Source: Verrucomicrobiaceae bacterium (GTDB lineage: Bacteria; Verrucomicrobiota; Verrucomicrobiia; Verrucomicrobiales; Verrucomicrobiaceae). From it: a DNA stretch of 64,000 nucleotides. This document shows, in pieces, positions 1-64,000 of the stretch. The notes beneath the pieces were generated by a model, which searched no databases, was not told the origin of the DNA, and saw only the letters and a list, made by a program, of their open reading frames with translations. Made by a program: the position numbers and the translations under genes. The stretch is from NCBI GenBank assembly GCA_016795485.1, contig JAEUHM010000043.1:1-64000 (forward strand). Reading direction: 5' to 3'. The number at the start of each line of letters is the position of its first letter. Within the stretch, counting starts at the first letter, position 1.

Positions 1-120
1 CCCACCATCACCAATCAGCAACTCGACGAAGTCACCCCAGACGCCTGGACCAAAGCAAAATCGCCACGCACAACTATGCCGCTGCCCCGCAAATCACAGC
101 CAAGTCAAGCCTCCGCCTGA
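1..120 (+). CDS. possible C-terminal tail of a gene starting left of the window
   Basis: Frame 1 is open from the first base to a TGA at 118-120, giving 39 residues rich in Pro, Ser, Thr and Lys. I recognise no domain. It overlaps the 3' end of the opposite-strand gene ending at 74, so it may be non-coding. It is listed only because the frame enters from the edge. Confidence 0.25.
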   Translation, partial: PTITNQQLDEVTPDAWTKAKSPRTTMPLPRKSQPSQASA

Positions 121-586
121 GGTCACTCCGGTGACGCTTACCAGGCTGGGCATCGACGGTGAATTCGAGATCAGCGCCCTTCCATGCCTTGAAGTCCACC
201 GCAAGGATGGCGGTCTCGGACAGCTCGCCAAGGACGGGCTTGAGAACCTTCCGGAGTTCATCGATGCCGAAGGAGCGCAGGCCATGCCCGGCGCGCCAGA
301 CCCAGAGCAGGCGGGGATGACGGAAGATGAGCACCTTCAGCGCCACCATGTCCTGCCGGGGATGCCAGTGGCAGTCGTTGGTGAGCGGTTCATTCCCAAA
401 AGCGGGCATGAACTTCCCATCGGTGGTGGCCCCCAGCCATTCTTCCGTGCTGGTCCTGGTGTCGATGAGGCAGGCCTTGCCATGGCGCTCACAGATGACC
501 CAGCGTTTGCTGGGACTGCGGCTGAACATGTCGCCGTCATACGACCGCGTGAGCAGACCCATGCCCCGCCGAGGAAACGGGATCAT
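74..586 (-). CDS. hypothetical protein, third gene of a three-gene operon
   Basis: An unrecognised protein of about 170 residues. The ATG at 586 is preferred to the TTG at 601; the upstream gene stops at 611. The centre (WVICERHGKACLID, then WHPRQDMVALK) looks like beta-strand blade sequence, and the C-terminus is basic and arginine-rich. No signal peptide or membrane segment is visible. Co-orientation and a 24-bp gap suggest it is co-transcribed with the kinase-like gene before it. The opposite-strand frame 131-661 is less protein-like, being rich in Gly, Pro and Ala and lacking hydrophobic periodicity. Function unknown. Confidence 0.5.
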   Translation of the reverse strand: MIPFPRRGMGLLTRSYDGDMFSRSPSKRWVICERHGKACLIDTRTSTEEWLGATTDGKFMPAFGNEPLTNDCHWHPRQDMVALKVLIFRHPRLLWVWRAGHGLRSFGIDELRKVLKPVLGELSETAILAVDFKAWKGADLEFTVDAQPGKRHRSDLRRRLDLAVICGAAA

Positions 587-610
587 GGTGCAAAATCCCA
601 AAACGCCTTG

Positions 611-1180
611 CTACCCCTTGGCTCTCGACAGTCCCGATGCTGCAAGAGCTGTCGGTCCTGACACTCGATCTAATCCAAGCTTTTCCAGCGCAGCAACTCT
701 GGCGGCGCGGTCATCGAAGTAGAAATGGGCATCAATCGGATGCAGCCAGCCGGTGGCGTCTTGGATGACGTTGTTGACGTGCAGATCGAAGACATTCACC
801 TCACCGAGTGACTCGTCATCAATAATGAAGTTGCCGCCTTGAGAACAAGGATGCGGGTCGCGCAAAGCCTGTGCGACCAAGCCAGCCTTCAACTCATCCC
901 AATCGGGGTGAGTGCCATCCACATAGGGTTGTGAGATCACAAGATGCAGCCGCCCGCCATCTTCGTAGAATCCGAGAATCTGGAGATCGTCGTCGAAGTA
1001 GTGATTGGAGAGTAGGAGGTCAGTCAGGTAGTCGTAGAGTGATTCGGTGGCGAGCGCGTGAACGTCGGCATCCTTTATGACGCGTTCATCATCCTGCAAA
1101 AAAGCCACCCGATGCTCTTTGCCGCCGCGCATCGGACGCGCCGCAAACAACGCCTTCACAGCAGCGGCTTCCATCCACAA
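611..1180 (-). CDS. kinase-like protein of the polyvalent-protein family
   Basis: A 189-residue protein resembling the small Ser/Thr/Tyr kinase-like domain found in phage and plasmid polyvalent proteins. Seen: a GGKEHRVAF strand near residue 20, a following VIKDAD that could hold the ATP-binding lysine, the hinge-like block GRLHLVISQPYVDG, then VFDLHVNNVI (catalytic-loop-like, with His and Asn) and GWLHPIDAHFYFD (metal-binding-like Asp). The start is uncertain. The only near start is TTG at 1180, and the frame stays open upstream with family-like sequence (EIRALRQFASESG) but no ATG or GTG. Translation may depend on the upstream small gene, which ends at 1204. Family assignment is from recall of motif order. 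Confidence 0.6.
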   Translation of the reverse strand: MWMEAAAVKALFAARPMRGGKEHRVAFLQDDERVIKDADVHALATESLYDYLTDLLLSNHYFDDDLQILGFYEDGGRLHLVISQPYVDGTHPDWDELKAGLVAQALRDPHPCSQGGNFIIDDESLGEVNVFDLHVNNVIQDATGWLHPIDAHFYFDDRAARVAALEKLGLDRVSGPTALAASGLSRAKG

Positions 1181-1203
1181 TCCCGACTCCGAAGCGAACT
1201 GCC

Positions 1204-1404
1204 TCAGGGCACGGATTTCATCGTCGACTGATTCGCGCGAACTCGCTCCATCGTCACCACGCCTTGCGTCCGCAACGCTCTTCGCCGCGCATCGGAGAAG
1301 CCCTTGCGAACCGCCGTAACGGAGGTGGGCTTCTTCAAGGGCACGGGGGCTGTCGCGGTAGAGTTCAATACGCCAAAGATGCCTGAGTGATGGCGATTTG
1401 TCAA
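1204..1404 (-). CDS. small hypothetical protein with a strong Shine-Dalgarno
   Basis: A 66-residue basic protein beginning with TTG. The minus-strand sequence just upstream has AAGGAGG about five bases before the TTG, one of the best Shine-Dalgarno sites in the window, and this decides the start. No domain is recognised; the C-terminus (RRRALRTQGVVTMERVRANQ) is strongly cationic. It ends 24 bp before the kinase-like gene and may be its leader or partner. An ATG lies immediately after the Shine-Dalgarno but reaches a stop after two codons in its own frame. Confidence 0.45.
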   Translation of the reverse strand: MTNRHHSGIFGVLNSTATAPVPLKKPTSVTAVRKGFSDARRRALRTQGVVTMERVRANQSTMKSVP

Positions 1405-1565
1405 AACATCCTCCTTTTCAAAATCCTCGCGAAGTCGCTGGCCGTCTCATAAGCACGACGACGTCCTCTTCCATGTGCTAGGAGCAATCCCATTGACCTG
1501 AATCGAGGTCACTTTCAAACTTCCTGGCTCCGGGTGGAGCCCGGGTGCGTAGTTGATTGATAACT

Positions 1566-2816
1566 ATGAGCCGAGTTGCCTTTCCGTTGCCTGTCGTTCT
1601 TTTTGTTCTTGTCGGGATAGCTGCTTCTTCGCTGCGGGCGGCGGATTGGTTGCAGTGGCGGGGGCCGGCTCGGGATGGTTCGGTGCGTGGCGTGGTGTTG
1701 CCGGATCGTTTGCAGGGCGAGGCCTTGAAGCAGGCTTGGCGGGTGGATTTGGCGCCGGGTTACTCGGGGCCTATCGTGGCGGGAAACAAGGTTTTCACTA
1801 CGGAGACGGAGAGTCGTGCGACGGAGATCGTTCGCGCTTTGGATGTTAGCACGGGCAAGGAAGTGTGGCGGGCCTCGTGGTCGGGCGCGATGACCGTGCC
1901 GTTCTTTGCCAAGGCCAATGGCGATTGGATCAGGGCCACTCCGGCTTGCGATGGTGAACGCCTCTACGTGGCTGGCATGTGCGATGTGCTTGTGTGTCTC
2001 GATGTGAACACTGGCAAGGAACTGTGGCGCTACGATTTCGTGAAGGAGCTGAAAACGCCTCTGCCTGCGTTTGGTTTTGCCTCCTCGCCCCTGTTAGAGG
2101 GCGATGCGGTGATCGTGCAAGCCGGGGCGGGCACCTGCAAGCTAGACAAAATCAGCGGCAAGCTCCTCTGGCGGTCGCTCACGGACGAGGGCGGCATGTC
2201 TGGCAGCGCGTTTGGCTCGCCAGTGATCGCTACTCTTGGTGGAAAGCAGCAGCTTTTGGTGCAGTCCCGCACGCATCTCGCCGGACTGAGTTTGGACAAG
2301 GGCAAGGAACTCTGGTCGCAGCCTGTGGAGGCGTTTCGTGGCATGAACATCCTGACGCCCACGGTACACGAGGGCGATGTGTTCACCAGCACCTATGGCG
2401 GCGAGACCGCCATGTTCCAGATCGCGGCCGACAAAGGCACCCTCAGTGCGAGCAAGAAGTGGGCGCTCAAGTTGCAGGGCTACATGACCTCGCCCGTCAT
2501 CGTCGACGGCATGGCCATCGAGCTCACGCGCGATCAGCGCCTCGTTGCCGTGGACCTCTCCAACGGGGCCAAGCTCTGGGAGATCAAAGACAAGTTCGGC
2601 AAGTACTGGAGCATGGTCACCGATGGCAAGAAGGTGCTGGCGCTCGACCAAAAAGGCGAGTTGTTGCTCTTCCAACCCTCACGCACCGACTGGAACCTCA
2701 TCGACCGCATCAAAGTCACCGAAGCCGAGTCCTGGGCACACCTAGCCATCACCAACGGCCAAATCTGGGTGCGTGATCTGAGTGGACTCACGGCCTGGAA
2801 GTTTGGCCAACCGTGA
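1566..2816 (+). CDS. secreted PQQ-like beta-propeller protein
   Basis: A 416-residue exported protein. The ATG at 1566 opens a clear signal peptide (hydrophobic core ending SSLRA, cleavage before ADW). The mature protein starts with WLQWRGPARDGS, the W-x-W-RGP signature typical of Planctomycetes/Verrucomicrobia PQQ-like proteins. It is built from repeated blades such as ALDVSTGKEVWRA, CLDVNTGKELWRY and AVDLSNGAKLWE. The fold is shared with BamB and quinoprotein dehydrogenases, but no quinone-ligand set can be confirmed, so no enzyme activity is assigned. A TTG at 1557 is in frame but would spoil the signal peptide. Confidence 0.85.
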   Translation: MSRVAFPLPVVLFVLVGIAASSLRAADWLQWRGPARDGSVRGVVLPDRLQGEALKQAWRVDLAPGYSGPIVAGNKVFTTETESRATEIVRALDVSTGKEVWRASWSGAMTVPFFAKANGDWIRATPACDGERLYVAGMCDVLVCLDVNTGKELWRYDFVKELKTPLPAFGFASSPLLEGDAVIVQAGAGTCKLDKISGKLLWRSLTDEGGMSGSAFGSPVIATLGGKQQLLVQSRTHLAGLSLDKGKELWSQPVEAFRGMNILTPTVHEGDVFTSTYGGETAMFQIAADKGTLSASKKWALKLQGYMTSPVIVDGMAIELTRDQRLVAVDLSNGAKLWEIKDKFGKYWSMVTDGKKVLALDQKGELLLFQPSRTDWNLIDRIKVTEAESWAHLAITNGQIWVRDLSGLTAWKFGQP

Positions 2817-2841
2817 GTCTCGGAAGACAAACGAGGGAACG

Positions 2842-3264
2842 CGAGGTGGTTCTGTATCGCTTTTGGTTGGATCTGGCGTTGCGAAAGCGCGTGAAGCTGG
2901 GGGGCACCATGTGCCTGAGCAGGATGTGCGCCGGCGATTTGACCGCAGTCGACGTCACTTTTTGGAGGACTACCTGCCCCTTGCTGATGAGTGGGGTTTG
3001 TGGGACAATCAGTCTCCGCCGCTAAGGCAGATCGCCGACAGCGAGACGCACACACTTGAACAACTCCACGCCATGCTCACCTCTAACCATCTTCAGGAAG
3101 CTCCACCGCGCGAAATGTCAGAGATGTCGAAGATCGTGCTCGAAGCAGGGCGTGTGGCGACGGAGAAGATGCTGGACTACTACAAGCGCATGGGCATCAA
3201 GGTGACGCCGCAGATGACGCTGGCTCCTGAGAAACCGAAGCGGGTTCGGCGCAAGGCGGTGTGA
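2842..3264 (+). pseudogene. frameshifted remnant of a zeta-toxin-like kinase (C-terminal part)
   Basis: The 3' part reads GGHHVPEQDVRRRFDRSRR followed by FLEDYLPLADEWGLWDNQ, the typical C-terminal half of the zeta-toxin/AAA kinase family of about 200 residues. The strand expected just before it (EVVLYRFWLDLALRKRVKLGG) lies in the neighbouring frame at 2842-2905, so the two parts are split by a frameshift near 2890. The N-terminal Walker A half is absent; the upstream sequence is the propeller gene. The readable part continues to a Lys/Arg-rich end at 3264. No antitoxin is visible nearby. It is best read as a decaying toxin relic. Confidence 0.65.
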
Positions 3265-3347
3265 TCGAGGTCGGTCTTTTGCTTTTTGGGGTCAAATGGG
3301 CCAAAAATGACCCATTTAGGGGCTTTTTTCCGCCTTTTTGGGACGGT
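3265..3347. other. gene-free stretch with a weak hairpin after the toxin relic
   Basis: AAATGGG at 3294-3300 pairs with CCCATTT at 3311-3317, with a T-run at 3324-3329. It resembles a rho-independent terminator, but the stem is AT-rich and the T-run starts six bases late, so function is uncertain. Nothing else is recognised between the relic and the repeat array. Confidence 0.3.
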
Positions 3348-3536
3348 ATCGACGTTTTGAGCTTCAAATTTCCGCCTAATTGATAGTGTTTTGATGTTTT
3401 TTGGCTCAAGCTTCCGCCCAGTTACTCCAAGATCGAAGACTTTAGGGTCAATTTTCCGCCTATTTACTCCGGCATCGAGGGTTTTAGGGTCAACGTCGAG
3501 GCAAAAGACGTCGATTTCCCGCCTAATTGCTCCGAG
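3348..3536. repeat. degenerate tandem repeat, about 42-bp unit
   Basis: Four imperfect copies start at about 3348, 3393, 3432 and 3474. Each carries an ATCGA-like start, a TTTAGGGTCAA-like middle and TTCCGCC(T/C)A followed by TTACTCC or TTGCTCC. The third copy is 42 bp. The fourth is 63 bp because of an extra 21-bp block (CGTCGAGG to GACGTCGA). The copies have drifted, suggesting an old array. No frame is convincingly coding. Confidence 0.55.
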
Positions 3537-3884
3537 AATGACCAGCTTGGGGCATGTGTGGGAATGATTGGTCGGATAATTGGCCTGCTGGCTTCTCTAA
3601 AGTGCCACTATCGTGGCGGCATGAGTGAAGATGCTGGCGGACGGACGCGGCCTCACGGCCACGGATGTGGCTGGGGTGGTGCCATCTCGCCGAGGTGAGG
3701 ATCGCCGGCTGGAACGGTTCTTCATCCCGCAAGCCAATCGCCCTGAATCTGGCATTCTGGAATGGGGAATCGTGCGCCTGGATACTCGCCCTCGTTGAAG
3801 ACTGGTGGGCGTGATGCAGTCCGCTCGTCGTCACGTTGGAGGCGAGTTGACGAATAGGAATGCGGAAGTACTGAACAGCCTGCC
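3537..3884. other. gene-free stretch upstream of the LysR gene
   Basis: About 350 bp with no supported gene. A plus-strand frame from an ATG near 3630 gives about 55 residues without a recognisable domain. The opposite-strand frame at 3523-3834 is His/Ser-rich and unlike a protein. The promoter of the downstream regulator presumably lies here, but I cannot pick out its elements. Confidence 0.4.
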
Positions 3885-4790
3885 GTGGAACTGCGTCATC
3901 TGCGTTACTTCGTGGAGGTTGCCTCCGAGCTTAGCTTTTCAAAGGCAGCGCGGCGGCTGCATGTGTCTCAGCCAGCGATCAGTAGGCAGATTCGTGATCT
4001 GGAACTGGAGATCGGGGCGGAGTTGTTTGTTAGGCAGGAAAATCAAGTCCGGCTGACGGAGCAGGGGCGTCTGCTGCTGGACGGTGCGCGTGAGATACTG
4101 GCCAAGTCAGCGCATTGGCTGGAGAAGGCGCGTTGGCAGGCGGCAGCAGCCGGGAGCAGGCTGACGGTGGCGCACTACGGCACCCTTTTTGCCGTGAAGA
4201 TAGCCCCAGCAGTGGCGCGGGTGCGCCAGCTTTTCCCTGGCGTGCATCTCACGCTGGTGGAGCGCGATCCGGGCGAGGCGCTGAACGAACTGCGAGCTGG
4301 CGATGGTGGACTGCACGCGGTCTTCAGCGGTGAGCCGGAGCCGCATCTGCTGGATGGACTTGAGCACCGCACGATCCTGTATTCCGAACCGGTCATCGTG
4401 TTGCCTGCGGATCATGCGTTGGCGAAGAAGCGCCGTCTTTCTCTGCATCAACTGGCGGATGAAAAATGGGGTGTGTGGTCGGAGCAGAACTTTCCCGGCT
4501 TTGGCACGCCCTTTGTGAAAGCCTGCCAGCGAGCGGGGTTTGAGCCGAAGGTGGTGGAGACTTTCGATGACGTGGGCGGTGTGTTTTCGCGGGTGTCGCA
4601 GGGTGACATCGTGAGCTACGTCGGGTCTGTGGCGGAGTCTTTGCCGAGGTCCGGAGTGGTGTTGATACCTCTGCAACCGGGTGAGCTGGTGATGCCAGTG
4701 AGCCTGATCTGGAGGCCAGACTCGCCGCGCACGGAGGTGCTGGAGCGTCTGGCCTCAGTGATCTTGGAGGCTGAGAAGAAGCGGGGTTAG
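3885..4790 (+). CDS. LysR-family transcriptional regulator
   Basis: A 301-residue DNA-binding regulator with the full family layout. The N-terminal winged HTH (MELRHLRYFVEVASELSFSK, AARRLHVSQPAISRQIRDLE) is followed by a linker helix and a two-lobed effector-binding domain (about residues 90-295). The start is GTG at 3885, giving the canonical MELRHLRYF N-terminus. It converges with the DUF1330 gene, overlapping its stop by four bases, so that gene is not in its operon. The natural target is unknown, because no divergent partner lies upstream. Confidence 0.93.
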   Translation: MELRHLRYFVEVASELSFSKAARRLHVSQPAISRQIRDLELEIGAELFVRQENQVRLTEQGRLLLDGAREILAKSAHWLEKARWQAAAAGSRLTVAHYGTLFAVKIAPAVARVRQLFPGVHLTLVERDPGEALNELRAGDGGLHAVFSGEPEPHLLDGLEHRTILYSEPVIVLPADHALAKKRRLSLHQLADEKWGVWSEQNFPGFGTPFVKACQRAGFEPKVVETFDDVGGVFSRVSQGDIVSYVGSVAESLPRSGVVLIPLQPGELVMPVSLIWRPDSPRTEVLERLASVILEAEKKRG

Positions 4791-5089
4791 TGCCCGCCGC
4801 TCCAGCCTTCAAAGAAGACGGCAGTGCCGCGAGTGGCGCGCTTCCGCAGCTCGCGTAGTTCATGATACTCGGGCGAGTCATACCAGCGGTTGGCATGGGC
4901 GAGGCTGGGGAACTCGATCATGACAGGGAAGGCAATGGCGTGGGTGCCTTCCTTGATTTCAAACGGACCACCAATGACTACGTAGCGTCCCTCAAAGGCT
5001 GCCACGACCTCGAGCACATGCTGGCGATAGTGTTCCATCGCGGATTCATCGAGGACTTCCTGAACATCGAACAAGCAATAGGCTTTCAT
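4787..5089 (-). CDS. DUF1330 family protein
   Basis: A 100-residue protein of the DUF1330 (ferredoxin-like, dimeric alpha-beta barrel) family. Seen: MKAYCLFDVQEVLD, then GGRYVVIGGP-type sequence (FEGRYVVIGGPFE), and MIEFPSLAHANRWYDSPEY with the conserved W-YxSxEY motif. The family resembles antibiotic-biosynthesis monooxygenase folds but its reaction is not established. It follows the cytochrome gene on the same strand with a 21-bp gap, so the two are probably co-transcribed. Confidence 0.9.
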   Translation of the reverse strand: MKAYCLFDVQEVLDESAMEHYRQHVLEVVAAFEGRYVVIGGPFEIKEGTHAIAFPVMIEFPSLAHANRWYDSPEYHELRELRKRATRGTAVFFEGWSGGH

Positions 5090-5110
5090 ACTCGGAGTGC
5101 GGGGTGTGGA

Positions 5111-5557
5111 TCAGGGGTTGGTGGCGGGCAGAGCACGGAGGTAGCTGATAACGGCGCGGGCTTCGTCCTCGGTGAACCGATAGCTCGGCATGGGTGGTAA
5201 AGGCGGCTGGCCTGTGTGCTTGATGCCTTGGGTGAAGAGCTTCATGGCCTGGTCATCGGTGTAGGCAGCGATGATGCTCAGTGGAGGTGCGAGCGGTGCC
5301 CAGGGCATGGGGGCCACAGGATTGAAGCCAATCGGCGCGCCCTGCATCCAGCGGGTGCGGTCCAGCTCACCTGTGGAGAGGCGCGGGGTGTGGCAGTCGG
5401 CACACAAGCCGATGTCTTCGACAAGATGACGACCGAGCTCGCGCATGGAAGCATCAGCAGCCAGCGGCGTAGTTTTTTGTTCGGGCTGACAGCCAACGAG
5501 GTGAATCAGGCTCATCAAAGTGATGGCTGCGAGAAGTAGAGACGGCGGGGTGTGCAT
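5111..5557 (-). CDS. c-type cytochrome lipoprotein
   Basis: A 148-residue single-haem cytochrome c. The N-terminus is a lipoprotein signal (LIHLVGC, lipidation Cys about residue 23), so it is probably membrane-tethered in the periplasm. The haem site is CADCH near residue 53. PPMPSYRFTEDEARAVISYL near the C-terminus supplies the distal Met region and the typical terminal helix. The likely role is electron transfer for a nearby dehydrogenase, but no such partner is adjacent, only the DUF1330 gene. Confidence 0.88.
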   Translation of the reverse strand: MHTPPSLLLAAITLMSLIHLVGCQPEQKTTPLAADASMRELGRHLVEDIGLCADCHTPRLSTGELDRTRWMQGAPIGFNPVAPMPWAPLAPPLSIIAAYTDDQAMKLFTQGIKHTGQPPLPPMPSYRFTEDEARAVISYLRALPATNP

Positions 5558-5827
5558 GGGTGTGGGTACGAGTAGGGTGAATCGTCACGCGGGGTGACAT
5601 GAGCAAGATGCGCGGCTCCTCCTTCGGAAGCGAGGACCTCGTTTTTATGCGCCTATGCACGGAGGTTATGAGGCGTGCTGACGCAAATGCACACACCGAT
5701 CATCGGCGGTGTAAGCGCTACCTCACATGAACGCGGAGCCCATTCGCGGCCTCAGTGAAGAGGACGCAAAATGAAGACCATGGCGACGAGCGAGGAAGAC
5801 CGAAGCAGACGGCTCCCGAAAGCTTTA
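5558..5827. other. intergenic region, cytochrome gene to MFS gene
   Basis: About 270 bp between two minus-strand genes. I find no tRNA fold, no protein-like frame and no convincing terminator. It presumably carries the cytochrome promoter. Confidence 0.4.
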
Positions 5828-7288
5828 TCAATGCTCTTCCTTCGGCTCAGGCAGAAGGAAGCCCACGAGCAGCGCGATTACTGCGATTGCTGTAGCGACG
5901 ATGCCCGCTGCCTTGGCAATGTGCATGGGCAGCACCGGACCAGCACCAGCTAGGATCGGAGCCAGCCAGTTGGTGGTCACAAACGCCATGCTGGTACCGA
6001 CCATGCGGCCACCGACGTTGGTCGCAAAACTCCCACCTGTGCCGCGCAAGTGCATGGGGAAAACCTTGGGCAAATACTCTCCGAAGTAGCTGAACTGAGC
6101 CACCGTGAGCAAACCACAGACCGCATAAGCCATGAGGAAAGCCGTCCCGCCCTGCTGGAATAACATGAAGTAGGTCAGCGGCAGAATGATCAGTGCGGGA
6201 ACCTGGAAGATCTTCAACAAGGCCACCCGACTGATGCCCACAATGAGCAGCACGGCCAACAACACACGTCCCACGAGGCCGCCCATCTCCTGATGGAACT
6301 GCACCTTGTCGCTCATCTTCTTCACTTCATCGAGATGCGGTTTTTGTTGAGCAAAGTTGGCTTTGATTTGGCCCACTAGCGCCTTTTTCTCATCGGGCGT
6401 GGCTGCTGCGTTGAACTGCGCATTCAGACCATCCGCTTCTTTGCGGAGAGGTGCCAGAGCTACCGATTGCGGCTTCAACTCAGGCAAACCAGGGGTCACA
6501 CGAGCTACCGTGACTTGCAGCGCACCAAACGCGATGCCGTAAGCGCAAGCACTGAGGATGGCGGTCACAATGGTGACTCGCTTCAACTCAGGAGCGAACA
6601 GCGCACCAAAGCTCGGACGCTTCAGCAGACCCGCCGCGCGGCGCTCTTTCCAAATCTGGCTCTCCGGCACAAATGGCAGCAGAAGCGCAATCGGGATGGC
6701 AGGCAGGATGCCCGTCATCAGCAAGTAGCGCCATGAACCCGCAGCTTCCGCACCCAAAGCCAGCGGAAGACCAAGCGCTGGCAGGTCTTTGCCGTGGGTG
6801 TTGATCCAAAAACTAATCGCCGTGACTAACACACCACCGAGTGACGCAAAGGCCTGCGTGATGCCCAGCCACTTCTCTTTCTCCTTTTTGTCCGTGAACA
6901 CCTCTGCCAGCCAAGTGATGGCCGCTACGAACTCCACGCACACACCAATGAACGTGGTGCTGCGGAAAAACACGAACATCGGCAGAGAAGTCGCATAAGC
7001 CGCACAGAACGGCGAGAAGGAGTAAAGGAAGATCGAAGCCGCCATGATGGTCTTGCGCCCAAAGCGATCCACCAGCCAGCCGCCCAAAAGTCCGAACACG
7101 CCACCACAGAGTGCCGCAATCCAAAGCAGCCTGCCCACCCAGTCCGTCACCAAAGGATTGTTCAACGGCACCTTCAGCAACTCCGCAATCGCCGGAGCCG
7201 CCACCAACGGCGTCATGAGCAGTTCGTACGTATCAAACAAGAAGCCAATACTGGCGATGACGATGATGAGGAAGGTAGTGCGGGACAT
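5828..7288 (-). CDS. MFS transporter (sugar/organic-acid porter type) with a helical insert
   Basis: A 486-residue inner-membrane transporter with 12 predicted helices. The signature GGWLVDRFGRKTIMAAS lies between helices 2 and 3, and VPESQIWKERRAAG follows helix 6. Between helices 7 and 8 (about residues 270-345) is a charged insert with coiled-coil character (LRKEADGLNAQFNAAATPDE, then KKMSDKVQFHQE), longer than usual for the family. It lies downstream of the TIM-barrel isomerase and the four-helix-bundle gene on the same strand. Substrate unknown; a sugar is plausible from the neighbour. Confidence 0.88.
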   Translation of the reverse strand: MSRTTFLIIVIASIGFLFDTYELLMTPLVAAPAIAELLKVPLNNPLVTDWVGRLLWIAALCGGVFGLLGGWLVDRFGRKTIMAASIFLYSFSPFCAAYATSLPMFVFFRSTTFIGVCVEFVAAITWLAEVFTDKKEKEKWLGITQAFASLGGVLVTAISFWINTHGKDLPALGLPLALGAEAAGSWRYLLMTGILPAIPIALLLPFVPESQIWKERRAAGLLKRPSFGALFAPELKRVTIVTAILSACAYGIAFGALQVTVARVTPGLPELKPQSVALAPLRKEADGLNAQFNAAATPDEKKALVGQIKANFAQQKPHLDEVKKMSDKVQFHQEMGGLVGRVLLAVLLIVGISRVALLKIFQVPALIILPLTYFMLFQQGGTAFLMAYAVCGLLTVAQFSYFGEYLPKVFPMHLRGTGGSFATNVGGRMVGTSMAFVTTNWLAPILAGAGPVLPMHIAKAAGIVATAIAVIALLVGFLLPEPKEEH

Positions 7289-7310
7289 TTGGGGGAAATA
7301 CGTTGGCGAT

Positions 7311-7351
7311 TGTTGAGCTTGGTTGAGCGGTTGTTTAGCTGTGGTTTAGGG
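7311..7351. repeat. left inverted repeat flanking the four-helix-bundle gene
   Basis: TGTTGAGCT, GTTGAGCGG and TGGTTTAG occur here in that order, and in the same order on the opposite strand at 7732-7770. This copy has an extra ~11 bp before TGGTTTAG. It overlaps the stop codon of the enclosed gene. Confidence 0.6.
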
Positions 7352-7729
7352 CTTGGCTCGAGTGAGTTGGGATTGACGAAGGTTGTGGATGCGCACGCTT
7401 AGATCGTAGGCGTGATTGAGGATGGGATCGGTTGCTTCTTCATCTACATAACCAAGGTCAGAAGCAACAATGATGTCAGAGGCTGTTTCCATTAGCGAGC
7501 CGTAGGCTTGGTTGGAGAAATGCGCCTGATCTTTCAAGCTCATGCGGCTGGAACCTTCTGCTAGGTTGTTAGCCACAGACAACGCAGCACGATTCACCTG
7601 AGCGGTCAGTCCATACATCTCAGCCTTCGGATAGGCGCGCGTATGAACATGCACTTCCTTCACCAGCTTTCTGGCCTCCTGCCAAACCTCCAGCTTTTCA
7701 AAAGGGAACCGCTTTCTGCTCATCTTCAA
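7346..7729 (-). CDS. four-helix-bundle protein (bS23/23S-IVS family)
   Basis: A 127-residue protein of the 'four helix bundle protein' family, first known from ORFs in intervening sequences of some 23S rRNA genes. Seen: FEKLEVWQEARKLVKEVH near the start, YGLTAQVNRAALSVANNLAE in the centre, and helical YGSLMETASDIIVA followed by LGYVDEE. Length and motif order match the family. No enzymatic activity is known for the family; a nucleic-acid or scaffold role is only inferred. It sits between isomerase and transporter genes and is framed by an inverted repeat pair, suggesting insertion as a unit. Confidence 0.9.
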   Translation of the reverse strand: MKMSRKRFPFEKLEVWQEARKLVKEVHVHTRAYPKAEMYGLTAQVNRAALSVANNLAEGSSRMSLKDQAHFSNQAYGSLMETASDIIVASDLGYVDEEATDPILNHAYDLSVRIHNLRQSQLTRAKP

Positions 7730-7731
7730 AC

Positions 7732-7770
7732 CATTGCTAAACCACCGCTCAACTACAGCTCAACAACCGC
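7732..7770. repeat. right inverted repeat flanking the four-helix-bundle gene
   Basis: On the minus strand this reads TGTTGAGCTGTAGTTGAGCG followed by GTGGTTTAG, matching the left copy with a short length difference. It lies between the start of the enclosed gene (7729) and the stop of the isomerase gene (7780). Confidence 0.6.
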
Positions 7771-7779
7771 AAGCCGTTC

Positions 7780-8715
7780 CTACAGCAAACTTCTCAGTTC
7801 CCCAAGGATCTTCGGTATCTCCACAAACGCATCCGTGTTCCCGCGCTCATACTCCAGCACAAACCAGCCTTGGTAGTTGGCATCGCGGAGGATTTGGAGC
7901 ACGCGCTTGATGTCGGAGGGTTCGTGTTCGCCTTTTTTGGCTCCTTTGCGGCTGATGTCCATTTTGAGCTGAACGTTGACTGCGTACGGAGCGATTTTGG
8001 CGAGGTCGGCGTATGGATCTTCCGAGTGGAAGTTGCCGCTGTCGAAGTTGATGCCTGCCCAGGGGCTTTTTGCGGCTTGCACCATCTTAATAAGAGGCTC
8101 CGGCTCAGCCACGATGCCGCCGTGGTTTTCCAGGCCAAGGAACACGCCTTTTTTGGCCGCATACTCCAGGCACTCATCATACGCGGCCTGGCAGTTGGCC
8201 ACGGCTTGTTCATCGGTTTGATCCTTCTGCTTGCTGCCAGCAAAAACTCGGATGTGGGGCGCACCCATCACCGCAGCGAGGTCAATCCACTTCTTGGTGT
8301 AAGCGATCTGCTCATCGCGCTGAGGACCTGGATTGTGGGTGAAGGTGTTGCCAATCGCCGTGCCGCAGAGTTGCACGCCACGAAGGTAGGCGCGCCGACG
8401 GAGTTCCAGGCAGAACGCTTCATCCGCATCTGGCGGGAAGAAATAGGAGGTCACTTCTGCACCTGGGACGTTGTTGTCCGCGCACCAGTCCACGAAATCA
8501 AGGATGCTCCACTGCGGCTTGCCCTCGATGGGCTTGTTCACCTTCTCCTTCATGTGCTTGAAGTATTTGCCAAAGGAGTAGGCAGCCACTCCCAGCATCA
8601 TGCGGCTCTTGCCGGGGCGGTTGATCGGCTCAATGGCGAACGATGGGGCTACACTAATGCCCAAGGCTCCGAGAGTGGTGGACAGAAAATGGCGGCGATT
8701 GGTCGTGGTGGTCAT
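7780..8715 (-). CDS. exported sugar-phosphate isomerase/epimerase-like TIM-barrel protein
   Basis: A 311-residue AP-endonuclease-2-type TIM barrel (hydroxypyruvate isomerase/xylose-isomerase-like). The N-terminus NRRHFLSTTLGALGISV is a twin-arginine-like signal with RR followed by a hydrophobic stretch. Barrel landmarks are VFLGLENHGG (metal-ligand Glu), GINFDSGNFHSEDPY (Asp, His), VQLKMDIS and WFVLEYERG (last Glu). The start is the ATG at 8715, which gives the signal; the longer frame to 8802 has none. Substrate unknown. The order isomerase, four-helix bundle, MFS suggests sugar handling. Confidence 0.85.
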   Translation of the reverse strand: MTTTTNRRHFLSTTLGALGISVAPSFAIEPINRPGKSRMMLGVAAYSFGKYFKHMKEKVNKPIEGKPQWSILDFVDWCADNNVPGAEVTSYFFPPDADEAFCLELRRRAYLRGVQLCGTAIGNTFTHNPGPQRDEQIAYTKKWIDLAAVMGAPHIRVFAGSKQKDQTDEQAVANCQAAYDECLEYAAKKGVFLGLENHGGIVAEPEPLIKMVQAAKSPWAGINFDSGNFHSEDPYADLAKIAPYAVNVQLKMDISRKGAKKGEHEPSDIKRVLQILRDANYQGWFVLEYERGNTDAFVEIPKILGELRSLL

Positions 8716-8833
8716 GGCGTGGGCATTCAACGCACAGAATCCGGCGCTACTAGCCCTGTTTCGCTTAAAATCGGCTTTTGCAAAACCCACCACAGACGGC
8801 AAAGTGCCCGCCCTTTATTTTTGACGCAAGCGT

Positions 8834-11764
8834 ATGCCTGAACTCGACAAAACCTACACGCCCTCCGAGGTGGAAGCCCGCTGGTATCAGCAGTGGCTCG
8901 ACGACAAATGCTTCCAGGCCGACCCCGCACGCGTCAGCGAGAAGCGCCCTGCGTATTCCATCGTCATCCCGCCGCCAAACGTCACTGGTATCCTCACGCT
9001 TGGCCATGTTTTGAACAACACCATCCAGGACATCCTGGCCCGCCGCGCCCGCATGTTGGGCAAGGAAGTGCTCTGGCTCCCTGGAACAGATCACGCCGGC
9101 ATCGCCACTCAGAACGTGGTGGAAAAGACGCTCAAGAAGAACGGCGAGATCAAACATCGCGATGACTTGGGCCGCGAGAAGCTCGTGGAGAAAATCTGGG
9201 AGTGGAAAGACAAACACGGCGGCATCATCATCCAGCAGTTGAAGAAACTCGGCGCCTCCTGCGATTGGAGCCGCGAGCGCTTCACCATGGACCCGGAGTA
9301 TTCACGCTGCGTGCAGCGCGTGTTCGTGGACCTTTATAAGAAGGGCCTCATCTATCGTGGCAAACGCATGGTCAACTGGTGCCCGTCATCCCTCACTGCG
9401 CTTAGTGATGAAGAAGTGATCATGAAGCCGCAAAATGCGGTGATGTACTACTTCAAAGTCGAGGTCATCGAAGAACCCGGCACCTGGCTCACCATCGCCA
9501 CGACTCGCCCAGAGGTCATCCCAGGCGACCAAGCCATTGCGGTCAATCCCAATGACCCGCGCTATGCTCATCTGATCGGCAAACACGTCCGCCGCCCGCT
9601 TCCTGTCGAGGATCAGGCACCGCTGCCCATCATCGGAGACGAGCATGTGGACTTCGAGTTCGGCACCGGCGTGCTCAAGGTCACTCCCGCGCATGACAAG
9701 GCGGACTTCGAGATCGCCCAACGTCACAACTTGCCCGCCGTGGACGTGATGCACCCCAACGGCGTGCTCAATGAACTCGCTGGCAAAGACCTTGCGGGAA
9801 TGGAGCGCTTTGCCGCACGCAAACGCGCCGCTGAGTTGCTCGCAGAGATTGGTTCGCTGGTGAAAGAGGAGCCGTATCAAAACAACGTCGGCTACTCCGA
9901 GCGCGCCGATGTGCCCATCGAGAGCCGCCTCAGCGAGCAGTGGTTCCTGAAGTATCCGAGCACCCAACCCTCACAAGAAGTGGTGGCCAAAGGCGACATG
10001 CGCTTCTTCCCCGAGCGCTGGGCCAAAGTCTATGATCACTGGATGGGCGGCCTCCAAGATTGGTGCATCTCCCGTCAGCTCTGGTGGGGACATCGAGTGC
10101 CGGTGTGGAGAAAAACCATCGCCATCGATGAGTCGGATACGCCAACCAAAGAGAACAAGGAAACGCAAAGCTTGGTGGATTCGCTCCTCAGCGCGGCCAG
10201 CAGTGACTCACCCGCGACGCCCACGAACGGTGCAGTGGAAGTTTCCCTGTCCAAGATTGATGCGCAATCGTCGTCGTGTCGCCTGCACTTGCACGGGGAA
10301 GGTGGCATGGTCGTGGAAGCGGCGTCCACCTCCGTGGCTGAGATGCGGTGGCTGGAGGAGCATGGTTTCACTCAGGACCCCGACGTCCTCGACACGTGGT
10401 TCAGCTCCTGGCTCTGGCCATTCGCCACCATGGGATGGCCGGACAAGTCGGACGACCTACGCGCCTTCTACCCCACCACCGATCTCGTCACCGGCCCGGA
10501 CATCATCTTCTTCTGGGTCGCACGCATGATCATGGCGGGCTACGAGTACATGGGCGAGATGCCGTTTAAGAACGTGTACTTCACCGGCATCATCCGCGAC
10601 AAACAGGGCCGCAAGATGAGCAAGTCGCTCGGCAACTCGCCCGACCCGCTGGAGATCATCGCGAAGTATTCCGCCGACGCCCTGCGCTTCGGCATCATGC
10701 GCAGCGCGCCGCTGGGTCAGGACATCCTCTTCGACGAGAAGAACGTCGAACTCGGCCGCAACTTCTGCACCAAACTCTGGAACGCCGCCCGCTTCCGCCA
10801 GATGCAGAGTAGCGACGATTGGCAATCGTCGTCCAACGCTTCGTCGAAGTCTGAAACCACGATTACCAACCGTGGCTACGTCGCCGAAGCCGAGATCAAT
10901 CCCGCGCTCCTTTCTTCGGACGACAAATGGATCGTCCTACGCCTCAACACCGCCATCACTGAAGTCAGCACCGCGCTCGACGAATATCGCTTCAGCGATG
11001 CTACCCACACGCTCTACCGCTTCTTCTGGACGGAGTATTGCGACTGGTACATCGAGGCATCCAAGGCAACACTGCAAGGTAATGATTCCGCACGCAAAGC
11101 CAACACGCTAGCCGTTATTGATTTCGTGCTCGGTCACACACTGCGCATCTTCCATCCGTTCCTCCCGTTCATCACCGAGGAACTGTGGCATGGCATGGGC
11201 TTCAACACCGACATGCCCGACAACCAAGGCGGCAAGAGCATCATGTTCGCCCCCTGGCCCAAGCCTTTGGACCAAGACGAACTGGCCCACTTCGGCATCC
11301 TCCCTGAAGACGAACAAACCGCGAACGACAAATACAAGACCGTCGAACTCGGCCGTGGCTTGAAGAGCACCTTCAATATCAGCAAGAAGGTCCGCTTCGT
11401 CCTCAAACCCGCTCAGGAACTGCCTGCCCATGAGATCGAAGTATTGCGCATCCTGCTCAACGCCGAGCCGCTCGACGTCGATGCAGCGTTTACGCCCAAG
11501 AAGGGCACTCCCGTGGCATTAACACCATTGGGAGAACTTTTCCTGCCACTGGATGGCATCATCGACGTGGATGCTGAGCGCGCTCGCGTCAGCAAAGAGG
11601 TAGCCAAAGTCGAAGGTGAACTCGCCAAAGTGCGCGCCAAGCTCGCCGATGAGAACTTCACCTCCAAAGTGCCTCAGAAGGTGCTGGATGAGCACAAACA
11701 GCGAGAGACGGACTGGTCCGCTCAGTTGGACAAGCTCAGAGCCATGCTGGAAGCGCTGGTTTAG
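8834..11764 (+). CDS. valS: valyl-tRNA synthetase
   Basis: A 976-residue class I synthetase charging tRNA-Val. Seen: PPPNVTGILTLGHVLNNTIQ near residues 46-65, where the HIGH motif reads TLGH; the editing-domain block TTRPEVIPGDQAIAVNP; GRKMSKSLGNSPDP near residue 593; and a C-terminal coiled-coil arm (VDAERARVSKEVAKVEGELA). Two segments look inserted relative to usual ValRS: about residues 435-495 (Ser/Thr-rich) and about 657-690, the latter encoded by a palindrome cluster at 10813-10875. The rest is intact, so the gene is probably functional. Confidence 0.97.
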   Translation: MPELDKTYTPSEVEARWYQQWLDDKCFQADPARVSEKRPAYSIVIPPPNVTGILTLGHVLNNTIQDILARRARMLGKEVLWLPGTDHAGIATQNVVEKTLKKNGEIKHRDDLGREKLVEKIWEWKDKHGGIIIQQLKKLGASCDWSRERFTMDPEYSRCVQRVFVDLYKKGLIYRGKRMVNWCPSSLTALSDEEVIMKPQNAVMYYFKVEVIEEPGTWLTIATTRPEVIPGDQAIAVNPNDPRYAHLIGKHVRRPLPVEDQAPLPIIGDEHVDFEFGTGVLKVTPAHDKADFEIAQRHNLPAVDVMHPNGVLNELAGKDLAGMERFAARKRAAELLAEIGSLVKEEPYQNNVGYSERADVPIESRLSEQWFLKYPSTQPSQEVVAKGDMRFFPERWAKVYDHWMGGLQDWCISRQLWWGHRVPVWRKTIAIDESDTPTKENKETQSLVDSLLSAASSDSPATPTNGAVEVSLSKIDAQSSSCRLHLHGEGGMVVEAASTSVAEMRWLEEHGFTQDPDVLDTWFSSWLWPFATMGWPDKSDDLRAFYPTTDLVTGPDIIFFWVARMIMAGYEYMGEMPFKNVYFTGIIRDKQGRKMSKSLGNSPDPLEIIAKYSADALRFGIMRSAPLGQDILFDEKNVELGRNFCTKLWNAARFRQMQSSDDWQSSSNASSKSETTITNRGYVAEAEINPALLSSDDKWIVLRLNTAITEVSTALDEYRFSDATHTLYRFFWTEYCDWYIEASKATLQGNDSARKANTLAVIDFVLGHTLRIFHPFLPFITEELWHGMGFNTDMPDNQGGKSIMFAPWPKPLDQDELAHFGILPEDEQTANDKYKTVELGRGLKSTFNISKKVRFVLKPAQELPAHEIEVLRILLNAEPLDVDAAFTPKKGTPVALTPLGELFLPLDGIIDVDAERARVSKEVAKVEGELAKVRAKLADENFTSKVPQKVLDEHKQRETDWSAQLDKLRAMLEALV
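10813..10875. repeat. cluster of three palindromes inside valS
   Basis: Three hairpin-capable units follow in tandem within the reading frame. CGACGATTG/CAATCGTCG (10813-10831) has 9-bp perfect arms and a 1-base centre. CTTCG/CGAAG spans 10839-10849. CCACGATT/AACCGTGG (10857-10875) has one mismatch. They encode the low-complexity segment SSDDWQSSSNASSKSETTIT. The arrangement is REP/BIME-like and recalls palindromic elements inserted in frame in Rickettsia genes. Confidence 0.6.
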
Positions 11765-11853
11765 GAATCGAAGCCATCGCCACTGCGGTGTTCACCTGAT
11801 TGTATGTTCCGCCATTGATCCCAAGGCGGATAACTGGCTAATTGCGCTCTCCA

Positions 11854-13761
11854 ATGTGCGGCATTTACGGTTTTGCAGGTTTTAAAGAAGACGGGCTCCT
11901 GGAAAGGATGGGCCGTGTGATCCGTCATCGTGGACCGGATGGACAAGGACGCTACGAGGCCCCAGATGGAATGCCTTTCTCGATGGGCATGCAGCGACTC
12001 AGCATCATCGACCTCGAAGGCGGCTGGCAGCCCGTCTTCAACGAAGATCAAACCGTTGCCATCTGCTACAACGGTGAGACCTACAACTACGTCGAGCTGC
12101 GTGATGAACTGGAAGCCAAAGGTCACCGCTTCACCACCCACAGCGATACCGAGTGCCTCGTCCACGGCTATGAGGAATGGGGCATTGAAGGCCTTCTCAA
12201 GCGCATGAACGGCATGGCCGCCTTCTGCATCTACGATGTGCGGAAGCGGGAGTTCTTCATCGGGCGCGACCGCTGTGGCCAGAAGCCGCTGTATTATCAT
12301 CACAGCAACGGACGCTTCCTTTTCGGAAGTGAGGCCAAGAGCATCCTTCAGAGCCAGCACGTCACCGCTGAACCCAATCTTGAGGCCATCGATCCCTACC
12401 TAACCTTGCGGAACGTGCCGGAGCCAATGACGATGTTCCAAGGCATCCACAAGCTGCCCGTGGCGCATTACTTGCACTACAAACTGTCAGACAACAGCCT
12501 CAGCATCCATCGCTACTGGGAAGTGCCGCTGCTGGATGCACGAACCGCCAGCTATAAGAGCGATGGTGAGTATTTTGAGGCGCTGGAGCATATCTTCTAT
12601 GACGCCGTGAAGCTCTGCATGAGGAGTGACGTGCCCGTGGGCGCTTATCTCAGCGCGGGTGTCGATTCCTCGCTCACGGTGGCTGCGATGACGAAATACT
12701 CGTCCAACATCAACACCTACAGCATCGGTTTTGACTCGCCTGTGGATGAAACACCCGCTGCACGCGAGACCGCAAAGTTCCTCGGCACCAAGCACCACGA
12801 GATCATCTGCCAGCCAGAGGATTTCGATCTGCTGCCAAAAATCGTGTGGCACATGGACCGACCCGTGGGCGATGCGCTCTTGATTGCCTTCTACAAACTC
12901 GCTCAAGGAGCCAGCAAAGACCTCAAGGTCGTGCTCGGTGGAGAAGGCGCTGATGAAGCATTCGCTGGATACTCCTTCCAAGGCGTCATCGGCAAGGTCA
13001 ACAAAGTCAAAGCCCTCGCGCCACTCGCAGCGATGGCTTTCGGCATCACGCCACACGCGCTGCTGAACAAGTTCTTTGTCTTCCCCGCCGATCTTGGCTC
13101 CCAAGGCAAGAAGCGGGTCATCGACTTTCTCCGCCACTACAACCACCGCGATCTCAACCACAACTTCAACGCCCTCCGCACCCTCTGGAGCCAGGACGAG
13201 CGACACGATATTTACTCCGACACCTTCAAACACCGCGCCACCACCGCATGGATGGCCAAGGAGAAGGACAAAGACAAAAACGGCCCCTTCCTCGACCGCC
13301 TGCTGAAGCTGCAATACGACGAGTGGCTGCAAGATTGGGCCCTCATCCGCCAGGACAAAAACACCATGGCGCACAGCCTGGAGTATCGCCTCCCGTTCCT
13401 CGATCCACGCCTCATCGAGCTTGCCTTCCAGATGCCCGCGCATCTGAAGAACAACGGCAAAGAAGACAAGATCATTGAGCGCCGCTTAGCCGACAAGGTG
13501 TTCCCGCCGCACATCGCCCGGCGGAAGAAGATCCCCTTCTACCTCCCCGTGGAGTACTTCCTCGACCAGCCTCAGTTCAAGGCCCTTGTAGCCGACACCC
13601 TCAACGAAACCGCCATCAAGAGACGAGGCTACTTCGATCCCAAAAAGGTCTCCCTGCTCCTGGAGCAAATGCGCACCACGCGGGAGTTCATTTTCTGCAA
13701 GCAAGTCATGTCCCTGGTGGTGCTAGAGCTATGGCACCGCGTGTTTGTGGACAAAGGGTAG
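11854..13761 (+). CDS. asnB: asparagine synthase (glutamine-hydrolysing)
   Basis: A 635-residue enzyme converting aspartate, glutamine and ATP to asparagine. The ATG at 11854 places the nucleophile Cys at position 2 (MCGIYGFAG). The N-terminal class II glutaminase domain (to about 200) has RLSIIDLEGGWQPVFNED and CYNGETYNY. The synthetase domain contains LSAGVDSSLT, where the usual SGG is SAG, and VLGGEGADEAFAGY. The C-terminus LLEQMRTTREF is nearly repeated in a relic at 23.9 kb. Related amidotransferases act in polysaccharide or peptide modification, so the acceptor is not certain. Confidence 0.92.
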   Translation: MCGIYGFAGFKEDGLLERMGRVIRHRGPDGQGRYEAPDGMPFSMGMQRLSIIDLEGGWQPVFNEDQTVAICYNGETYNYVELRDELEAKGHRFTTHSDTECLVHGYEEWGIEGLLKRMNGMAAFCIYDVRKREFFIGRDRCGQKPLYYHHSNGRFLFGSEAKSILQSQHVTAEPNLEAIDPYLTLRNVPEPMTMFQGIHKLPVAHYLHYKLSDNSLSIHRYWEVPLLDARTASYKSDGEYFEALEHIFYDAVKLCMRSDVPVGAYLSAGVDSSLTVAAMTKYSSNINTYSIGFDSPVDETPAARETAKFLGTKHHEIICQPEDFDLLPKIVWHMDRPVGDALLIAFYKLAQGASKDLKVVLGGEGADEAFAGYSFQGVIGKVNKVKALAPLAAMAFGITPHALLNKFFVFPADLGSQGKKRVIDFLRHYNHRDLNHNFNALRTLWSQDERHDIYSDTFKHRATTAWMAKEKDKDKNGPFLDRLLKLQYDEWLQDWALIRQDKNTMAHSLEYRLPFLDPRLIELAFQMPAHLKNNGKEDKIIERRLADKVFPPHIARRKKIPFYLPVEYFLDQPQFKALVADTLNETAIKRRGYFDPKKVSLLLEQMRTTREFIFCKQVMSLVVLELWHRVFVDKG

Positions 13762-13810
13762 CGGCATCGGTTAGGACAAAATGACCTGTTCCTTAGGGTT
13801 GAGCGTAATC

Positions 13811-16800
13811 TTACTTGCCTAAAACAGAAACATCAAGGCCAACGCCTCCCCCAATCAAGTATGGCTTGACGGTAATAGTAGCTACGGACGATTTGCCGGG
13901 TTGCCGATCAACAGGAAACTCTTGCGGTATGCCCAAGACCTCCTGAAAACTAGCTCCAACTTGTAAACCTGGCAGCAAGCGAATTCTTGCCTGTGTGGCC
14001 TCAGACACATCGCTCCAATAATAGCACACATCTTTCACGACTTGCTGACCTCGCAGTCTCATCAAGAAACGAACTGCCCACTCCTTGAGCACGGAATCCG
14101 AACATTGTTCAATTGCAGATTGAACATTATCTAGAGCAGACTTTGGACGTGGCTCGGGCAGTAGAGCACCATCATTGTCCAATTTCCATCCCACTATGGC
14201 TAATGACAAATCGAGTAACCAATTGGGACACCCAGACTCAAGAAGCAAGCGCGATGCCAAAGCATCTGTGCGCCCTGAAAAACTCATTTCGTTCTCTGCA
14301 ACCGTAAAGGCAGCTAGGTTCCCTTGTGTTTGAATGTCAAACATCTCAACGCCTTCACCGTGTTTAGAAAACACCCAAAAGGAATCGTGGGAGAATGCCA
14401 CCTCACTACCGATTCGTAGTTGATCGATCACTGTGGAGACGCTGAAACCGCTCCTCAAGTCAACAATACCCGGCGACCACCACAATGCCTCCTCGCCAGC
14501 CCCCAAAATCAAGAAGCGCGAATTAGGGGACCAAAAAACATCCAGCGGATTGTGTGGGTAAGCCCAAGGAATGTCCGCCTCATGGTCAACATGCCACGGC
14601 AAAACACTTCCGATCCAAAGCCTCGAAGAGCCAGCCGCAGCAAATCGTTCATGGTCAGGACTGAAGACTATCCTTACCAAATCCCGCCGCTGCACATGAT
14701 CAAGACCCAGAATTTGCCCCTGTTCATCAGTAGGCGTTATTGTAGCACCATCTTTGGAGTTTGGTTGAAGAATATCGGGCCAGTCCACCGCGAAGCGGTC
14801 CTGCAAACTAAAAATTTCAATTTTGGCATTTCCTGAGATAGGCGTAAACTCAGCTCTGTGTGTAGTGTGCCGCGAAATGACTGCCAAAACATCATGTTCT
14901 GGATCATGGCAGAAAATCGGTGGCAAATCTCCCACAAGTTGGACCGGGCCAAGAACTAATCGTCGTTGATGTTCTTCATCCCAAACAGCCCACTGCGAGG
15001 TTTCCTGATTTACCTTGATGACATGACCATTGCCGATTCGATAATTCCGTTCCCATTGGCCAGGAATTCGAAGCGAGATCGCCTCCACAATATCGGGTTT
15101 ATCCTGATCTGAGTTGTCATATTGCGTGGGCGAAATCTGTTGGAGAGTTATTGGAAAAAAACGATCCAAATTCGAGACTTTAACTTCAATTTCTGGCGAG
15201 CCTTCACTACCCACGCTGCATTTGAACATGCCTGTGTTTCCACTGGAAGCCCATCCTGGAGTCCATTCTACGTCAAAGTGAACCCCCGTAAACCATACCG
15301 GATTCTCGACGGGCCACGCCCAGCCACGGTAGTTCAGTGTAACTAGCAACGCTGTTAATGCCGGGTTGTTAACCGGATGCTTCCGCAAAGACTCTACGAG
15401 GTAACAGACCCCTCGCGGGTCTTGGCTTCGAAGCATAGTTGTGCCCTGTAACATCAGACTTGTGGCAAGTTGAGTCACTGCATCTCTTTCTCTTTTTTCA
15501 GCGATGTCTTTCTGTTCCAGCACTTGTAGGTTCGAATCCGCCAGCTTTGACGAATAGAACCCGTAAAGAATGATGATCACAATTCCAAGCACAGCCAGGG
15601 TAGCAAATGCTGCGGTGTGACGCCGAATCAAGCGGCCCGTTTCAGTGAGAGGGTTCCAAGCTGGCTCTAGCTGTTTATTCCGTCGGTCGGCTTGATAATC
15701 CTCAATCGCCGCCTTGATTTGTGGTGCCGTTGGCCGCGATGTTGGGTCAAACTCCACCGCAGTCAGAATCAGCTTCTTCAAGAGGCTCGGAAGTTGAGTG
15801 CCGCTTTCCCGAGCGAGCGGTACGTTCTTTCCATCACGGACCTTCTTCCAAATATCGCCAAGTCGATCTTTCCCTGTGAGACGGGGTGCTGCCTCAACGG
15901 GTTTCTGAAGTGTGACTAGCGAGTACAGCAGACAGCCCAGAGCGAAGATATCTGCGGGTGGACCCACTGCGTCAGGGTCTTTGGCCTCCAGTTGCTCCGG
16001 CGAGGCATAAGTCTCGGTACCACGAAAGTCCCCTGTGCCTGTACGCTCCGGATCGCGCATCCGGTGGATAGCGGCCGCCGCGGGAGATTGTTCCAGAACC
16101 GTTTTTTGATTCTTTACTTCCTTAGCGAAAGGCGTCAGACCAGTAATGTTAGCTATTCCCCAATCCATTAGGAATACCTCTCCGTGGGTGCCGATCATGA
16201 TGTTCGCAGGTTTGATGTCCCTGTGCACGACACACAGCTCGTGGTCGTGAGCGAATGCCACTGCGTCACATACCTTTTTCATGAGGTCCAGTCGAGCGGA
16301 CAGGGGTTTATACTGCTCGAGAATGACCAACTCTGTTTCGCTGAGTCCCCTGGGCACCTTGCCCTCTGTATCCTGGACTAGCAGATCGATGAGTCTTTTC
16401 ATCGTGATCCCCTCGACGTACTGCATGACCATCAAGCCCGAACGGTCGGCAGCATTCTCATCCAATGCCATCTGCAAGTAATCATGCATCGGGACGATGG
16501 AGGGATGAGCCAAGAGGCTGGTAATACGGGATTCTAGTTCCAGCTTCTTTTCCAGGTACGCCTTCTCTGCATCGGAAAGTGTGCGACTCTGGAGCTTACC
16601 GTCAGCAGAGTCCTGCTGGACGTTATTCACCACGACCTTGATTGCTACCAATCGCTTCAGTTCTGGGTCCCTAACCAAGTAGACGACACCCATTCCGCCT
16701 TCTCCCAACGTCGGAGCCCCATCGATATTGTATCGAATGTTCCTCGCTGCGGCCTTGGCCTTGCCACTGGCGCTACCTGGAGGTGGAGCTACTGGTGGCG

Positions 16801-16897
16801 TCTTGTCTGGATCGTCCTCGTTATCGGCGGGAACTTCGCCTTCAGGCCCAGGAGTTCCGGGCTCCTCATTTTCGTCATCGGGTGGGATCTGGTTCAT
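13811..16897 (-). CDS. transmembrane Ser/Thr protein kinase with a large C-terminal sensor-like region
   Basis: A 1028-residue Hanks-type kinase. An acidic, Pro-rich head (1-50) precedes the kinase domain (about 60-400): LGEGGMGVVYLV (G-loop 64-75), VAIKVV (Lys), VVHRDIKPANIM near 224, MDWGIAN in place of DFG, and ETYASPEQ. A single membrane segment (AVLGIVIIILYGFY, about 425-447) is followed by a coiled stretch and about 570 residues of WD/propeller-like blades, probably extracytoplasmic. It lies 38 bp downstream of the FHA gene and forms an operon with it and the sigma factor. The DWG variant keeps the metal-binding Asp, so activity is expected. Confidence 0.9.
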   Translation of the reverse strand: MNQIPPDDENEEPGTPGPEGEVPADNEDDPDKTPPVAPPPGSASGKAKAAARNIRYNIDGAPTLGEGGMGVVYLVRDPELKRLVAIKVVVNNVQQDSADGKLQSRTLSDAEKAYLEKKLELESRITSLLAHPSIVPMHDYLQMALDENAADRSGLMVMQYVEGITMKRLIDLLVQDTEGKVPRGLSETELVILEQYKPLSARLDLMKKVCDAVAFAHDHELCVVHRDIKPANIMIGTHGEVFLMDWGIANITGLTPFAKEVKNQKTVLEQSPAAAAIHRMRDPERTGTGDFRGTETYASPEQLEAKDPDAVGPPADIFALGCLLYSLVTLQKPVEAAPRLTGKDRLGDIWKKVRDGKNVPLARESGTQLPSLLKKLILTAVEFDPTSRPTAPQIKAAIEDYQADRRNKQLEPAWNPLTETGRLIRRHTAAFATLAVLGIVIIILYGFYSSKLADSNLQVLEQKDIAEKRERDAVTQLATSLMLQGTTMLRSQDPRGVCYLVESLRKHPVNNPALTALLVTLNYRGWAWPVENPVWFTGVHFDVEWTPGWASSGNTGMFKCSVGSEGSPEIEVKVSNLDRFFPITLQQISPTQYDNSDQDKPDIVEAISLRIPGQWERNYRIGNGHVIKVNQETSQWAVWDEEHQRRLVLGPVQLVGDLPPIFCHDPEHDVLAVISRHTTHRAEFTPISGNAKIEIFSLQDRFAVDWPDILQPNSKDGATITPTDEQGQILGLDHVQRRDLVRIVFSPDHERFAAAGSSRLWIGSVLPWHVDHEADIPWAYPHNPLDVFWSPNSRFLILGAGEEALWWSPGIVDLRSGFSVSTVIDQLRIGSEVAFSHDSFWVFSKHGEGVEMFDIQTQGNLAAFTVAENEMSFSGRTDALASRLLLESGCPNWLLDLSLAIVGWKLDNDGALLPEPRPKSALDNVQSAIEQCSDSVLKEWAVRFLMRLRGQQVVKDVCYYWSDVSEATQARIRLLPGLQVGASFQEVLGIPQEFPVDRQPGKSSVATITVKPYLIGGGVGLDVSVLGK

Positions 16898-16935
16898 GTC
16901 GGAGGATTCAAATTGTTGAAGATTGGGCGAGTCGG

Positions 16936-17385
16936 TCAGTCCACAAAAACAAAAACAGCGTCTCCGGCGATGATGTAGTCTCCAGAGCGCAATGGGTGCC
17001 TACCTGCTATCGGGGTTTCGCTGCTGACATGGGTGTGGTGGGTGGAACCCAGATCTTCAATAAAGTAGTCACCTTCTTCCTGACTGATGAGGAAGTGTCG
17101 CTTGCTGAGGGTCTTCGGCCCAACGATGGCTAAGTCTGGCGTGTTCTCTGGGTCTGGCTTTAGAGGTTTTCGTCCAACGACGAGAGGGTAAATACCGAGT
17201 TCATGGCAATGCACTTCTTGCTCGGCGATGGTCTTGTACATCAGCGCTGGTCCAGTGGGCTGGACTTTCAGTGCGGTCCAGAAGGCATCGAAGAGGTCGA
17301 GTCGCTCGAGGATAGGTGCAGGGATAGTGGGAAGAGGCACATCCACGGGGGTCCGGTCATTGGAATCGGCGATGGTAGAGTTCAT
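16936..17385 (-). CDS. FHA-domain protein
   Basis: A 149-residue cytoplasmic protein whose C-terminal half is a forkhead-associated domain, which binds phosphothreonine peptides. Seen: YPLVVGRKPLKPD, KTLSKRHFLISQEEGDYFIE, DLGSTHHTHV and HPLRSGDYIIAGDAVF. The Gly-Arg and Ser-x-Arg-His pair are kept, but the usual STNGT loop is STHHT. The ATG at 17385 is chosen; a TTG at 17430 overlapping the sigma-factor stop would add 15 residues. Its place between sigma factor and kinase suggests it reads or relays the kinase's phosphorylation. Confidence 0.88.
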   Translation of the reverse strand: MNSTIADSNDRTPVDVPLPTIPAPILERLDLFDAFWTALKVQPTGPALMYKTIAEQEVHCHELGIYPLVVGRKPLKPDPENTPDLAIVGPKTLSKRHFLISQEEGDYFIEDLGSTHHTHVSSETPIAGRHPLRSGDYIIAGDAVFVFVD

Positions 17386-17426
17386 AACGGAAGGAAAAGC
17401 TTGGGTAAAGTTGTTGGAGTGAGAGA

Positions 17427-18107
17427 TCAAAAAGATTGGGCGATGACATCGTCGATTGTCAGCGTTTGCTCGCTATTTACTAGCTCTAGGGCCGTGTTGA
17501 GGCGCTTCCGCATATCCGATGTGATGGTATTAACGTTGTCGGTGCTGATTCCGTGTTTCACAGCGACTTCAGCGGGTGTAAGGCCGAGGGCTCTGTCCAG
17601 AAGCACCTGAACATCCCGTTGTTTGTGAGGCTTTAGTTTTACCAGCCTGCATAAGATACGGCGTACCGCCTTCAACGAACTCCGGGCAATGAGATTTTGA
17701 TTAAGGTCCTTCGTCCCCAAATGATGTTTTTGGAATCCGGCACCATCACCTTCACCGAACTCATCCCAAGATTGCTGGCCTGTGACTCGCGGGTATTTGC
17801 GGAAATACCCCAAAATTGAGAACTGGCAGTAGATGTGCAGGAGATTCCGAGCATGTGTTGCCCGATCCTCTGTGGCTCTTCCTTGGTCCGCTGAAATGTC
17901 ATACGACTGATCAGTTCTACGAAAAGCGATGATGGCGTCGAAGAAGACACTGTCTTCGTCTTCCTTGGGCACATTGCGACTGCGGATGTGTCCAATGAGT
18001 TCTGGGTATGCCTTGACGGCCAAATGGTGGTTTGCAGACTGCCACTCGCGAGTGCGAGCCGCAGTGCCTCCGTGAAAGTGATTGAGGGTAAACTCGCGAA
18101 AGTCCAT
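17427..18107 (-). CDS. ECF-type RNA polymerase sigma factor (divergent)
   Basis: A 226-residue sigma-70-like protein. Region 4 is clear near residues 165-210 (LGLTPAEVAVKHGISTDNVN, then TSDMRKRLN). A region-2-like helix (HIYCQFSILGYFRKYPRV) lies near 90-110, but the conserved region 2 motif is weak. It is first in an operon with the FHA and kinase genes. The stop overlaps a possible TTG start of the FHA gene, which would couple translation. It may direct RNA polymerase to genes controlled by the kinase. No membrane anti-sigma factor is seen in the operon. Confidence 0.75.
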   Translation of the reverse strand: MDFREFTLNHFHGGTAARTREWQSANHHLAVKAYPELIGHIRSRNVPKEDEDSVFFDAIIAFRRTDQSYDISADQGRATEDRATHARNLLHIYCQFSILGYFRKYPRVTGQQSWDEFGEGDGAGFQKHHLGTKDLNQNLIARSSLKAVRRILCRLVKLKPHKQRDVQVLLDRALGLTPAEVAVKHGISTDNVNTITSDMRKRLNTALELVNSEQTLTIDDVIAQSF

Positions 18108-18397
18108 GGATCAAGATGGGGTGAAGTTTGAGTGTGAGGATGTGCCTACAGATCGTAAAGCGTTGCCAGGCGCCAACTTCTAAAAATGTTTTCCGTTTTT
18201 TCTCCCCCTGCCACCTGGCGGCCAAGAAAAACTAGGCTGAAACACTGGGAAACAAACACAGTGCAGTGCGTCCGGTCAGCAGCTGGAGTCGGAAATCCGA
18301 AGAAACTCATTCTTTTGTCTTAGAACGACCGCTCGCGTGTCGCTGAAACCCATGAAGCCACACATGTGGCCTCTACGAACCCATCAACACTATCACC
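18108..18397. promoter_or_regulatory. divergent intergenic region of the signalling/export locus
   Basis: 290 bp separate the sigma-FHA-kinase operon (leftward) from the metalloprotease gene (rightward), so promoters for both are expected. The palindrome GCCACACATGTGGC (18356-18369) is a candidate operator or leader hairpin. No -10/-35 pair is assigned. The last bases before the protease ATG are A/C-rich without a Shine-Dalgarno. Confidence 0.45.
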
Positions 18398-20053
18398 ATG
18401 AAAACACACCTTACTCTAATTGTTGCCTGCCTTGGGCTGGCGTCTGCTGTAGGTTTCCGAATCGGCTCCGGTCCGATGGCATCATCCGCTGCTGTTACCA
18501 CCGTTAACGCAGCAACGCCTCATTCGCCAGGCTGTGCGTGTGGAGGCCTCCATTCCTCTCACTTTCCCCGAGGGGCTGCGGCTACCCAACAGGTAGCTAC
18601 AAGCCTTGCCCCGTCCAAGGTTCAAACGCAGGTCCCCATGCCACGCTTTGGGGATGATTTCTCCGATGTGGCGGTGGGCGAAGAAATTGATCTACCTTCC
18701 GGCGTTGTCGGCACGGTAGAGGCTGTATTGGTGGATGAGGACGGGATCACCCGCTTCTCTGGCTCGACGTTGCCCGATGGGCGATTCGTCGTAGCGTTGA
18801 ACGCTGAGGGAAGCGTGACGGGCGGATTCGTGGAGGTCGATGGGGCTGAGATGGTCACCAACTTCACGCTCTCGGACTCGAATACCACAATCGTCACGCA
18901 GGTGGCCCAGGGGGACTTCCGTTGCAGCGGCATCCCTCTGGCACCACGGATTGGCCAACTGGCGCGAAAGATCGCACCGCCAGAGCCAAAGCCTGGGGTG
19001 AACCCCCTGTCCGTGGTCGTGCCGACCTTCGATTCGGTTCCGTCTGCCGCTGGGGTTATCTTTTTGGACTTTGACGGACAGGTGGTCAGGGATCCCTCCT
19101 GGTATGGTGGAAAGACGATAGAGGCGGCACCAGCCACGATTGACGGCGATGAGATTACCGAAGCTCAGATTTTGCGAATCTGTCAGGCGGTAGCAGAAGA
19201 CTTCAGTCCTGTGAATGTCAGCGTGACGACGAGTGCGACTCGCTATGCAAGAGCACCTATTGGAAAGCGCATCCGCTGCATTGTGACGCCCACGAAGGAA
19301 TGGCTGGGAAAATCCGCCGCTACAACTGGCGGTGTCGCCTATATGGGCTCGTTTGCCCGGCTTTATCCCACCTACCAGAGCAGCACCATTCCGGTATGGT
19401 GTTTTGATCAGCTATCAGAAATCAATATGGCTATGACCATCAGCCATGAGGTCGGGCATGCGTTCAACCTGAAACACGATGGTGACGCCAAATCAGCCTA
19501 CTACGCAGGACACGGCAACTGGGGGCCGCTGATGGGAGCGCCATTCAATATGACCATCACTCAGTGGTCCAAAGGAGAATACGCCGGTGCTAACAACAAA
19601 CAGGACGACATCGCCATCCTGACCGGCACTGCTAACAAAGTCGGACGGCGGGCCGATGATGTGGGCAGCACACCAGCCACAGCTCGGAAACTGGCCACCA
19701 GCACGGGGACTCTGTCGCAAACGGGTCTGCTGAGCCTAGCTGGCGATTTGGACTATTTCGAGATCAAGGCCAATGCGGGGACGCTCAATCTTGCAGCAAC
19801 ATCCATCTGGACGACAAACTGGCAGCAGAACACCGACTTCACCATCGCACTGTATGACGGGCCCACCGTGCTGGCAGTAGCCAGCCCAAGCAGCACGTCA
19901 GCCACATTGAGATTCAGTCTTCCCAAGGCAGGAACTTATCACATCGTCATGCAACCGAGCAGTTATGGCGATCCAAAAACCACTGGTTACTCGACCTATG
20001 GCGCTTTGGGACACTATCGCCTGACTGGAACCTTCCCCAAGCCCTTGAACTGA
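18398..20053 (+). CDS. secreted metzincin-type zinc metalloprotease with PPC-like C-terminus
   Basis: A 551-residue exported protease. The signal peptide (MKTHLTLIVACLGLASAVGF) precedes a poorly conserved pro-region to about 210. The catalytic domain begins IFLDFDGQVV and carries TISHEVGHAFNLKHDG near residues 347-362, that is HExxHxxNxxH with Asn where many metzincins have Gly. About residues 425-548 form a beta-rich domain like the bacterial pre-peptidase C-terminal domain (GDLDYFEIKANAGTL, KAGTYHIVMQPSS), often removed after export. It is the first gene of the rightward run and is followed by a strong hairpin at 20069-20099. Confidence 0.9.
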   Translation: MKTHLTLIVACLGLASAVGFRIGSGPMASSAAVTTVNAATPHSPGCACGGLHSSHFPRGAAATQQVATSLAPSKVQTQVPMPRFGDDFSDVAVGEEIDLPSGVVGTVEAVLVDEDGITRFSGSTLPDGRFVVALNAEGSVTGGFVEVDGAEMVTNFTLSDSNTTIVTQVAQGDFRCSGIPLAPRIGQLARKIAPPEPKPGVNPLSVVVPTFDSVPSAAGVIFLDFDGQVVRDPSWYGGKTIEAAPATIDGDEITEAQILRICQAVAEDFSPVNVSVTTSATRYARAPIGKRIRCIVTPTKEWLGKSAATTGGVAYMGSFARLYPTYQSSTIPVWCFDQLSEINMAMTISHEVGHAFNLKHDGDAKSAYYAGHGNWGPLMGAPFNMTITQWSKGEYAGANNKQDDIAILTGTANKVGRRADDVGSTPATARKLATSTGTLSQTGLLSLAGDLDYFEIKANAGTLNLAATSIWTTNWQQNTDFTIALYDGPTVLAVASPSSTSATLRFSLPKAGTYHIVMQPSSYGDPKTTGYSTYGALGHYRLTGTFPKPLN

Positions 20054-20068
20054 GCCGCAGAGGTTTGG

Positions 20069-20099
20069 AACGCGCTGCCCTGCTGAGGTGCAGCGCGTT
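20069..20099 (+). terminator. GC-rich hairpin after the metalloprotease gene
   Basis: AACGCGCTGC (20069-20078) pairs perfectly with GCAGCGCGTT (20090-20099) across an 11-base loop, 15 bp after the stop codon. There is no following T-run, so it may be a 3' stabiliser or a partial terminator rather than a classic rho-independent one. Confidence 0.55.
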
Positions 20100-20211
20100 G
20101 GGGCAGGTATCTTCGAGAAACTTTCTGAGAACCGAACCGGCACTGACGCTGATACCAATAACCCCAGCACTTTGTCTGGGACCGCAACATCAAACACAAC
20201 ATAACATAACT

Positions 20212-21795
20212 ATGAAAACACGCATCAAGGCGCTCCTCGTCAGCAGTATGCTGGCCATCACTGGCGGCTCGGCCCTCTATGGCCAAGCCGATTTTCCGTA
20301 TGCCCCCAAAACCATTGCTGTGGCCAACCGAACGTTGGCGACTGCGGGTGTGGGAAGCTATTTCACCACGGCACCTGCTGAGGCTTCCACCACCAGCGGA
20401 GGTGACAGCTATTGGGCGGCGGTGGTTTCCCACTCTAGCGTGGGACATGCCGCAACCTTCTACGCTGCTGCCGAGCGGGCTGTCGTTGAATCCAAGCTTG
20501 GCAACTGGCCTTCCGATTTGACCAGGGTCTATGACTTGGATTCCGCTAAGGCCGATGTATCTGCCTTTACGGCACGGGTGCCGCGCAGTGTACCTGCACT
20601 GCTGACAGTTCACCGGGCATCCACCATCGGCTCCAACTCCATCTCACTGATGCTGTCCAAACGACAGCCGCTCATCCAGCTCAAAAGCGGCAGCAGTGTA
20701 ATCAAGAGTTGGACATTGCTGGATAACAGCATCGGTGGGAGATTTTCGGTTTCCACGGACCGCTGGGCTAGGGAGTTCACCGTCTCGTCGAGCAACCGGT
20801 ACGTCTTGCAGTTTGTCGGCAATACGTCCGCGACTTATCCCCAACGTTTCGACATCATCGCAGCTGCGGATCTCCCCAAGTGGTATGATGGAATAACGGT
20901 AGGCCCAAAGCTCAGTATAACGTTGAACACATGGGACAAAGCCTTGGTGCTGCCGGCGGGCCGTTACGCGATGGTTGCGCGGGCAACAAGGGGCCTTTTC
21001 AAGGGCGCAGTGCAGCTCTTGGAGTATGTGCCCACGCCAACATCTAGCTGGAAGGCGGTCGCGGCTGATTTCCCTTACCGTCCCGTGGTAGTGAAGTATT
21101 CCAAGTCGCTTACAAGGTCGGGAGCCGACAGCTACATGGTTTCCACTGCCCCTATCTCCGTAAAGGCAGGGAGCACCTTTAGCGCATTGGGCGCCGGGGA
21201 GTTGGGACTGACGGTAGCGTTATTCAAACAGGACGCTGCTGTCACCAACGCGTTTACGGCATACCTACCGCTATCCAACGATCCAAGGATCACCTTTGCC
21301 CGCAGCACCTCAAACTATTTTCCTGCCTCCGTATCGATGACGGCAGCTGTTTCGGTTCCCTACGTGCTCGGGGTCCGAAGCTTCAAGGCTGGATACGCGA
21401 CTAATGCAAACGTCTTGCTGTCCAGGAATGTGGATGTGGTGAAGTATGCTGCCGCCGGGCTCTCAAAGACCTGGATTCGTCAGGCGAACCCTGTGCTGGA
21501 GACGTTCTCCGTGACATCGCTGGGGATGTATCTCCGGTCATTCACGATCACCAGTGGCTCGCGTTACGCGTTTCGGTTCGTTACCGACGAGGCGACTCGG
21601 CCGGAACATATTGATGTCATCGCAAGGAAGGATCTTATTAGGCTTAAACTGCGGCAGGCGGTGACCTCCGTGGAAGGTTTCACTGGCAAGCACGGTGAGT
21701 TCGCACTGAGCCTAGCTCCAGGCGACTACGTGATGGTAGGGATGGCGTCCTCTGGCAAGAATAGCGCAGCCTATGAGCTGATCGAATATCGTTGA
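20212..21795 (+). CDS. secreted hypothetical protein with two tandem ~260-residue repeats
   Basis: A 527-residue protein of unknown function. The ATG at 20212 opens a signal peptide (MKTRIKALLVSSMLAITGGS, cleavage near LYGQA). The mature chain has two homologous halves starting DFPYAPKT (about 26) and DFPYRPVV (about 286). Each has an SYFTTAP/SYMVSTAP strand, an FDIIAAADL/IDVIARKDL motif and ends AMVARATRG...LLEYVP or VMVGMASSG...ELIEYR. Nothing links it to a known family. Position between the protease and HD genes, with its own 3' hairpin, suggests it is exported together with the protease. Confidence 0.85.
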   Translation: MKTRIKALLVSSMLAITGGSALYGQADFPYAPKTIAVANRTLATAGVGSYFTTAPAEASTTSGGDSYWAAVVSHSSVGHAATFYAAAERAVVESKLGNWPSDLTRVYDLDSAKADVSAFTARVPRSVPALLTVHRASTIGSNSISLMLSKRQPLIQLKSGSSVIKSWTLLDNSIGGRFSVSTDRWAREFTVSSSNRYVLQFVGNTSATYPQRFDIIAAADLPKWYDGITVGPKLSITLNTWDKALVLPAGRYAMVARATRGLFKGAVQLLEYVPTPTSSWKAVAADFPYRPVVVKYSKSLTRSGADSYMVSTAPISVKAGSTFSALGAGELGLTVALFKQDAAVTNAFTAYLPLSNDPRITFARSTSNYFPASVSMTAAVSVPYVLGVRSFKAGYATNANVLLSRNVDVVKYAAAGLSKTWIRQANPVLETFSVTSLGMYLRSFTITSGSRYAFRFVTDEATRPEHIDVIARKDLIRLKLRQAVTSVEGFTGKHGEFALSLAPGDYVMVGMASSGKNSAAYELIEYR

Positions 21796-21814
21796 ATCAA
21801 GCCCTGGGTCGAAG

Positions 21815-21844
21815 GCTGCTTGCCCGAACCGTCGGGCAAGCAGC
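21815..21844 (+). terminator. perfect 13-bp hairpin after the repeat protein gene
   Basis: GCTGCTTGCCCGA (21815-21827) pairs perfectly with TCGGGCAAGCAGC (21832-21844) around an ACCG loop, 19 bp after the stop. It is very stable but lacks a T-tract. It could reduce read-through into the HD-domain gene or protect the upstream message. Confidence 0.6.
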
Positions 21845-21868
21845 TAACTGGTAGCCCTTTCTTCCTCT

Positions 21869-22591
21869 ATGAAGCGATACCAACACGCACTATGCCGAGA
21901 GGCATTATTCGCTAACGCCACATCCGGCGCTCAGTTGGCAGAATACCTTCGTCTTCAACACGACGCGGGATGGTTGGAACGTCTCATCCCTGAACTGGTG
22001 ATTCTCAAAACCATGCCGCACCGGGCAGAGTTCCATCCTGAGGCTGCTGGAACAGTATGGGGCCACATCATGGCCGCCCTGAGGGCCTCAGAATCTTCGG
22101 ACCCTCTGACCAACCTCTGCATAGCCTTCCACGATGTTGGTAAGTGTTGCCCTGAGCGCGATGCGGCGGGGCGGTTTACCTATCGCGGACATGAGTTGCT
22201 TGGGGTGGCTGTTTTCCATGGCATTCAGAGGAGGCTGAGGTTTTTCACGGAGGAGGAAGTGCGGGCGATCCACCTCTGCATAGAACACCACATGCAAAGT
22301 AGAAGCATCATGATGCAGGACTGTCCCAGAGCGCTGGTGGTGAGACTGCGCTCCAGTGAGGACTGGCCGAATCTCAAGGCGACGATGTGGGCAGATTGTG
22401 CCTGCCGCATGCATTTATGGCAGCCAAGCGCGTGGAACGATGGAATGGAGTGGGTTGACCGGCTCTATGGAGAGTGGTGGACCTCTCAGGATGCGCAGAG
22501 GGTGCCGAAAGGACCGGGAAGTGCGCCCACGGTAGGTTTTTCCGAAAAAGTATCATTGTCGTCTGAGAAGGAGCCCCTTGGGAGCGCTTGA
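21869..22591 (+). CDS. HD-domain phosphohydrolase-like protein
   Basis: A 240-residue protein with an HD domain like that of class I CCA-adding enzymes, but without a nucleotidyltransferase domain. Seen: EAAGTVWGHIMAAL (first His), CIAFHDVGKCCPERDA (HD pair, near residue 87), TYRGHELLGVAVFHGIQRRL, LCIEHHMQSR, and a late Asp in TMWADCACRM. Metal-dependent phosphohydrolase activity is likely from the family; the substrate is unknown. No signal peptide, so it is cytoplasmic. The C-terminal ~40 residues are Ser/Pro-rich and probably unstructured. Confidence 0.8.
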   Translation: MKRYQHALCREALFANATSGAQLAEYLRLQHDAGWLERLIPELVILKTMPHRAEFHPEAAGTVWGHIMAALRASESSDPLTNLCIAFHDVGKCCPERDAAGRFTYRGHELLGVAVFHGIQRRLRFFTEEEVRAIHLCIEHHMQSRSIMMQDCPRALVVRLRSSEDWPNLKATMWADCACRMHLWQPSAWNDGMEWVDRLYGEWWTSQDAQRVPKGPGSAPTVGFSEKVSLSSEKEPLGSA

Positions 22592-22628
22592 GCCTGTGTA
22601 GACCAAACCATTCATCATCAAACACACC

Positions 22629-22916
22629 ATGTATCACGACGTCGACATCAACGAAGGAACCAAAAGCGGACTGGCTAAGACGGCGGGTTGGCTGGGAGCA
22701 ATCGCAGGCTTCAATCTAGCGGTGATTGGAGAATATCCGAACTTTCTTGCCGCTATGCTTGTAGGCGGCCTGGTCGGAGTGGGTGCTTCGTACTACCGCC
22801 GAGAGGCTGGCTTTGCCGTCATTTTGATTTCGGCTGCGGTCATCCTCAAAGCGTGCAGCCCGAAGGATCAGTTCACAGCAAGTGCCGCCACGGCCCGAAT
22901 CTGCAAAATCGCTTAA
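22629..22916 (+). CDS. small membrane protein
   Basis: A 95-residue protein with two or three predicted membrane helices (GWLGAIAGFNLAVIG, FLAAMLVGGLVGVGASYY, GFAVILISAAVILKA). The soluble head is short (MYHDVDINEGTKSG). No family is recognised. The leader ATCATCAAACACACC lies directly before the ATG with no Shine-Dalgarno, like the other genes of this run. Confidence 0.65.
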   Translation: MYHDVDINEGTKSGLAKTAGWLGAIAGFNLAVIGEYPNFLAAMLVGGLVGVGASYYRREAGFAVILISAAVILKACSPKDQFTASAATARICKIA

Positions 22917-22944
22917 CCACATCCAACCAAAGAACAGCGCCAAA

Positions 22945-23304
22945 ATGAAGACACTAACCACTATCGCCCTGTGTGCATCCTTGCTCTCCAGCTGCACCAA
23001 CTCCTACCCCTACTACGCCGACTCCTATTACCCGCGGCCAAGTCCAGCCGGAAACCGATACCTCCAGGGTTACTCAGGGGGCAGCTACCGCGCACCGCAG
23101 CCTATGGACAGTCCATCAAGCACTGGTTTTGCCGATATTGCCGTTCCTCTAGCGATAGGTGCTGGTCTGATATGGGCCATGGGTGGGGGTAGCAGTGAGA
23201 GTTCAGGCTCAACAGATGCGAGTAGCTCACCAGAGGCTTACGAAAAGGCAAATCAGAATGCAGAAAGCATGGGAAGGCCTGCGCCGTACCCCGAGTATAG
23301 GTAG
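22945..23304 (+). CDS. small lipoprotein, Tyr/Pro/Ser-rich
   Basis: A 119-residue lipoprotein. MKTLTTIALCASLLSSC is a clear type II signal with the lipidation Cys at 17. The mature part has Tyr/Pro-rich sequence (YPYYADSYYPRPSP), one hydrophobic stretch (FADIAVPLAIGAGLIWAMGG) and a Ser-rich tail. The longer frame from 22882 would bury the signal. Last gene of the rightward run; function unknown. Confidence 0.75.
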   Translation: MKTLTTIALCASLLSSCTNSYPYYADSYYPRPSPAGNRYLQGYSGGSYRAPQPMDSPSSTGFADIAVPLAIGAGLIWAMGGGSSESSGSTDASSSPEAYEKANQNAESMGRPAPYPEYR

Positions 23305-23405
23305 AGCTGCTAAACGGGTATGAACTGCGTGTGCTAAAGTCGTTTCTTTGTTCCTGGTGTGAGTCTGGCACCGCGTCTTCATGGATAGAAGTCATGGGGC
23401 CGAGT

Positions 23406-23440
23406 GATTGACTGTCTTTTGCATACGATTGACTGCTTTT
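23406..23440. promoter_or_regulatory. direct repeats upstream of the broken HTH gene
   Basis: GATTGACTGTCTTTT (23406-23420) and GATTGACTGCTTTT (23427-23440) are spaced 21 bp start to start, two turns of the helix, and end eight bases before the ATG at 23448. The layout fits a tandem operator for the HTH protein encoded just downstream, which would be autoregulation. Inference only. Confidence 0.4.
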
Positions 23441-23447
23441 GTCGAAC

Positions 23448-23753
23448 ATGCCCTCAATCCTTAACTGTCTTTTTCCGCACGCGCGGGCTGAGCTGCTCCG
23501 GCTGCTTTTCGCGATGCCAGGGACTCGCTTGCATGTCCGGGAGCTAACGCGAAAGAGCGGACTTAGTCTCGGAACCATGCAGGTGGAGTTGAAGAAGCTA
23601 ACAGCCGCCGGGTTGCTGCTCAGCGAACGGGACGGCAACCGACTCTACCGCACTAGAAGGCGTGCCAGGAGTAGAGCAGGCATTTGTGTTCGATTTTCGC
23701 CACGCGCTCATCCAGTTTCGACGCAGCGCCTGGATTCTGCCAACGACTGCTGA
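23448..23753 (+). pseudogene. degraded HTH (ArsR-like) regulator, probably once fused to a nucleotidyltransferase-like domain
   Basis: About 65 residues are a good winged HTH (FPHARAELLRLLFAMPGTRL, LTRKSGLSLGTMQVELKKL, LLLSERDGNRLYR). That block is typical of small proteins that continue into a nucleotidyltransferase-like domain. Here the frame then turns into Arg-rich sequence, while the neighbouring frame reads LEGVPGVEQAFVFDFRHAL, resembling the expected continuation. A frameshift near 23655 is inferred, followed by loss of the rest. A short functional HTH protein cannot be excluded. Confidence 0.5.
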
Positions 23754-23821
23754 GATCATTCGCCTCACCGCAGACCCTGACCGAAGACGGTGATGGGTTT
23801 CGTCTTGGACTTCAGGTTGCC

Positions 23822-23993
23822 AAAAACCGCCCCATCAAGCGGCCTCCAGTCCCCCTGATGTCAATAAAGGCGTCCCACCTCTTGGAGCAAATGCGCACCA
23901 CGAGAGAGTTCATCTACTGCAAACAAGTCGTCTCCCTCGTCATCCTGGAACTCTGGCACCGTGTTTTTGTGGACCGGAGTTATGGGGTTTAGT
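23822..23993 (+). pseudogene. C-terminal relic of a second asparagine synthetase
   Basis: The frame to the TAG at about 23992 ends with LLEQMRTTREFIYCKQVVSL followed by VILELWHRVFVD, nearly identical to the last residues of asnB at 13.7 kb. No glutaminase or synthetase core lies upstream. Many third positions differ between the two copies, so this is not a recent duplicate but the remains of a diverged paralogue or an acquired gene. Similarity fades upstream of about 23822. Confidence 0.75.
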
Positions 23994-24125
23994 AGCTATA
24001 CGGGGTTGAGGCTTGTGATTGCTTAGATGGCAAAGGCGGGATAAGATGATTCCCGTATGTGGTAGTGCTACCCGAGTGACTGGCTTTCGCCATATTTGCG
24101 GGCCGCGCGTCATCCTCCCCAGTCT

Positions 24126-25364
24126 ATGCTCAACACACTCAAGACCCTCGATAAAGAAAATCGTCCTATCCATGTTGGCCTTATTGGCCTGGGGGCTATG
24201 GGGCGAGGGATTGCCTACCAGATTGGCAAGACACCGGGGATGCGTCTCTCGTTTATCGCGGATCGCGATATCAAGGCTGCTGAAGAAGGTCAGCGCCTTT
24301 ACGGTAAGCCTGCTCACGTAACAACTGACTGTGAGGGTGTGTTGAAAGACGAGAAGATCCCTTGTGATGTCTTCGTGGAAGCAACGAACTCCATCATTGC
24401 CGCGTACGATTACTGCCAACTGGCGATCCAACGCAAAGCTCACTGCGTTTTGATGAACGCTGAGGTGGATTTGATCCTCGGACCTCTTCTCCAAGCCGCA
24501 GCGAACAAAGCTGGTGTGGTGGTGACCAGTGACGCGGGTGACCAGCATGGTGTGCTGGCGCGGATGATGCAGGAAGTAGAGATGTGGGGCTTCAAACTGG
24601 TGCAGGCTGGCAACATGAAGGGCTTCCTGGATCGCCATCGCGACTGGGCAGGCACCATCGACATCGCGGCCAAGCTGAAGCTCAGTGTGCAGCAATGCCT
24701 AGCATACACCGACGGCTCCAAGTTGAACATCGAGATGGCGATCATCGCCAACGAGTATGGCCTTGGCGTCACGAAGCCAGGCATGGAAGGTCCGGTGGCT
24801 AACAAGGTGGAGGAAGCGCTCGATCTCTTCGATTTCGATGCCTATGGCGATGAGGGGCGCGTGGACTACATCCTCGGTGCCAAGCAGTTCGGCGGCGGTG
24901 TGTGGGTGGTGGGCAAGAACGAGGATGAGTTCCAGCAGGGCTACATGAACTACTACAAGGTGACTAACAAGCACCCGTATTACTTGTTCTTCCGCCCTTA
25001 TCACCTCTGCCACCTTGAGACACCGCGCGCTGTTGCCGTGGCGGCTCTCTACGGCAAGCCAGTGCTGAATCAGCGCATGGGCCGTCTCACGGATTGCTTT
25101 GCTTACGCCAAGACCGACCTCGCTCCCGGCACCAAGATCAGCCATGCCATTGGCAGCGATCAGTGCTATGGCTTGATCGACTACGCCAAGAAGGCGGATG
25201 CCGCAGGGCAGATTCCTCAGGGCGTGCTCGACGTAGAAGGTTCTGATCTTCGTCCAGTGGTGAAGCGTGCCATCAAGAAAGATGATCCCATCACTTGGGA
25301 CGATGTGGACATCCCTGACACGCGCATGGCGCGGCTCTGGGAGGAGCAAAAGCCTCTGCTTTGA
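24126..25364 (+). CDS. NAD(P)-dependent homoserine-dehydrogenase-like oxidoreductase with SAF domain
   Basis: A 412-residue protein. The N-terminal Rossmann fold has VGLIGLGAMGRGIAYQIGK (dinucleotide loop near 18-28). A middle substrate-binding region (VEATNSIIAAYDYC, VVVTSDAGDQHGVLARMMQE) resembles homoserine dehydrogenase. The C-terminal ~75 residues (RMGRLTDCFAYAKTDLAPGT, then DVEGSDLRPVVKRAIKKDDP) match an SAF domain. Such proteins occur in surface-sugar gene sets, but the reaction is not known to me. The next two genes (DUF5069 and FAD oxidoreductase) probably act in the same pathway. Confidence 0.85.
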   Translation: MLNTLKTLDKENRPIHVGLIGLGAMGRGIAYQIGKTPGMRLSFIADRDIKAAEEGQRLYGKPAHVTTDCEGVLKDEKIPCDVFVEATNSIIAAYDYCQLAIQRKAHCVLMNAEVDLILGPLLQAAANKAGVVVTSDAGDQHGVLARMMQEVEMWGFKLVQAGNMKGFLDRHRDWAGTIDIAAKLKLSVQQCLAYTDGSKLNIEMAIIANEYGLGVTKPGMEGPVANKVEEALDLFDFDAYGDEGRVDYILGAKQFGGGVWVVGKNEDEFQQGYMNYYKVTNKHPYYLFFRPYHLCHLETPRAVAVAALYGKPVLNQRMGRLTDCFAYAKTDLAPGTKISHAIGSDQCYGLIDYAKKADAAGQIPQGVLDVEGSDLRPVVKRAIKKDDPITWDDVDIPDTRMARLWEEQKPLL

Positions 25365-25381
25365 TTCGCATTCAGTTTTGG

Positions 25382-25437
25382 GTATTCGGTAATCTGTAAT
25401 CAGTGCCCTCCGATACTGACTACTGATAACTGAATAC
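25382..25437. repeat. imperfect 23-bp inverted repeat in the intergenic space
   Basis: The left arm (25382-25404, starting GTATTCGGTAATC) and right arm (25415-25437, ending ACTGAATAC) pair over 23 bp with four mismatches around a 10-base centre. There is no T-tract, so it is more like a dispersed hairpin element than a terminator. It fills most of the gap between the dehydrogenase and DUF5069 genes. Confidence 0.6.
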
Positions 25438-25451
25438 TTCCTTACTCCACC

Positions 25452-25877
25452 ATGTTCCCACTCCGTTCTCCCCGCCACAAAGTCGGTGGCATCAACATCC
25501 TCGCTCGTATCATCGACAAGATTCGTCTCGATGCCCAAGGCAAGCTACCCGAGGGTTATCACGTGGGATTCATCGAGGGCAAGCGCACTTTTGATGATCG
25601 AGTTTGCCGCCTGCTGGGCGTGGAGTGGGAGCCATTCAAGGCGCGAGTGCTGCAAGGCGGCACCGATGAAGAAATCCTCGACTGGTGTTTTCAAAATGGA
25701 CGTCGTCCAGACGCAGAGCACATCGCCATCTGGAATGGCTTCATGGAAAAGCGTGGCTGGAATGATGAGGCGACCGCAGGCTTCATTCAGCAGCGAGCCG
25801 AAGCTGGCCTAGCCCACCGCGAGGACATCGTGACCTTTTTTGATCTCATGGATGTGGAGGAAGGGAGAAAGCCGTGA
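25452..25877 (+). CDS. DUF5069 family protein
   Basis: A 141-residue protein matching DUF5069. Seen: LRSPRHKVGGINILARIIDK, DKIRLDAQGKLPEGYHVG, LLGVEWEPFKARVLQGGTDE, then EILDWCFQNGRRPDAEHIAI. The family is common in Verrucomicrobiota and Planctomycetota and has no assigned function. Its TGA overlaps the GTG start of the next gene (GTGA), so translation is probably coupled and the two products are likely to work together. Confidence 0.88.
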   Translation: MFPLRSPRHKVGGINILARIIDKIRLDAQGKLPEGYHVGFIEGKRTFDDRVCRLLGVEWEPFKARVLQGGTDEEILDWCFQNGRRPDAEHIAIWNGFMEKRGWNDEATAGFIQQRAEAGLAHREDIVTFFDLMDVEEGRKP

Positions 25878-27268
25878 GCGACTCTAACAAGTCAAAACAT
25901 ACCGTCATACTCGGAGCGGGTCCATGCGGGCTCTATGCGGCAAGAGTGCTAACTCGGGCAGGGCAGAAAGTGACCGTCATCGACAAAGGTGACCGACCAG
26001 GCGGCCTTGCCACCAGCCATCAGCGTGATGGCAACTGGTATGACCTCGGCTGCCACATGCTGCACGAGTTTGACAAAGAGATCTGGGAAGACATCCGCGA
26101 TATGATGGGCAACGAGACCATCCCCGTGGAGCTCAATGCCAAGATCCGCTGGGCAGGCTCATTCTACCGCTATCCGCTGCAAGGTGGAGACATGTTCAAG
26201 GGCATCCCCCTGGGCACGTTGTTCTTCTACACGATGGGTCTCTTTGCGGCACAGATCCGCAGTAGCCTTGTGCCATGGGTGCCAAAGAATGCTGAGGAAG
26301 CGCTCGTCATGCTCTACGGCAAGCCTCTGTATGAGTTCTTCTTCAAAGACTTCACTCACCGCTACTGGGGCATCCATCCCAGTGAGTTGAGCGCCACCTT
26401 CATCACCACCAAGATGCCGCGCCTCAGTGCCGTGGACATGCTCAAGAAGTATCTGTCCAAGATCGGCATCAAAGATCGTGGCGTTCATGCGGTGGACAGC
26501 GCCTTGCGTGAAGAGACACTTCACTACAGCACCACAGGAGCGGAAGCCATGCCGCGGCACATCGCCCGCACCATCACGGATGCAGGCGGCACGATCCACC
26601 TGAACTCCGAAGTCACTTCCGTTGTGCTGGACGAAGCTTCTCATCGCGTCAAAGCAGTGCGCTATCGCCAGAACGGTGTCGATCACGAGATCGCCTGTGA
26701 TGAATGCATTTCCACCATCCCCATTCCCCATCTGGTGCAGAGCGCAGAGCCATCGGCACCTGCGGATGTGCTAGATGCAGCGCGGAACATTCGCTACAAG
26801 CCCATCGCGATCTACGGCCTCCTGGTGAAGAAGCCCAAGTGCATTGATGCGCTCTACATTTACTACCGAGACCGCGCCTTCCACCGCGTGGGAGAGCCAA
26901 AGAACGCTGGGCTCAAAGTCACGCCCGCCGATCACAGTGTTTTGATCGTAGAGACCACCTGCGAGATAGGTGATGAAAAGTGGCGCGGCACAGACGACTT
27001 CAAAGAACGCGTCTTCAGTGATCTGGCTGCCGAGAACATCTGCACGAGAGACGATGTCGTCGAGTGCCACATCCTCCACAGCGAGACCGGCTACCCCGTG
27101 TTCAGCCTCGGATTTGAGCCCAACCTCGACAAAGTGAAGTCCTGGGTGCGCGGCATCTCCAATCTCCAAACCACTGGCCGCCAAGGCGGCTTCACCTACC
27201 CCAACATGCACAGCGCCATGCGCATGGGCGCCCGAGCAGCACAAGCAGTGCTTTCCAGGGCTGGCTGA
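25874..27268 (+). CDS. FAD-dependent oxidoreductase (amine oxidase/protoporphyrinogen-oxidase-like)
   Basis: A 464-residue flavoprotein. The FAD-binding motif is at the N-terminus (TVILGAGPCGLYAARVLTRA) with RPGGLATSHQRDG beside it. The middle has substrate-domain features of UDP-galactopyranose-mutase/protoporphyrinogen-oxidase relatives (FYRYPLQGGDMFKG, FFKDFTHRYWGIHPSEL). A second FAD contact lies at the C-terminus (TGRQGGFTYPNMHSAMRMG). The start is GTG at 25874, overlapping the previous stop. It probably oxidises or isomerises a sugar nucleotide or lipid intermediate; the exact substrate cannot be read from sequence. Confidence 0.87.
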   Translation: MSDSNKSKHTVILGAGPCGLYAARVLTRAGQKVTVIDKGDRPGGLATSHQRDGNWYDLGCHMLHEFDKEIWEDIRDMMGNETIPVELNAKIRWAGSFYRYPLQGGDMFKGIPLGTLFFYTMGLFAAQIRSSLVPWVPKNAEEALVMLYGKPLYEFFFKDFTHRYWGIHPSELSATFITTKMPRLSAVDMLKKYLSKIGIKDRGVHAVDSALREETLHYSTTGAEAMPRHIARTITDAGGTIHLNSEVTSVVLDEASHRVKAVRYRQNGVDHEIACDECISTIPIPHLVQSAEPSAPADVLDAARNIRYKPIAIYGLLVKKPKCIDALYIYYRDRAFHRVGEPKNAGLKVTPADHSVLIVETTCEIGDEKWRGTDDFKERVFSDLAAENICTRDDVVECHILHSETGYPVFSLGFEPNLDKVKSWVRGISNLQTTGRQGGFTYPNMHSAMRMGARAAQAVLSRAG

Positions 27269-27312
27269 CGATCTATCTCTTCCACCGCGCTTCTGGTTTT
27301 GCCTCCGCTGAA

Positions 27313-27564
27313 GGGACCTTTTAGTCGGTCAGAGAGACCTTTTGGTCGGTCGGAGGGACCTTTTAGTCGGTCAGAGTGACCTTTTAGTCGGTCGGAGAGA
27401 CCTTTTGGTCGGTCAGAGGGACCTTTTGGTCGGTCGGAGGGACCTTTTGGTTGGTCGGAGGGACCTTTTAGTCGGTCGGAGAGACCTTTTGGTCGGTCGG
27501 AGGGACCTTTTAGTCGGTCGGAGTGACCCTTTAGTCGGTCAGAGGGACCTTTTCGTGGGTAAAA
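27313..27564. repeat. tandem repeat: twelve copies of a 21-bp unit
   Basis: Twelve uninterrupted 21-bp units plus a partial thirteenth. The unit begins G(G/A/T)GACCTTTT(A/G)GT and ends CGGTC(A/G)GA. Variation is almost limited to two or three positions that recombine among copies, typical of slippage and unequal exchange. Each unit holds GACC and GGTC, which can pair. Because 21 is a multiple of three, several frames stay open on both strands; I do not regard them as genes. The array fills the space between two convergent genes. Confidence 0.93.
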
Positions 27565-27641
27565 GGGACCTTTTTGCTCCAAAAAGCGCCGTTTTTTATG
27601 GGAAATGAAACTTTCGGCCCAAGTCGGAGCAGAACTCTGAA
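27565..27641. other. non-coding flank of the tandem repeat
   Basis: A partial unit (GGGACCTTTTT) followed by AT-rich sequence with a T-run at 27592-27597. No gene seen. It could hold the 3' end of either convergent transcript. Confidence 0.35.
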
Positions 27642-28613
27642 TCACACGACCCTGAGCCTCGTCAGGTCTTGCGTGTCCACGAGGCCGATGGCGCGGTTTT
27701 CATCGTCTACGACGACTACGTCGTCGACCCGGACGTGCTGAAGGGCGGATAGAACTTCAGCAGCAAGTTTGTCAGCATGAATGGAGAACGGCTTCCGCGT
27801 CATAAAGCCGTCCACGGGCTTGTCGGCTATCGCCTGATCTTTTTGGAAGGCGCGCACGAAGTCACCATGGGTGAAGACGCCGGCGAGATGCCCTGAGTCA
27901 TCGACAACGATGGCCGCTCCACTGCGAACGCGGGTCATGGCCTGGAGTGCATCGCGAATGGCCGTATGAGGCTGGATCACCGCTAGTTCATCGCCTTTGC
28001 GCATGAGATCGCGCACACGAGTGAGCAGCACACGACCCAGCGAGCCGCCGGGGTGAAGTTTGGCAAAATCGTCTTGGCCGATCCCTCGCGCTTCGAGCAG
28101 CACCATCGCCAAAGCATCACAAAGCACCAGCATGGCGGTCGTGGACGATGTGGGGGCAAGATTGAGCGGACACGCTTCACGAGTGACGTGGGTATCCAGG
28201 GTCAAATCCGCGTGACGAGCCAAAGTAGAGTCTGCACCACCAGTGATTGCGATGATGCCGCAACCGAGTCGGCGCAAATGAGGCAACAGGGCAAGCAGCT
28301 CCGCCGTTTCACCGGAGTAACTGAGCAAGATGGCGAGGTCACCCTCATCCACCGCTCCAAGATCGCCATGCAGCGCGTCTTGAGCGTTCAGTGGGTAGGC
28401 TGTGGCACCTGTGGAGTTCAGTGTCGCAGCCAGTTTGCGTCCGATGTTGCCAGATTTGCCCACCCCGCAGACGATGAGCTTTCGCTTAGCGTTCAGCGTC
28501 TCCATGACACGTGAAATGACGTCCGAAAAACGCTCGTCCAAGCGATCCCGCAGACGTTGGACCTCGCTCATCTCGAGGTCGATGACTTGGCGGGCTTTTT
28601 CAATGTAATTCAT
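27642..28613 (-). CDS. kdsD: arabinose-5-phosphate isomerase (KpsF/GutQ/KdsD type)
   Basis: A 323-residue enzyme making D-arabinose 5-phosphate from ribulose 5-phosphate, the first step to Kdo in lipopolysaccharide. The SIS domain (about 35-170) has IVCGVGKSGNIGRKLAATL and AILLSYSGETAELLALLPHL; LNLAPTSSTTAMLVLCDALA is the family signature. Two CBS domains fill 200-320 (VRSGAAIVVDDSGHLAGVFT, VDDVVVVDDENRAIGLVDTQ). The ATG at 28613 is chosen over the frame's TTG at 28640. It is divergent from a glycosyltransferase gene 81 bp away. Confidence 0.93.
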   Translation of the reverse strand: MNYIEKARQVIDLEMSEVQRLRDRLDERFSDVISRVMETLNAKRKLIVCGVGKSGNIGRKLAATLNSTGATAYPLNAQDALHGDLGAVDEGDLAILLSYSGETAELLALLPHLRRLGCGIIAITGGADSTLARHADLTLDTHVTREACPLNLAPTSSTTAMLVLCDALAMVLLEARGIGQDDFAKLHPGGSLGRVLLTRVRDLMRKGDELAVIQPHTAIRDALQAMTRVRSGAAIVVDDSGHLAGVFTHGDFVRAFQKDQAIADKPVDGFMTRKPFSIHADKLAAEVLSALQHVRVDDVVVVDDENRAIGLVDTQDLTRLRVV

Positions 28614-28694
28614 GTGGCGTGCAGCACGTGCAGACACCAAAATGCGGGCCGCCTGCTCCGGGCGAGAACCCTAACCTTCCAAGACACTCGTTCA

Positions 28695-29852
28695 ATGCCG
28701 AAAAACCCCGTGGTGGCCAGTTATGTGGCTGACTTTCTGAAACCAGACATGATGCATGTCTACCGGCAGCTCACGGGGTTGCGCAATGAGATTGACGCCC
28801 ATGTGTTCACTCACAAGCGACACTATGCGGAGCACTTTCCGTATCACGAGAAGTGGCTTCATCTGCTGCCTCAACCAGGAATGCGCTGGTTGCGGCGCTT
28901 TTGGTACAAGGACGTGCTGAAACGGCCATGGCCGATCTTTCGCACTGAGTTGGTGAAATGGGTAGAAGACCTCACGCGGATCGATGCCCAGGTGCTGCAC
29001 ATTTACTTTGGCCATGTGGCCCCGCAGTTTCTCCCGCTCATGAAAGTATGGAAGCATCCGGTGGTGGTCTCTTACCATGGGGCTGATGCTGGAGTGGACA
29101 TGGACAAGCCAGGATACCTAGAAGCGGCAAGGGACGTGATGAAGCTCGCCACCCAACTTCAGTGTCGCTCGCAAGCTCTGGCTGACGACCTGGAAAAGCT
29201 GGGCGCTGATCCAAAGAAGATCGTGATTCAACGGACGGGCATCCCCATGGACGAGTGGGCGTTCGCTCCGCGTCAGAAGCCAGAGAACGGGGCCTGGGTG
29301 TTCTGCCAAAGCTGCCGTTTCGTGGAGAAAAAGGGCTTGGATTTGTCGGTGCGTGCCTTTGCGAAAGTGCGCGAACGCTACCCCAACTCACGACTCGTGC
29401 TGGTGGGTGGTGGCCCTGAGCGGCCGAAGCTGAAGGCAATCATCGAGAAACTCGGGCTCGCCTCCAGCATCGTGCTCACAGGTTTCCGTTCTACCTCGGA
29501 TGTGAAGAAACACGTGCTGGAAAGCCACGTCTACCTGCACCCCAGCCGGACAGGAGCGGATGGGAATCGGGAAGGCGTGCCAAACGCGATGCTAGAAGCC
29601 ATGAGCACGGGAGCACCGGTGGTGGCCACGTATCACGGGGGCATTCCAGAAGCCGTGACGGACGGTGTGAATGGTCTGCTTGTGCCAGAGAACGACCACG
29701 AAAGCCTAGCGCAAGCGATGTTGCGTCTCATTGAAGATGACAGCTTGCGTGAACGCATCTCCAACGCCGCACATGAGTCCATTCGCGATGGGTTCTCTCA
29801 ATCGGGCCAAAGTCGACTCCTGATCGACCGTTACAAAGCCCTGATGGCCTGA
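28695..29852 (+). CDS. GT4-family glycosyltransferase
   Basis: A 385-residue retaining glycosyltransferase with GT-B fold. The N-terminal acceptor domain contains LHIYFGHVAPQFLPLMK and VVVSYHGADAGVDM. The C-terminal donor domain has FVEKKGLDLSVRAFAKVRER, LVLVGGGPERPKLKAIIEK and the E-x7-E-type motif EGVPNAMLEAMSTGAPVVAT. No signal peptide; it probably acts at the inner face of the membrane on surface polysaccharide. Divergence from the Kdo isomerase supports an envelope role. Confidence 0.92.
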   Translation: MPKNPVVASYVADFLKPDMMHVYRQLTGLRNEIDAHVFTHKRHYAEHFPYHEKWLHLLPQPGMRWLRRFWYKDVLKRPWPIFRTELVKWVEDLTRIDAQVLHIYFGHVAPQFLPLMKVWKHPVVVSYHGADAGVDMDKPGYLEAARDVMKLATQLQCRSQALADDLEKLGADPKKIVIQRTGIPMDEWAFAPRQKPENGAWVFCQSCRFVEKKGLDLSVRAFAKVRERYPNSRLVLVGGGPERPKLKAIIEKLGLASSIVLTGFRSTSDVKKHVLESHVYLHPSRTGADGNREGVPNAMLEAMSTGAPVVATYHGGIPEAVTDGVNGLLVPENDHESLAQAMLRLIEDDSLRERISNAAHESIRDGFSQSGQSRLLIDRYKALMA

Positions 29853-29907
29853 GTTTGTTTGCTTGATGGCAGAAGGAGGTCCGGGTTAGGCTTCCCATCT
29901 CTCTCCA

Positions 29908-30849
29908 ATGCCAGACGGCAGCACCAAACGCTACCACACTTCAACCGAGGCACATCGCTCCCTCATGATAGCGATGTGGGCACTGCTGCTGCTCGCGGTG
30001 GCCGGGCTGGCTGGTGGGTGGTGGACCTACTTCCATGTCTCAACGCAGGCCGATACCACGGAGCAGGATGCCAAGGGCACGGCACTGGCGGCTAAACCAA
30101 CATCTATGGCAAATCATGAGTCCATTTCCCTCACGGACTTAGTCAAGACAGACGCGGAGAAGCTTTTCCAACCGCAAAGTGTGAAGACGGATGACCCACT
30201 CTCCGAGGCCGACACCAAAGCGGCCACGGAAGTCATTGCGCAGTTCAAATCTGCAAAAGCATGGCGAGACAAACTGGCGTGGGTGATAAACCCTGCACAA
30301 GCCGAGCCGCTGATGCGTGATTTTTACGACGAACGCAAGCTAGCAGACCCCGTCACTGGAGGACTCCTCAGCCTCTCTCCACACAAGCTCCTGGGGCGAG
30401 AGATCATCGTGGCTAGCATTGAAGGAAACGCCATGCGCAACCCCGTGGAAGCAGCGGTGCTCCGATCTAAATCCGGTGAATGGAAGCTCGACTGGGAAAG
30501 TTACGTCGGATTTGGCGAGATGGGCTGGGAGAAGTTCATTCAGGAGCGCACAACCACGCCAAAGCTCTTCCGCGTGCAGGCTCAGCGGGGCGATTATTGG
30601 AACTTTGAGTTCTCTGACGAGAAAAAATGGTATGCGGTGAAGTTGCGCTCACCTGAAAGTGAACGCGCTTTGCACGCCTACTGTCGTCGAGATTCCGGGG
30701 TCGGAGCCGAGCTCATGGCACTGCTGCAGCTTCCGCCAAAAATACAGGCTCTGACTCTCCGCCTCGTCTTCCCGGAAAAGTCCCAGTCAGATCATTGCGT
30801 TGAAATCACTGGCCTCGTTGCCGAGCGTTGGCTGATCCTTCCCCCATGA
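29908..30849 (+). CDS. single-pass membrane protein of unknown function
   Basis: A 313-residue protein with a short cytoplasmic head, one membrane helix (MIAMWALLLLAVAGLAGGWW, about residues 20-40) and a large outside domain. That domain has features such as KLDWESYVGFGEMGWEKFIQ and is repeatedly Trp-rich, like other hypothetical Verrucomicrobia proteins. No family is named with confidence. Its TGA overlaps the ATG of the next gene (ATGA), so the two are translationally coupled. Confidence 0.75.
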   Translation: MPDGSTKRYHTSTEAHRSLMIAMWALLLLAVAGLAGGWWTYFHVSTQADTTEQDAKGTALAAKPTSMANHESISLTDLVKTDAEKLFQPQSVKTDDPLSEADTKAATEVIAQFKSAKAWRDKLAWVINPAQAEPLMRDFYDERKLADPVTGGLLSLSPHKLLGREIIVASIEGNAMRNPVEAAVLRSKSGEWKLDWESYVGFGEMGWEKFIQERTTTPKLFRVQAQRGDYWNFEFSDEKKWYAVKLRSPESERALHAYCRRDSGVGAELMALLQLPPKIQALTLRLVFPEKSQSDHCVEITGLVAERWLILPP

Positions 30850-31598
30850 GAACACTCCTCTTCATCACTTTATCTTTGGGCGTGCTACACGCTGGCGAGC
30901 CGTTGCGTGTGGCGATTTACGATGGCCCCGGTTCCGCTGGGAAAGGAATCCCACGTATGACAGAGCTCCTCAGTGGGCGTCCTGACTTCACTGTGACCAA
31001 ACTTCCGCCGGCGGCGATTCCGCAGCTCAGTGTTAAGGACCATGACATCATCATTTTCACCGGCGGCAGCGGCAGCAAGCAAGCAGCAGCCATCAAGGAC
31101 GAGGGAGTAGCTGCGGTGAGCCAGTTTGTGGAATCAGGGGGCGGCTACGTGGGTATCTGCGCGGGGGCTTACCTTGCGTGCTCCAATTTCAAGTGGGGCA
31201 CCAAGATCATTGATGCACGGACGGTTTCTAGCAAATGGATGCGTGGCACTGGTGATGTGCAGATGGTGCTAACCGAGGAAGGGAAGGCTATCCTGGGCCA
31301 CAAAGCCGATGAAGTCACCGTGCGCTATGCCAATGGCCCGATTATGATGCCATTTGGCCAAGCCGATGTGCCGGACATGAAGCCGCTGGCTTATTTTAAC
31401 ACGGAGATCTCACGCAATGGTTCTCCCGTCGGCATCATGACGGGTGCACCCGCCATCGCTGTGGGCGAGTTTGGCAAGGGCAGGGTGGTAGCCATCAGTC
31501 CGCATCCAGAACAGACCGCTGGCCTTGATGAAATGGTGCGCAACGCCGTCCGCTGGTCTGGCAAGCGCGAGCCTATCACTGCAAATCCTGTCCCCTGA
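30846..31598 (+). CDS. exported BPL-N/glutamine-amidotransferase-like protein
   Basis: A 250-residue protein with a signal peptide (MRTLLFITLSLGVLHAG) and a class I amidotransferase-like fold related to the N-terminal domain of biotin-protein ligases. Seen: IIIFTGGSGSKQAAAI, GGGYVGICAGAYLAC with the nucleophile-elbow Cys, and RVVAISPHPEQT providing a His (and Glu). Family members are often annotated as BPL-N domain proteins with no known substrate. Export of such a fold is unusual but common in this phylum. Confidence 0.83.
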   Translation: MRTLLFITLSLGVLHAGEPLRVAIYDGPGSAGKGIPRMTELLSGRPDFTVTKLPPAAIPQLSVKDHDIIIFTGGSGSKQAAAIKDEGVAAVSQFVESGGGYVGICAGAYLACSNFKWGTKIIDARTVSSKWMRGTGDVQMVLTEEGKAILGHKADEVTVRYANGPIMMPFGQADVPDMKPLAYFNTEISRNGSPVGIMTGAPAIAVGEFGKGRVVAISPHPEQTAGLDEMVRNAVRWSGKREPITANPVP

Positions 31599-31604
31599 TT
31601 ACCC

Positions 31605-32366
31605 GTGTCTGTATCCATCGACCTAACAAGCAAATCCGTTCTCATTACTGGTGCCTCCCAGGGCATAGGAGCGGCGATAGCGCGCAAGTTTGCGCAAGCA
31701 GGTGCCACTGTCTTCATCAATCACCCTAATGTCGGCACCACTCAAGCAGACGCGGAAGCGCTGGCAGCGGAGTTGAACCTCACTCGCACCGATAGCGCTC
31801 ACGTGGTGGCAGCAGATGTGTCGTCTGTGGATCAAGTGACAAGCATGATGCAGCGGATCGCAGAGATTTCAGGCGGGCTGGACTACCTCATCAACAACGC
31901 AGCAATCATCCGTGACCGCACAGTGTCCAAGATGACCATGGACGAGTGGCAGGCCGTCATGGACGTCAATCTGCGCGGTGTTTTTCTCTGCTGCAAACAT
32001 GCGCTGGAGATCATGCGAGACGGCGGCAGCATCGTGAGCTTTGGGAGCATTGCGGCGATCCAGGGTTTCTTCGGCCAAGCAAACTACGCTGCTGCCAAGG
32101 CTGGCGTCCAAGCCATGATGCGAGTATTGAGCCGAGAAGGTGCGCGCAAAGGCATCCGCGCAAACGCAGTCGCGCCTGGAGTGATCGACACAAGTATGGC
32201 GGCAACGATTCCTGAGTCGGTGCGTGCCGAAATGCTCAAAAATGTGCCTCTCGCACGATTTGGCACCACGGAAGAGGTGGCCAATGTGGTGCTCTTTCTC
32301 TGCTCGCCACTAGCCTCGTATGTGACTGGCCAGACCATCGAGATCAATGGCGGCTGGAGAGGCTGA
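31605..32366 (+). CDS. short-chain dehydrogenase/reductase (FabG/PhaB-like)
   Basis: A 253-residue classical SDR. Cofactor loop TGASQGIGAAIA near residue 15, NNAAIIRD near 90, catalytic Ser-Tyr-Lys in IVSFGSIAA and QANYAAAKAG, and a C-terminal VTGQTIEINGGWRG. The start is GTG at 31605. It is three bases from the CoA-transferase gene, so a beta-ketoacyl-thioester reductase acting with it (acetoacetyl-CoA-type chemistry) is the most economical reading. A sugar or general alcohol substrate is not excluded. Confidence 0.88.
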   Translation: MSVSIDLTSKSVLITGASQGIGAAIARKFAQAGATVFINHPNVGTTQADAEALAAELNLTRTDSAHVVAADVSSVDQVTSMMQRIAEISGGLDYLINNAAIIRDRTVSKMTMDEWQAVMDVNLRGVFLCCKHALEIMRDGGSIVSFGSIAAIQGFFGQANYAAAKAGVQAMMRVLSREGARKGIRANAVAPGVIDTSMAATIPESVRAEMLKNVPLARFGTTEEVANVVLFLCSPLASYVTGQTIEINGGWRG

Positions 32367-32369
32367 ACC

Positions 32370-33854
32370 ATGCGGGGTGCTGCTCAGATCATGTCCGCCC
32401 AGCGGGCCGTCTCGTTGATTCCCAGTGGTGCCACTGTGGCCGTGGGCGGATTCGTGGGCGCAGGACATCCTGAACTGCTCACGTGGGCGCTAGAACAGCG
32501 CTTTCTGGAGACGGGAGGACCGCGAGACCTAACTTTGTTTTATTGTGCAGGGCAGGGGGATCGTGCCGAACGCGGGTTGAACCATCTAGCGCATCGCGGC
32601 TTGCTAAAACGCATCGTTGGTGGCCACTGGAACCTTGCGCCAAAGCTCGGTGCACTCGCCTTGGCTAACGAAGTAGAAGCTTACAACCTGCCTCAAGGTG
32701 TGCTTTGCGTTCTGTTGCGCGAGATCGCCGCCAATCGACCCGGCTTGATCACTCAGGTCGGTCTCCACACCTTCGTAGACCCGAGGCAGACTGGAGGCCG
32801 CATGAATGCCCGCACTACAGAACCACTAGTGGAACTGCTGGAGCTGGATGGCCAGGAGTGGCTGCGATATCGGCCCGTAAAGATCGACGTAGCGCTCATC
32901 AGAGCCACTTATGCGGATGCTCGTGGAAATCTCACCATGGATGCTGAAGGGCTGGTGGGCGATGTGCTGCCGATGGCCCAAGCGGCACACAACTGCGGAG
33001 GCATCGTGATCGCTCAGGTGGAGAGCATCGTGGATGTGATCCCAGATCCGAAGGCGGTGCGTGTGCCGGGCATCTTGGTGGATGCGATAGTCACCTCGGG
33101 CGGGGTCATGCATGACCAAACGTTTGGCGAGCAGTTCGACGAGAGCTTTGTGGTGTCATCTCAAGAAATCAGCGAGCTTCCGGTTCTGCCATGGAGCGAG
33201 CGAAGATTGATCGGCGAGCGAGCATTGCGCGAGATCAAAGATGGCGAGGTTGTGAATCTGGGCATCGGACTTCCAGAGACCGTGGCAGCGGTCGCGGCTG
33301 AAACCGGCCGACTTGGACATTTTACATTAACAGTCGAGAGCGGACCCACCGGAGGGGTGCCAGCGGGCGGTCTTAACTTCGGTTGCGCTCATTTTCCTGA
33401 AGCCATCATTGATCAGGCGTCCCAGTTTGATTTTTATGACGGCGGGGGCATCGACATCGCCGTTCTAGGTGCCGTGGAAGTCGATGCAGAAGGCAGTGTG
33501 AATGTAGCGAGTCTTGGAAACCGGTTTGCGGGCGTAGGAGGGTTCGTAAACATCTCCCACGCTGCACGAAGAATCGTTTTCTGCTGCACCATGACCGCCG
33601 GCGGACTCGCGTTGGAGCAAACAGAGAGCGGTATTCGCATCCTGAAAGAAGGAGCGCACAGGAAGTTCAGAAAGGAGATCTCGCACGTCTGTTTTCACGG
33701 CCGTTCTGCGCTCAAGCGAGGTCAAGAGGTGCTGTACGTGACCGAGCGGGCGGTCTTCAGGCTCACGCCGGCAGGTCTTGCTCTCGTTGAGACCAGCCCA
33801 GGGATCGACCTCCAGCGAGATGTGCTCGCCCAGATGGAGTTTTCACCCGTATGA
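32370..33854 (+). CDS. acyl-CoA:acetate/3-ketoacid CoA-transferase, fused alpha-beta
   Basis: A 494-residue family I CoA-transferase with both halves in one chain. The N-terminal half has IPSGATVAVGGFVGAGHPEL (CoA-binding glycine loop). The C-terminal half has VVNLGIGLPETVAAVAAETG and FTLTVESGPTGG, whose Glu is the expected covalent-intermediate residue. It swaps CoA between short acyl-CoAs and 3-keto acids in the cytoplasm. Tight coupling to the SDR gene suggests short-chain 3-hydroxy/3-keto acid metabolism. Confidence 0.9.
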   Translation: MRGAAQIMSAQRAVSLIPSGATVAVGGFVGAGHPELLTWALEQRFLETGGPRDLTLFYCAGQGDRAERGLNHLAHRGLLKRIVGGHWNLAPKLGALALANEVEAYNLPQGVLCVLLREIAANRPGLITQVGLHTFVDPRQTGGRMNARTTEPLVELLELDGQEWLRYRPVKIDVALIRATYADARGNLTMDAEGLVGDVLPMAQAAHNCGGIVIAQVESIVDVIPDPKAVRVPGILVDAIVTSGGVMHDQTFGEQFDESFVVSSQEISELPVLPWSERRLIGERALREIKDGEVVNLGIGLPETVAAVAAETGRLGHFTLTVESGPTGGVPAGGLNFGCAHFPEAIIDQASQFDFYDGGGIDIAVLGAVEVDAEGSVNVASLGNRFAGVGGFVNISHAARRIVFCCTMTAGGLALEQTESGIRILKEGAHRKFRKEISHVCFHGRSALKRGQEVLYVTERAVFRLTPAGLALVETSPGIDLQRDVLAQMEFSPV

Positions 33855-33863
33855 TAAGAAGAC

Positions 33864-34007
33864 ATGCGAGGAGTGAAGAAAGAGCACCTGCCGGAGAAGA
33901 TCTGTGCGGCCTGCGGTAGGCCTTTCCGCTGGCGCAAAAAGTGGGAGCGCGACTGGGACAAAGTGAAGTTCTGTAGTGATGCCTGTCGGAGACAAAAAGC
34001 GAAGTGA
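33864..34007 (+). CDS. DUF2256 small zinc-finger-like protein
   Basis: A 47-residue protein: [20 protein letters not shown], then [20 protein letters not shown] and CRRQKAK. The four cysteines (CAAC and C-x3-C) and the W-x-K-WERDW motif are diagnostic of DUF2256, probably a small zinc ribbon. Its TGA overlaps the GTG of the next gene (GTGA). In other genomes this pair often lies near cryptochrome/photolyase-like genes; none is seen here. Confidence 0.85.
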
Positions 34008-34264
34008 TCACTCGAGAAGAAATCCGCACCAAGCTGCTAGAACTTGCCGCTATGCGTGCAAACACAACCACCTTTTGCCCATCCGAAGTAGCGCGCTCAC
34101 TCAGTGCCGATTGGCGGCCTCTCATGCCGTTGGTACGCGAAGAAGCAGCCGCTCTAGTCGACAGCGGTGTGCTGATCTGCACTCAGCGAGGTCAAATCGT
34201 GCACCCGCTCTCCGCACGTGGGGCCATACGCTTAGCGAGGTGCCCGAAAGACTCGGGCTCCTGA
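34004..34264 (+). CDS. DUF3253 family protein
   Basis: An 86-residue protein with a winged-helix-like arrangement ([60 protein letters not shown]). The start is GTG overlapping the DUF2256 stop. DUF3253 has no established function; an HTH-type nucleic-acid-binding role is plausible from the pattern. It ends 14 bp from the convergent PhoH gene. Confidence 0.83.
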
Positions 34265-34278
34265 CTGATCGGTTCCTC

Positions 34279-35238
34279 TCAGGTGTGCTGGCGATGTTTC
34301 GCATAGGCTTCAATGATGCGCTGGACTACAGGCAGGCGCACAACGTCCGCACTGGCGAAGTGCACAAACTTCACGCCGGGAACATTTGGCAATGCCTGGA
34401 TGGCCTCGATCAAGCCCGAGCGAACATTGCGCTTGAGGTCGATTTGAGTGGGATCTCCCGTGACCGCGCATCGTGAGCCTTCACCCAGACGGGTGAGGAA
34501 CATGAACATCTGTTCCGAAGTCGTGTTCTGCGCCTCATCCAAAATGATGAACGCATTTTTCAACGTGCGTCCACGCATGTAAGCAAGAGGCGCGACCTCC
34601 ACGATGCCGCGCTCAATGAGGCGCTCGGCTTCATCCGTCTCCACCAAATCGTAGAGAGCATCGTAGAGCGGCCGGAGGTAGGGAAAAATCTTCTCCTTCA
34701 GATCGCCTGGCAAGAACCCAAGAGCCTCCCCTGCCTCCACGGCTGGTCGCGTGAGGATGAGTCTTTGAACTGTCTTCTCCCGCAAACATTGCAGCGCCTG
34801 AGCCACAGCGAGGAAGGTCTTGCCGGTGCCAGCTGGCCCCACACCGAAGGTCACTTCGTTGTCCTTCATGGCGCGGAGGTATTCGATTTGTCCGGGTGTC
34901 TTCGCCAACACGGGTGGTCGGCGTGATCCCGTCTGGAGCTTCAAATCCATGACTGCTTGCGCGGGCTTGGAGCCAAGAGAGTCGCGGACAGAAGTTGTGA
35001 CCATCTGGATCATGTGAGGACTGACCGCTCCGCCCTGGCGGAGCACGTCCTCAAGTTGGTTGAGCACCTCGCGCACGGCGCCAATGGCCGTCTCGGTGCC
35101 TTCGAGTTTGACCCAGCCGTCTCGGGAGGTCGTCCGCGCATCAAACGCGTCCCCGATGTGGCGGAGTTGGTTGAAATCCTCCGCAAGCAGGCTCTGGAGC
35201 AGCTGTGGAGTGTCGTATTCTAAAGTGATCGTGGGCAT
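34279..35238 (-). CDS. phoH: PhoH-like ATPase
   Basis: A 319-residue cytoplasmic P-loop ATPase. An N-terminal KH-like segment (about 10-80) precedes the ATPase domain with FGVGPAGTGKTFLAVAQALQ (Walker A near 140), LTRPAVEAGEALGFLPGDLK, IEVAPLAYMRGRTLKNAFII, then LDEAQNTT (Walker B) and GSRCAVTGDPTQIDL. In this family it is linked to RNA metabolism together with YbeY, which is not in the window. The ATG at 35238 gives the usual start; the frame to 35289 adds nothing recognised. Confidence 0.93.
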   Translation of the reverse strand: MPTITLEYDTPQLLQSLLAEDFNQLRHIGDAFDARTTSRDGWVKLEGTETAIGAVREVLNQLEDVLRQGGAVSPHMIQMVTTSVRDSLGSKPAQAVMDLKLQTGSRRPPVLAKTPGQIEYLRAMKDNEVTFGVGPAGTGKTFLAVAQALQCLREKTVQRLILTRPAVEAGEALGFLPGDLKEKIFPYLRPLYDALYDLVETDEAERLIERGIVEVAPLAYMRGRTLKNAFIILDEAQNTTSEQMFMFLTRLGEGSRCAVTGDPTQIDLKRNVRSGLIEAIQALPNVPGVKFVHFASADVVRLPVVQRIIEAYAKHRQHT

Positions 35239-35352
35239 GAAATGAAAAGGGTTTTGCAGGATTGGACAATGGAACAGGCGCAAGCGCACAAAACCACCCA
35301 GGGCGGCTTGCAGGCCCGGGCGGAGATTATCATGGGAGTAGCCTGCCCGCTT

Positions 35353-35787
35353 TTAGCGGTAGCCGTAGGCCAATGCCCAAAAGACACCTTTGTCGATGGC
35401 AGAGGTGACGCTGAACACAACGGTGTAGGTGCCAGTCTTTGGCGGATTGACCCTCACCGAGGTGAAGTTGTCACCCGTGCCCATCGTGGGGGCGATGTGG
35501 ACGGCCTTGTTCTTCTCGTCAAAGATTTGGATCTCCAGTTTGCACTTGTCGTTGGCTGTACCGAGCCAGAAGGCATACTCGTTGCCCTTGAAGAGTTGAT
35601 GGCGGACCATCAGCTTCTGGCCGGATTTCACCTCGCCGTTGTAGTAGTCTTCACGGACGATGAACCCCTGCTCAACGTAAGGCGCGGCGGCCTCCATCGC
35701 GAAGGAGTGAGCATCATCTACGGAGGCTGATGCAGGCACCCCCAGCAAGAGTGCTGGAAGCAGGAGGGAGAAAAGGCGTCTCTTCAT
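35353..35787 (-). CDS. exported hypothetical protein
   Basis: A 144-residue protein with a signal peptide (MKRRLFSLLLPALLLGVPASA). The mature part is a compact beta-rich domain with VREDYYNGEVKSGQKLMVRH, AFWLGTANDKCKLEIQIFDE and PPKTGTYTVVFSVTSA, like a small jelly-roll or PPC-type module. I do not know the family. It lies 21 bp downstream of another exported protein gene and is probably co-transcribed. Confidence 0.72.
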   Translation of the reverse strand: MKRRLFSLLLPALLLGVPASASVDDAHSFAMEAAAPYVEQGFIVREDYYNGEVKSGQKLMVRHQLFKGNEYAFWLGTANDKCKLEIQIFDEKNKAVHIAPTMGTGDNFTSVRVNPPKTGTYTVVFSVTSAIDKGVFWALAYGYR

Positions 35788-35808
35788 CAGTGGGGTTCCA
35801 GCAGCGGG

Positions 35809-36627
35809 TTACTTCGTCGTGATGACTTTGAGCATCTGCTCACAACTCTTGCTGATCGTACCGACCGAGTCTGGTGCAAATCCTTCTGCACTGCGATCCA
35901 TCACGGCTTTGATTTCAGCAAGCGCAGACTTGGCCGAGGACACAGCCGCGTTGTTTTTGATGCTGTCAGGCATCTTCTGGATCTGGGAGAGGAAGTGATC
36001 CACCAGCATTGGCTGATAGAGCAACTCCGCACTGTCATTGGAGTAGTTTTTGCCCACCACCGAAGTCACCGCAGCCGTACCACGCAACCAGCCTCCAATG
36101 GAGACACACTGGGCCAAAGGAGCGTCCTTCAAGCTCTCCATTGTATCGCGTACGGTCGCTTGCGTGCGGTCGAACTCCTTGCGAATCGTTGACCAGTCGT
36201 CCTTGTCAGCAGCTTCAAGAATGGCGTTGGCGTGAGGATTCACGGCCTTTTTCAAACCAAGAGCAGTAGCGATGTCGATCACCTCGCGGCCAATATCTTC
36301 CACCGCCTTACGGTCCTGGGCCTGAACGGCGACAAATCCTTCTGCCACAGCCAGACCGAAGAGCATCGACAACAGCGCGCGATCACCCGAAGCCGAGGCC
36401 TTCACTTTGCGGAGTTCCTGCTTCCAGTTGGGCTCGCCCAGCTTGTCCAGCACGGCAAAAATCTCACTTGGAACCGGCACCACGACGTCGTCCATGACAT
36501 AGCCAGGGAAACGTGATGGGTCGAACTCCTCGACCGGCTGAGCACCACCCTGAGCAGACACTGGAGATACCAAAGCCGTGGCGACCAAGCCAAAGACGAG
36601 CGAACGGATGCGAGAGGATGAAATCAT
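35809..36627 (-). CDS. exported helical hypothetical protein
   Basis: A 272-residue protein with a signal peptide (SLVFGLVATALVSPVSAQGG) and a mainly helical mature domain. Seen: EFDPSRFPGYVMDDVVVPVP, LLSMLFGLAVAEGFVAVQAQ and AQCVSIGGWLRGTAAVTSVV. A C-terminal Cys (ISKSCEQMLKVITTK) could pair with an internal one. No family is recognised. The ATG at 36627 is used because the longer frame to 36750 destroys the signal. Confidence 0.72.
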   Translation of the reverse strand: MISSSRIRSLVFGLVATALVSPVSAQGGAQPVEEFDPSRFPGYVMDDVVVPVPSEIFAVLDKLGEPNWKQELRKVKASASGDRALLSMLFGLAVAEGFVAVQAQDRKAVEDIGREVIDIATALGLKKAVNPHANAILEAADKDDWSTIRKEFDRTQATVRDTMESLKDAPLAQCVSIGGWLRGTAAVTSVVGKNYSNDSAELLYQPMLVDHFLSQIQKMPDSIKNNAAVSSAKSALAEIKAVMDRSAEGFAPDSVGTISKSCEQMLKVITTK

Positions 36628-36871
36628 GGCGGCAGACAAACTGATTTTGCTCCTCAAAGAAACGCCATAACCCCGCAGCGAGCAAACGATTTGAGCCCTT
36701 AACCACGCCGCCAATGGCCATCCAGAGAGCCTTTCTTGTGCCACCACCATGGCGACGAACCTCGTGATGGGAAGCGGGCGAAGTTATGTGTTACCTCTTC
36801 TTCATCGCCCAAGAATCTGTTTGCGCCGTTCTGGTCTTGAAGCCAATTGAGCCAACTCTTTGCTCCATCAC
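36628..36871. other. divergent intergenic region
   Basis: About 240 bp between the exported-protein operon (leftward) and kdsB (rightward). No gene, tRNA or strong hairpin seen. Promoters for both directions are expected. Confidence 0.4.
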
Positions 36872-37624
36872 GTGTCCCAATCGACCCGCACCCTCGTTGC
36901 CATTCCAGCCCGCTGGGGATCGACACGATTCCCTGGCAAGCCGTTGCATCACATCGCTGGTAAACCTCTGGTCCAGCACGTCTGGGAGCGCTGTCAGCTT
37001 TGCAAAAGCATCGACGAGGTCGTCATCGCCACAGATGATGAACGCATCGTCCAAGCCGCTGCGGATTTTGGTGCCAAAGCGGTCATGACCTCTCCAGAAC
37101 ACCCGAGCGGCACCGACCGGATCGCGGAGGCTGCCTCGAAGTGCGGTGATTTTGACGTGATCATCAATGTGCAGGGCGACGAGCCGCTGATTTCGCCGGC
37201 ATTGATCGATCAGCTTGCGGCTCAATTGCGCGCCGAGCCAGCGATTCGCATGATCACCGCTGCGGCCATCATTCATGAGGACGCTCAGGTGCAGGACGCC
37301 AACATCGTGAAGGTGGTCACCGATGTCTCAGGCGATGCGCTCTATTTCTCTCGGAGCCCGCTGCCGTTTGTTCGCAACCGCCAGCCAAACACGGTGCACA
37401 AACGCCACTTGGGCATCTATGGCTTCCGCAAAGACTTCCTCCTGGAGTTTGTGAAGTGGCCGCCCTCAATGCTTGAGCTTACCGAGTCTCTTGAGCAGCT
37501 TCGGGCAATGGAAAACGGCGTTCGCCTCCGAGTCGTGATGACCGATGACTTGTCGCCCGGTGTTGATACGCTGGAGCAAGCCCAGGCTCTGGAGCGCGCT
37601 CTCACGCAAACTTCCACGACCTAA
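36872..37624 (+). CDS. kdsB: 3-deoxy-manno-octulosonate cytidylyltransferase
   Basis: A 250-residue enzyme activating Kdo as CMP-Kdo for lipopolysaccharide core synthesis. Seen: LVAIPARWGSTRFPGKPLHH at the start, EVVIATDDERIVQAA, AVMTSPEHPSGTDRIAEAAS, DVIINVQGDEPLI and RHLGIYGFRKDFLLEFVKWP. The start GTG at 36872 gives the normal family N-terminus; TTG at 36860 is possible. With the arabinose-5-phosphate isomerase at 28 kb it shows a Kdo-containing outer membrane. Confidence 0.95.
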   Translation: MSQSTRTLVAIPARWGSTRFPGKPLHHIAGKPLVQHVWERCQLCKSIDEVVIATDDERIVQAAADFGAKAVMTSPEHPSGTDRIAEAASKCGDFDVIINVQGDEPLISPALIDQLAAQLRAEPAIRMITAAAIIHEDAQVQDANIVKVVTDVSGDALYFSRSPLPFVRNRQPNTVHKRHLGIYGFRKDFLLEFVKWPPSMLELTESLEQLRAMENGVRLRVVMTDDLSPGVDTLEQAQALERALTQTSTT

Positions 37625-37631
37625 CGCCTCC

Positions 37632-38078
37632 ATGGACGCCACCGCCGAAACACCGACTTGGCTACCATTTGCAATCGTTGGCGGCTTCTTGGTCTTTTTC
37701 CCTTTGCTCTGGTGCTCCGTGATCGGCTTGCTGAGTGCTATGGGCGGCTGGAATCGCCTCGCTAAGCTGTATCCAGCAGGAGACAAACCCATCTCGGGCG
37801 AGAGTCATCGCTACGTCACTGGCATGGTGGGCGGAGTGAGCTACCGAAACGTCCTGAATGTCCATCTGACCTCTGAAGGCTTCTTTCTAGAGCCCATGGT
37901 TCTCTTTCGATTCCGCCATCCTCGGCTGTTCATTCCGTGGAAAGCTGTCACGGAGCGAACTCCCGCGTCCGTGCTTTGGTGGAAGGCCATTCGCTTGACG
38001 ATTGGCCTCCCCAAAGCAGGCACCATCACTCTCCCGGCTAAGTTGATTCAAGATCAGCCGAAACGAGCTGGGTTCTAA
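37632..38078 (+). CDS. small membrane-anchored hypothetical protein
   Basis: A 148-residue protein with one strong membrane helix (FAIVGGFLVFFPLLWCSVIG) and a beta-rich tail containing LTSEGFFLEPMVLFRFRHPR and HPRLFIPWKAVTER, resembling a small PH-like domain. The ATG at 37632 lies eight bases after the kdsB stop, so it is probably co-transcribed. A hairpin at 38092-38110 follows. Confidence 0.7.
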   Translation: MDATAETPTWLPFAIVGGFLVFFPLLWCSVIGLLSAMGGWNRLAKLYPAGDKPISGESHRYVTGMVGGVSYRNVLNVHLTSEGFFLEPMVLFRFRHPRLFIPWKAVTERTPASVLWWKAIRLTIGLPKAGTITLPAKLIQDQPKRAGF

Positions 38079-38091
38079 TCACCGAGGATCA

Positions 38092-38110
38092 AAAAGGCAG
38101 TAGCCTTTTC
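38092..38110 (+). terminator. short hairpin ending in T residues
   Basis: AAAAGGC (38093-38099) pairs with GCCTTTT (38104-38110) around a 4-base loop, 14 bp after the stop of the preceding gene. The stem ends in its own T-run. It is short for a terminator but well placed to separate the kdsB operon from the LexA-like operator downstream. Confidence 0.5.
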
Positions 38111-38124
38111 AGGGAGCCATCGTA

Positions 38125-38142
38125 TATGTTCACTTGAACATA
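38125..38142. promoter_or_regulatory. LexA-like operator (SOS box)
   Basis: The palindrome TATGTTCACTTGAACATA has 8-bp perfect arms around a 2-base centre and contains TGTTC-N4-GAACA, the motif described for LexA in Verrucomicrobia. It ends 12 bp before the ATG of a radical SAM gene of the DNA-repair type, so LexA bound here would block expression until DNA damage. The function of this copy is inferred. Confidence 0.75.
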
Positions 38143-38154
38143 ATATCTGGTTCC

Positions 38155-39462
38155 ATGGAGCTCATGCGCAAACTCGAAATCCTGGCTGACGCCGCCAAAT
38201 ACGACGCGTCTTGTGCTAGCTCCGGAGCTCAGAGGAAAGATTCAAGAACAGGCAAAGGCGTTGGCTCAACCGGTGGCATGGGAATCTGCCATAGCTACAC
38301 ACCGGACGGACGCTGTGTGTCGCTACTGAAGGTTCTGCTCACGAACTCCTGCCTCTACGACTGCCACTACTGCATCAACCGCCGCTCTTCCGACGTGCAG
38401 CGGGCACGCTTCACCCCAGAAGAAGTCGTGCAGCTCACGCTCGACTTCTATAAGCGCAACTACATCGAAGGACTGTTCCTTAGCAGCGGAATCGTTCGCA
38501 ATGCGGATCACACGATGGAGCAAGTCATCGAAGTGGCGCGTCAGTTGCGCGAGGTGCACGACTTTCGCGGCTACATTCACCTGAAGACGATACCAGAGGC
38601 ATCTCAGGCACTCATCGACAAGGCTGGAACCTATGCAGACCGCATCAGCATCAACATTGAGCTGCCCACTCAAGCAAGTCTGGACCAACTGGCTCCAGAG
38701 AAGAACATCGCCAACACGAAAGTCGCGATGAACGGCATCCGTGCACGCATCGACGAGGTGCAAGACGCTAGAAAGCAGGCCAGACGCATCATGGGTCGAC
38801 CACGAGCCAAGCCCCCAACATTCGCAACAGGTCAAAGTACGCAGATGATTGTTGGTGCAGATACGTCGAGTGACTCGGTAGTACTACATCGTGCCGATGA
38901 ACTCTACCGCGACCACCGTCTGCGGCGCGTCTACTACGGTGGATTCAGTCCCATTCCGGCTCCCAGTGTCATTTTGCCCATCAAGCCGCCACCCTTGGTG
39001 CGCGAGCACCGTTTGTATCAAGCTGACTGGCTCCTGCGCTTTTACGGGTTCGGCGTGTCCGAGTTGGTGCCGCAATCACACCCGGATCTAGATCTGGAGC
39101 TCGATCCCAAGCTCTCCTGGGCGCTCAGAAACCGAGCTCTGTTCCCTGTGGACATCAATCGAGCACCAAGAGACCTGCTTTGGCGCGTCCCTGGGCTGGG
39201 CACCGTCAATGTCGAACGCATCTTGTCTGCAAGGCGCTTCAGCAGGCTTCATCTTGCGGATCTTCAGCGTATGCGGGTGAGTTTGAAGAAGGTCATGCCT
39301 TTCATCATGACCGCAGACCACCGTCCGCGAGTTGCTACATTGGAGAACGATCACCTGAGGCTACAGTTCTTGCCAGGTCCGCGGCAACTGGAGTTCGATT
39401 TCAACCCAAAAGCATCCGCAACAGCTGCGGATGCTCTCATGGTACGCAGCGGACAGCTATGA
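38155..39462 (+). CDS. putative DNA modification/repair radical SAM protein (SplB-like)
   Basis: A 435-residue radical SAM enzyme. The cluster-binding motif is CLYDCHYC (Cys66, 70, 73) and is preceded by the family-specific GVGSTGGMGICHSYTPDGRC. The barrel continues with NYIEGLFLSSGI and ISINIELPTQASLDQLAPEK. The C-terminus carries a helix-hairpin-helix DNA-binding motif (VPGLGTVNVERILSARR, near residue 350). The family is annotated as a putative DNA modification/repair protein and is related to spore photoproduct lyase. Its ATGA overlap with the next gene and the SOS-like operator support a DNA-damage role. Confidence 0.93.
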   Translation: MELMRKLEILADAAKYDASCASSGAQRKDSRTGKGVGSTGGMGICHSYTPDGRCVSLLKVLLTNSCLYDCHYCINRRSSDVQRARFTPEEVVQLTLDFYKRNYIEGLFLSSGIVRNADHTMEQVIEVARQLREVHDFRGYIHLKTIPEASQALIDKAGTYADRISINIELPTQASLDQLAPEKNIANTKVAMNGIRARIDEVQDARKQARRIMGRPRAKPPTFATGQSTQMIVGADTSSDSVVLHRADELYRDHRLRRVYYGGFSPIPAPSVILPIKPPPLVREHRLYQADWLLRFYGFGVSELVPQSHPDLDLELDPKLSWALRNRALFPVDINRAPRDLLWRVPGLGTVNVERILSARRFSRLHLADLQRMRVSLKKVMPFIMTADHRPRVATLENDHLRLQFLPGPRQLEFDFNPKASATAADALMVRSGQL

Positions 39463-40340
39463 TCACCGCACTGATTGATCCAACCTTTGATTCCTGGCTC
39501 AAAAAAGCCCGGGAACTGCTGCAAGGTGGCGTGTATCCCGAGCAAATCGACTGGGTAGATGCCACCCGAGAAGCAAGCCTGCTCCAGGAAGGGCCCATTC
39601 GTCCAAAACACGATGCTCCCGCGGTCAAGGTGCCCAGCGACTTCGTGCAACTCGCTGAAACTGTATGTGCTCACCGCGATGAACGCCGCTTTGCCGTCCT
39701 GTATCGGCTATTGCACCGCCTGACTTTGGGCGGAGAGCGTCATTTGCTCAAACACCCTTCTGATCCAGACACACGCCAATGCCAGATTTGGGCCAAAGCA
39801 GTGGGAAGAGACATCCACAAGATGCATGCGTTCGTCCGCTTCCGCTTGATAGGCACCGACGAGCCCACGGGACGTGAGCAGTTTGTGGCATGGTTTGAAC
39901 CCGAGCATCGCATCGTCAAGCTCGCGTGTCCGTTCTTTCAGAAGCGATTCGCCAACATGGATTGGTCCATCCTCACTCCGGACGAGTGTGCAATCTGGGA
40001 CGGAGAGACACTCGCCTACCTGCCCGGCGTCAGCCGCCTGGAGGCACCACCCGCTGACGCACATGACGACCTTTGGCGAACCTACTACCGCAGCGTTTTC
40101 AACCCAGCGAGACTCAAAGTCCAAGCCATGCAGTCGGAGATGCCGGTAAAGTATTGGAAGAATCTTCCCGAGGCACAAATCATTCCCTCTCTTATTGCAG
40201 GAAGTGATCAGCGGGTGCAAAGAATGCTCTCAAGCCCCGAGCGACCGCTCAAGCCCGCGCCCGACAATGCTTATCTCCACAGTCTCAAGACTCGCAGAGC
40301 CAATCCATCCGTATCAGAGACTCACTCGCCTACCCATTGA
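39459..40340 (+). CDS. DUF4130-type DNA metabolism protein, partner of the radical SAM enzyme
   Basis: A 293-residue protein of the family found next to the radical SAM repair enzyme. Seen: FDSWLKKARELLQGGVYPEQ, RFAVLYRLLHRLTLGGERHL, KAVGRDIHKMHAFVRFRLIG and WFEPEHRIVKLACPFFQKRF. Some family members are fused to a uracil-DNA-glycosylase domain; here the chain stops after the DUF4130 part with a short disordered tail. The ATG at 39459 overlaps the previous TGA. It converges with the lactonase gene and overlaps its stop by 19 bp. Confidence 0.9.
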   Translation: MITALIDPTFDSWLKKARELLQGGVYPEQIDWVDATREASLLQEGPIRPKHDAPAVKVPSDFVQLAETVCAHRDERRFAVLYRLLHRLTLGGERHLLKHPSDPDTRQCQIWAKAVGRDIHKMHAFVRFRLIGTDEPTGREQFVAWFEPEHRIVKLACPFFQKRFANMDWSILTPDECAIWDGETLAYLPGVSRLEAPPADAHDDLWRTYYRSVFNPARLKVQAMQSEMPVKYWKNLPEAQIIPSLIAGSDQRVQRMLSSPERPLKPAPDNAYLHSLKTRRANPSVSETHSPTH

Positions 40341-41443
40341 ATGCAAGAGGGCATGGGCATTTCAGCGCCATCGCCTATCGGAGTCAACGAACCGCTGGCA
40401 CCATCGATCTTGAAGACCTTCACCGAGTTTCCGGGCATGTTGGCACACAGCAGCCAAGCCCCATCCGGAGTCACCAGGAGGTTTTGAGGCCCCTTTCCGC
40501 CGCTTGGTTGAATGTTGATCAACGTTAGCTTGCCATCGTCTCCGATGCGATAACTGGCAATGCTGTCGTGACCACGATTCGTGCCAAACAAAAACTGCCC
40601 ATCGGGTGTGATCTTGACGTCGGCGGTGTAGCTGGCTCCCGAAAACTCCGCTGGCAGCGAGGAGATGTTTTGAGCCTCCGTTAACCGCCCATCCTTTGGC
40701 TCCCAGACGAAAACCGTGACAGTGTTTTTGAGTTCGTTGATGACGTAGACGAAATCGCGCTTGGGGTGAAAGGTCAGATGTCGCGGACCTGATCCCGGAG
40801 GTAGAGATGCAAACGCCTGAGCGGGATTCGGCGTTAGTGATGCGTTCTGAGCGTCCATTTGATAAATCAGTATCCGATCAATGCCCAGATCTGCTGCGAG
40901 CGTGAAACGGTTGTCCGGACTAACTACAATGCTGTGCGCAAACGGTCCCGTTTGGCGCTTAACGTCCACACTAGAGCCGACGTGCTGATGAAATGACGCT
41001 GCTGGCTTCAGTTTGCCATCGGCGTCCACTCCAAGAGCCGCTACACTGCCGCTGGAGTAGTTGGCATTCACCACCGTTCGGCCCGTGGCATCGACATCGA
41101 GGTAGCAGGTGGCCGCACCTCGTGAAGACTGCCGATTGATAAGCTTCAACTGCCCGCTGCGATCAGGGATAGCGAATGAAGCAACGTTCTCGTCCACCTT
41201 GTCGCCAAACTTCTCAGCATCCACAGCGAACAAGAAACGCTTGTCTTTGCTGACAGCCAGGAAGAACGGGTTCTGCACATCCGTGGTGCGATGCAGGGGC
41301 CTCAGAGAACCGGTTTTGCCATCAAAACCAAATGCGTGAATGCCCGCTTTCTCACCCGAAGCAAAAGCCGACACAAAAACGAGGGAATCGGCAGCAGAAA
41401 GGAAGGTAGATGTCATCACAAGCAGCGTGGAGATAATGCGCAT
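40322..41443 (-). CDS. exported lactonase-family seven-bladed propeller (6-phosphogluconolactonase-like)
   Basis: A 373-residue protein. The signal peptide (MRIISTLLVMTSTFLSAA) is followed by propeller blades typical of the Pgl lactonase family (GIHAFGFDGKTGSLRPLHRT, FLAVSKDKRFLFAVD, SGPRHLTFHPKRDFVYVINE, ADVKITPDGQFLFGTNRGHD, GPQNLLVTPDGAWLLCANMP). The cytoplasmic enzyme hydrolyses 6-phosphogluconolactone; an exported copy probably acts on another lactone. The ATG at 41443 restores the signal. It is divergent from a PQQ-like gene with only 27 bp between starts, so their promoters must overlap the coding ends. Confidence 0.85.
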   Translation of the reverse strand: MRIISTLLVMTSTFLSAADSLVFVSAFASGEKAGIHAFGFDGKTGSLRPLHRTTDVQNPFFLAVSKDKRFLFAVDAEKFGDKVDENVASFAIPDRSGQLKLINRQSSRGAATCYLDVDATGRTVVNANYSSGSVAALGVDADGKLKPAASFHQHVGSSVDVKRQTGPFAHSIVVSPDNRFTLAADLGIDRILIYQMDAQNASLTPNPAQAFASLPPGSGPRHLTFHPKRDFVYVINELKNTVTVFVWEPKDGRLTEAQNISSLPAEFSGASYTADVKITPDGQFLFGTNRGHDSIASYRIGDDGKLTLINIQPSGGKGPQNLLVTPDGAWLLCANMPGNSVKVFKIDGASGSLTPIGDGAEMPMPSCIQWVGE

Positions 41444-41470
41444 GAGTTCATTCCGTTGGTTCAAGCACTC

Positions 41471-44170
41471 ATGTTTCGTCAGATCCTCGTTTTTCTTCTC
41501 ATCCTTCCGGCAGTAGATGCTGCCGATTGGCCCACGTGGCGTGCAGATGCGGGCCGCACTGCGGCTTCGGCTCAAAACATGCCTGAGAAACTGCATTTGC
41601 TCTGGTTGCGTGAACTTCCGGCCTTGAAGCCAGCTTACAAAGAGACGCGCTTGCAATTTGATGTGAGTTACGAGCCTGTGGTGGCAGGAAAGACACTCAT
41701 TGTCGGCAGCTCTCGTGAAGATGCGATCCTGGCTTTCTCTACCGAGACCGGTGCGGAGTTGTGGCGGGCAGTCGCAGACGGTCCAGTGCGTTTCGCGCCC
41801 GCAATCGTGGGCGACTTGGTGATCTTTGGAGCGGACGATGGTGTGGTGCGCTGTGTGAAGCTAGCTGATGGCAAAACAGTTTGGCAAAAGCGCCTCGTAC
41901 CTTCTCAACGGCACGTCCTGGGCAATCAGCGCATGATTAGCCTCTGGCCTGTGCGTGGTGGTGTGGTTGCTCAATCCGGACGAGTTTATTTAGCCGCTGG
42001 TGTCTGGCCTTTGGAGGGCACTTTTGTGTTCTGTTTGGATGCTACCACGGGCGAGACGGTTTGGGGGAATGATCAGTCGTCTTATCTCTACGGCGTTCAT
42101 CCGCACGATACCGAAGCGCGTGGTGGACTTGCGCCTCAGGGCTACCTTTTGATCGATGCCGACGATCTTGTCGTGCCATGCAGCACCGCTTATCCGGCAA
42201 GGTTGGATTTGAAGACGGGAAAGTTGAAGCAGTTTGAGCTGCCTTCGGCCGGACGACTGACCGGGGGCTGGTTTGCTGCCACACTGGCCGATTTGAAGGA
42301 CCAAAAAGGCAAATCGCGCGGCCTTGTGTTCGACAAAGCGGTGAGCACCAAGCGCCACGAGGACAAACCCCGCGCTGAAGGCAAGGAAGGTATCCAACGA
42401 AGCTTACTTGCCGCAGGAAAGACGGTCTCGTTTGATCAAAACTGGCCTGAGCTAAAGGACAAAGTCACTTCTGTCGTGCTCGCTGACGACAAGGCGTTCG
42501 CCGTGACTGAGAATGGTGTGCTCGCCGCGTACTCCGGCACTGCCACCAAGCCAAAGCGGTGGCCATTGAAGCCGCAACTGCCAACAAACGACGCCTCAAG
42601 AGCTAGTGCGGTGCTCAAACAGATCCAAGCTAGTCGCGGATATGTCATTTTTTCGGGCGGCGATACCACGCTGTTGTCCAGCCTCGTTCAAAACAGTCAG
42701 TTTCACTTCCTTGTGTTAGGTGGGGACCGTGAACTGCGCGAACGTTTCAACCAAGCAGGTCTCTACGGCGAGCGCGTGGCCATTGTGGCTGCCGATGTTT
42801 CTCTCCCGCCTTATTTCGCCGAGGCCATCATTGCACTGACGCCAGGACATGAGCAGCTTCATGCCACACTCCGCCCAGGTTCGGGTCGAGTTCTCAATGG
42901 CGAGGGCAAAGTGCTACACACTCGGCCAAGCCTTGAGGGCAGCTCTAACTACGTAGCAGACTGGAAGCAGAACAGTGATCCGCTCGTGCGAGCACCTCTC
43001 GGCGTGCTTTGGTTTGATGATGCACTGAGCCAGTTCAAACGCTCTCCTCAACCAAAAGTCGTGGATGGTGTGATGATCACGAGTGACAAGGACTGGCTGG
43101 ATGCCTCAAACCGAAAGGGCAAAGTGGACTACCGACTGCTGGCACCCAAGTTTAGCGATATCTACACTGGCCGCATGATGGATGAGTACGAAGCTTCCGA
43201 GCAACGTGCCAAGTATGGCAAAGTAGACGAGATCACGATTCAACAAGCTCAGTACCGGCCACCAGCTCAGAAGAACGACTGGGCGCCGGACCAACCAAAG
43301 CCGGGAATGAGGATCAATCCCATGACTGGCGAGGAAGAAGTGCGCGCATTCCCAAAAAGCTACGGGTGCGATGGCGGGTTCGATTACGGCGGCATCTATA
43401 CATTCCGGAGCGGTACGGCTGCGTTTTATGACAAGAACGTGGAGAGCGGCACCATCCACATCAGTGGTCCACGCTCTGGTTGCACCAACAGCATCGTGCC
43501 AGCAGGCGGCATTTTGAACGTCCCTTACTTCTTTGAAGGGTGCACGTGCAGCTATCCTTTGCCCGTGGCGCTTGCTCTCACCAGTCTTCCCGAGAACTTT
43601 GAGCAATGGTCCGTATGGGGAGAGGTGAAGGCAGACAGTCTGAAAGGCAAGATTCAACGCCTTGGCCTGAACTTCGGTGCACCGGGAGATCGCAAGACAC
43701 GCGACGGAACGCTTTGGCTGGACTTTCCTGTTATCGGTGAACCGTCTCCCGAACTGGAGATCAAAACTGTCCCAGAGAAACCCGAAACGTTTTATCGACA
43801 CTCGCTTTGGATCACAGCAGGTCATGGATGGCCCTGGGTAGCGGCAAGCGGCTTACTGAATGTCGAAAACATATCCGTGAGCGGCATGAAGCCCGGCGAC
43901 TACACGGTGCGCCTGACATTTGCTGCTCCCGACAACTTCAAACGCAAGTTCCGCGTCTCTCTACAGGGCAAACAAGTCCTCGAACAGGTGCAACCCGCTG
44001 CTTTTATCGCCAGCACCGAGTCGATTCAAACCATCATCGGAGCGGATGGCAACTTGTCGCTCGAACTTGATAAGATCGAGGGCGGTACTTTGATCTGCGG
44101 CCTGGAGCTTGTTCGGTCAGGGCTTTCTCTAAGTGCTCCTGCACATTCAGAACCACCTCGTCGATGGTAA
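41471..44170 (+). CDS. large secreted PQQ-like propeller with an embedded methyltransferase-like domain
   Basis: An 899-residue protein with a signal peptide (MFRQILVFLLILPAVDAADW). Residues 25-330 form PQQ-like blades (AFSTETGAELWRAVADGP, CLDATTGETVWGND). About 375-490 is a Rossmann-like block (IFSGGDTTLLSSLVQNSQFH, then GGDRELRERFNQAGLYGERV) resembling a methyltransferase fold with an altered glycine loop. The C-terminal part has paired cysteines (GCTNSIVPAGGILNVPYFFE, then GCTCSYPLP) and a malectin-like domain. The assembly is known mainly from Planctomycetota and Verrucomicrobiota; function unknown. Confidence 0.85.
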   Translation: MFRQILVFLLILPAVDAADWPTWRADAGRTAASAQNMPEKLHLLWLRELPALKPAYKETRLQFDVSYEPVVAGKTLIVGSSREDAILAFSTETGAELWRAVADGPVRFAPAIVGDLVIFGADDGVVRCVKLADGKTVWQKRLVPSQRHVLGNQRMISLWPVRGGVVAQSGRVYLAAGVWPLEGTFVFCLDATTGETVWGNDQSSYLYGVHPHDTEARGGLAPQGYLLIDADDLVVPCSTAYPARLDLKTGKLKQFELPSAGRLTGGWFAATLADLKDQKGKSRGLVFDKAVSTKRHEDKPRAEGKEGIQRSLLAAGKTVSFDQNWPELKDKVTSVVLADDKAFAVTENGVLAAYSGTATKPKRWPLKPQLPTNDASRASAVLKQIQASRGYVIFSGGDTTLLSSLVQNSQFHFLVLGGDRELRERFNQAGLYGERVAIVAADVSLPPYFAEAIIALTPGHEQLHATLRPGSGRVLNGEGKVLHTRPSLEGSSNYVADWKQNSDPLVRAPLGVLWFDDALSQFKRSPQPKVVDGVMITSDKDWLDASNRKGKVDYRLLAPKFSDIYTGRMMDEYEASEQRAKYGKVDEITIQQAQYRPPAQKNDWAPDQPKPGMRINPMTGEEEVRAFPKSYGCDGGFDYGGIYTFRSGTAAFYDKNVESGTIHISGPRSGCTNSIVPAGGILNVPYFFEGCTCSYPLPVALALTSLPENFEQWSVWGEVKADSLKGKIQRLGLNFGAPGDRKTRDGTLWLDFPVIGEPSPELEIKTVPEKPETFYRHSLWITAGHGWPWVAASGLLNVENISVSGMKPGDYTVRLTFAAPDNFKRKFRVSLQGKQVLEQVQPAAFIASTESIQTIIGADGNLSLELDKIEGGTLICGLELVRSGLSLSAPAHSEPPRRW

Positions 44171-44232
44171 GGCATCGAAGATTTGGAGTTTCTTTCTGGC
44201 AAAGGATCGTCATCAGGGCCGTAGTTGTGCCC

Positions 44233-46872
44233 ATGCTCACAAGGATTGCCGCGTTTCTTCTCGTATCGTCTGCTCTCTCGGCAGAGGACTGGCCGCAGTT
44301 TCAATTTGATTCCCAGCACTCTGGAAATGCTGCGGACAGAGACGTGGACGCAATGAATCTGCAGCTCGAGAGAGTGCTCAAAATGAGCGATGGGATCTTC
44401 ACGTCACCCGTTGTTTCGGATGACACGGTGTACGTCGTGGATGGTTCAGGACTCGCTGCAGCTTTTTCTCTGAGTGAGGGAAGGGAACTGTGGCACTTCC
44501 GCTCCAAAGGTGGTGCACAGAACGTGAACAACGTCAGCTCTCCCATCGTCGTGGGTGAATACCTGCACTTCGGCACCACTTCTGGCTTCTACTATGTGCT
44601 TAATCGCAAAACTGGCGAGGTCGTAAATGAGATTGACTGTGGCGAGCCGATCTTCAGCACTCCCGTGACCGGCAAGGACCGCGTTTACTTTGTCACGCTG
44701 GGTGCCCAAGTCCATGCGGTGACCACCGACGGAAAAGTTTTGTGGAAATGGGATTTCGTTAAGGAGGTCGTCGGCTTCACGGGCGACCGCTGGAGCGGAG
44801 CGGATTGGGTGAAGTTCAGGGGTGATCGGGTCACATGGAAGGATCATTTCGTCTGCTCGCGCGATCTTTGCCTAGCTGGCAAATCCATCGTGATTCCAGC
44901 AGGTGGGCGCACGGTTTTTTTGGAGGACGCTGGCGAGAAACCTCGTCTCCAAGCGATCGGAGAGATCCCACTTTACGCCGGGAATGAGTTTCCCGCGACA
45001 TTTGGCCAGAGTGCAGACTCAGAGGGCAACGTCTATGTCCAATGGCACCGCCGCGACAATGCTGGCCGGGTGGACATCATGAAGCTGGATGGAGATAAGG
45101 TGGTCACTGGTGAGTTCGTTCCCGGGACAGAGACAAACATTCGGATGGACGGGCTCTTGAGCTTCTCGCCAGTGAGCATCCGAGGCAAAGATGTTTTCCG
45201 AGTCAAACCCGAGTCCGGCAGAGGTCTTGCGCGGCATCGTCTGGACACCAAGGAGACGACGATCTTGAGTCCTGCGGGAGTGATCGCTCCAGTGGCTTTG
45301 ACCGAGTCGTGGGCTGTGTTTGGGGCATTAGACGGCAGTTTGAATCTTATTCCATTAAAAGGTGGTGAGCCGGTTGTCCTCAGATCCGCAACAGCAGCCA
45401 TCACAACCCCAGTGGCTATTGCAGACGGACGAATCATAGCGACTGCTGAAGATGGGCATATTCACATTTTTGGCCCTAACAAGCCAGCGGGACCGTCAGC
45501 TGTGTCGGAGGTGGCAACCTTGAGAAGTCCGCTCACAGGTCCAATGGCAGACGCCAAGTACGACTGGTACACGAACTACGGCAATTTCTCCGGCCAGAAT
45601 AGCAACAACCAAGGCCTTGCTCCGCCTTTGCGCATGAGGTGGGCACGTCGGCTGGAAGGAACGGTCAAGCACCTGCCCGTGTGTGGTGGCGGCCGCATTT
45701 ACACTCACACAGCAGAGGGCCAAGTCATCGCTTGCGAGCAAGACACTGGTAGGCTGCTCTGGCGCAAATGGTGGCCTGATGTCTTCCTTTCATTCACTTC
45801 GCCGCTCTATCACGAAGGGAAGCTTTTGGTGCCACAAGCAGGCATGAAGCGCTCGGTGGTGCGATGCTTAGATGCAGCCACAGGTAGCCTGCTCTGGGAA
45901 GCGCCATTCACTGGCTCACCAAGCTGGAGCAGGCAGTTCCCTCCTGTGGTTTCAGGCAAGGTGGCCATTTATGCTTCTGGCTCTGGCGAGTATGCAGCAC
46001 AAGGCTCCGAGAAGTTCTTCACCTTCGGTGGCGAACCGACAAAAACGGAAGACGGACGTGAAGTGATGAGCTTCATTTACTCCAACGAGAATCCCTACTA
46101 CCCCAAGGATCACCATCCACGCATCTGGGCCTGGGATTTGGAAACAGGAAAGGTGGTCTGGGAAAAAGATTTTTCTGATGAAGGGCGTGGCGGTAATGAC
46201 TGCGGCATCTGTTTGTTAGACGGTAAACTCTATTACTCGGTGTACTTCGGATACGCTTCAGACCAGCGCGCTAAACGTGGACTGCCGCTGAAGAATAACG
46301 GCCTTACCTGTTGTATAGAGCCGTCTACGGGCAAGGTGTTATGGAAGACCAACGAATACTACGTCACCGCCAAGTGTACTCTGAGCGCAAGAGATGGGCG
46401 GCTCTACATCGGCGGCAACAATCGAGCCTCTCTCGCCACTGAGAATCGGTTTGTCTGGTGCCTGGACGCCAACACGGGCAAGCTCATCTGGCAATCTGAT
46501 CCTGTGACGTCTGCTCTAAACGTCGTGAGCGTGGGAGAACGCTACATCTTCTCCAATGCGTTGCGTGGAAAGGGCAATGTCTTTGATCGCAATGACGGCA
46601 AAGTCACCTTCAGCATCCTGACGAACTATGCTTGCTGTCGCTTCACTTTGAGTGAGCCGTTTGTGCTTGGGGCTAACATGGACATGATCGACCTTTCTCA
46701 AGACGGCAAGTTGGTCTCGACTGGGCCAGCAATTGATTCGCGAGAGTGTCTTGGAGCTGTGGTGTCCAACGGGCGCATTTTTTACACCTCCCAAGCGAGT
46801 GGTTTTGTTGTGTCTCAGACTTACGGCGAAGATTCGGCAAAGCTGCCTCCCGCTTGGCAAGTAGAAAGATAA
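44233..46872 (+). CDS. second large secreted PQQ-like propeller protein
   Basis: An 879-residue protein. The ATG at 44233 opens a signal peptide (MLTRIAAFLLVSSALSAEDW); an upstream in-frame ATG at 44164 lies inside the previous gene and gives no signal. It has two propeller regions, about 20-430 (VSDDTVYVVDGSGLAAAFSL, VLNRKTGEVVNEIDCGEP) and 460-870 (ACEQDTGRLLWRKWWPDV, CLDANTGKLIWQSDPV). No methyltransferase-like insert is visible, unlike the gene before it. The gap between them is short, so they are probably co-expressed. Confidence 0.85.
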   Translation: MLTRIAAFLLVSSALSAEDWPQFQFDSQHSGNAADRDVDAMNLQLERVLKMSDGIFTSPVVSDDTVYVVDGSGLAAAFSLSEGRELWHFRSKGGAQNVNNVSSPIVVGEYLHFGTTSGFYYVLNRKTGEVVNEIDCGEPIFSTPVTGKDRVYFVTLGAQVHAVTTDGKVLWKWDFVKEVVGFTGDRWSGADWVKFRGDRVTWKDHFVCSRDLCLAGKSIVIPAGGRTVFLEDAGEKPRLQAIGEIPLYAGNEFPATFGQSADSEGNVYVQWHRRDNAGRVDIMKLDGDKVVTGEFVPGTETNIRMDGLLSFSPVSIRGKDVFRVKPESGRGLARHRLDTKETTILSPAGVIAPVALTESWAVFGALDGSLNLIPLKGGEPVVLRSATAAITTPVAIADGRIIATAEDGHIHIFGPNKPAGPSAVSEVATLRSPLTGPMADAKYDWYTNYGNFSGQNSNNQGLAPPLRMRWARRLEGTVKHLPVCGGGRIYTHTAEGQVIACEQDTGRLLWRKWWPDVFLSFTSPLYHEGKLLVPQAGMKRSVVRCLDAATGSLLWEAPFTGSPSWSRQFPPVVSGKVAIYASGSGEYAAQGSEKFFTFGGEPTKTEDGREVMSFIYSNENPYYPKDHHPRIWAWDLETGKVVWEKDFSDEGRGGNDCGICLLDGKLYYSVYFGYASDQRAKRGLPLKNNGLTCCIEPSTGKVLWKTNEYYVTAKCTLSARDGRLYIGGNNRASLATENRFVWCLDANTGKLIWQSDPVTSALNVVSVGERYIFSNALRGKGNVFDRNDGKVTFSILTNYACCRFTLSEPFVLGANMDMIDLSQDGKLVSTGPAIDSRECLGAVVSNGRIFYTSQASGFVVSQTYGEDSAKLPPAWQVER

Positions 46873-46896
46873 AGCGTAGTCTGTCGGCATCAACGT

Positions 46897-47973
46897 ATGC
46901 CTGCCCATCGCGCTCAAGGATTCCACCAATCGCTACCCAACGGAAGACTTCCTGGCTACGTGGCCGCGCAAGGGAGTGAGCTGCGTTTCACCAGCGAGGA
47001 TGCTTCCACCAGCGTGTGCATGCCATTCAGTGGACTGGAACTGAAGTTGGGCGGGATGAATGGCGATGTGCCGGAGTTTCGTCACTCTTCCGCCGAAGGC
47101 TGGGTCTTGGTCGTCAATGATCGAGCGTTGCTAACGGATCCCTTGTTGGCCGCACAACCTGCATTAAGAGACTCATTGAAAAAAGCAGCGGGAAGCAAGG
47201 CATGGCGTGGGATGCTGATCGCCGTTGGAGTGATGATTTTGCTCATCACGCTGCCGCTACTTGCTCTCTGGTTGTACCGACAAGAAATCGTTGAGTCGAT
47301 CGTGAATAAGATCCCAGTCGAAACCGAAATACAAATCGGCAAGATGGCATGGGAGGCAATGAAGGCAGAGGAGGAGATCATCGACGATCCGAACTTCAAA
47401 GCGCAAGTTGACGACGTCACCAAGCTGTTGCTGCCGCAGATCAATAAGCCAAACGGCATGGAGTTCCAGTTTCACATCGCTCGCAAAGATGATGTGATGA
47501 ATGCCTTTGCGATGCCTGGTGGATACGTGGTCGTCTATACTGGTTTGCTCAAGAAGGTCCAACGCAAGGAACAACTGGCCGGAGTGTTGGCACATGAAAT
47601 TGCCCACGTCACAGAGCGTCACGCGCTGAACAACATAGTGAGTTCTCTCGGTGTTAGCGTTCTTGTCAGTGCACTGATCGGCGACTCCTCCACCTTGGAA
47701 AGTGTGTTGGCAGGCAGCTCTGAGATGCTGCTAGGACAAAAGTTCAGTAGGGACGCCGAGACAGAAGCAGATGACGTGGCCTGGGAAACGCTGGTCCGTT
47801 CCAATCTCGATCCGAGAGGCCTGAGGGAGTTCTTTGAGATTCTACAGAAGGAGGAAGAGAAGCTCCTGGGTGGTCTGATGAAAGGCGCTTTGAGCTGGCT
47901 AAGCACTCATCCTGCCACCGAAGAGCGCATTGCCAGACTCCGACAAAAGGAAAGCGAACATCTGTCTCGGTAA
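46897..47973 (+). CDS. membrane-anchored M48-family zinc metalloprotease
   Basis: A 358-residue protein. The first ~100 residues form a beta-rich domain not typical of M48. A membrane helix (GMLIAVGVMILLITLPLLAL) follows near 105-128. The protease domain has NAFAMPGGYVVVYTGLL, the zinc site LAGVLAHEIAHVTERHALNN (HEIAH about residue 233) and the third ligand in FSRDAETEADDVAWETLVRS. The C-terminus STHPATEERIARL is the family's usual end. It resembles BepA/Oma1-type quality-control proteases acting at the envelope. Confidence 0.9.
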   Translation: MPAHRAQGFHQSLPNGRLPGYVAAQGSELRFTSEDASTSVCMPFSGLELKLGGMNGDVPEFRHSSAEGWVLVVNDRALLTDPLLAAQPALRDSLKKAAGSKAWRGMLIAVGVMILLITLPLLALWLYRQEIVESIVNKIPVETEIQIGKMAWEAMKAEEEIIDDPNFKAQVDDVTKLLLPQINKPNGMEFQFHIARKDDVMNAFAMPGGYVVVYTGLLKKVQRKEQLAGVLAHEIAHVTERHALNNIVSSLGVSVLVSALIGDSSTLESVLAGSSEMLLGQKFSRDAETEADDVAWETLVRSNLDPRGLREFFEILQKEEEKLLGGLMKGALSWLSTHPATEERIARLRQKESEHLSR

Positions 47974-48058
47974 ACCACCATTGGTGTATCGACGGTGTCA
48001 ATGATGCCAACGCGTTTATCAATTTTCTCCATTGCTGACAGCGGAGCAGCGTTGGAGC

Positions 48059-51000
48059 ATGGGATTCTTCATTCTTCTTCTCTTCGGACTTGTGTGCTGG
48101 GCAATCGTCACCGCACGCGATGCACTGACACTTGCGACCAGCGTTGCGTCCGAGCTCCGTGATGCTCGTGCTGAGTGGCGAACTCAACGCAAAGAGCATG
48201 TAGTCGCCGCCCCAGCACGTCCAGAACACGAGTTCAAACCACAGCCAGTGGCCCCAACTCGCCACTTGGAGAAACCACTTCCCCCCCCTCCGCTAGAGCC
48301 TCGGCCAGTCGAGACAAAGGAGAAAGACGCGCGAATAGCTCCACCACCACACCCGATTCCGACCAGAGTCACTCGCTCTGAGCCAGTCAAAGAGCCAGAA
48401 GTCAGTCCACCCCTGCAAATCAATTGGGAGCAGTTTCTGGGCGTGAAGATGTTTGCTTGGGTAGGAGGGCTGCTCGCGTTCCTAGCCATGGCGTTCTTCG
48501 TGAAGCTGAGTTTCGAGAAGGGATGGATCTCCAATGAAATGCGTATCATCACCAGCGCGATCACCGGTTTGATTGCCCTCGGCGGAGGTATCAAACTTCA
48601 CTCCAATCTCAGCTACCGTGTCATGGCACAGACCTTGTGTGCGACTGGCGTGCTCATGCTTTATGGAACCATTTATGCCGCGCTCGCACTGTATGGGTTC
48701 ATTGGTCACGGAACATCTTTTGCGCTCATGACTGGCGTCACGGCAGTCGCGTTTGGGCTTTCTGTCCGGCTGAACGCGCAAGTGATTGCAGTCCTTGGAC
48801 TGTTAGGCGGGTTTCTCACACCAGTTCTCTGTTCTTCCGGACAAGACAACGCCGTAGGCCTGTTCAGCTACGTTCTGCTTCTCGATGTCGGCTTGTTGTT
48901 AGTTGTTCGACATCGTGGTTGGAACTACCTTGCCGTACTTGCTGCCTTGTGCACTGGCCTCACCGAGTTGGCTTGGGCAGCCAGTTACTTCAACGAGACC
49001 ACTTACGGCAGTGACGCGCGCATCTGGTTGGTTGTTGCAGTGCTCACGGGATACCCGCTTCTGTTTACGCTGACTTCTCACGGCCTCCCTCTATCCGACT
49101 CTCCAAGTCATCGCACGACAACCAGCGTCTGGATCCTGTGCGCACCCCTTTTGATCCTGTCATTCTGGATGCTGGACATGTCGGCTGTAGCCTCAAACCC
49201 GATAGTGGGCATGGTCCAAATGATTGCCCTGCTCGCTTCTTTAAGCCTGTGTGGCCCAGACATGAAAGCAAACTTTGGTTCGGCCTTAGCTGGGCTAGGG
49301 ATTGCCACAGTCCACGGGATCTCCTCCGTTGGTGCCGAGAATGGGTCACATGGTCTGCTATGGTTCAGCTATGCTGTGTTCATCGCATTGGCTGGCGCAA
49401 TCTCGGAAAGGCGACTCGGCTGGAAACTTGCGCCCGTTGCAGTTGCTGTGGCCACGGCGTTCACTCAGTTGTTCTGGTTCGCCAAAGTTTTGGCATCCTC
49501 TCCAATAGACCAGTCAAGACTGCTCTTGGTCCTGTTGGCCTTTGTTGGGATGGGAGCGATGCATTTCGCCATCCGCCGAGGTGGTCGGGGTGTCGTAGAG
49601 CAATTGATTCTTGTTTGCAGTGCCATGATCGCCGGATTCGGGCTCCTTGTCTCTGATCTTCATGCTGGCTGGATCTATGCCTACATTCTTGCGCTCAATC
49701 TCATCGTCATGCGCGCCGTGTGGGCTAGGCCTGACTGGCACACGGCGCATCCCGTCACAACGCTTGCCGTTTTCGCTCATCTAGCGACTTGGACACTCAC
49801 TGAGATGGAGAATGACCAGTTGATGCTCGCGTTGGGGCTATACCTTGGATTCGGCGTGTTGAACACATGCTTCTCGCTGTGGGTAGCTAAGCGCGACACT
49901 TCCATCACGGGTTCCGGTGCATCGTGGATGCCTGTCTTGTCGATACTGCTAATGATACTTCCACTCCTAACGGACACGGAGTTTTCGATGATGATCTGGC
50001 CCGCTTTTCTTCTCGGCAACCTCTTGGTCATGACGGTGGCTTGGCATCGTGGCCGTCTGGTCCATGTCCTTCTCGGAATGGTGCTCACACTGCTTGGCGC
50101 TCTGGTTTGGCAAACTGGGCTCCCAACAGCTCCAGAAACACTTGGCCGCTTCCTCGGCGTGGTGGGCGGTCTGACGCTGGTGTTCATGACGGCCACCAGT
50201 ATGCTATTGCGGAGGTTTGTCCGGGATCATTCTGATGGGGGTGAGTTGCCGCCCGTTGTGTTGCCAATCAGCGCGGCCATCATGCCTTTTGCCCTGCTTT
50301 GCTTCGTCACAATCCGCCTACCAGAGGTCTCGATGCTGCCAATCTTCGGCTTTGCGCTTCTTCTAGTTCTCTTCCTACTCGGACTCGCGGTTTGGCAGAA
50401 GCTCGGGGCATTGTCGTTCGCTGCCATGCTGGCCGCAACATCAGTAATGGTCGTCTGGCACTCACATCACTACCAGAATGACATGGGGGTGGAGACATGT
50501 GTTTGGTATGTTGGCATTACTTTATTGTTCACGGTCTTTCCCCACCTTTTTCGTTCACGCTTCAGCAATGACATTTGGCCGTGGATCGCTTCAGCCCTTT
50601 CAGGCCCGGCCACCTTCTTGCTCATTCAGGATGTGGTGATGCCTATCGAGCATCGAGGACTTCTGCCGCTGTTGTATGCACTGCCACCGCTGGCTAGCCT
50701 ATTACTCGTCAAAAAGGGTCCGATGAGGCAGCCCCAACTAGCTTGGTATGGTGGCGTTGCACTGTTATTTATCACACTGGCCTTTCCGTATGAGTTCACA
50801 CGTCAGTGGCTCACATTAAGCTGGGCTCTGGAAGGCGCGGCTCTAATCTGGCTGTATACCCGGGTCCCACAGCGCGGCCTTGTGTGGGTCGGCTTGACCT
50901 TACTGGCGGCCGTCTTTGCGAGGCTTGCCCTCAATCCCACCATTCTCGTTTCCTATGAACGAATGGCACAAGTGATTTGGAACTGGCACCTCGCTGTTTA

Positions 51001-51463
51001 CGGTAGCGCGGTGGTCGCGATGCTCGCCGCCGCGAACTGGCTCCGAGAGCCCATGAACGAGATTCACGGAGTCCGAGTTAAGCCCATCCTTGCAGCTATG
51101 GCTGGAATACTAGCCTTTCTCTGGATCAACATCGAGATCACGGACGCCTTTACACCGTCAGGTCGTGCAGGTCTGCTGATTGACTTCAACGATCAGAGCA
51201 TTGGTCGCCGCATGACCTACAGCATTGCGTGGGCCGCGTATGCCTTGTTGCTGATCGTGGTTGGCTTTGTGAAACAAGCACGTGTCGCCCGCTATGCGGG
51301 CATCGCTCTGATGAGCGTCACCATATTGAAAGTTTTCTTCAGAGACTTAGCCACGCTAGACAGCATCTACAGGATCGCAGCTCTTGCGGCAGTGGCCATC
51401 ATGGCATTGGCCGCATCATTTGTTTACCAGCGTTGGTTTGAGAAAACGGATAAGGCGGCTTAG
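48059..51463 (+). CDS. giant polytopic DUF2339 membrane protein
   Basis: A ~1134-residue protein. One N-terminal helix (MGFFILLLFGLVCWAIVTAR) is followed by a Pro-rich soluble linker (KPLPPPPLEPRPVE) and then about 25 hydrophobic helices. The first of these lies in the DUF2339 hallmark block NWEQFLGVKMFAWVGGLLAF. The family is of unknown function and common in Gram-negative bacteria. The start is uncertain: ATG 48059 is used, but TTG 48032 adds nine residues. It is in the same-strand run as the M48 protease. Confidence 0.87.
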   Translation: MGFFILLLFGLVCWAIVTARDALTLATSVASELRDARAEWRTQRKEHVVAAPARPEHEFKPQPVAPTRHLEKPLPPPPLEPRPVETKEKDARIAPPPHPIPTRVTRSEPVKEPEVSPPLQINWEQFLGVKMFAWVGGLLAFLAMAFFVKLSFEKGWISNEMRIITSAITGLIALGGGIKLHSNLSYRVMAQTLCATGVLMLYGTIYAALALYGFIGHGTSFALMTGVTAVAFGLSVRLNAQVIAVLGLLGGFLTPVLCSSGQDNAVGLFSYVLLLDVGLLLVVRHRGWNYLAVLAALCTGLTELAWAASYFNETTYGSDARIWLVVAVLTGYPLLFTLTSHGLPLSDSPSHRTTTSVWILCAPLLILSFWMLDMSAVASNPIVGMVQMIALLASLSLCGPDMKANFGSALAGLGIATVHGISSVGAENGSHGLLWFSYAVFIALAGAISERRLGWKLAPVAVAVATAFTQLFWFAKVLASSPIDQSRLLLVLLAFVGMGAMHFAIRRGGRGVVEQLILVCSAMIAGFGLLVSDLHAGWIYAYILALNLIVMRAVWARPDWHTAHPVTTLAVFAHLATWTLTEMENDQLMLALGLYLGFGVLNTCFSLWVAKRDTSITGSGASWMPVLSILLMILPLLTDTEFSMMIWPAFLLGNLLVMTVAWHRGRLVHVLLGMVLTLLGALVWQTGLPTAPETLGRFLGVVGGLTLVFMTATSMLLRRFVRDHSDGGELPPVVLPISAAIMPFALLCFVTIRLPEVSMLPIFGFALLLVLFLLGLAVWQKLGALSFAAMLAATSVMVVWHSHHYQNDMGVETCVWYVGITLLFTVFPHLFRSRFSNDIWPWIASALSGPATFLLIQDVVMPIEHRGLLPLLYALPPLASLLLVKKGPMRQPQLAWYGGVALLFITLAFPYEFTRQWLTLSWALEGAALIWLYTRVPQRGLVWVGLTLLAAVFARLALNPTILVSYERMAQVIWNWHLAVYGSAVVAMLAAANWLREPMNEIHGVRVKPILAAMAGILAFLWINIEITDAFTPSGRAGLLIDFNDQSIGRRMTYSIAWAAYALLLIVVGFVKQARVARYAGIALMSVTILKVFFRDLATLDSIYRIAALAAVAIMALAASFVYQRWFEKTDKAA

Positions 51464-51475
51464 ACTTGAGATGGA

Positions 51476-52468
51476 ATGACTAAACGAACACTTGGGCTTT
51501 GCACCGGTCTTGCAGCTCTCAGCCTTGCTTGCTGCGTTGCGGTTGTATGGAGTGCAAGCAGCCGCATCTTGTGCCCGCCGAGAAGGTCACTGCAAAGTTA
51601 TCACCAAGAGATTCTTCGCAATCCCGGGCATTTCGGCCTGATGATTCAGGCGTTTGAGGTGTCGGGCCACCCGTGCCTGATCTGTGAGCCGAGTTCGGTT
51701 CAAGGATCATCACCGAAGGGCGGTCTATTACGTCAACAACTTGCCGCAGAGAACTTTCCACTTGGCCCTCTGGGAGAAGTCTCCGGGACAGCCGTGCTTC
51801 TTCATGGCCACTCCGGCTGCAAAGAAGATCATCTTCCGGTCGCTGAGCGTTTGTGCGCTGCTGGGCTCAGGTGCCTGTTGGTCGACCTTCCAGCGCACGG
51901 GACCAGCCCGATCAAGTTCGCCACGTTTGGCCGTATAGAATCAACGATACCTCGCGAGGTGCTTCTCGGCGCTGCTCAGACTTTTGGCTTTTCGCCACAA
52001 CCTGCGGTTCTCTTCGGCGTTTCGCAAGGAGGAGCCATCGCGCTTCTAGCTGCACACCTTGATCCTACGATGTGGGCAGCTGTTGCCGAAATATCAGCAT
52101 TCGCGAGCCTGGATCGTGTGATCGACCACAAAGCGCGCGGGGTGTTTGGCCCACTGGGCTCAATGTTCGCGGGTGCGATCAACGGCCTTGTCAAATCCCG
52201 GGCAAGTTTTCATCCTTCAGAGATTCGTCCGCTTGATGTTGTTCGCGCGTTGCACATACCTGTGTTGGTCGGCCATGGAGAAGAAGATACACTGGTCACC
52301 TTGGACCACGCTGAGGAGATTTTTCGCGCGGCACCCGGCCCAGGGAAAGATTACTTACTCATCAAGAAAGCGGGGCACAGCGATGTCTTTGTCACTAACG
52401 CTCCCGTTTATAAGGCCATCGCAAAGTTTCTGCTCGGTGCTATCCAGCGTCCTTCAATCTCGAAGTGA
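51476..52468 (+). CDS. alpha/beta hydrolase with N-terminal membrane anchor
   Basis: A 330-residue hydrolase. MTKRTLGLCTGLAALSLACC is a signal or lipoprotein-like segment. The fold shows GTAVLLHGHSGCKEDHLPVA (oxyanion loop), LRCLLVDLPAHGTS, the nucleophile elbow VLFGVSQGGAIALLAAHLDP, HIPVLVGHGEEDTLV (Asp) and KKAGHSDVF (His). Substrate unknown. It sits 12 bp after the DUF2339 gene and just before a glycosyltransferase, in the same operon-like run. Confidence 0.87.
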   Translation: MTKRTLGLCTGLAALSLACCVAVVWSASSRILCPPRRSLQSYHQEILRNPGHFGLMIQAFEVSGHPCLICEPSSVQGSSPKGGLLRQQLAAENFPLGPLGEVSGTAVLLHGHSGCKEDHLPVAERLCAAGLRCLLVDLPAHGTSPIKFATFGRIESTIPREVLLGAAQTFGFSPQPAVLFGVSQGGAIALLAAHLDPTMWAAVAEISAFASLDRVIDHKARGVFGPLGSMFAGAINGLVKSRASFHPSEIRPLDVVRALHIPVLVGHGEEDTLVTLDHAEEIFRAAPGPGKDYLLIKKAGHSDVFVTNAPVYKAIAKFLLGAIQRPSISK

Positions 52469-52483
52469 GATTACACCCTTCTC

Positions 52484-53722
52484 ATGCGCCTTCTTCTGTC
52501 CGCTGTCTCCTGTTGCCCTAACTACGGTTCTGAACCGGGTGTGGGCTGGAACACAGTTCGGGAGGCTGCTGTTGATAGTGAGAACGAGGTGCATGTGCTG
52601 GTCGCTGCACCTTGGAAAGAGCGACTGGAGCGAAACTTCGACTCCTCACGACACCCCAACGTGCATTTTCACCTCGTGAGTGTTCCCGGCTTTGATTCTC
52701 TCATGGCAGAGGGCAAAGGCACTCCGCTTGTTTCAGCATTTCACTACGTGCTATGGCAGTTTTGGTCCTATTTTGCTGCTGTACGACTACATCAGCGGCT
52801 GTCCTTCGATTTGGTGCATCATGTCACCTTCGTGAAGTTCAATACATTCAGTCTGTTGCCGCTCCTGGGCATTCCCTTCATCTGGGGCCCACTTGGAGGA
52901 GCTGAACATGCATCTGCGTCTTTTTATCGTGAGTTTGGATGGAAAACGCGTGCCGTGGAGTGGTTGAGGAGGCTTCTACAGTGGATAGCCCCCGTCCAGC
53001 CCCTGCTTCGGTGGACAGCAAAACACGCCGCCCTAGCAATCGGAGTGACACAAGACACCGTAACTGCACTCAGATCCCTTGGGGCTCGAAGAATCGATTT
53101 GTTCCCAGCCGTTGGGCTCAATGACGAAGAACTAGCGCTGATCCAGCCTGCAACTCACCTTGAGGGTAAGATCGGCCTCACGGTGATCTATGCTGGCCGC
53201 CTTATCCCGTGGAAAGGCGTTCACCTCGCGCTTCGGGCGTTGGCGGGATCAGGCTGTGCGAACGTCCGTTTTCAGATCATTGGCAGCGGTCCGTTGCGCC
53301 AGAGGCTAGAGCAGGAGGCTCATCAGTTGGGCATCTCCGATAGAGTGTCATTTTTGGGTGAAGTTGATCGCGCCACTCTCCTCGCCGCGTATGCGAGTGC
53401 TGAAGGCTTTCTTTATCCATCCCTTCACGATTCAGGCGGTAACGCGGTGATCGAAGCGATGGCCGCCGGCTTGCCTGTCATTCATCTCGCCAAGGGTGGG
53501 CCCGACCTGCTGGTGCCAGAAGAGGCGGGCTACAAGGTCCAGGCTGACGATCCCGAAACGGCCGTCTGCGGTCTAACTCAAGCGTTGCAACGCTTTTGTG
53601 CCAACCGCTCCGAACGTGTCCAACGTGGCAACAAAGCGCGCGAACACGCATTTGCCGCGCACTCTTGGAAGAGCCGCGGCATCAAGCTGCGAGAGATCTA
53701 TGCTTCATTAGCGATCAAGTGA
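52484..53722 (+). CDS. GT4-family glycosyltransferase
   Basis: A 412-residue GT-B glycosyltransferase. The N-terminus SCCPNYGSEPGVGWNTVREA is typical of one GT4 subgroup. The centre has FDLVHHVTFVKFNTFSLLPL and PFIWGPLGGAEHA. The donor domain has VIYAGRLIPWKGVHLALRAL, FQIIGSGPLRQRLEQEAHQL and YPSLHDSGGNAVIEAMAAGL. It is cytoplasmic or peripheral at the inner membrane and probably builds a surface glycan. It ends the plus-strand run and overlaps the stop of the convergent cysteine desulfurase gene by 15 bp. Confidence 0.9.
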   Translation: MRLLLSAVSCCPNYGSEPGVGWNTVREAAVDSENEVHVLVAAPWKERLERNFDSSRHPNVHFHLVSVPGFDSLMAEGKGTPLVSAFHYVLWQFWSYFAAVRLHQRLSFDLVHHVTFVKFNTFSLLPLLGIPFIWGPLGGAEHASASFYREFGWKTRAVEWLRRLLQWIAPVQPLLRWTAKHAALAIGVTQDTVTALRSLGARRIDLFPAVGLNDEELALIQPATHLEGKIGLTVIYAGRLIPWKGVHLALRALAGSGCANVRFQIIGSGPLRQRLEQEAHQLGISDRVSFLGEVDRATLLAAYASAEGFLYPSLHDSGGNAVIEAMAAGLPVIHLAKGGPDLLVPEEAGYKVQADDPETAVCGLTQALQRFCANRSERVQRGNKAREHAFAAHSWKSRGIKLREIYASLAIK

Positions 53723-54775
53723 TGACAACACTTCCCGCATCGCATCGGCGAGCGAAATCCATTCTTGCAACGTGGTGTCCCACCCACCGCTGACGCGCAA
53801 AGTGCGCTTCAAAGCATCTGGTGCTGTCCCCAGAGCTTGTAGGACAACGGAAGAGCCCTCCACACCAGAGCTACACGCCGAACCTGTTGATACAGCAAAT
53901 CCCGCCTGCGAGAGACGTGCGAGCCATCTGCGATTGTCATGGCGCGGCATGACGAGCATCACGGTGTTCCATAGACGAGGAGCATCCTCGTTCACAACTT
54001 CGACATTGGGCAAAAAGGTGCGCACTCGCTTCACAAACGCATCCCTATGAGCCGAGTTCATCTCTGGGAGCCGCTGAGTGACATGCTCAAGAGCTGTCAC
54101 CATGGCTTCAATCGCTGGGTAGTTCTCTGTTCCTGCACGTCTTCGATTCTCCTGCGGTCCGCCACGAAGAAAGGCCCAAGATTCCTCTTCATCACGCAAT
54201 ACTAGGAACCCACAGCCCTTCGGGCCACCAAACTTGTGCGCACTGCCTGACAAGTAATCGCATTGTCCGAGTTCGGAAGCTTCCAACTTTCCAATCCATT
54301 GAGTGGCATCTGAATGAAATGCGATGCCGCGATCGCGACAGGTTTTCATGATCTGCTTCCAAGGCTGAATGACGCCGCTCTCGTTGTTGGCGGCCATCAC
54401 GGACACAAGATCGCTTTGAAGGGGAAGGTGGTTCATGTCCAGAATGCCGTCTGCGCTGACCGGAATAGCCTCTGCCCGAGCGGGGACACGCACGCTGGGA
54501 TGCTCAATAGCTGATATGTGGCAACGCTTGTCGCCAAAATGCGAAAAGAGAGAGTTATTAGCCTCGGTGGCACCACTGGTGAAGACAATGCGCATCGCAT
54601 CACAACCTAGCAACTCAGCTAGACGCTCGCGTGCAGCATCTAGATGTTGGGAAGTAGCAGCAGCCTCCTTGTAAAGACTTGATGCGTTGTACCAATGATT
54701 ACGATTGGCCTTCAGCCACGCCTCTTGAGCTGCTGCACACATGGGTGTGGTGGCATTGTAATCAAAGTATGTCAC
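53708..54775 (-). CDS. cysteine desulfurase (NifS/IscS-like)
   Basis: A 355-residue PLP enzyme taking sulfur from cysteine as a persulfide. Seen: MTYFDYNATTPMCAAAQEAW, VFTSGATEANNSLF, the cofactor lysine in LSGSAHKFGGPKGCGFLVLR, and the persulfide Cys in VSTGSACSSGVEGSSVV. The start is GTG at 54775, overlapping the stop of the MobA-FdhD gene (GTGA). No Fe-S scaffold gene follows. The coupling strongly suggests it supplies sulfur to the FdhD part, as IscS does for FdhD in Escherichia coli. Confidence 0.93.
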   Translation of the reverse strand: MTYFDYNATTPMCAAAQEAWLKANRNHWYNASSLYKEAAATSQHLDAARERLAELLGCDAMRIVFTSGATEANNSLFSHFGDKRCHISAIEHPSVRVPARAEAIPVSADGILDMNHLPLQSDLVSVMAANNESGVIQPWKQIMKTCRDRGIAFHSDATQWIGKLEASELGQCDYLSGSAHKFGGPKGCGFLVLRDEEESWAFLRGGPQENRRRAGTENYPAIEAMVTALEHVTQRLPEMNSAHRDAFVKRVRTFLPNVEVVNEDAPRLWNTVMLVMPRHDNRRWLARLSQAGFAVSTGSACSSGVEGSSVVLQALGTAPDALKRTLRVSGGWDTTLQEWISLADAMREVLSSLDR

Positions 54776-56115
54776 TTCAGCCGCTCCTTTCCTGCGTAGA
54801 TGTTCATCGTGCCATCACGAAGAAAGCCGATCAGTGTTTGGCGGGATTCGCGCGCAAAGTCGACGGCGAGGCTAGTGGGTGCCGAGATGGCCGCAACTAC
54901 TGGAACGCCGGCAGCTAACGCCTTCTGCATCATCTCAAAAGACACGCGACCACTAAGCAACAAGATGTGCTCGCTCCACGGGAGGCTCCCTGACAGCAGC
55001 CCGTGCCCCAGGACTTTGTCTAACGCATTGTGGCGACCAACATCTTCCCGTAGCACGATCAAGTCACCTTTCTGATCAAAGATCGCACAAGCGTGAAGCC
55101 CGCCTGTACGATCAAATGTAGGCTGTGCTTCGCGCAACCTTCTCGGCAGGCTCCACAATAGTTCTGCAGATATCTGTAGGGCCGAGTTGACGGGCGGAAA
55201 CTTCACAAAGACGGAGTCCAGGCTCGTTTTACCACACAATCCACAACTCGATGCGCTGAAGACGTGACGCGTTAGATGATCCCAGTTCACTACTGCACCA
55301 CCCAAAAGCACATCCACGATGTTTCCTTTGGAGTCTGTCGTTTGGGGGCATTGGGAAATCTCCAAAACATCCCTCGCGGATTTGACAACGCCCTCACTCA
55401 CCAAGAAACCAGCAGCGAGTTCACGATCATTCCCTGGGGTTCGCATTACTACGGCCACACTGCGTCCCTCTACTCGAATCTCGAGCGGTTCCTCCACCGC
55501 TACGAAGTCATGCTGAGGCTGTTGGCCCGCTGCCGAGGTCAGCTTGGTCAAGAGCAGTGGTAGGTCGCGAGGCTCGTTTGCATTCAGGAGGAGAGGAGCT
55601 TCTTCATCGGATACTGGGAGCACTTGGCAGATACCAAGTTCGGCAGCACGACTCAAGGCAGCCTGCATTGAGCCGCTGCGAGTGCCTTCTTCCTCCAATA
55701 CCGGAATCATTTCGGGAGTGACCACAGCCAACATGGGCTCAATGCCTCCACCTTTCGAGTAGCAACACCCCACCTCATGAGTGAGAAGCCTGTCCATCAG
55801 GGCGGCCGTGACCAAAGGCATATCAACCGCCATGACGAGCACTCTTTGGCCCGCAGCGCGCAAGCAACGAAGCACGGCTGGCAACGGACCTGCATCTTCA
55901 TCTGGCGGATCAAGGACACGCTCGGCAGAACTCGGGTTGATCTCCTGATCTCCTCGGCACGCGATAAACACACGGTCTGGACCAAGCGAATGGAGCTTCT
56001 CTACCTGCACTTCCCAAAGCGGTTGATTCGGCCAAGGAAGAAATGCTTTGTCACGTCCCATGCGAGTGGATCTGCCACCAGCGATGAGTGCTGCGGAGAA
56101 CGGCGCACGGCTCAT
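54772..56115 (-). CDS. MobA-FdhD fusion: molybdenum cofactor guanylyltransferase and formate dehydrogenase sulfurtransferase
   Basis: A 447-residue two-domain protein. Residues 1-190 are MobA (AALIAGGRSTRMGRDKAFLP, VLVMAVDMPLVTAALMDRLL), which adds GMP to molybdopterin. Residues 195-447 are FdhD: RTPGNDRELAAGFLVSEGVV, the sulfur-carrying SSCGLCGKTS (C-x2-C), TGGLHACAIFDQKGDLIVLR, EDVGRHNALDKVLGHG and AISAPTSLAV. FdhD passes sulfur from a cysteine desulfurase to the Mo site. Most bacteria encode the two activities separately. No frameshift separates them. The ATG at 56115 overlaps the stop of the MOSC gene. Confidence 0.93.
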   Translation of the reverse strand: MSRAPFSAALIAGGRSTRMGRDKAFLPWPNQPLWEVQVEKLHSLGPDRVFIACRGDQEINPSSAERVLDPPDEDAGPLPAVLRCLRAAGQRVLVMAVDMPLVTAALMDRLLTHEVGCCYSKGGGIEPMLAVVTPEMIPVLEEEGTRSGSMQAALSRAAELGICQVLPVSDEEAPLLLNANEPRDLPLLLTKLTSAAGQQPQHDFVAVEEPLEIRVEGRSVAVVMRTPGNDRELAAGFLVSEGVVKSARDVLEISQCPQTTDSKGNIVDVLLGGAVVNWDHLTRHVFSASSCGLCGKTSLDSVFVKFPPVNSALQISAELLWSLPRRLREAQPTFDRTGGLHACAIFDQKGDLIVLREDVGRHNALDKVLGHGLLSGSLPWSEHILLLSGRVSFEMMQKALAAGVPVVAAISAPTSLAVDFARESRQTLIGFLRDGTMNIYAGKERLK

Positions 56116-56570
56116 GCGTCCACACGCAGGATTCCATCCGTGAGGATTTTGGCGCGTAGTCCACCGTAGCCCTGCAACGCGGCTTCTGCGCCAGGACCAA
56201 AGGCCTCGTTCATCCAGTGACACGGCGCGGCTTCTTGCGTGCCAAGAAAGCGTACGCCCTGTACCTCAAACTCTTTTCCGATGAGTGTGTTAAGGTCCAC
56301 ACCGCGGGTGATGACATTTCGGCGAAACACGCCTGCATCTTTGTCCGTCACCGCCATTTGTTGGCAGAGACGTTCCCAAGTCTCTTCCGCAAAGAAGGTA
56401 ACCTGGCCCTTGTAGTCATCTTTCCAGCCAAAGTAGCGATCCCCCTTGATCCCTTTTCCAGCCACGCATTCCACCTCCGCACACCTCACGGTGGGAGACA
56501 AGCCGGGGGGCTGACCATGATGTCCTACGTAATTGTGTTCTGGCCCGATGTAGATTGAGACGATCTTCAT
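56112..56570 (-). CDS. MOSC-domain protein
   Basis: A 152-residue stand-alone MOSC (Moco sulfurase C-terminal) protein. Seen: MKIVSIYIGPEHNYVGHHGQ, GKGIKGDRYFGWKDDYKGQV, FRRNVITRGVDLNTLIGKEF and the conserved-Cys block LGTQEAAPCHWMNEAFGPGA. MOSC proteins bind molybdenum cofactor or carry sulfur to it. It is the first gene of the three-gene Moco operon and couples by ATGA to the fusion gene. The ATG at 56570 leaves 74 bp to the divergent esterase gene. Confidence 0.9.
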   Translation of the reverse strand: MKIVSIYIGPEHNYVGHHGQPPGLSPTVRCAEVECVAGKGIKGDRYFGWKDDYKGQVTFFAEETWERLCQQMAVTDKDAGVFRRNVITRGVDLNTLIGKEFEVQGVRFLGTQEAAPCHWMNEAFGPGAEAALQGYGGLRAKILTDGILRVDA

Positions 56571-56644
56571 GGGTGTCTGGACAAAAGAGCAGGTTGCAAA
56601 CGTTTCATACTTGATTGTATACGCGTCAGAACACCCTGGAAACC

Positions 56645-57895
56645 ATGATTCATCGACTCCTCGCCTTCGTGGCCCTTCTGCCCGCACTTGTCCACGCCCA
56701 GACCCCACTCAAAGCAGTTACGGATAGGCCCGATGCCGTCTACTCCATTGGAGATGAGGTAACGTTTACGATTTCCGGCCCGGCTGGTGAGGTCACCTGC
56801 GTGTTGTCCAAAGACGGAGTCGATTCAAAACCACCACAGAAACTTATGGTGCCGGATAATGGCAGCGTCACCCTCAAGGGCACACTCGACGAGCCGGGCT
56901 TCCTTACATTGCGCGTGCGTCAGGGCGAGACTACGACACTTGCAGCTGCGGCAATCTCTCCAGAAATGATCACGCCAGTTGGTCCGCCACCGACTGACTT
57001 CGATGCTTTCTGGGATAAACAACGCACGGCACTTAAGGCTGTGCCTCTCAATCCAAAAATGGAGTCTGTGGATGCTAAGGTAAAGGGCGTGGAGGCATTT
57101 GATATCAAGGTCGACTGCCTTGGGGCTCCCGTTTCCGGCTACTTTGGCCGACCTGCCACTAAAGCCGCTGCAAAATCACTTCCGGCCATTCTTTACGTAC
57201 ATGGCGCGGGGGTTGGTTCGTCCAATCTCACGTCCGTGAACTGGGTGTTGCAGCATAAAGGAATGTTGGCGCTCGATATTAACGCTCATGGTATCGAAAA
57301 TGGGAAACCGAAGGAGTTCTATGAGCAACTGGCAGCAACTACCTTAAAGGACTACCGCTACGTGGGCCGCAATGACCCCGAGCAATGCTACTTCAAGGGA
57401 ATGTTCCTCCGGGTGATCCGTGCGATTGATTTTCTGACCTCTCAGCCGGAGTGGGATGGTAAGACCCTTGTGGTTTACGGCAGCAGTCAGGGCGGGTTCC
57501 AAGCACTCGCGGCGGCTGGCTTGGATAGCCGCGTGAGCTTCATCTGTGCCGGAGTGCCCGCTGGCTGCGATCACAATGGTTTTGAAGTGGGAAGAGTCTG
57601 TGGCTGGCCCAAATTGGTTGCCGTTGGCCAAGATGGGAAACACGATGCCACGGGAGCCAAGGCTGCGGCCTATTTTGACTGTATCAACTTCGCCCTTCGG
57701 GCCAAGTGCAAAGGCGCAGCAGTCACTGTGGGCTACATTGATACCACGTGCCCACCAACCAGTGTGTATGCCGCTTACAACGCACTTAACGTACCCAAGT
57801 CCATCCACGCGGACCCGCTAGTCGGTCATACCAACTCACCTGTCGCCACAAAGTTCATGCAAGATGCGGCTCTTAAACACATTCGTGGAGAGTAA
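56645..57895 (+). CDS. exported acetylxylan-esterase-like hydrolase (AXE1 family)
   Basis: A 416-residue secreted esterase. Signal peptide MIHRLLAFVALLPALVHAQ; an N-terminal beta domain (about 20-115); then the AXE1 alpha/beta-hydrolase with TDFDAFWDKQRTALKAVPLN, LPAILYVHGAGVGSSN, CYFKGMFLRVIRAIDFLTSQ, the nucleophile LVVYGSSQGGFQALAAAGLD, YIDTTCPPTSVYAAYNAL (Asp) and DPLVGHTNS (His). Such enzymes remove acetyl groups from xylan or antibiotic-like substrates. Its export fits polysaccharide breakdown. A Tyr-rich, unusual late loop replaces part of the usual cap. Confidence 0.87.
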   Translation: MIHRLLAFVALLPALVHAQTPLKAVTDRPDAVYSIGDEVTFTISGPAGEVTCVLSKDGVDSKPPQKLMVPDNGSVTLKGTLDEPGFLTLRVRQGETTTLAAAAISPEMITPVGPPPTDFDAFWDKQRTALKAVPLNPKMESVDAKVKGVEAFDIKVDCLGAPVSGYFGRPATKAAAKSLPAILYVHGAGVGSSNLTSVNWVLQHKGMLALDINAHGIENGKPKEFYEQLAATTLKDYRYVGRNDPEQCYFKGMFLRVIRAIDFLTSQPEWDGKTLVVYGSSQGGFQALAAAGLDSRVSFICAGVPAGCDHNGFEVGRVCGWPKLVAVGQDGKHDATGAKAAAYFDCINFALRAKCKGAAVTVGYIDTTCPPTSVYAAYNALNVPKSIHADPLVGHTNSPVATKFMQDAALKHIRGE

Positions 57896-57912
57896 ATCCC
57901 GCCAAGGTGACT

Positions 57913-58533
57913 TCAGGCCCTATAACGATCGTTTAGTCCCTCTCCGTCCATCAGTTTCTCCACTGACTTTTTGACTCTGAGTTTCGCGGTCGTGGTGTCC
58001 TTTGCTGAGTTGATCCAGTCACAATACTCCCTGCGACCATGCGTAGTGAGGCTGTCATAGATGGCATTGGCCTTGGCATATTTCTTCATAGCCAAAGCTT
58101 TGGCGAGAATCTCTGGGATGACAGGCTCCTTTGGCTTATCCAAAGGCCGGGCCGCTACGGTGCCGCCGTTAGCGTCCAGTTCTACAGCGGCCTTGATCCA
58201 CTTGCGGACCATCTTTTCGTCCACTTGACCCAACTCCGTGTAGCGCACGGAGCGAATCGCGGTCTTCCCTTGGCCTTGCACGAAAGTCCCTTTCGGGTCT
58301 TCCAACTCGGCTCCCCTCGGAAAAGTCAGGGCCACGTGCTTTTGGAAGGCGCTGAAGCTACACACCAACAGCCTGCCCTTGTAACTGGGCTCATTCCAGC
58401 GAATAGCCTCCTCAAGATGAGGTGCCTCGCTGCGAATGATGCCTCTCAGCTTCTCCACAACCGGACGCGCAAACTCCGAGAGGCCCTTGATGTAGGCATC
58501 CACGGTTGCGGGCGGTTCTGACCACGAAGCCAT
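57913..58533 (-). CDS. YdeI/DUF1801 family protein
   Basis: A 206-residue protein. The N-terminal DUF1801 domain (to about 120) has YIKGLSEFARPVVEKLRGII, EEAIRWNEPSYKGRLLVCSF and FQKHVALTFPRGAEL. The C-terminal YdeI/OmpD-associated part contains PVIPEILAKALAMKKYAKAN and LTTHGRREYCDWINSAKD. The iron-chaperone-like fold of DUF1801 is known, but the function is not. It starts one base after the stop of the Gfo/Idh gene, so the pair is likely co-transcribed. Confidence 0.9.
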   Translation of the reverse strand: MASWSEPPATVDAYIKGLSEFARPVVEKLRGIIRSEAPHLEEAIRWNEPSYKGRLLVCSFSAFQKHVALTFPRGAELEDPKGTFVQGQGKTAIRSVRYTELGQVDEKMVRKWIKAAVELDANGGTVAARPLDKPKEPVIPEILAKALAMKKYAKANAIYDSLTTHGRREYCDWINSAKDTTTAKLRVKKSVEKLMDGEGLNDRYRA

Positions 58534-58534
58534 G

Positions 58535-59692
58535 TTAGCAATCTAGCTTTGTCCAAGCAGCGTTCTTCTGGCTGGAAGCCACTACTGCCTCGATAAACGC
58601 CATGCCACGCACACCGTCCTCGATTTTTGGGTAATCCAGGGCCACATCGTCCGGTGCTGAGCCGCTGATGACCGCGCGAATGTGGCTAGCAAAGTTTTTG
58701 TAGATGTTGGCAAACGCCTCCAGATAGCCCTCTGGATGAGCAGGTGGCGTGCGCGTGGCTGCTGCTGCGTTTTTGCCCAAATAGCCGTTTGCGGTGCGGT
58801 AGACTTGCATAGGCTGATCAAGCCACTTCACCAGCATGGTGTTAGGCTCTCTCTGATGCCATTCAATGCCACCCTTCTCGCCGTAGACGCGAATGTTTAG
58901 GTTGTTCTCCTCACCAACACTGATCTGTGAGCTGTGGAGCACGCCTTTTGCACCACCCTCAAAGCGAAGCAAGATATTGGCGTCGTCGTCAAGGAGCCGC
59001 CCCTCCACAAAGGTCGTGAGATCTGCCGCCAACTCACTGATCTTGAGCCCCGTGATGTATTCTGCCAGATTCTCCGCGTGAGTTCCGATGTCACCCACAC
59101 AGCCGGCAGCGCCACTGCGTTTTGGGTCCGTGCGCCAGCCCGCCTGCTTCTGTCCAGAAGCCTCCAGGCGGGTAGCTAGCCATCCTTGCGGATACTCAAC
59201 GACTACCTTGCGGATTTTGCCGAGTTTCCCAGCAGCGATCATGTCCTTCGCTTCTTTAACGAGGGGATAGCCGGTGTAGTTATGGGTAAGGCCATAGAGC
59301 TTACCGGTCTTCTTCACCAATGCCGCCAGTTCTTTTGCTTCCGCGAGGTCGAAGGTTGCCGGCTTGTCACTTAGCACGTGGAATCCGTTCTCAAGCGCCA
59401 TTTTTGCAGGTGGGAAGTGCATGTGATTCGGGGTCACGATCGCCACAAAATCCATCCGCTGGTCGGCAGGCAAGGCGGCCTCGCCTTTGATCATTTCCTC
59501 AAACGAACCGTAGCAACGATCTGGCGGGAGGAAGAAGTCGCCACCTGATGCTTTTGATTTTTCCGGATCGGAGGAAAATGCTCCACAAACGAGTTCAATC
59601 TGCTGGTCAATCGCCGCCGCAATGCGGTGCACTGCTCCAATAAAGGCTCCTCTGCCGCCTCCTACCATTCCATAGCGTATTTTCCGGCTCAT
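58535..59692 (-). CDS. Gfo/Idh/MocA-family oxidoreductase
   Basis: A 385-residue NAD(P)-dependent sugar or inositol dehydrogenase-like protein. The Rossmann start is [40 protein letters not shown] and [20 protein letters not shown] follow (catalytic Lys region). The C-terminal domain has [20 protein letters not shown] with the conserved Asp-x3-His. No signal peptide is present, so it is cytoplasmic. It is divergent from the STN gene and upstream of the YdeI-like gene. Substrate unknown. Confidence 0.9.
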
Positions 59693-59919
59693 ATTTTTTG
59701 TCGATTTTTTGGGGTGTTTTTTCTGAAAAAACCCAGCCGCCTGATAGCGGGGGGCATGTAGTCTGGCCCAAATCAGCGCCCTCGGTCAAGCGTCTGTGCG
59801 TTGATTTTGAAGGGAAGCAGCGGTTTTTTTGCAAAGGATCACTTTTTTCTTCACATATGTCATGGTTTCCCTTACACTCGCGTCAACTTTTGAGTTTCTC
59901 ACCCCCAAAACCTAAACCC
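59693..59919. other. divergent intergenic region
   Basis: 227 bp between the Gfo/Idh gene (leftward) and the STN protein gene (rightward), with T-rich and A/C-rich tracts. Near the right end, ACCCCCAAAACCTAAACCC stands directly before the ATG with no Shine-Dalgarno. No -35/-10 pair assigned. Confidence 0.4.
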
Positions 59920-60369
59920 ATGAGAACCCTGCGCTTACTTCTGGTTGTTGTTGCGAGTGTAGGCTGTCTGAGCTTGCCGACGATAGCCGGCACCCAGACG
60001 GAGGCTCGAGCCAAGATCTCGACCAAATTGAAGTCGATCAAGTTGCCGCGCGTCCAGTTCCGGGACGCTACCATCTCGGAGGCCGTGGAATATTTCCAAA
60101 TCAAGGCCCGTGAGTGCGACCCAACCAAAACGGGAGTCAACATCATCGCCAAGATTGATCCAGACGTTAAGCCGAAGCCGATCACCATGGATTTGAGCAA
60201 CGTTCCGCTCGAGTTTGCATTGAAGACCGCTGCAGAACTTGCAGGCATGGTCGTCCGATTGGAACCACATGCCGTGCTGGTGACCAGTATTACCGACAAT
60301 AACGGACAGATGTACACAAGAGTGTTCAATGTTCCTCCCAATTTCCTGGATGCAGGAGCCACTAAGTGA
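59920..60369 (+). CDS. exported protein consisting of one STN (secretin/TonB short N-terminal) domain
   Basis: A 149-residue protein. Signal peptide MRTLRLLLVVVASVGCLSLP, then one STN-like domain: VQFRDATISEAVEYFQIKAR, GVNIIAKIDPDV, ITMDLSNVPLEFALKTAAEL, VVRLEPHAVLVTSI. In secretins and TonB-dependent transducers this domain is the N-terminal gate or signalling part of a much larger protein; here nothing follows before the stop and the terminator. The extended start at 59698 lacks a signal and is not used. Confidence 0.85.
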   Translation: MRTLRLLLVVVASVGCLSLPTIAGTQTEARAKISTKLKSIKLPRVQFRDATISEAVEYFQIKARECDPTKTGVNIIAKIDPDVKPKPITMDLSNVPLEFALKTAAELAGMVVRLEPHAVLVTSITDNNGQMYTRVFNVPPNFLDAGATK

Positions 60370-60427
60370 GTATGGGCGGCTCACGACGCTGACTGTTTAG
60401 GAGAGAGGCAGTTCAGCGGCATAGCTC

Positions 60428-60474
60428 AAGCATCCGCAAGATGGGTCTTCCGACCTTCTTGCGGATGCTTTTTT
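60428..60474 (+). terminator. rho-independent terminator
   Basis: AAGCATCCGCAAG (60428-60440) pairs with CTTGCGGATGCTT (60458-60470), and a run of T follows to 60474. The loop holds a possible inner pairing. It lies about 58 bp after the STN gene and is the clearest classic terminator in the window. Confidence 0.88.
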
Positions 60475-60556
60475 GTTGCTGAAGAATGCATGCGCAATCC
60501 TTCAGAGCATGCAGTTCATGCTCCCTGTGGGTTTGTATTTCCTTCGCTTCCGGTTG

Positions 60557-61498
60557 CTACTTGCTCAACTCAAGCATCCGCAATATCGGCTTTTCAGCAC
60601 GCCGACGTATCTCCTCGTCCATTTCGACCGTGGGTGAAAGGTTGGCGAGGCAATCGTGGAGTTTTTGAAGCGTATTGAGCTTCATGTAGCGACAGTCGGC
60701 ACAGCGACAGTGGCCCGTTGGTCCGGGAATGAACTTCTTGTTAGGCACCTCACGCTCCAAGCGATGAAGCATGCCGCTTTCCGTGACGATGATGAAGGTA
60801 TTGGCCGGGCTAGACTTGCAGTAGCCCACCATTTTCTCTGTAGAGCACACTTCATCCGCAAGCAGTCTCACGGCGTAAGTGCATTCTGGGTGAGCCACGA
60901 CCTTGGCGTCTGGATACTCCTTCTTGATGGCTTCAATGCTGTCCCTGGTAAACTCAACATGCACATAGCAAGCACCCTTCCACAAATCCATTTTGCGGCC
61001 GGTCTGCTCCATCACCCATGAACCAAGGTTTTGATCTGGAACAAAAAGAATGGGGCGGTCCTTCGGTGCTGCCTCGACGATCTTTACGGCGTTACCACTG
61101 GTGCAAATGCAGTCGCTCAGAGCTTTAACAGCTCCAGAGCAGTTGATGTAGGCAATGACGTAGTAGTTTTTGTCTGCGTTCGCCTTCAGAAACGCCTCGA
61201 GCTGAGGTCCTGGGCAACTCTGCTCAAGAGAGCAACCTGCGTTCATGTCTGGCAGCACGACTGTCTTGCCGGGGTTCACAATTTTGGCCGTCTCCGCCAT
61301 GAAGTGGACGCCGCAGAAGGCAATGACGTCGGCGTCAGTTTCTTTTGCCTTGTACGAGAGACCCAACGAGTCACCCACGAAGTCCGCCAACTCCTGGATC
61401 TCTTTGGACTGGTAGTTGTGAGCTAGGATGACAGCATTGCGCTGCTTCTTCAGACGAAGAATGTCAGATCGCAAATCAGGAGCGGCATCAAACAGCAT
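60557..61498 (-). CDS. nadA: quinolinate synthase A
   Basis: A 313-residue [4Fe-4S] enzyme condensing iminoaspartate and dihydroxyacetone phosphate to quinolinate in NAD synthesis. Seen: LILRLKKQRNAVILAHNYQS-like start (RNAVILAHNYQSKEIQELAD), VIAFCGVHFMAETAKIVNPG, the cluster Cys in INCSGAVKALSDCICTSGNA, HPECTYAVRLLADEVCST and the C-terminal GHCRCADCRYMKLNTLQKLH. NadB and NadC are not in the window. It converges with the STN gene and its terminator. Confidence 0.95.
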   Translation of the reverse strand: MLFDAAPDLRSDILRLKKQRNAVILAHNYQSKEIQELADFVGDSLGLSYKAKETDADVIAFCGVHFMAETAKIVNPGKTVVLPDMNAGCSLEQSCPGPQLEAFLKANADKNYYVIAYINCSGAVKALSDCICTSGNAVKIVEAAPKDRPILFVPDQNLGSWVMEQTGRKMDLWKGACYVHVEFTRDSIEAIKKEYPDAKVVAHPECTYAVRLLADEVCSTEKMVGYCKSSPANTFIIVTESGMLHRLEREVPNKKFIPGPTGHCRCADCRYMKLNTLQKLHDCLANLSPTVEMDEEIRRRAEKPILRMLELSK

Positions 61499-61505
61499 GG
61501 AAGGT

Positions 61506-62612
61506 CTAAATGGTGGTGGGTGGAGCTTTAGGAGCGGTGTTGCGCACGATGTTCATCGCACCATTCAATTCCCCGCCTGGCTCAATGGATACAGAGCGCG
61601 CAGTGACATCTCCATTCACGGCTCCATTTGCAGAAATAAGCACCTGGCCAGCGGAGAAGACATTGCCAGTGATGTGGGCATGGATCTCTACGTCGTCCGC
61701 TTGAATGGCGTTCATGAATGTAATCTCTGAACCCTTTTCGACGATGAGCCGCCTGCAGCGTATTTCTCCGACAATCGTGCCACTGGTCTTGAAAATCGCA
61801 TCTCCCGTGCAGTTGATCTCTGCGGTGACATTGCCGTAGCAGCGCAACTCGCGGCAGAACAAGTGAGCAGCAGAAAGTTGTCCCCGTTTTCGGATAATGA
61901 CGTCACCACGAGTCTTGATGGACTGGGTTGACGGCATGTTCAGATCCACGTCTTCCATGGAGATAGCCGCTCCACACGCGGGGCAATTGGCAGAGCGTGA
62001 AGAGCGACCTACTTTGAACTTGTGATCGCACTCAAAGCATTGCGCCTCCTTGAAATACTGCTGCCGATAGAAGCCTTGGTCCTTTAACCGCTGCATGCCC
62101 GTAGCTGGCGCTTCTCGGCTGGGCTGGCTCGATAAGTTTTCGGGAATCTCGATAAAGTCAGGTGCCGTCTTTGCCTCTTCATCCGGGTCACCCTTTCCAG
62201 CTGGGGCTTGTGGGTCCGCTGGTTTCCCTGCTTGAATCATCATGCCCAAACCAAACTCCTGCTGCACTTCCTTGCCCGTAGGTGGAGCGCTTGGCGCTTC
62301 CTGAACGCCACTCACGGGCCGGTTGAGCGGGGCGGAAGGCGGGGCGGGAGGTGCCAAGGGTTTGCTCGGCGGGTTTGCAGCATCGCGCTTTGGTCGTAGG
62401 TGTTCAGGGTTTCCGCCGGATTTGGAAACTTCTGATGCAATCACGCGCCGCTTTTCGATGCGCAGATGCACTCCGCACTCGCGACAGAACGTAGAAACAA
62501 CAAGACGCGGCTCATACTGAGCCGCGCCGCACGCCGGGCACACTACTTCGATTTGGTTTTTCGGAGGAGTGGGCCCGTCTTTTTTGCCGAAACCTAGTAG
62601 GCCTCTAAACAC
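61506..62612 (-). CDS. bactofilin-family protein with two zinc ribbons
   Basis: A 368-residue cytoskeletal-type protein. An N-terminal zinc ribbon (CPACGAAQYEP, FCRECGVHL, about 24-50) is followed by a Pro/Ala-rich linker, a second ribbon (CFECDHKFKVG, NCPACGAAI, about 195-220) and a C-terminal bactofilin beta-helix (LRCYGNVTAEINCTGDAIFK, TIVGEIRCRRLIVEKG, HITGNVFSAGQVLISANGAV). Bactofilins polymerise without nucleotide. Cysteines inside the beta-helix are an extra oddity. It lies 6 bp after a smaller bactofilin gene, so the two may co-polymerise. Confidence 0.88.
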   Translation of the reverse strand: MFRGLLGFGKKDGPTPPKNQIEVVCPACGAAQYEPRLVVSTFCRECGVHLRIEKRRVIASEVSKSGGNPEHLRPKRDAANPPSKPLAPPAPPSAPLNRPVSGVQEAPSAPPTGKEVQQEFGLGMMIQAGKPADPQAPAGKGDPDEEAKTAPDFIEIPENLSSQPSREAPATGMQRLKDQGFYRQQYFKEAQCFECDHKFKVGRSSRSANCPACGAAISMEDVDLNMPSTQSIKTRGDVIIRKRGQLSAAHLFCRELRCYGNVTAEINCTGDAIFKTSGTIVGEIRCRRLIVEKGSEITFMNAIQADDVEIHAHITGNVFSAGQVLISANGAVNGDVTARSVSIEPGGELNGAMNIVRNTAPKAPPTTI

Positions 62613-62618
62613 CTGGGG

Positions 62619-63146
62619 TTAGGGCTTTGGAGCCGATGACTTGGCTTGCTCAGCGCGCTTACCCACCAGGGATTGACCCATGAAGGTTGCGCCTTCTTCG
62701 ATGGCAAGAGTACCAGCAGCAATGTCACCGACCATCACTGCATTGCTCTTCAGCTCACACCGCTCCTGGACCGTCACATTACCTTCGATCTTACCGAAAA
62801 TGGTCACCGTGCGAGTCTTCACTTCGCCCTTGATGTGGGCATTCTCACCAACGGTCAGGCTGCCGTCAGACTGAACTTCACCGTCGATCTTTCCATCGAT
62901 GATGAGGTCGTGGGAGAACTTGATGGAGCCTTTGATTTCAACATCATTGGCAAGGACGTTTTTGGTGGATGACATCATGGATGAAGGAGAAGAAGAAAAG
63001 CGTTGGGGTTGCGGGGCGGAAGTTGGTGCCACAGGTGCACGTTCCTGGGCCGGTGCCGCAGGCGCCGAAGTAGCGGCGGGGGCGGCGGGCTGAGGGGCGC
63101 GCTCTGGTGCTGGACTGCTTGATTGACCTATGATTTGACGGAGCAT
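62619..63146 (-). CDS. bactofilin (polymer-forming cytoskeletal protein)
   Basis: A 175-residue protein. A Pro/Ala/Ser-rich head (to about 60) precedes a bactofilin core with the usual short hydrophobic rungs: IKGSIKFSHDLIIDGKIDGE, VQSDGSLTVGENAHIKGEVK, TVTIFGKIEGNVTVQERCEL and SNAVMVGDIAAGTLAIEEGA. No signal peptide. Known bactofilins act in cell shape, stalk formation and polar placement. It is first in a two-gene operon with the zinc-ribbon bactofilin. Confidence 0.93.
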   Translation of the reverse strand: MLRQIIGQSSSPAPERAPQPAAPAATSAPAAPAQERAPVAPTSAPQPQRFSSSPSSMMSSTKNVLANDVEIKGSIKFSHDLIIDGKIDGEVQSDGSLTVGENAHIKGEVKTRTVTIFGKIEGNVTVQERCELKSNAVMVGDIAAGTLAIEEGATFMGQSLVGKRAEQAKSSAPKP

Positions 63147-63267
63147 TCGGAGATTCTACCGCCATCCCTCGGGGGGTGTCAACGGTAGCCTAATAAAAAT
63201 CCGACTGCGGTGAAACCATGCCGTGTAAGCCGCGAAATACCGAGCAAAATCGAGGTTTCCCAACGTA
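63147..63267. other. divergent intergenic region
   Basis: About 120 bp between the bactofilin operon (leftward) and the PIG-L gene (rightward). No hairpin or motif recognised; promoters for both are expected here. Confidence 0.35.
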
Positions 63268-64000
63268 GTGGCTCGAGTGAAGTCACTTCGTTTACTCATT
63301 CTGTTTTTTGGTGTTTTTTCCATCACTTCTTTGGCCCAAGAAGCGGACCAAAAACTCCGCATCATCGTCTTTGGTGCTCATCCTGATGATGCGCAATACA
63401 AAGCAGGGGGCACTGCCGCCAAGTGGATCAAAGCAGGGCACAAAGTAAAGCTCGTCTCGGTGACCAATGGCGATATTGGGCATTGGCAGAGCGCCGGGGG
63501 GCCTCTCGCTCAGCGCCGTCTGGCGGAGGTGAAGAAGGCTGATGCCATCATTGGCGCATCCACTGAAGTTCTTGATATCCACGACGGTGAACTCATGCCC
63601 TCGCTTGAAAATCGCCAGAAAATCATCCGGCTCATTCGGGAGTGGCGGGCTGACATTGTCATTGGCCATCGACCTTGGGACTACCACCCTGATCACCGCT
63701 ACGTGGGTGTACTTCTTCAGGATGCAGCCTTCATGGTCGCGGTGCCCTTCATTTGCCCTGATGTGCCTCCGTTAAAGAAGAATCCACTGTTCCTTTATTC
63801 GAGTGACGGATTTCAGAAGCCGTATCCATTCAAGCCGGACATCGCGGTTTCTGTGGATGATGTCTTTGACCAAAAACTCACAGCGATTCACGAAATGCCT
63901 TCTCAACATTATGAGGGTGGTGCCAATGGGAGCGAGGAGCATGTAAAGTCCGTCCCTCCTGCTTCAGACGAACCTGGTCGCAAGAACTGGCTGAGACAAC
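63268..64000 (+). CDS. PIG-L (LmbE-like) deacetylase, exported, partial
   Basis: The gene runs off the right edge; 244 codons are visible. A GTG at 63268 or 63277 opens a signal peptide (SLRLLILFFGVFSITSLAQ). The PIG-L core begins LRIIVFGAHPDDAQYKAGGT with the zinc ligands His, Asp, Asp, and continues with VKLVSVTNGDIGHWQSAGGP and VIGHRPWDYHPDHRYVGVLL (second His group). Such enzymes remove N-acetyl groups from sugars. An exported version suggests a surface or environmental glycan substrate. Confidence 0.9.
   Translation, partial: MARVKSLRLLILFFGVFSITSLAQEADQKLRIIVFGAHPDDAQYKAGGTAAKWIKAGHKVKLVSVTNGDIGHWQSAGGPLAQRRLAEVKKADAIIGASTEVLDIHDGELMPSLENRQKIIRLIREWRADIVIGHRPWDYHPDHRYVGVLLQDAAFMVAVPFICPDVPPLKKNPLFLYSSDGFQKPYPFKPDIAVSVDDVFDQKLTAIHEMPSQHYEGGANGSEEHVKSVPPASDEPGRKNWLRQ

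Follow-up and report, generated by a model that had tools for sequence, protein, structure and literature searches.

A recurrent sigma factor–FHA protein–kinase gene unit next to a presumed secreted metzincin-like protease in a Verrucomicrobiaceae bacterium

Introduction

Several groups of extracytoplasmic function (ECF) sigma factors are described as linked to serine/threonine protein kinases (STPKs), namely ECF43 (EcfP/PknT and EcfK/PknS), ECF59, ECF61, ECF62, ECF217 and ECF283 (PMC8999054; PMC13147305). EcfP and EcfK have been reported to be kinase-activated (PMC8999054; PMC13147305), and kinase control has been predicted in six groups, with a mechanism described for one, ECF43 (PMC8999054). 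The term ‘FHA’ does not occur in the main text of either article. A further group, ECF54, is accompanied by carboxypeptidase, subtilase or CHAT genes but by no anti-sigma factor, and proteolytic control of its sigma factors has been proposed (PMC8999054).

Here, we describe a locus in a stretch of 64,000 nucleotides (the window) from a Verrucomicrobiaceae bacterium. Like the STPK-linked groups, it has an ECF-type sigma gene beside a Hanks kinase gene (in the window, 38 bp 3′ of the FHA gene) and no anti-sigma gene; unlike them, the module has a dedicated FHA protein as its constant partner and, within the order, proteases as frequent neighbours. By description it also resembles ECF54, in which an ECF sigma factor likewise has protease-type neighbours and no anti-sigma factor, but the proteases of the module look secreted, and a kinase and an FHA protein are present. 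With GarA, OdhI and FhaB of Actinobacteria, whose targets are metabolic enzymes or the cell envelope, the module shares a small FHA protein with an N-terminal arm that in most members bears a threonine; unlike theirs, this protein is encoded with a sigma factor, and the window copy is without the NG pair. In OdhI, the phosphorylated residue is Thr14 and the kinase is PknG (PMC2784874).

By annotation only, the locus can be likened to RB1789 (an FHA protein of 243 aa) and RB1790 (an ECF sigma factor) of Rhodopirellula baltica, which have consecutive locus numbers; RB1789 is given as heat-, cold- and salt-induced, and RB1790 as raised solely under high salinity (PMC2754498). A STAND-type NTPase is the hub of those NTPase-based conflict systems that contain ECF, FHA or caspase parts (PMC8195603). 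Membership in such a system was dropped, as Pfam and NCBIfam returned no NTPase family among the nine locus proteins scanned. The module is a new combination of known pieces. It adds a third, more constant component to kinase-controlled ECF sigma factors, and one sister group also offers a candidate promoter; mechanism and output are therefore directly testable.

Organization of the locus

The sequence-only reading had placed a sigma factor, an FHA protein and a transmembrane kinase back to back with a metzincin. This arrangement is real: an ORF check found all eight genes of the block open at the given coordinates. The features are as follows.

13644..13752 (+): left bracket, the repeat copy that forms the 3′ end of the asparagine synthetase gene
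13811..16897 (-): Ser/Thr kinase of the Hanks type, 1028 aa (Pfam and motifs)
16936..17430 (-): FHA protein (Pfam FHA; full-length relatives exist)
17427..18107 (-): strongly diverged ECF-like sigma factor (sister-sigma profile; helical model)
18108..18397 (.): divergent intergenic region, presumed promoters both ways; candidate sites weak
18248-18272 (+) and from 18293 (+): weak candidate promoter sites, neither significant
18398..20053 (+): proposed target, a presumed secreted metzincin-like protease whose C-terminal domain is PPC-like
20069..20099 (+): perfect hairpin of 10 bp separating the metzincin gene from the two-repeat gene
20212..21795 (+), ATG at 20212: two-repeat protein, presumed secreted; possible second target, membership uncertain
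21815..21844 (+): 13-bp perfect hairpin 5′ of the HD gene
23866..23974 (+): right bracket, a 109-bp copy of that asparagine synthetase 3′ end, displaced and 81% identical

The minus-strand genes form a tight operon, in which the FHA gene, with a TTG start (an alternative ATG at 17385 is possible), shares 4 nt with the end of the sigma gene and 38 nt separate the FHA and kinase genes. Sigma and metzincin genes are divergent and 290 bp apart. The block is flanked on both sides by the 109-bp repeat of the 3′ end of a gene that, judging from its sequence, we take to encode asparagine synthetase. Both halves lie inside this bracket, which suggests that the block came in jointly as one island.

Proposed switch

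We lean, with modest confidence, towards reading the trio as a sigma switch controlled by phosphorylation, in which a dedicated FHA protein is the reader and the regulon consists of very few secreted proteins. The transmembrane kinase would sense an external signal and phosphorylate a threonine in the N-terminal arm of the FHA protein, the sigma factor, or both. The FHA protein, encoded beside the sigma factor and sometimes fused to it, would bind the phosphothreonine, and the sigma factor would thereby be freed or activated and would transcribe chiefly the adjacent secreted gene, which in the window would be that of the metzincin and perhaps also that of the two-repeat protein. We infer the phosphorylation, the binding partners, the direction of control, the secretion and the action of the window sigma factor on the metzincin promoter.

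A full chain from kinase through FHA protein to sigma factor, controlling protease export, had been suggested earlier. What stands of it is a recurrent trio, found in several relatives beside a protease or secreted gene with a shared motif. Control of export was given up: Pfam and NCBIfam assigned none of the nine scanned proteins to secretion machinery, and transcription of exported proteins is a simpler reading. Canonical control by a neighbouring membrane anti-sigma factor was likewise dropped, as the same scan returned no anti-sigma family among these proteins.

More speculatively, the module could be a phylum-wide and so far undescribed form of sigma control, in which a dedicated FHA phosphothreonine reader is the regulatory partner of the sigma factor, the kinases have interchangeable outer parts (WD40, TPR, LRR or laminin-G), each unit uses a promoter of its own to drive almost only the secreted gene next to it, and whole units are mobile as cassettes, the present one sitting where the asparagine synthetase gene ends.

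The sigma factor, FHA protein and kinase

In Pfam, the window sigma factor has sub-threshold matches only (region 4, E 0.034; GerE, E 0.006). Used as a query, it matched none of 67 other genomes of the family, and its 25 candidate stretches in named genomes yielded no confirmed one; the sigma search needed a sister alignment because the window protein is too diverged as a query. A profile of 12 sister sigma factors, with that of the window excluded, matches it at E 6e-4 and matches no other window ORF of at least 80 aa, and a 14-row profile that includes it reaches a best E of 6e-8 against solved ECF sigma factors. Its model is helical (pLDDT 67), with best Foldseek rows that are mostly sigma factors, ECF sigma factors nearest, but weak (E 0.086 or worse).

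The region 2.2 block reads SVFF in the window sigma factor and DVLQ in 20 of 31 sister rows, and the Q, kept in all 31 sisters, is lost. Ser53 sits where 27 of the 31 carry the final D of DAED, and at the DAED position the sigma factors of two relatives’ loci, L135 and L136, read ATSRD and ATSWD. These replacements favour an ECF43-like alternative (as in EcfP/PknT), in which the kinase would phosphorylate the sigma factor directly, the phosphate would restore the missing negative charge of region 2.2 and the FHA protein would be only a scaffold or a feedback element; moreover, STPK–ECF neighbourhood is an established predictor of such control (PMC8999054). Unlike in ECF43, however, loss of the acidic DAED is not uniform across the module, with AED or SED retained in five sisters (L178, L180, L182, L184 and L195); the corresponding window block, DEDS, is itself acidic, and the FHA protein accompanies the sigma factor more constantly than the kinase does. 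We consider this alternative unlikely, though it is compatible with the FHA-reader switch.

The FHA protein (Pfam FHA, E 2e-10) has a conserved N-terminal arm. Among the GR, S, H and NG residues, which we take to be those that read phosphothreonine, the window copy keeps GR, S and H and has HH in place of the NG pair. T-[VIMLAS] occurs in the arm of 27 of 33 proteins versus 16.0 in shuffles, and 13 of the 33 have the arm threonine at -14, counts picked post hoc from the same data and uncorrected for relatedness. A profile of the module FHA proteins matches the structures of FhaB-like TB39.8, GarA and OdhI, among others. Such GarA/OdhI-type matches, the arm threonine, the constancy of the FHA protein as partner and an operon without a membrane anti-sigma gene (Pfam, NCBIfam) also fit a repressing version of the main reading, in which the FHA protein would be a phospho-regulated anti-sigma factor that holds the sigma factor until the kinase releases it. 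The binding is putative, though, and the protein is equally plausible as an activator; we hold the repressing version as a possibility, loosely.

The kinase (Pfam Pkinase, E 1e-31) carries the G-loop, VAIK, HRD and DWG (DxG) motifs of Hanks kinases in a domain at about residues 63–395, followed by one strong hydrophobic helix from about residue 423 and a C-terminal part presumed, from the orientation that we favour, to lie outside the cell. The description of this part as propeller-like survives as a WD40-like appearance by eye and drew no support from a single-sequence model (pLDDT 35), which was uninformative and was discarded; clear WD40 propellers are present in the sister kinase of L200. 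As a query, the outer part gave one weak match among 66 other genomes and, among solved structures, only two clathrin rows (E 0.43). The host’s own genome has 44 Pkinase matches, and the module would partly explain the role of the many kinases in such genomes.

Because the sigma Q and the FHA NG pair are lost, the window copy could be decaying or altered. That it is a functionless remnant seems very improbable: the sigma factor and the kinase outer part do have almost no recognisable relatives, and GC3 is lower (0.52–0.59 versus 0.71–0.77 in three other window genes), which may instead mark a recent arrival, but the three frames are intact, and the catalytic motifs of the kinase and the 4-nt translational overlap are kept.

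Recurrence in related genomes

At order level, 14 loci were defined as those whose FHA relative retains the N-terminal part. A recognisable sigma gene is directly upstream of, or fused to, the FHA gene in 13 of them, and the 14th has an unrecognised gene directly upstream; Pfam sigma matches are above the cut-off at six loci, below it at seven and absent in L083. Where FHA matches were without the N-terminal part, a sigma gene was present at one of 19 further fetched order loci (L118, a known member) and at none of five further FHA loci; none of six other FHA genes of the window’s own genome has one next to it. A kinase gene lies within 4 kb at nine of the 14 loci (about 0.76 expected from the kinase density of the own genome) and is absent from that range at five. 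The gene order sigma–FHA–kinase is also found in L131 and L177, and a sigma scan of named genomes added seven loci, six with both FHA and kinase genes and all six with Sigma70_r2 above the cut-off. One sister module, that of L194, comes from a Prosthecobacter MAG. At the level of gene content, these observations support kinase, FHA protein and sigma factor as one recurrent unit in other Verrucomicrobiota.

Proteases of some family are near seven of the 14 order-level loci, S8 and Trypsin_2 alone giving four matches above the cut-off within 4 kb versus 0.34 expected (counts likewise chosen post hoc, relatedness uncorrected). Outside the order, a scan for S8, trypsin and metzincin motifs saw none directly beside the examined modules; one S8-tagged gene is 4.4 kb from the module in L174. 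The divergent layout is the same in L081, L082 and the window, with gaps of 167, 173 and 290 bp.

The metzincin and the candidate promoter

The metzincin has Pfam Reprolysin and PPC matches, both sub-threshold, a zinc motif, HEVGHAFNLKHD, that fits HExxHxx(G/N)xxH, and a hydrophobic, signal-peptide-like N-terminus (signal peptides and the lipobox were called by eye). All 29 fetched loci of its relatives have the HExGH motif, and none has a sigma, FHA or kinase match nearby, in stretches of 2.3–4.5 kb with about 1.5 kb of flank in which a sigma factor as diverged as that of the window could escape. Of the gene-order conservation in other Verrucomicrobiota that the sequence-only reading proposed as a check, the kinase–FHA–sigma unit is borne out and the metzincin half is not: by the co-occurrence part of that reading's own refuting condition, this metzincin does not accompany the module in the loci fetched. 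The recurring feature, judged from these loci, is the kind of partner and not the metzincin gene itself.

A promoter-like motif, WTTT-N8-GCATAAGR, lies 81–111 bp 5′ of the secreted gene in five sister loci and is rare elsewhere in their genomes, with both genome-wide matches at the module in G002 and G022 and one of two in G003 and G019. In a few relatives, this suggests that the switch activates the adjacent protease or secreted gene. The divergent region of the window has no significant copy (best p 0.12). An exact GCATAAG-type match at 17637–17656, with a single further match in 6.5 Mb, is treated as a probable coincidence because it lies within coding sequence, that of the window sigma gene.

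Among 25 loci unused in motif building and scored against 533 null windows, 22 had no site above the null maximum. The three that did are badly placed: that of L131 is antisense to the sigma gene, with no convincing leftward gene, that of L182 is inside the upstream gene and that of L189 spans the end of the kinase gene upstream. We make no claim for the motif beyond the sister group. Nor do we claim a classical ECF-like site, GGAAAC-N15-CGTC, at 18248, of which 0.63 are expected by chance in the window; sigma-70 promoter and terminator scans gave no excess over shuffles.

The unlinked metzincin relatives and the divergent region without a significant motif would fit a trio that is a real signalling unit with targets elsewhere, the metzincin being a chance neighbour on the same island. 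Proteases near half of the order-level loci, the layout shared with L081 and L082 and the repeat that encloses both halves argue against this alternative, which we regard as rather doubtful.

Other plus-strand genes

The HD gene (a weak Pfam match), the small membrane protein gene and the lipoprotein gene are probably bystanders; their earlier inclusion in the set is unsupported, with the perfect 13-bp hairpin preceding HD as a likely transcriptional break, although it is absent from the list of T-tail terminators. The two-repeat protein has no match in Pfam or NCBIfam and is a near-orphan in the family, with one weak match, containing stops, among 66 other genomes. Its repeat is genuine, with a self-alignment score of 160 versus 67 for the best of 100 shuffles.

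The operon and its place in the family

The sequence-only reading described a minus-strand operon diverging from a plus-strand metzincin gene and grouped with these a two-repeat protein, an HD protein, a small membrane protein and a lipoprotein; the operon and the divergent metzincin are present as it stated:

13811-16897 (-), Hanks kinase
16936-17430 (-), FHA protein
17427-18107 (-), sigma factor
18398-20053 (+), metzincin
20212-21795, two-repeat protein

The sigma and FHA genes share 4 nt, 38 nt lie between FHA and kinase, and 290 bp separates the sigma gene from the metzincin gene. The catalytic motifs of the kinase are kept, and it carries a single strong hydrophobic helix. Because the sigma factor is strongly diverged, Pfam returns only sub-threshold matches to it (region 4 and GerE); a profile of 12 sister sigmas, with the window's own left out, matched it alone (E 6e-4) among the window's open reading frames of at least 80 aa.

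Relatives of the sigma factor were found in 0 of 67 other genomes of the family. Among 66 such genomes, the outer part of the kinase has one weak match, the FHA protein seven (four of these to the FHA domain alone), the metzincin 30, and the two-repeat protein one, weak and containing stops. The remaining genes of the proposed set are probably an ordinary tail of bystanders. Perfect hairpins follow the metzincin gene (10 bp, 20069-20099) and the two-repeat gene (13 bp, 21815-21844).

Recurrence of the sigma-FHA-kinase unit

Sigma-like genes directly upstream of four FHA relatives (fetched loci L042, L043, L044 and L048) provided a lead to a conserved unit. An FHA profile search of 288 Verrucomicrobiales genomes, in which at most 12 candidates were scored per genome and counts are lower bounds, gave at least 15 matches starting at model position 27 or earlier; the fifteenth, in genome G032, reads through a stop, lacks a sigma gene and was left out, giving 14 order-level loci including the window. 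A recognisable sigma lies immediately upstream of FHA (gaps of -4 to 27 bp), or is fused to it (L137 and L138), in 13 of the 14 loci listed; in the other, L083, a 330-aa gene in the sigma's place was recognised by neither Pfam nor the sigma profile. Since 12 of the 13 sigmas were in that profile's training set, independent support comes from Pfam, in which L080, L081, L082, L131, L137 and L138 exceed the cut-off and L130, L132, L133, L134, L135, L136 and the window fall below it. Nine of the 14 (the window, L083, L130, L131, L134, L135, L136, L137 and L138) have a kinase gene no more than 4 kb away. The loci are not independent, as four close pairs (L137/L138, L133/L134, L130/L132 and L135/L136) share 62-89% sigma identity.

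The natural sigma-FHA fusion proteins (L137 8849-10111; L138 8939-10066) are good constructs for probing the proposed FHA control of sigma. Elsewhere in the window's own genome (L084, contig C35), a sigma-less FHA-kinase pair and a separate ECF-kinase pair occupy 5570-9665 and 16963-19588; the sigma profile also detects an ordinary ECF gene there (E 4e-10).

Across the phylum (387 genomes, at most nine candidates scored in each, 16 places fetched), a same-strand sigma lies upstream in 11 of the 16 places, with gaps above 50 bp in two (L176, 51; L188, 549), and is absent upstream of the hits in L177, L179, L185, L186 and L187; L177 carries a second, complete set in the window's gene order. All ten sigmas scanned in Pfam, of 12 (the others being L182 and L184), reach the Sigma70_r2 cut-off. 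Among the matches listed, six more start early and hold in-frame stops; the three fetched (G017, G311 and G433) all lack a sigma, and G432, G462 and G629 were left. A scan of named genomes with the sister sigma alignment gave ten loci, three of them again in G002, G019 and G022; of the seven new ones, L201 lacks both partners, and the other six, from Spartobacteria, Lentisphaerae, Opitutia, Opitutae and two Verrucomicrobia MAGs, each carry an FHA gene downstream and a kinase gene no more than 4 kb away. The three genes form one unit elsewhere in Verrucomicrobiota too, and by these comparisons sigma-FHA-kinase is a real, recurrent three-part switch.

Among 33 FHA proteins, of which all except L177b adjoin a sigma-like gene, 27 have, 10-29 residues before an anchor position, a threonine with V, I, M, L, A or S as the next residue, versus 16.0 in shuffles (P 0.0005, kinship ignored), and 13 have threonine at -14 (kinship likewise ignored). 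Together with matches of the module's FHA profile to FhaB-like, GarA and OdhI structures, this threonine suggests a phospho-switch arm.

Six STPK-linked ECF groups have been reviewed (PMC8999054); the term FHA is absent from the main text of that review. The window's module has an FHA partner. The unit is undescribed in the accessible portions of the literature on ECF or other sigma factors with FHA, kinases and Verrucomicrobia or Planctomycetes, and the main ECF classification paper may cover it. Among planctomycetes, the stress-induced pair RB1789/RB1790 of Rhodopirellula baltica may correspond to this unit (PMC2754498).

A bracketing repeat

Two copies of a 109-bp direct repeat (81% identity) bracket the whole proposed set:

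13644-13752, 3' end of a gene that we take to encode asparagine synthetase
23866-23974, second copy

Excluding a tandem array near 27300 (a short-period array at about 27300-27640, with offsets of 21, 42, 63 and 84 bases), the window's second-best direct repeat agrees at 48 of 100 bases, versus 81 for the bracketing one. The bracketing repeat looks like the footprint expected of DNA insertion at the 3' end of a gene. Among nine window proteins scanned in Pfam and NCBIfam there is no integrase, and the window holds no tRNA. Over 36 codons, the copies have 20 identical, 11 synonymously changed and five non-synonymously changed; the reading frame is kept, with a stop shortly after. Alternatively, the repeat could be what is left of a second asparagine synthetase gene. 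GC3 is 0.52-0.66 in six genes of the block versus 0.71-0.77 in three other window genes. This evidence for an island supports joint arrival of both halves and does not imply joint function.

Presumed secreted neighbours

The suggested control of a secreted protease finds a partial echo. Within the order, Pfam places a protease near seven of 14 modules (gaps of 167 to 1657 bp; neighbours of the other seven were scanned in part): the window's metzincin (sub-threshold), S8 with PPC at L081, L137 and L138, caspase with PPC at L082, and Trypsin_2 at L133 and, sub-threshold with a P-domain, at L134. Twelve module genomes (72.4 Mb) hold 66 matches to S8 and 157 to Trypsin_2; at that density 0.34 would be expected within 4 kb of the 14 loci, and four over cut-off were observed (P 4.5e-4), or three by lineage (n = 10, P 2e-3), in a test chosen after the neighbours had been seen. 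Outside the order, a motif scan found no S8, trypsin or metzincin directly beside the modules examined. An LPP20-type secreted protein follows FHA in L174 (8951-9916, the only one passing cut-off), L176 (8752-9708) and L196 (4915-5916), and may be the regulated output of modules outside the order. The switch is likely to be linked to genes for secreted products, whether proteases or others.

A promoter-like motif

Side-by-side comparison of upstream regions yielded WTTT-N8-GCATAAGR in L080 (twice), L081, L082, L137 and L138, and less strict versions of it in L133 and L134; at all eight sites the core lies 81-137 bp upstream of, and in the same sense as, a gene whose product start looks secreted. 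Neither gene behind the motif in L080 is a recognised protease (the 325-aa product was scanned in Pfam); the second copy there precedes a small Cys-rich peptide gene (937-1158, minus strand, genome G022) with a secreted-looking start.

Because these sites served to define the motif, the independent result is its rarity elsewhere, not its presence. WTT-N8-GCATAAG has eight matches in 514 kb of module loci (six at secreted-like genes, one within the window's sigma gene and one within a gene of L182) and none in 319 kb of control loci. Genome-wide, a tighter form gives 0-2 matches per genome in 25 genomes (reversed-pattern control, 0-5), and six of its eight matches in G002, G003, G019 and G022 fall at modules. 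Across 25 loci outside its construction, the motif is not general. The best site in the window's divergent region (18108-18397) starts at 18293, toward the metzincin (P 0.12); a sigma so strongly diverged would be expected to read a different sequence. An exact match to the sister motif lies within the window's sigma gene (17637-17656, plus strand), one of two in the 6.5-Mb genome.
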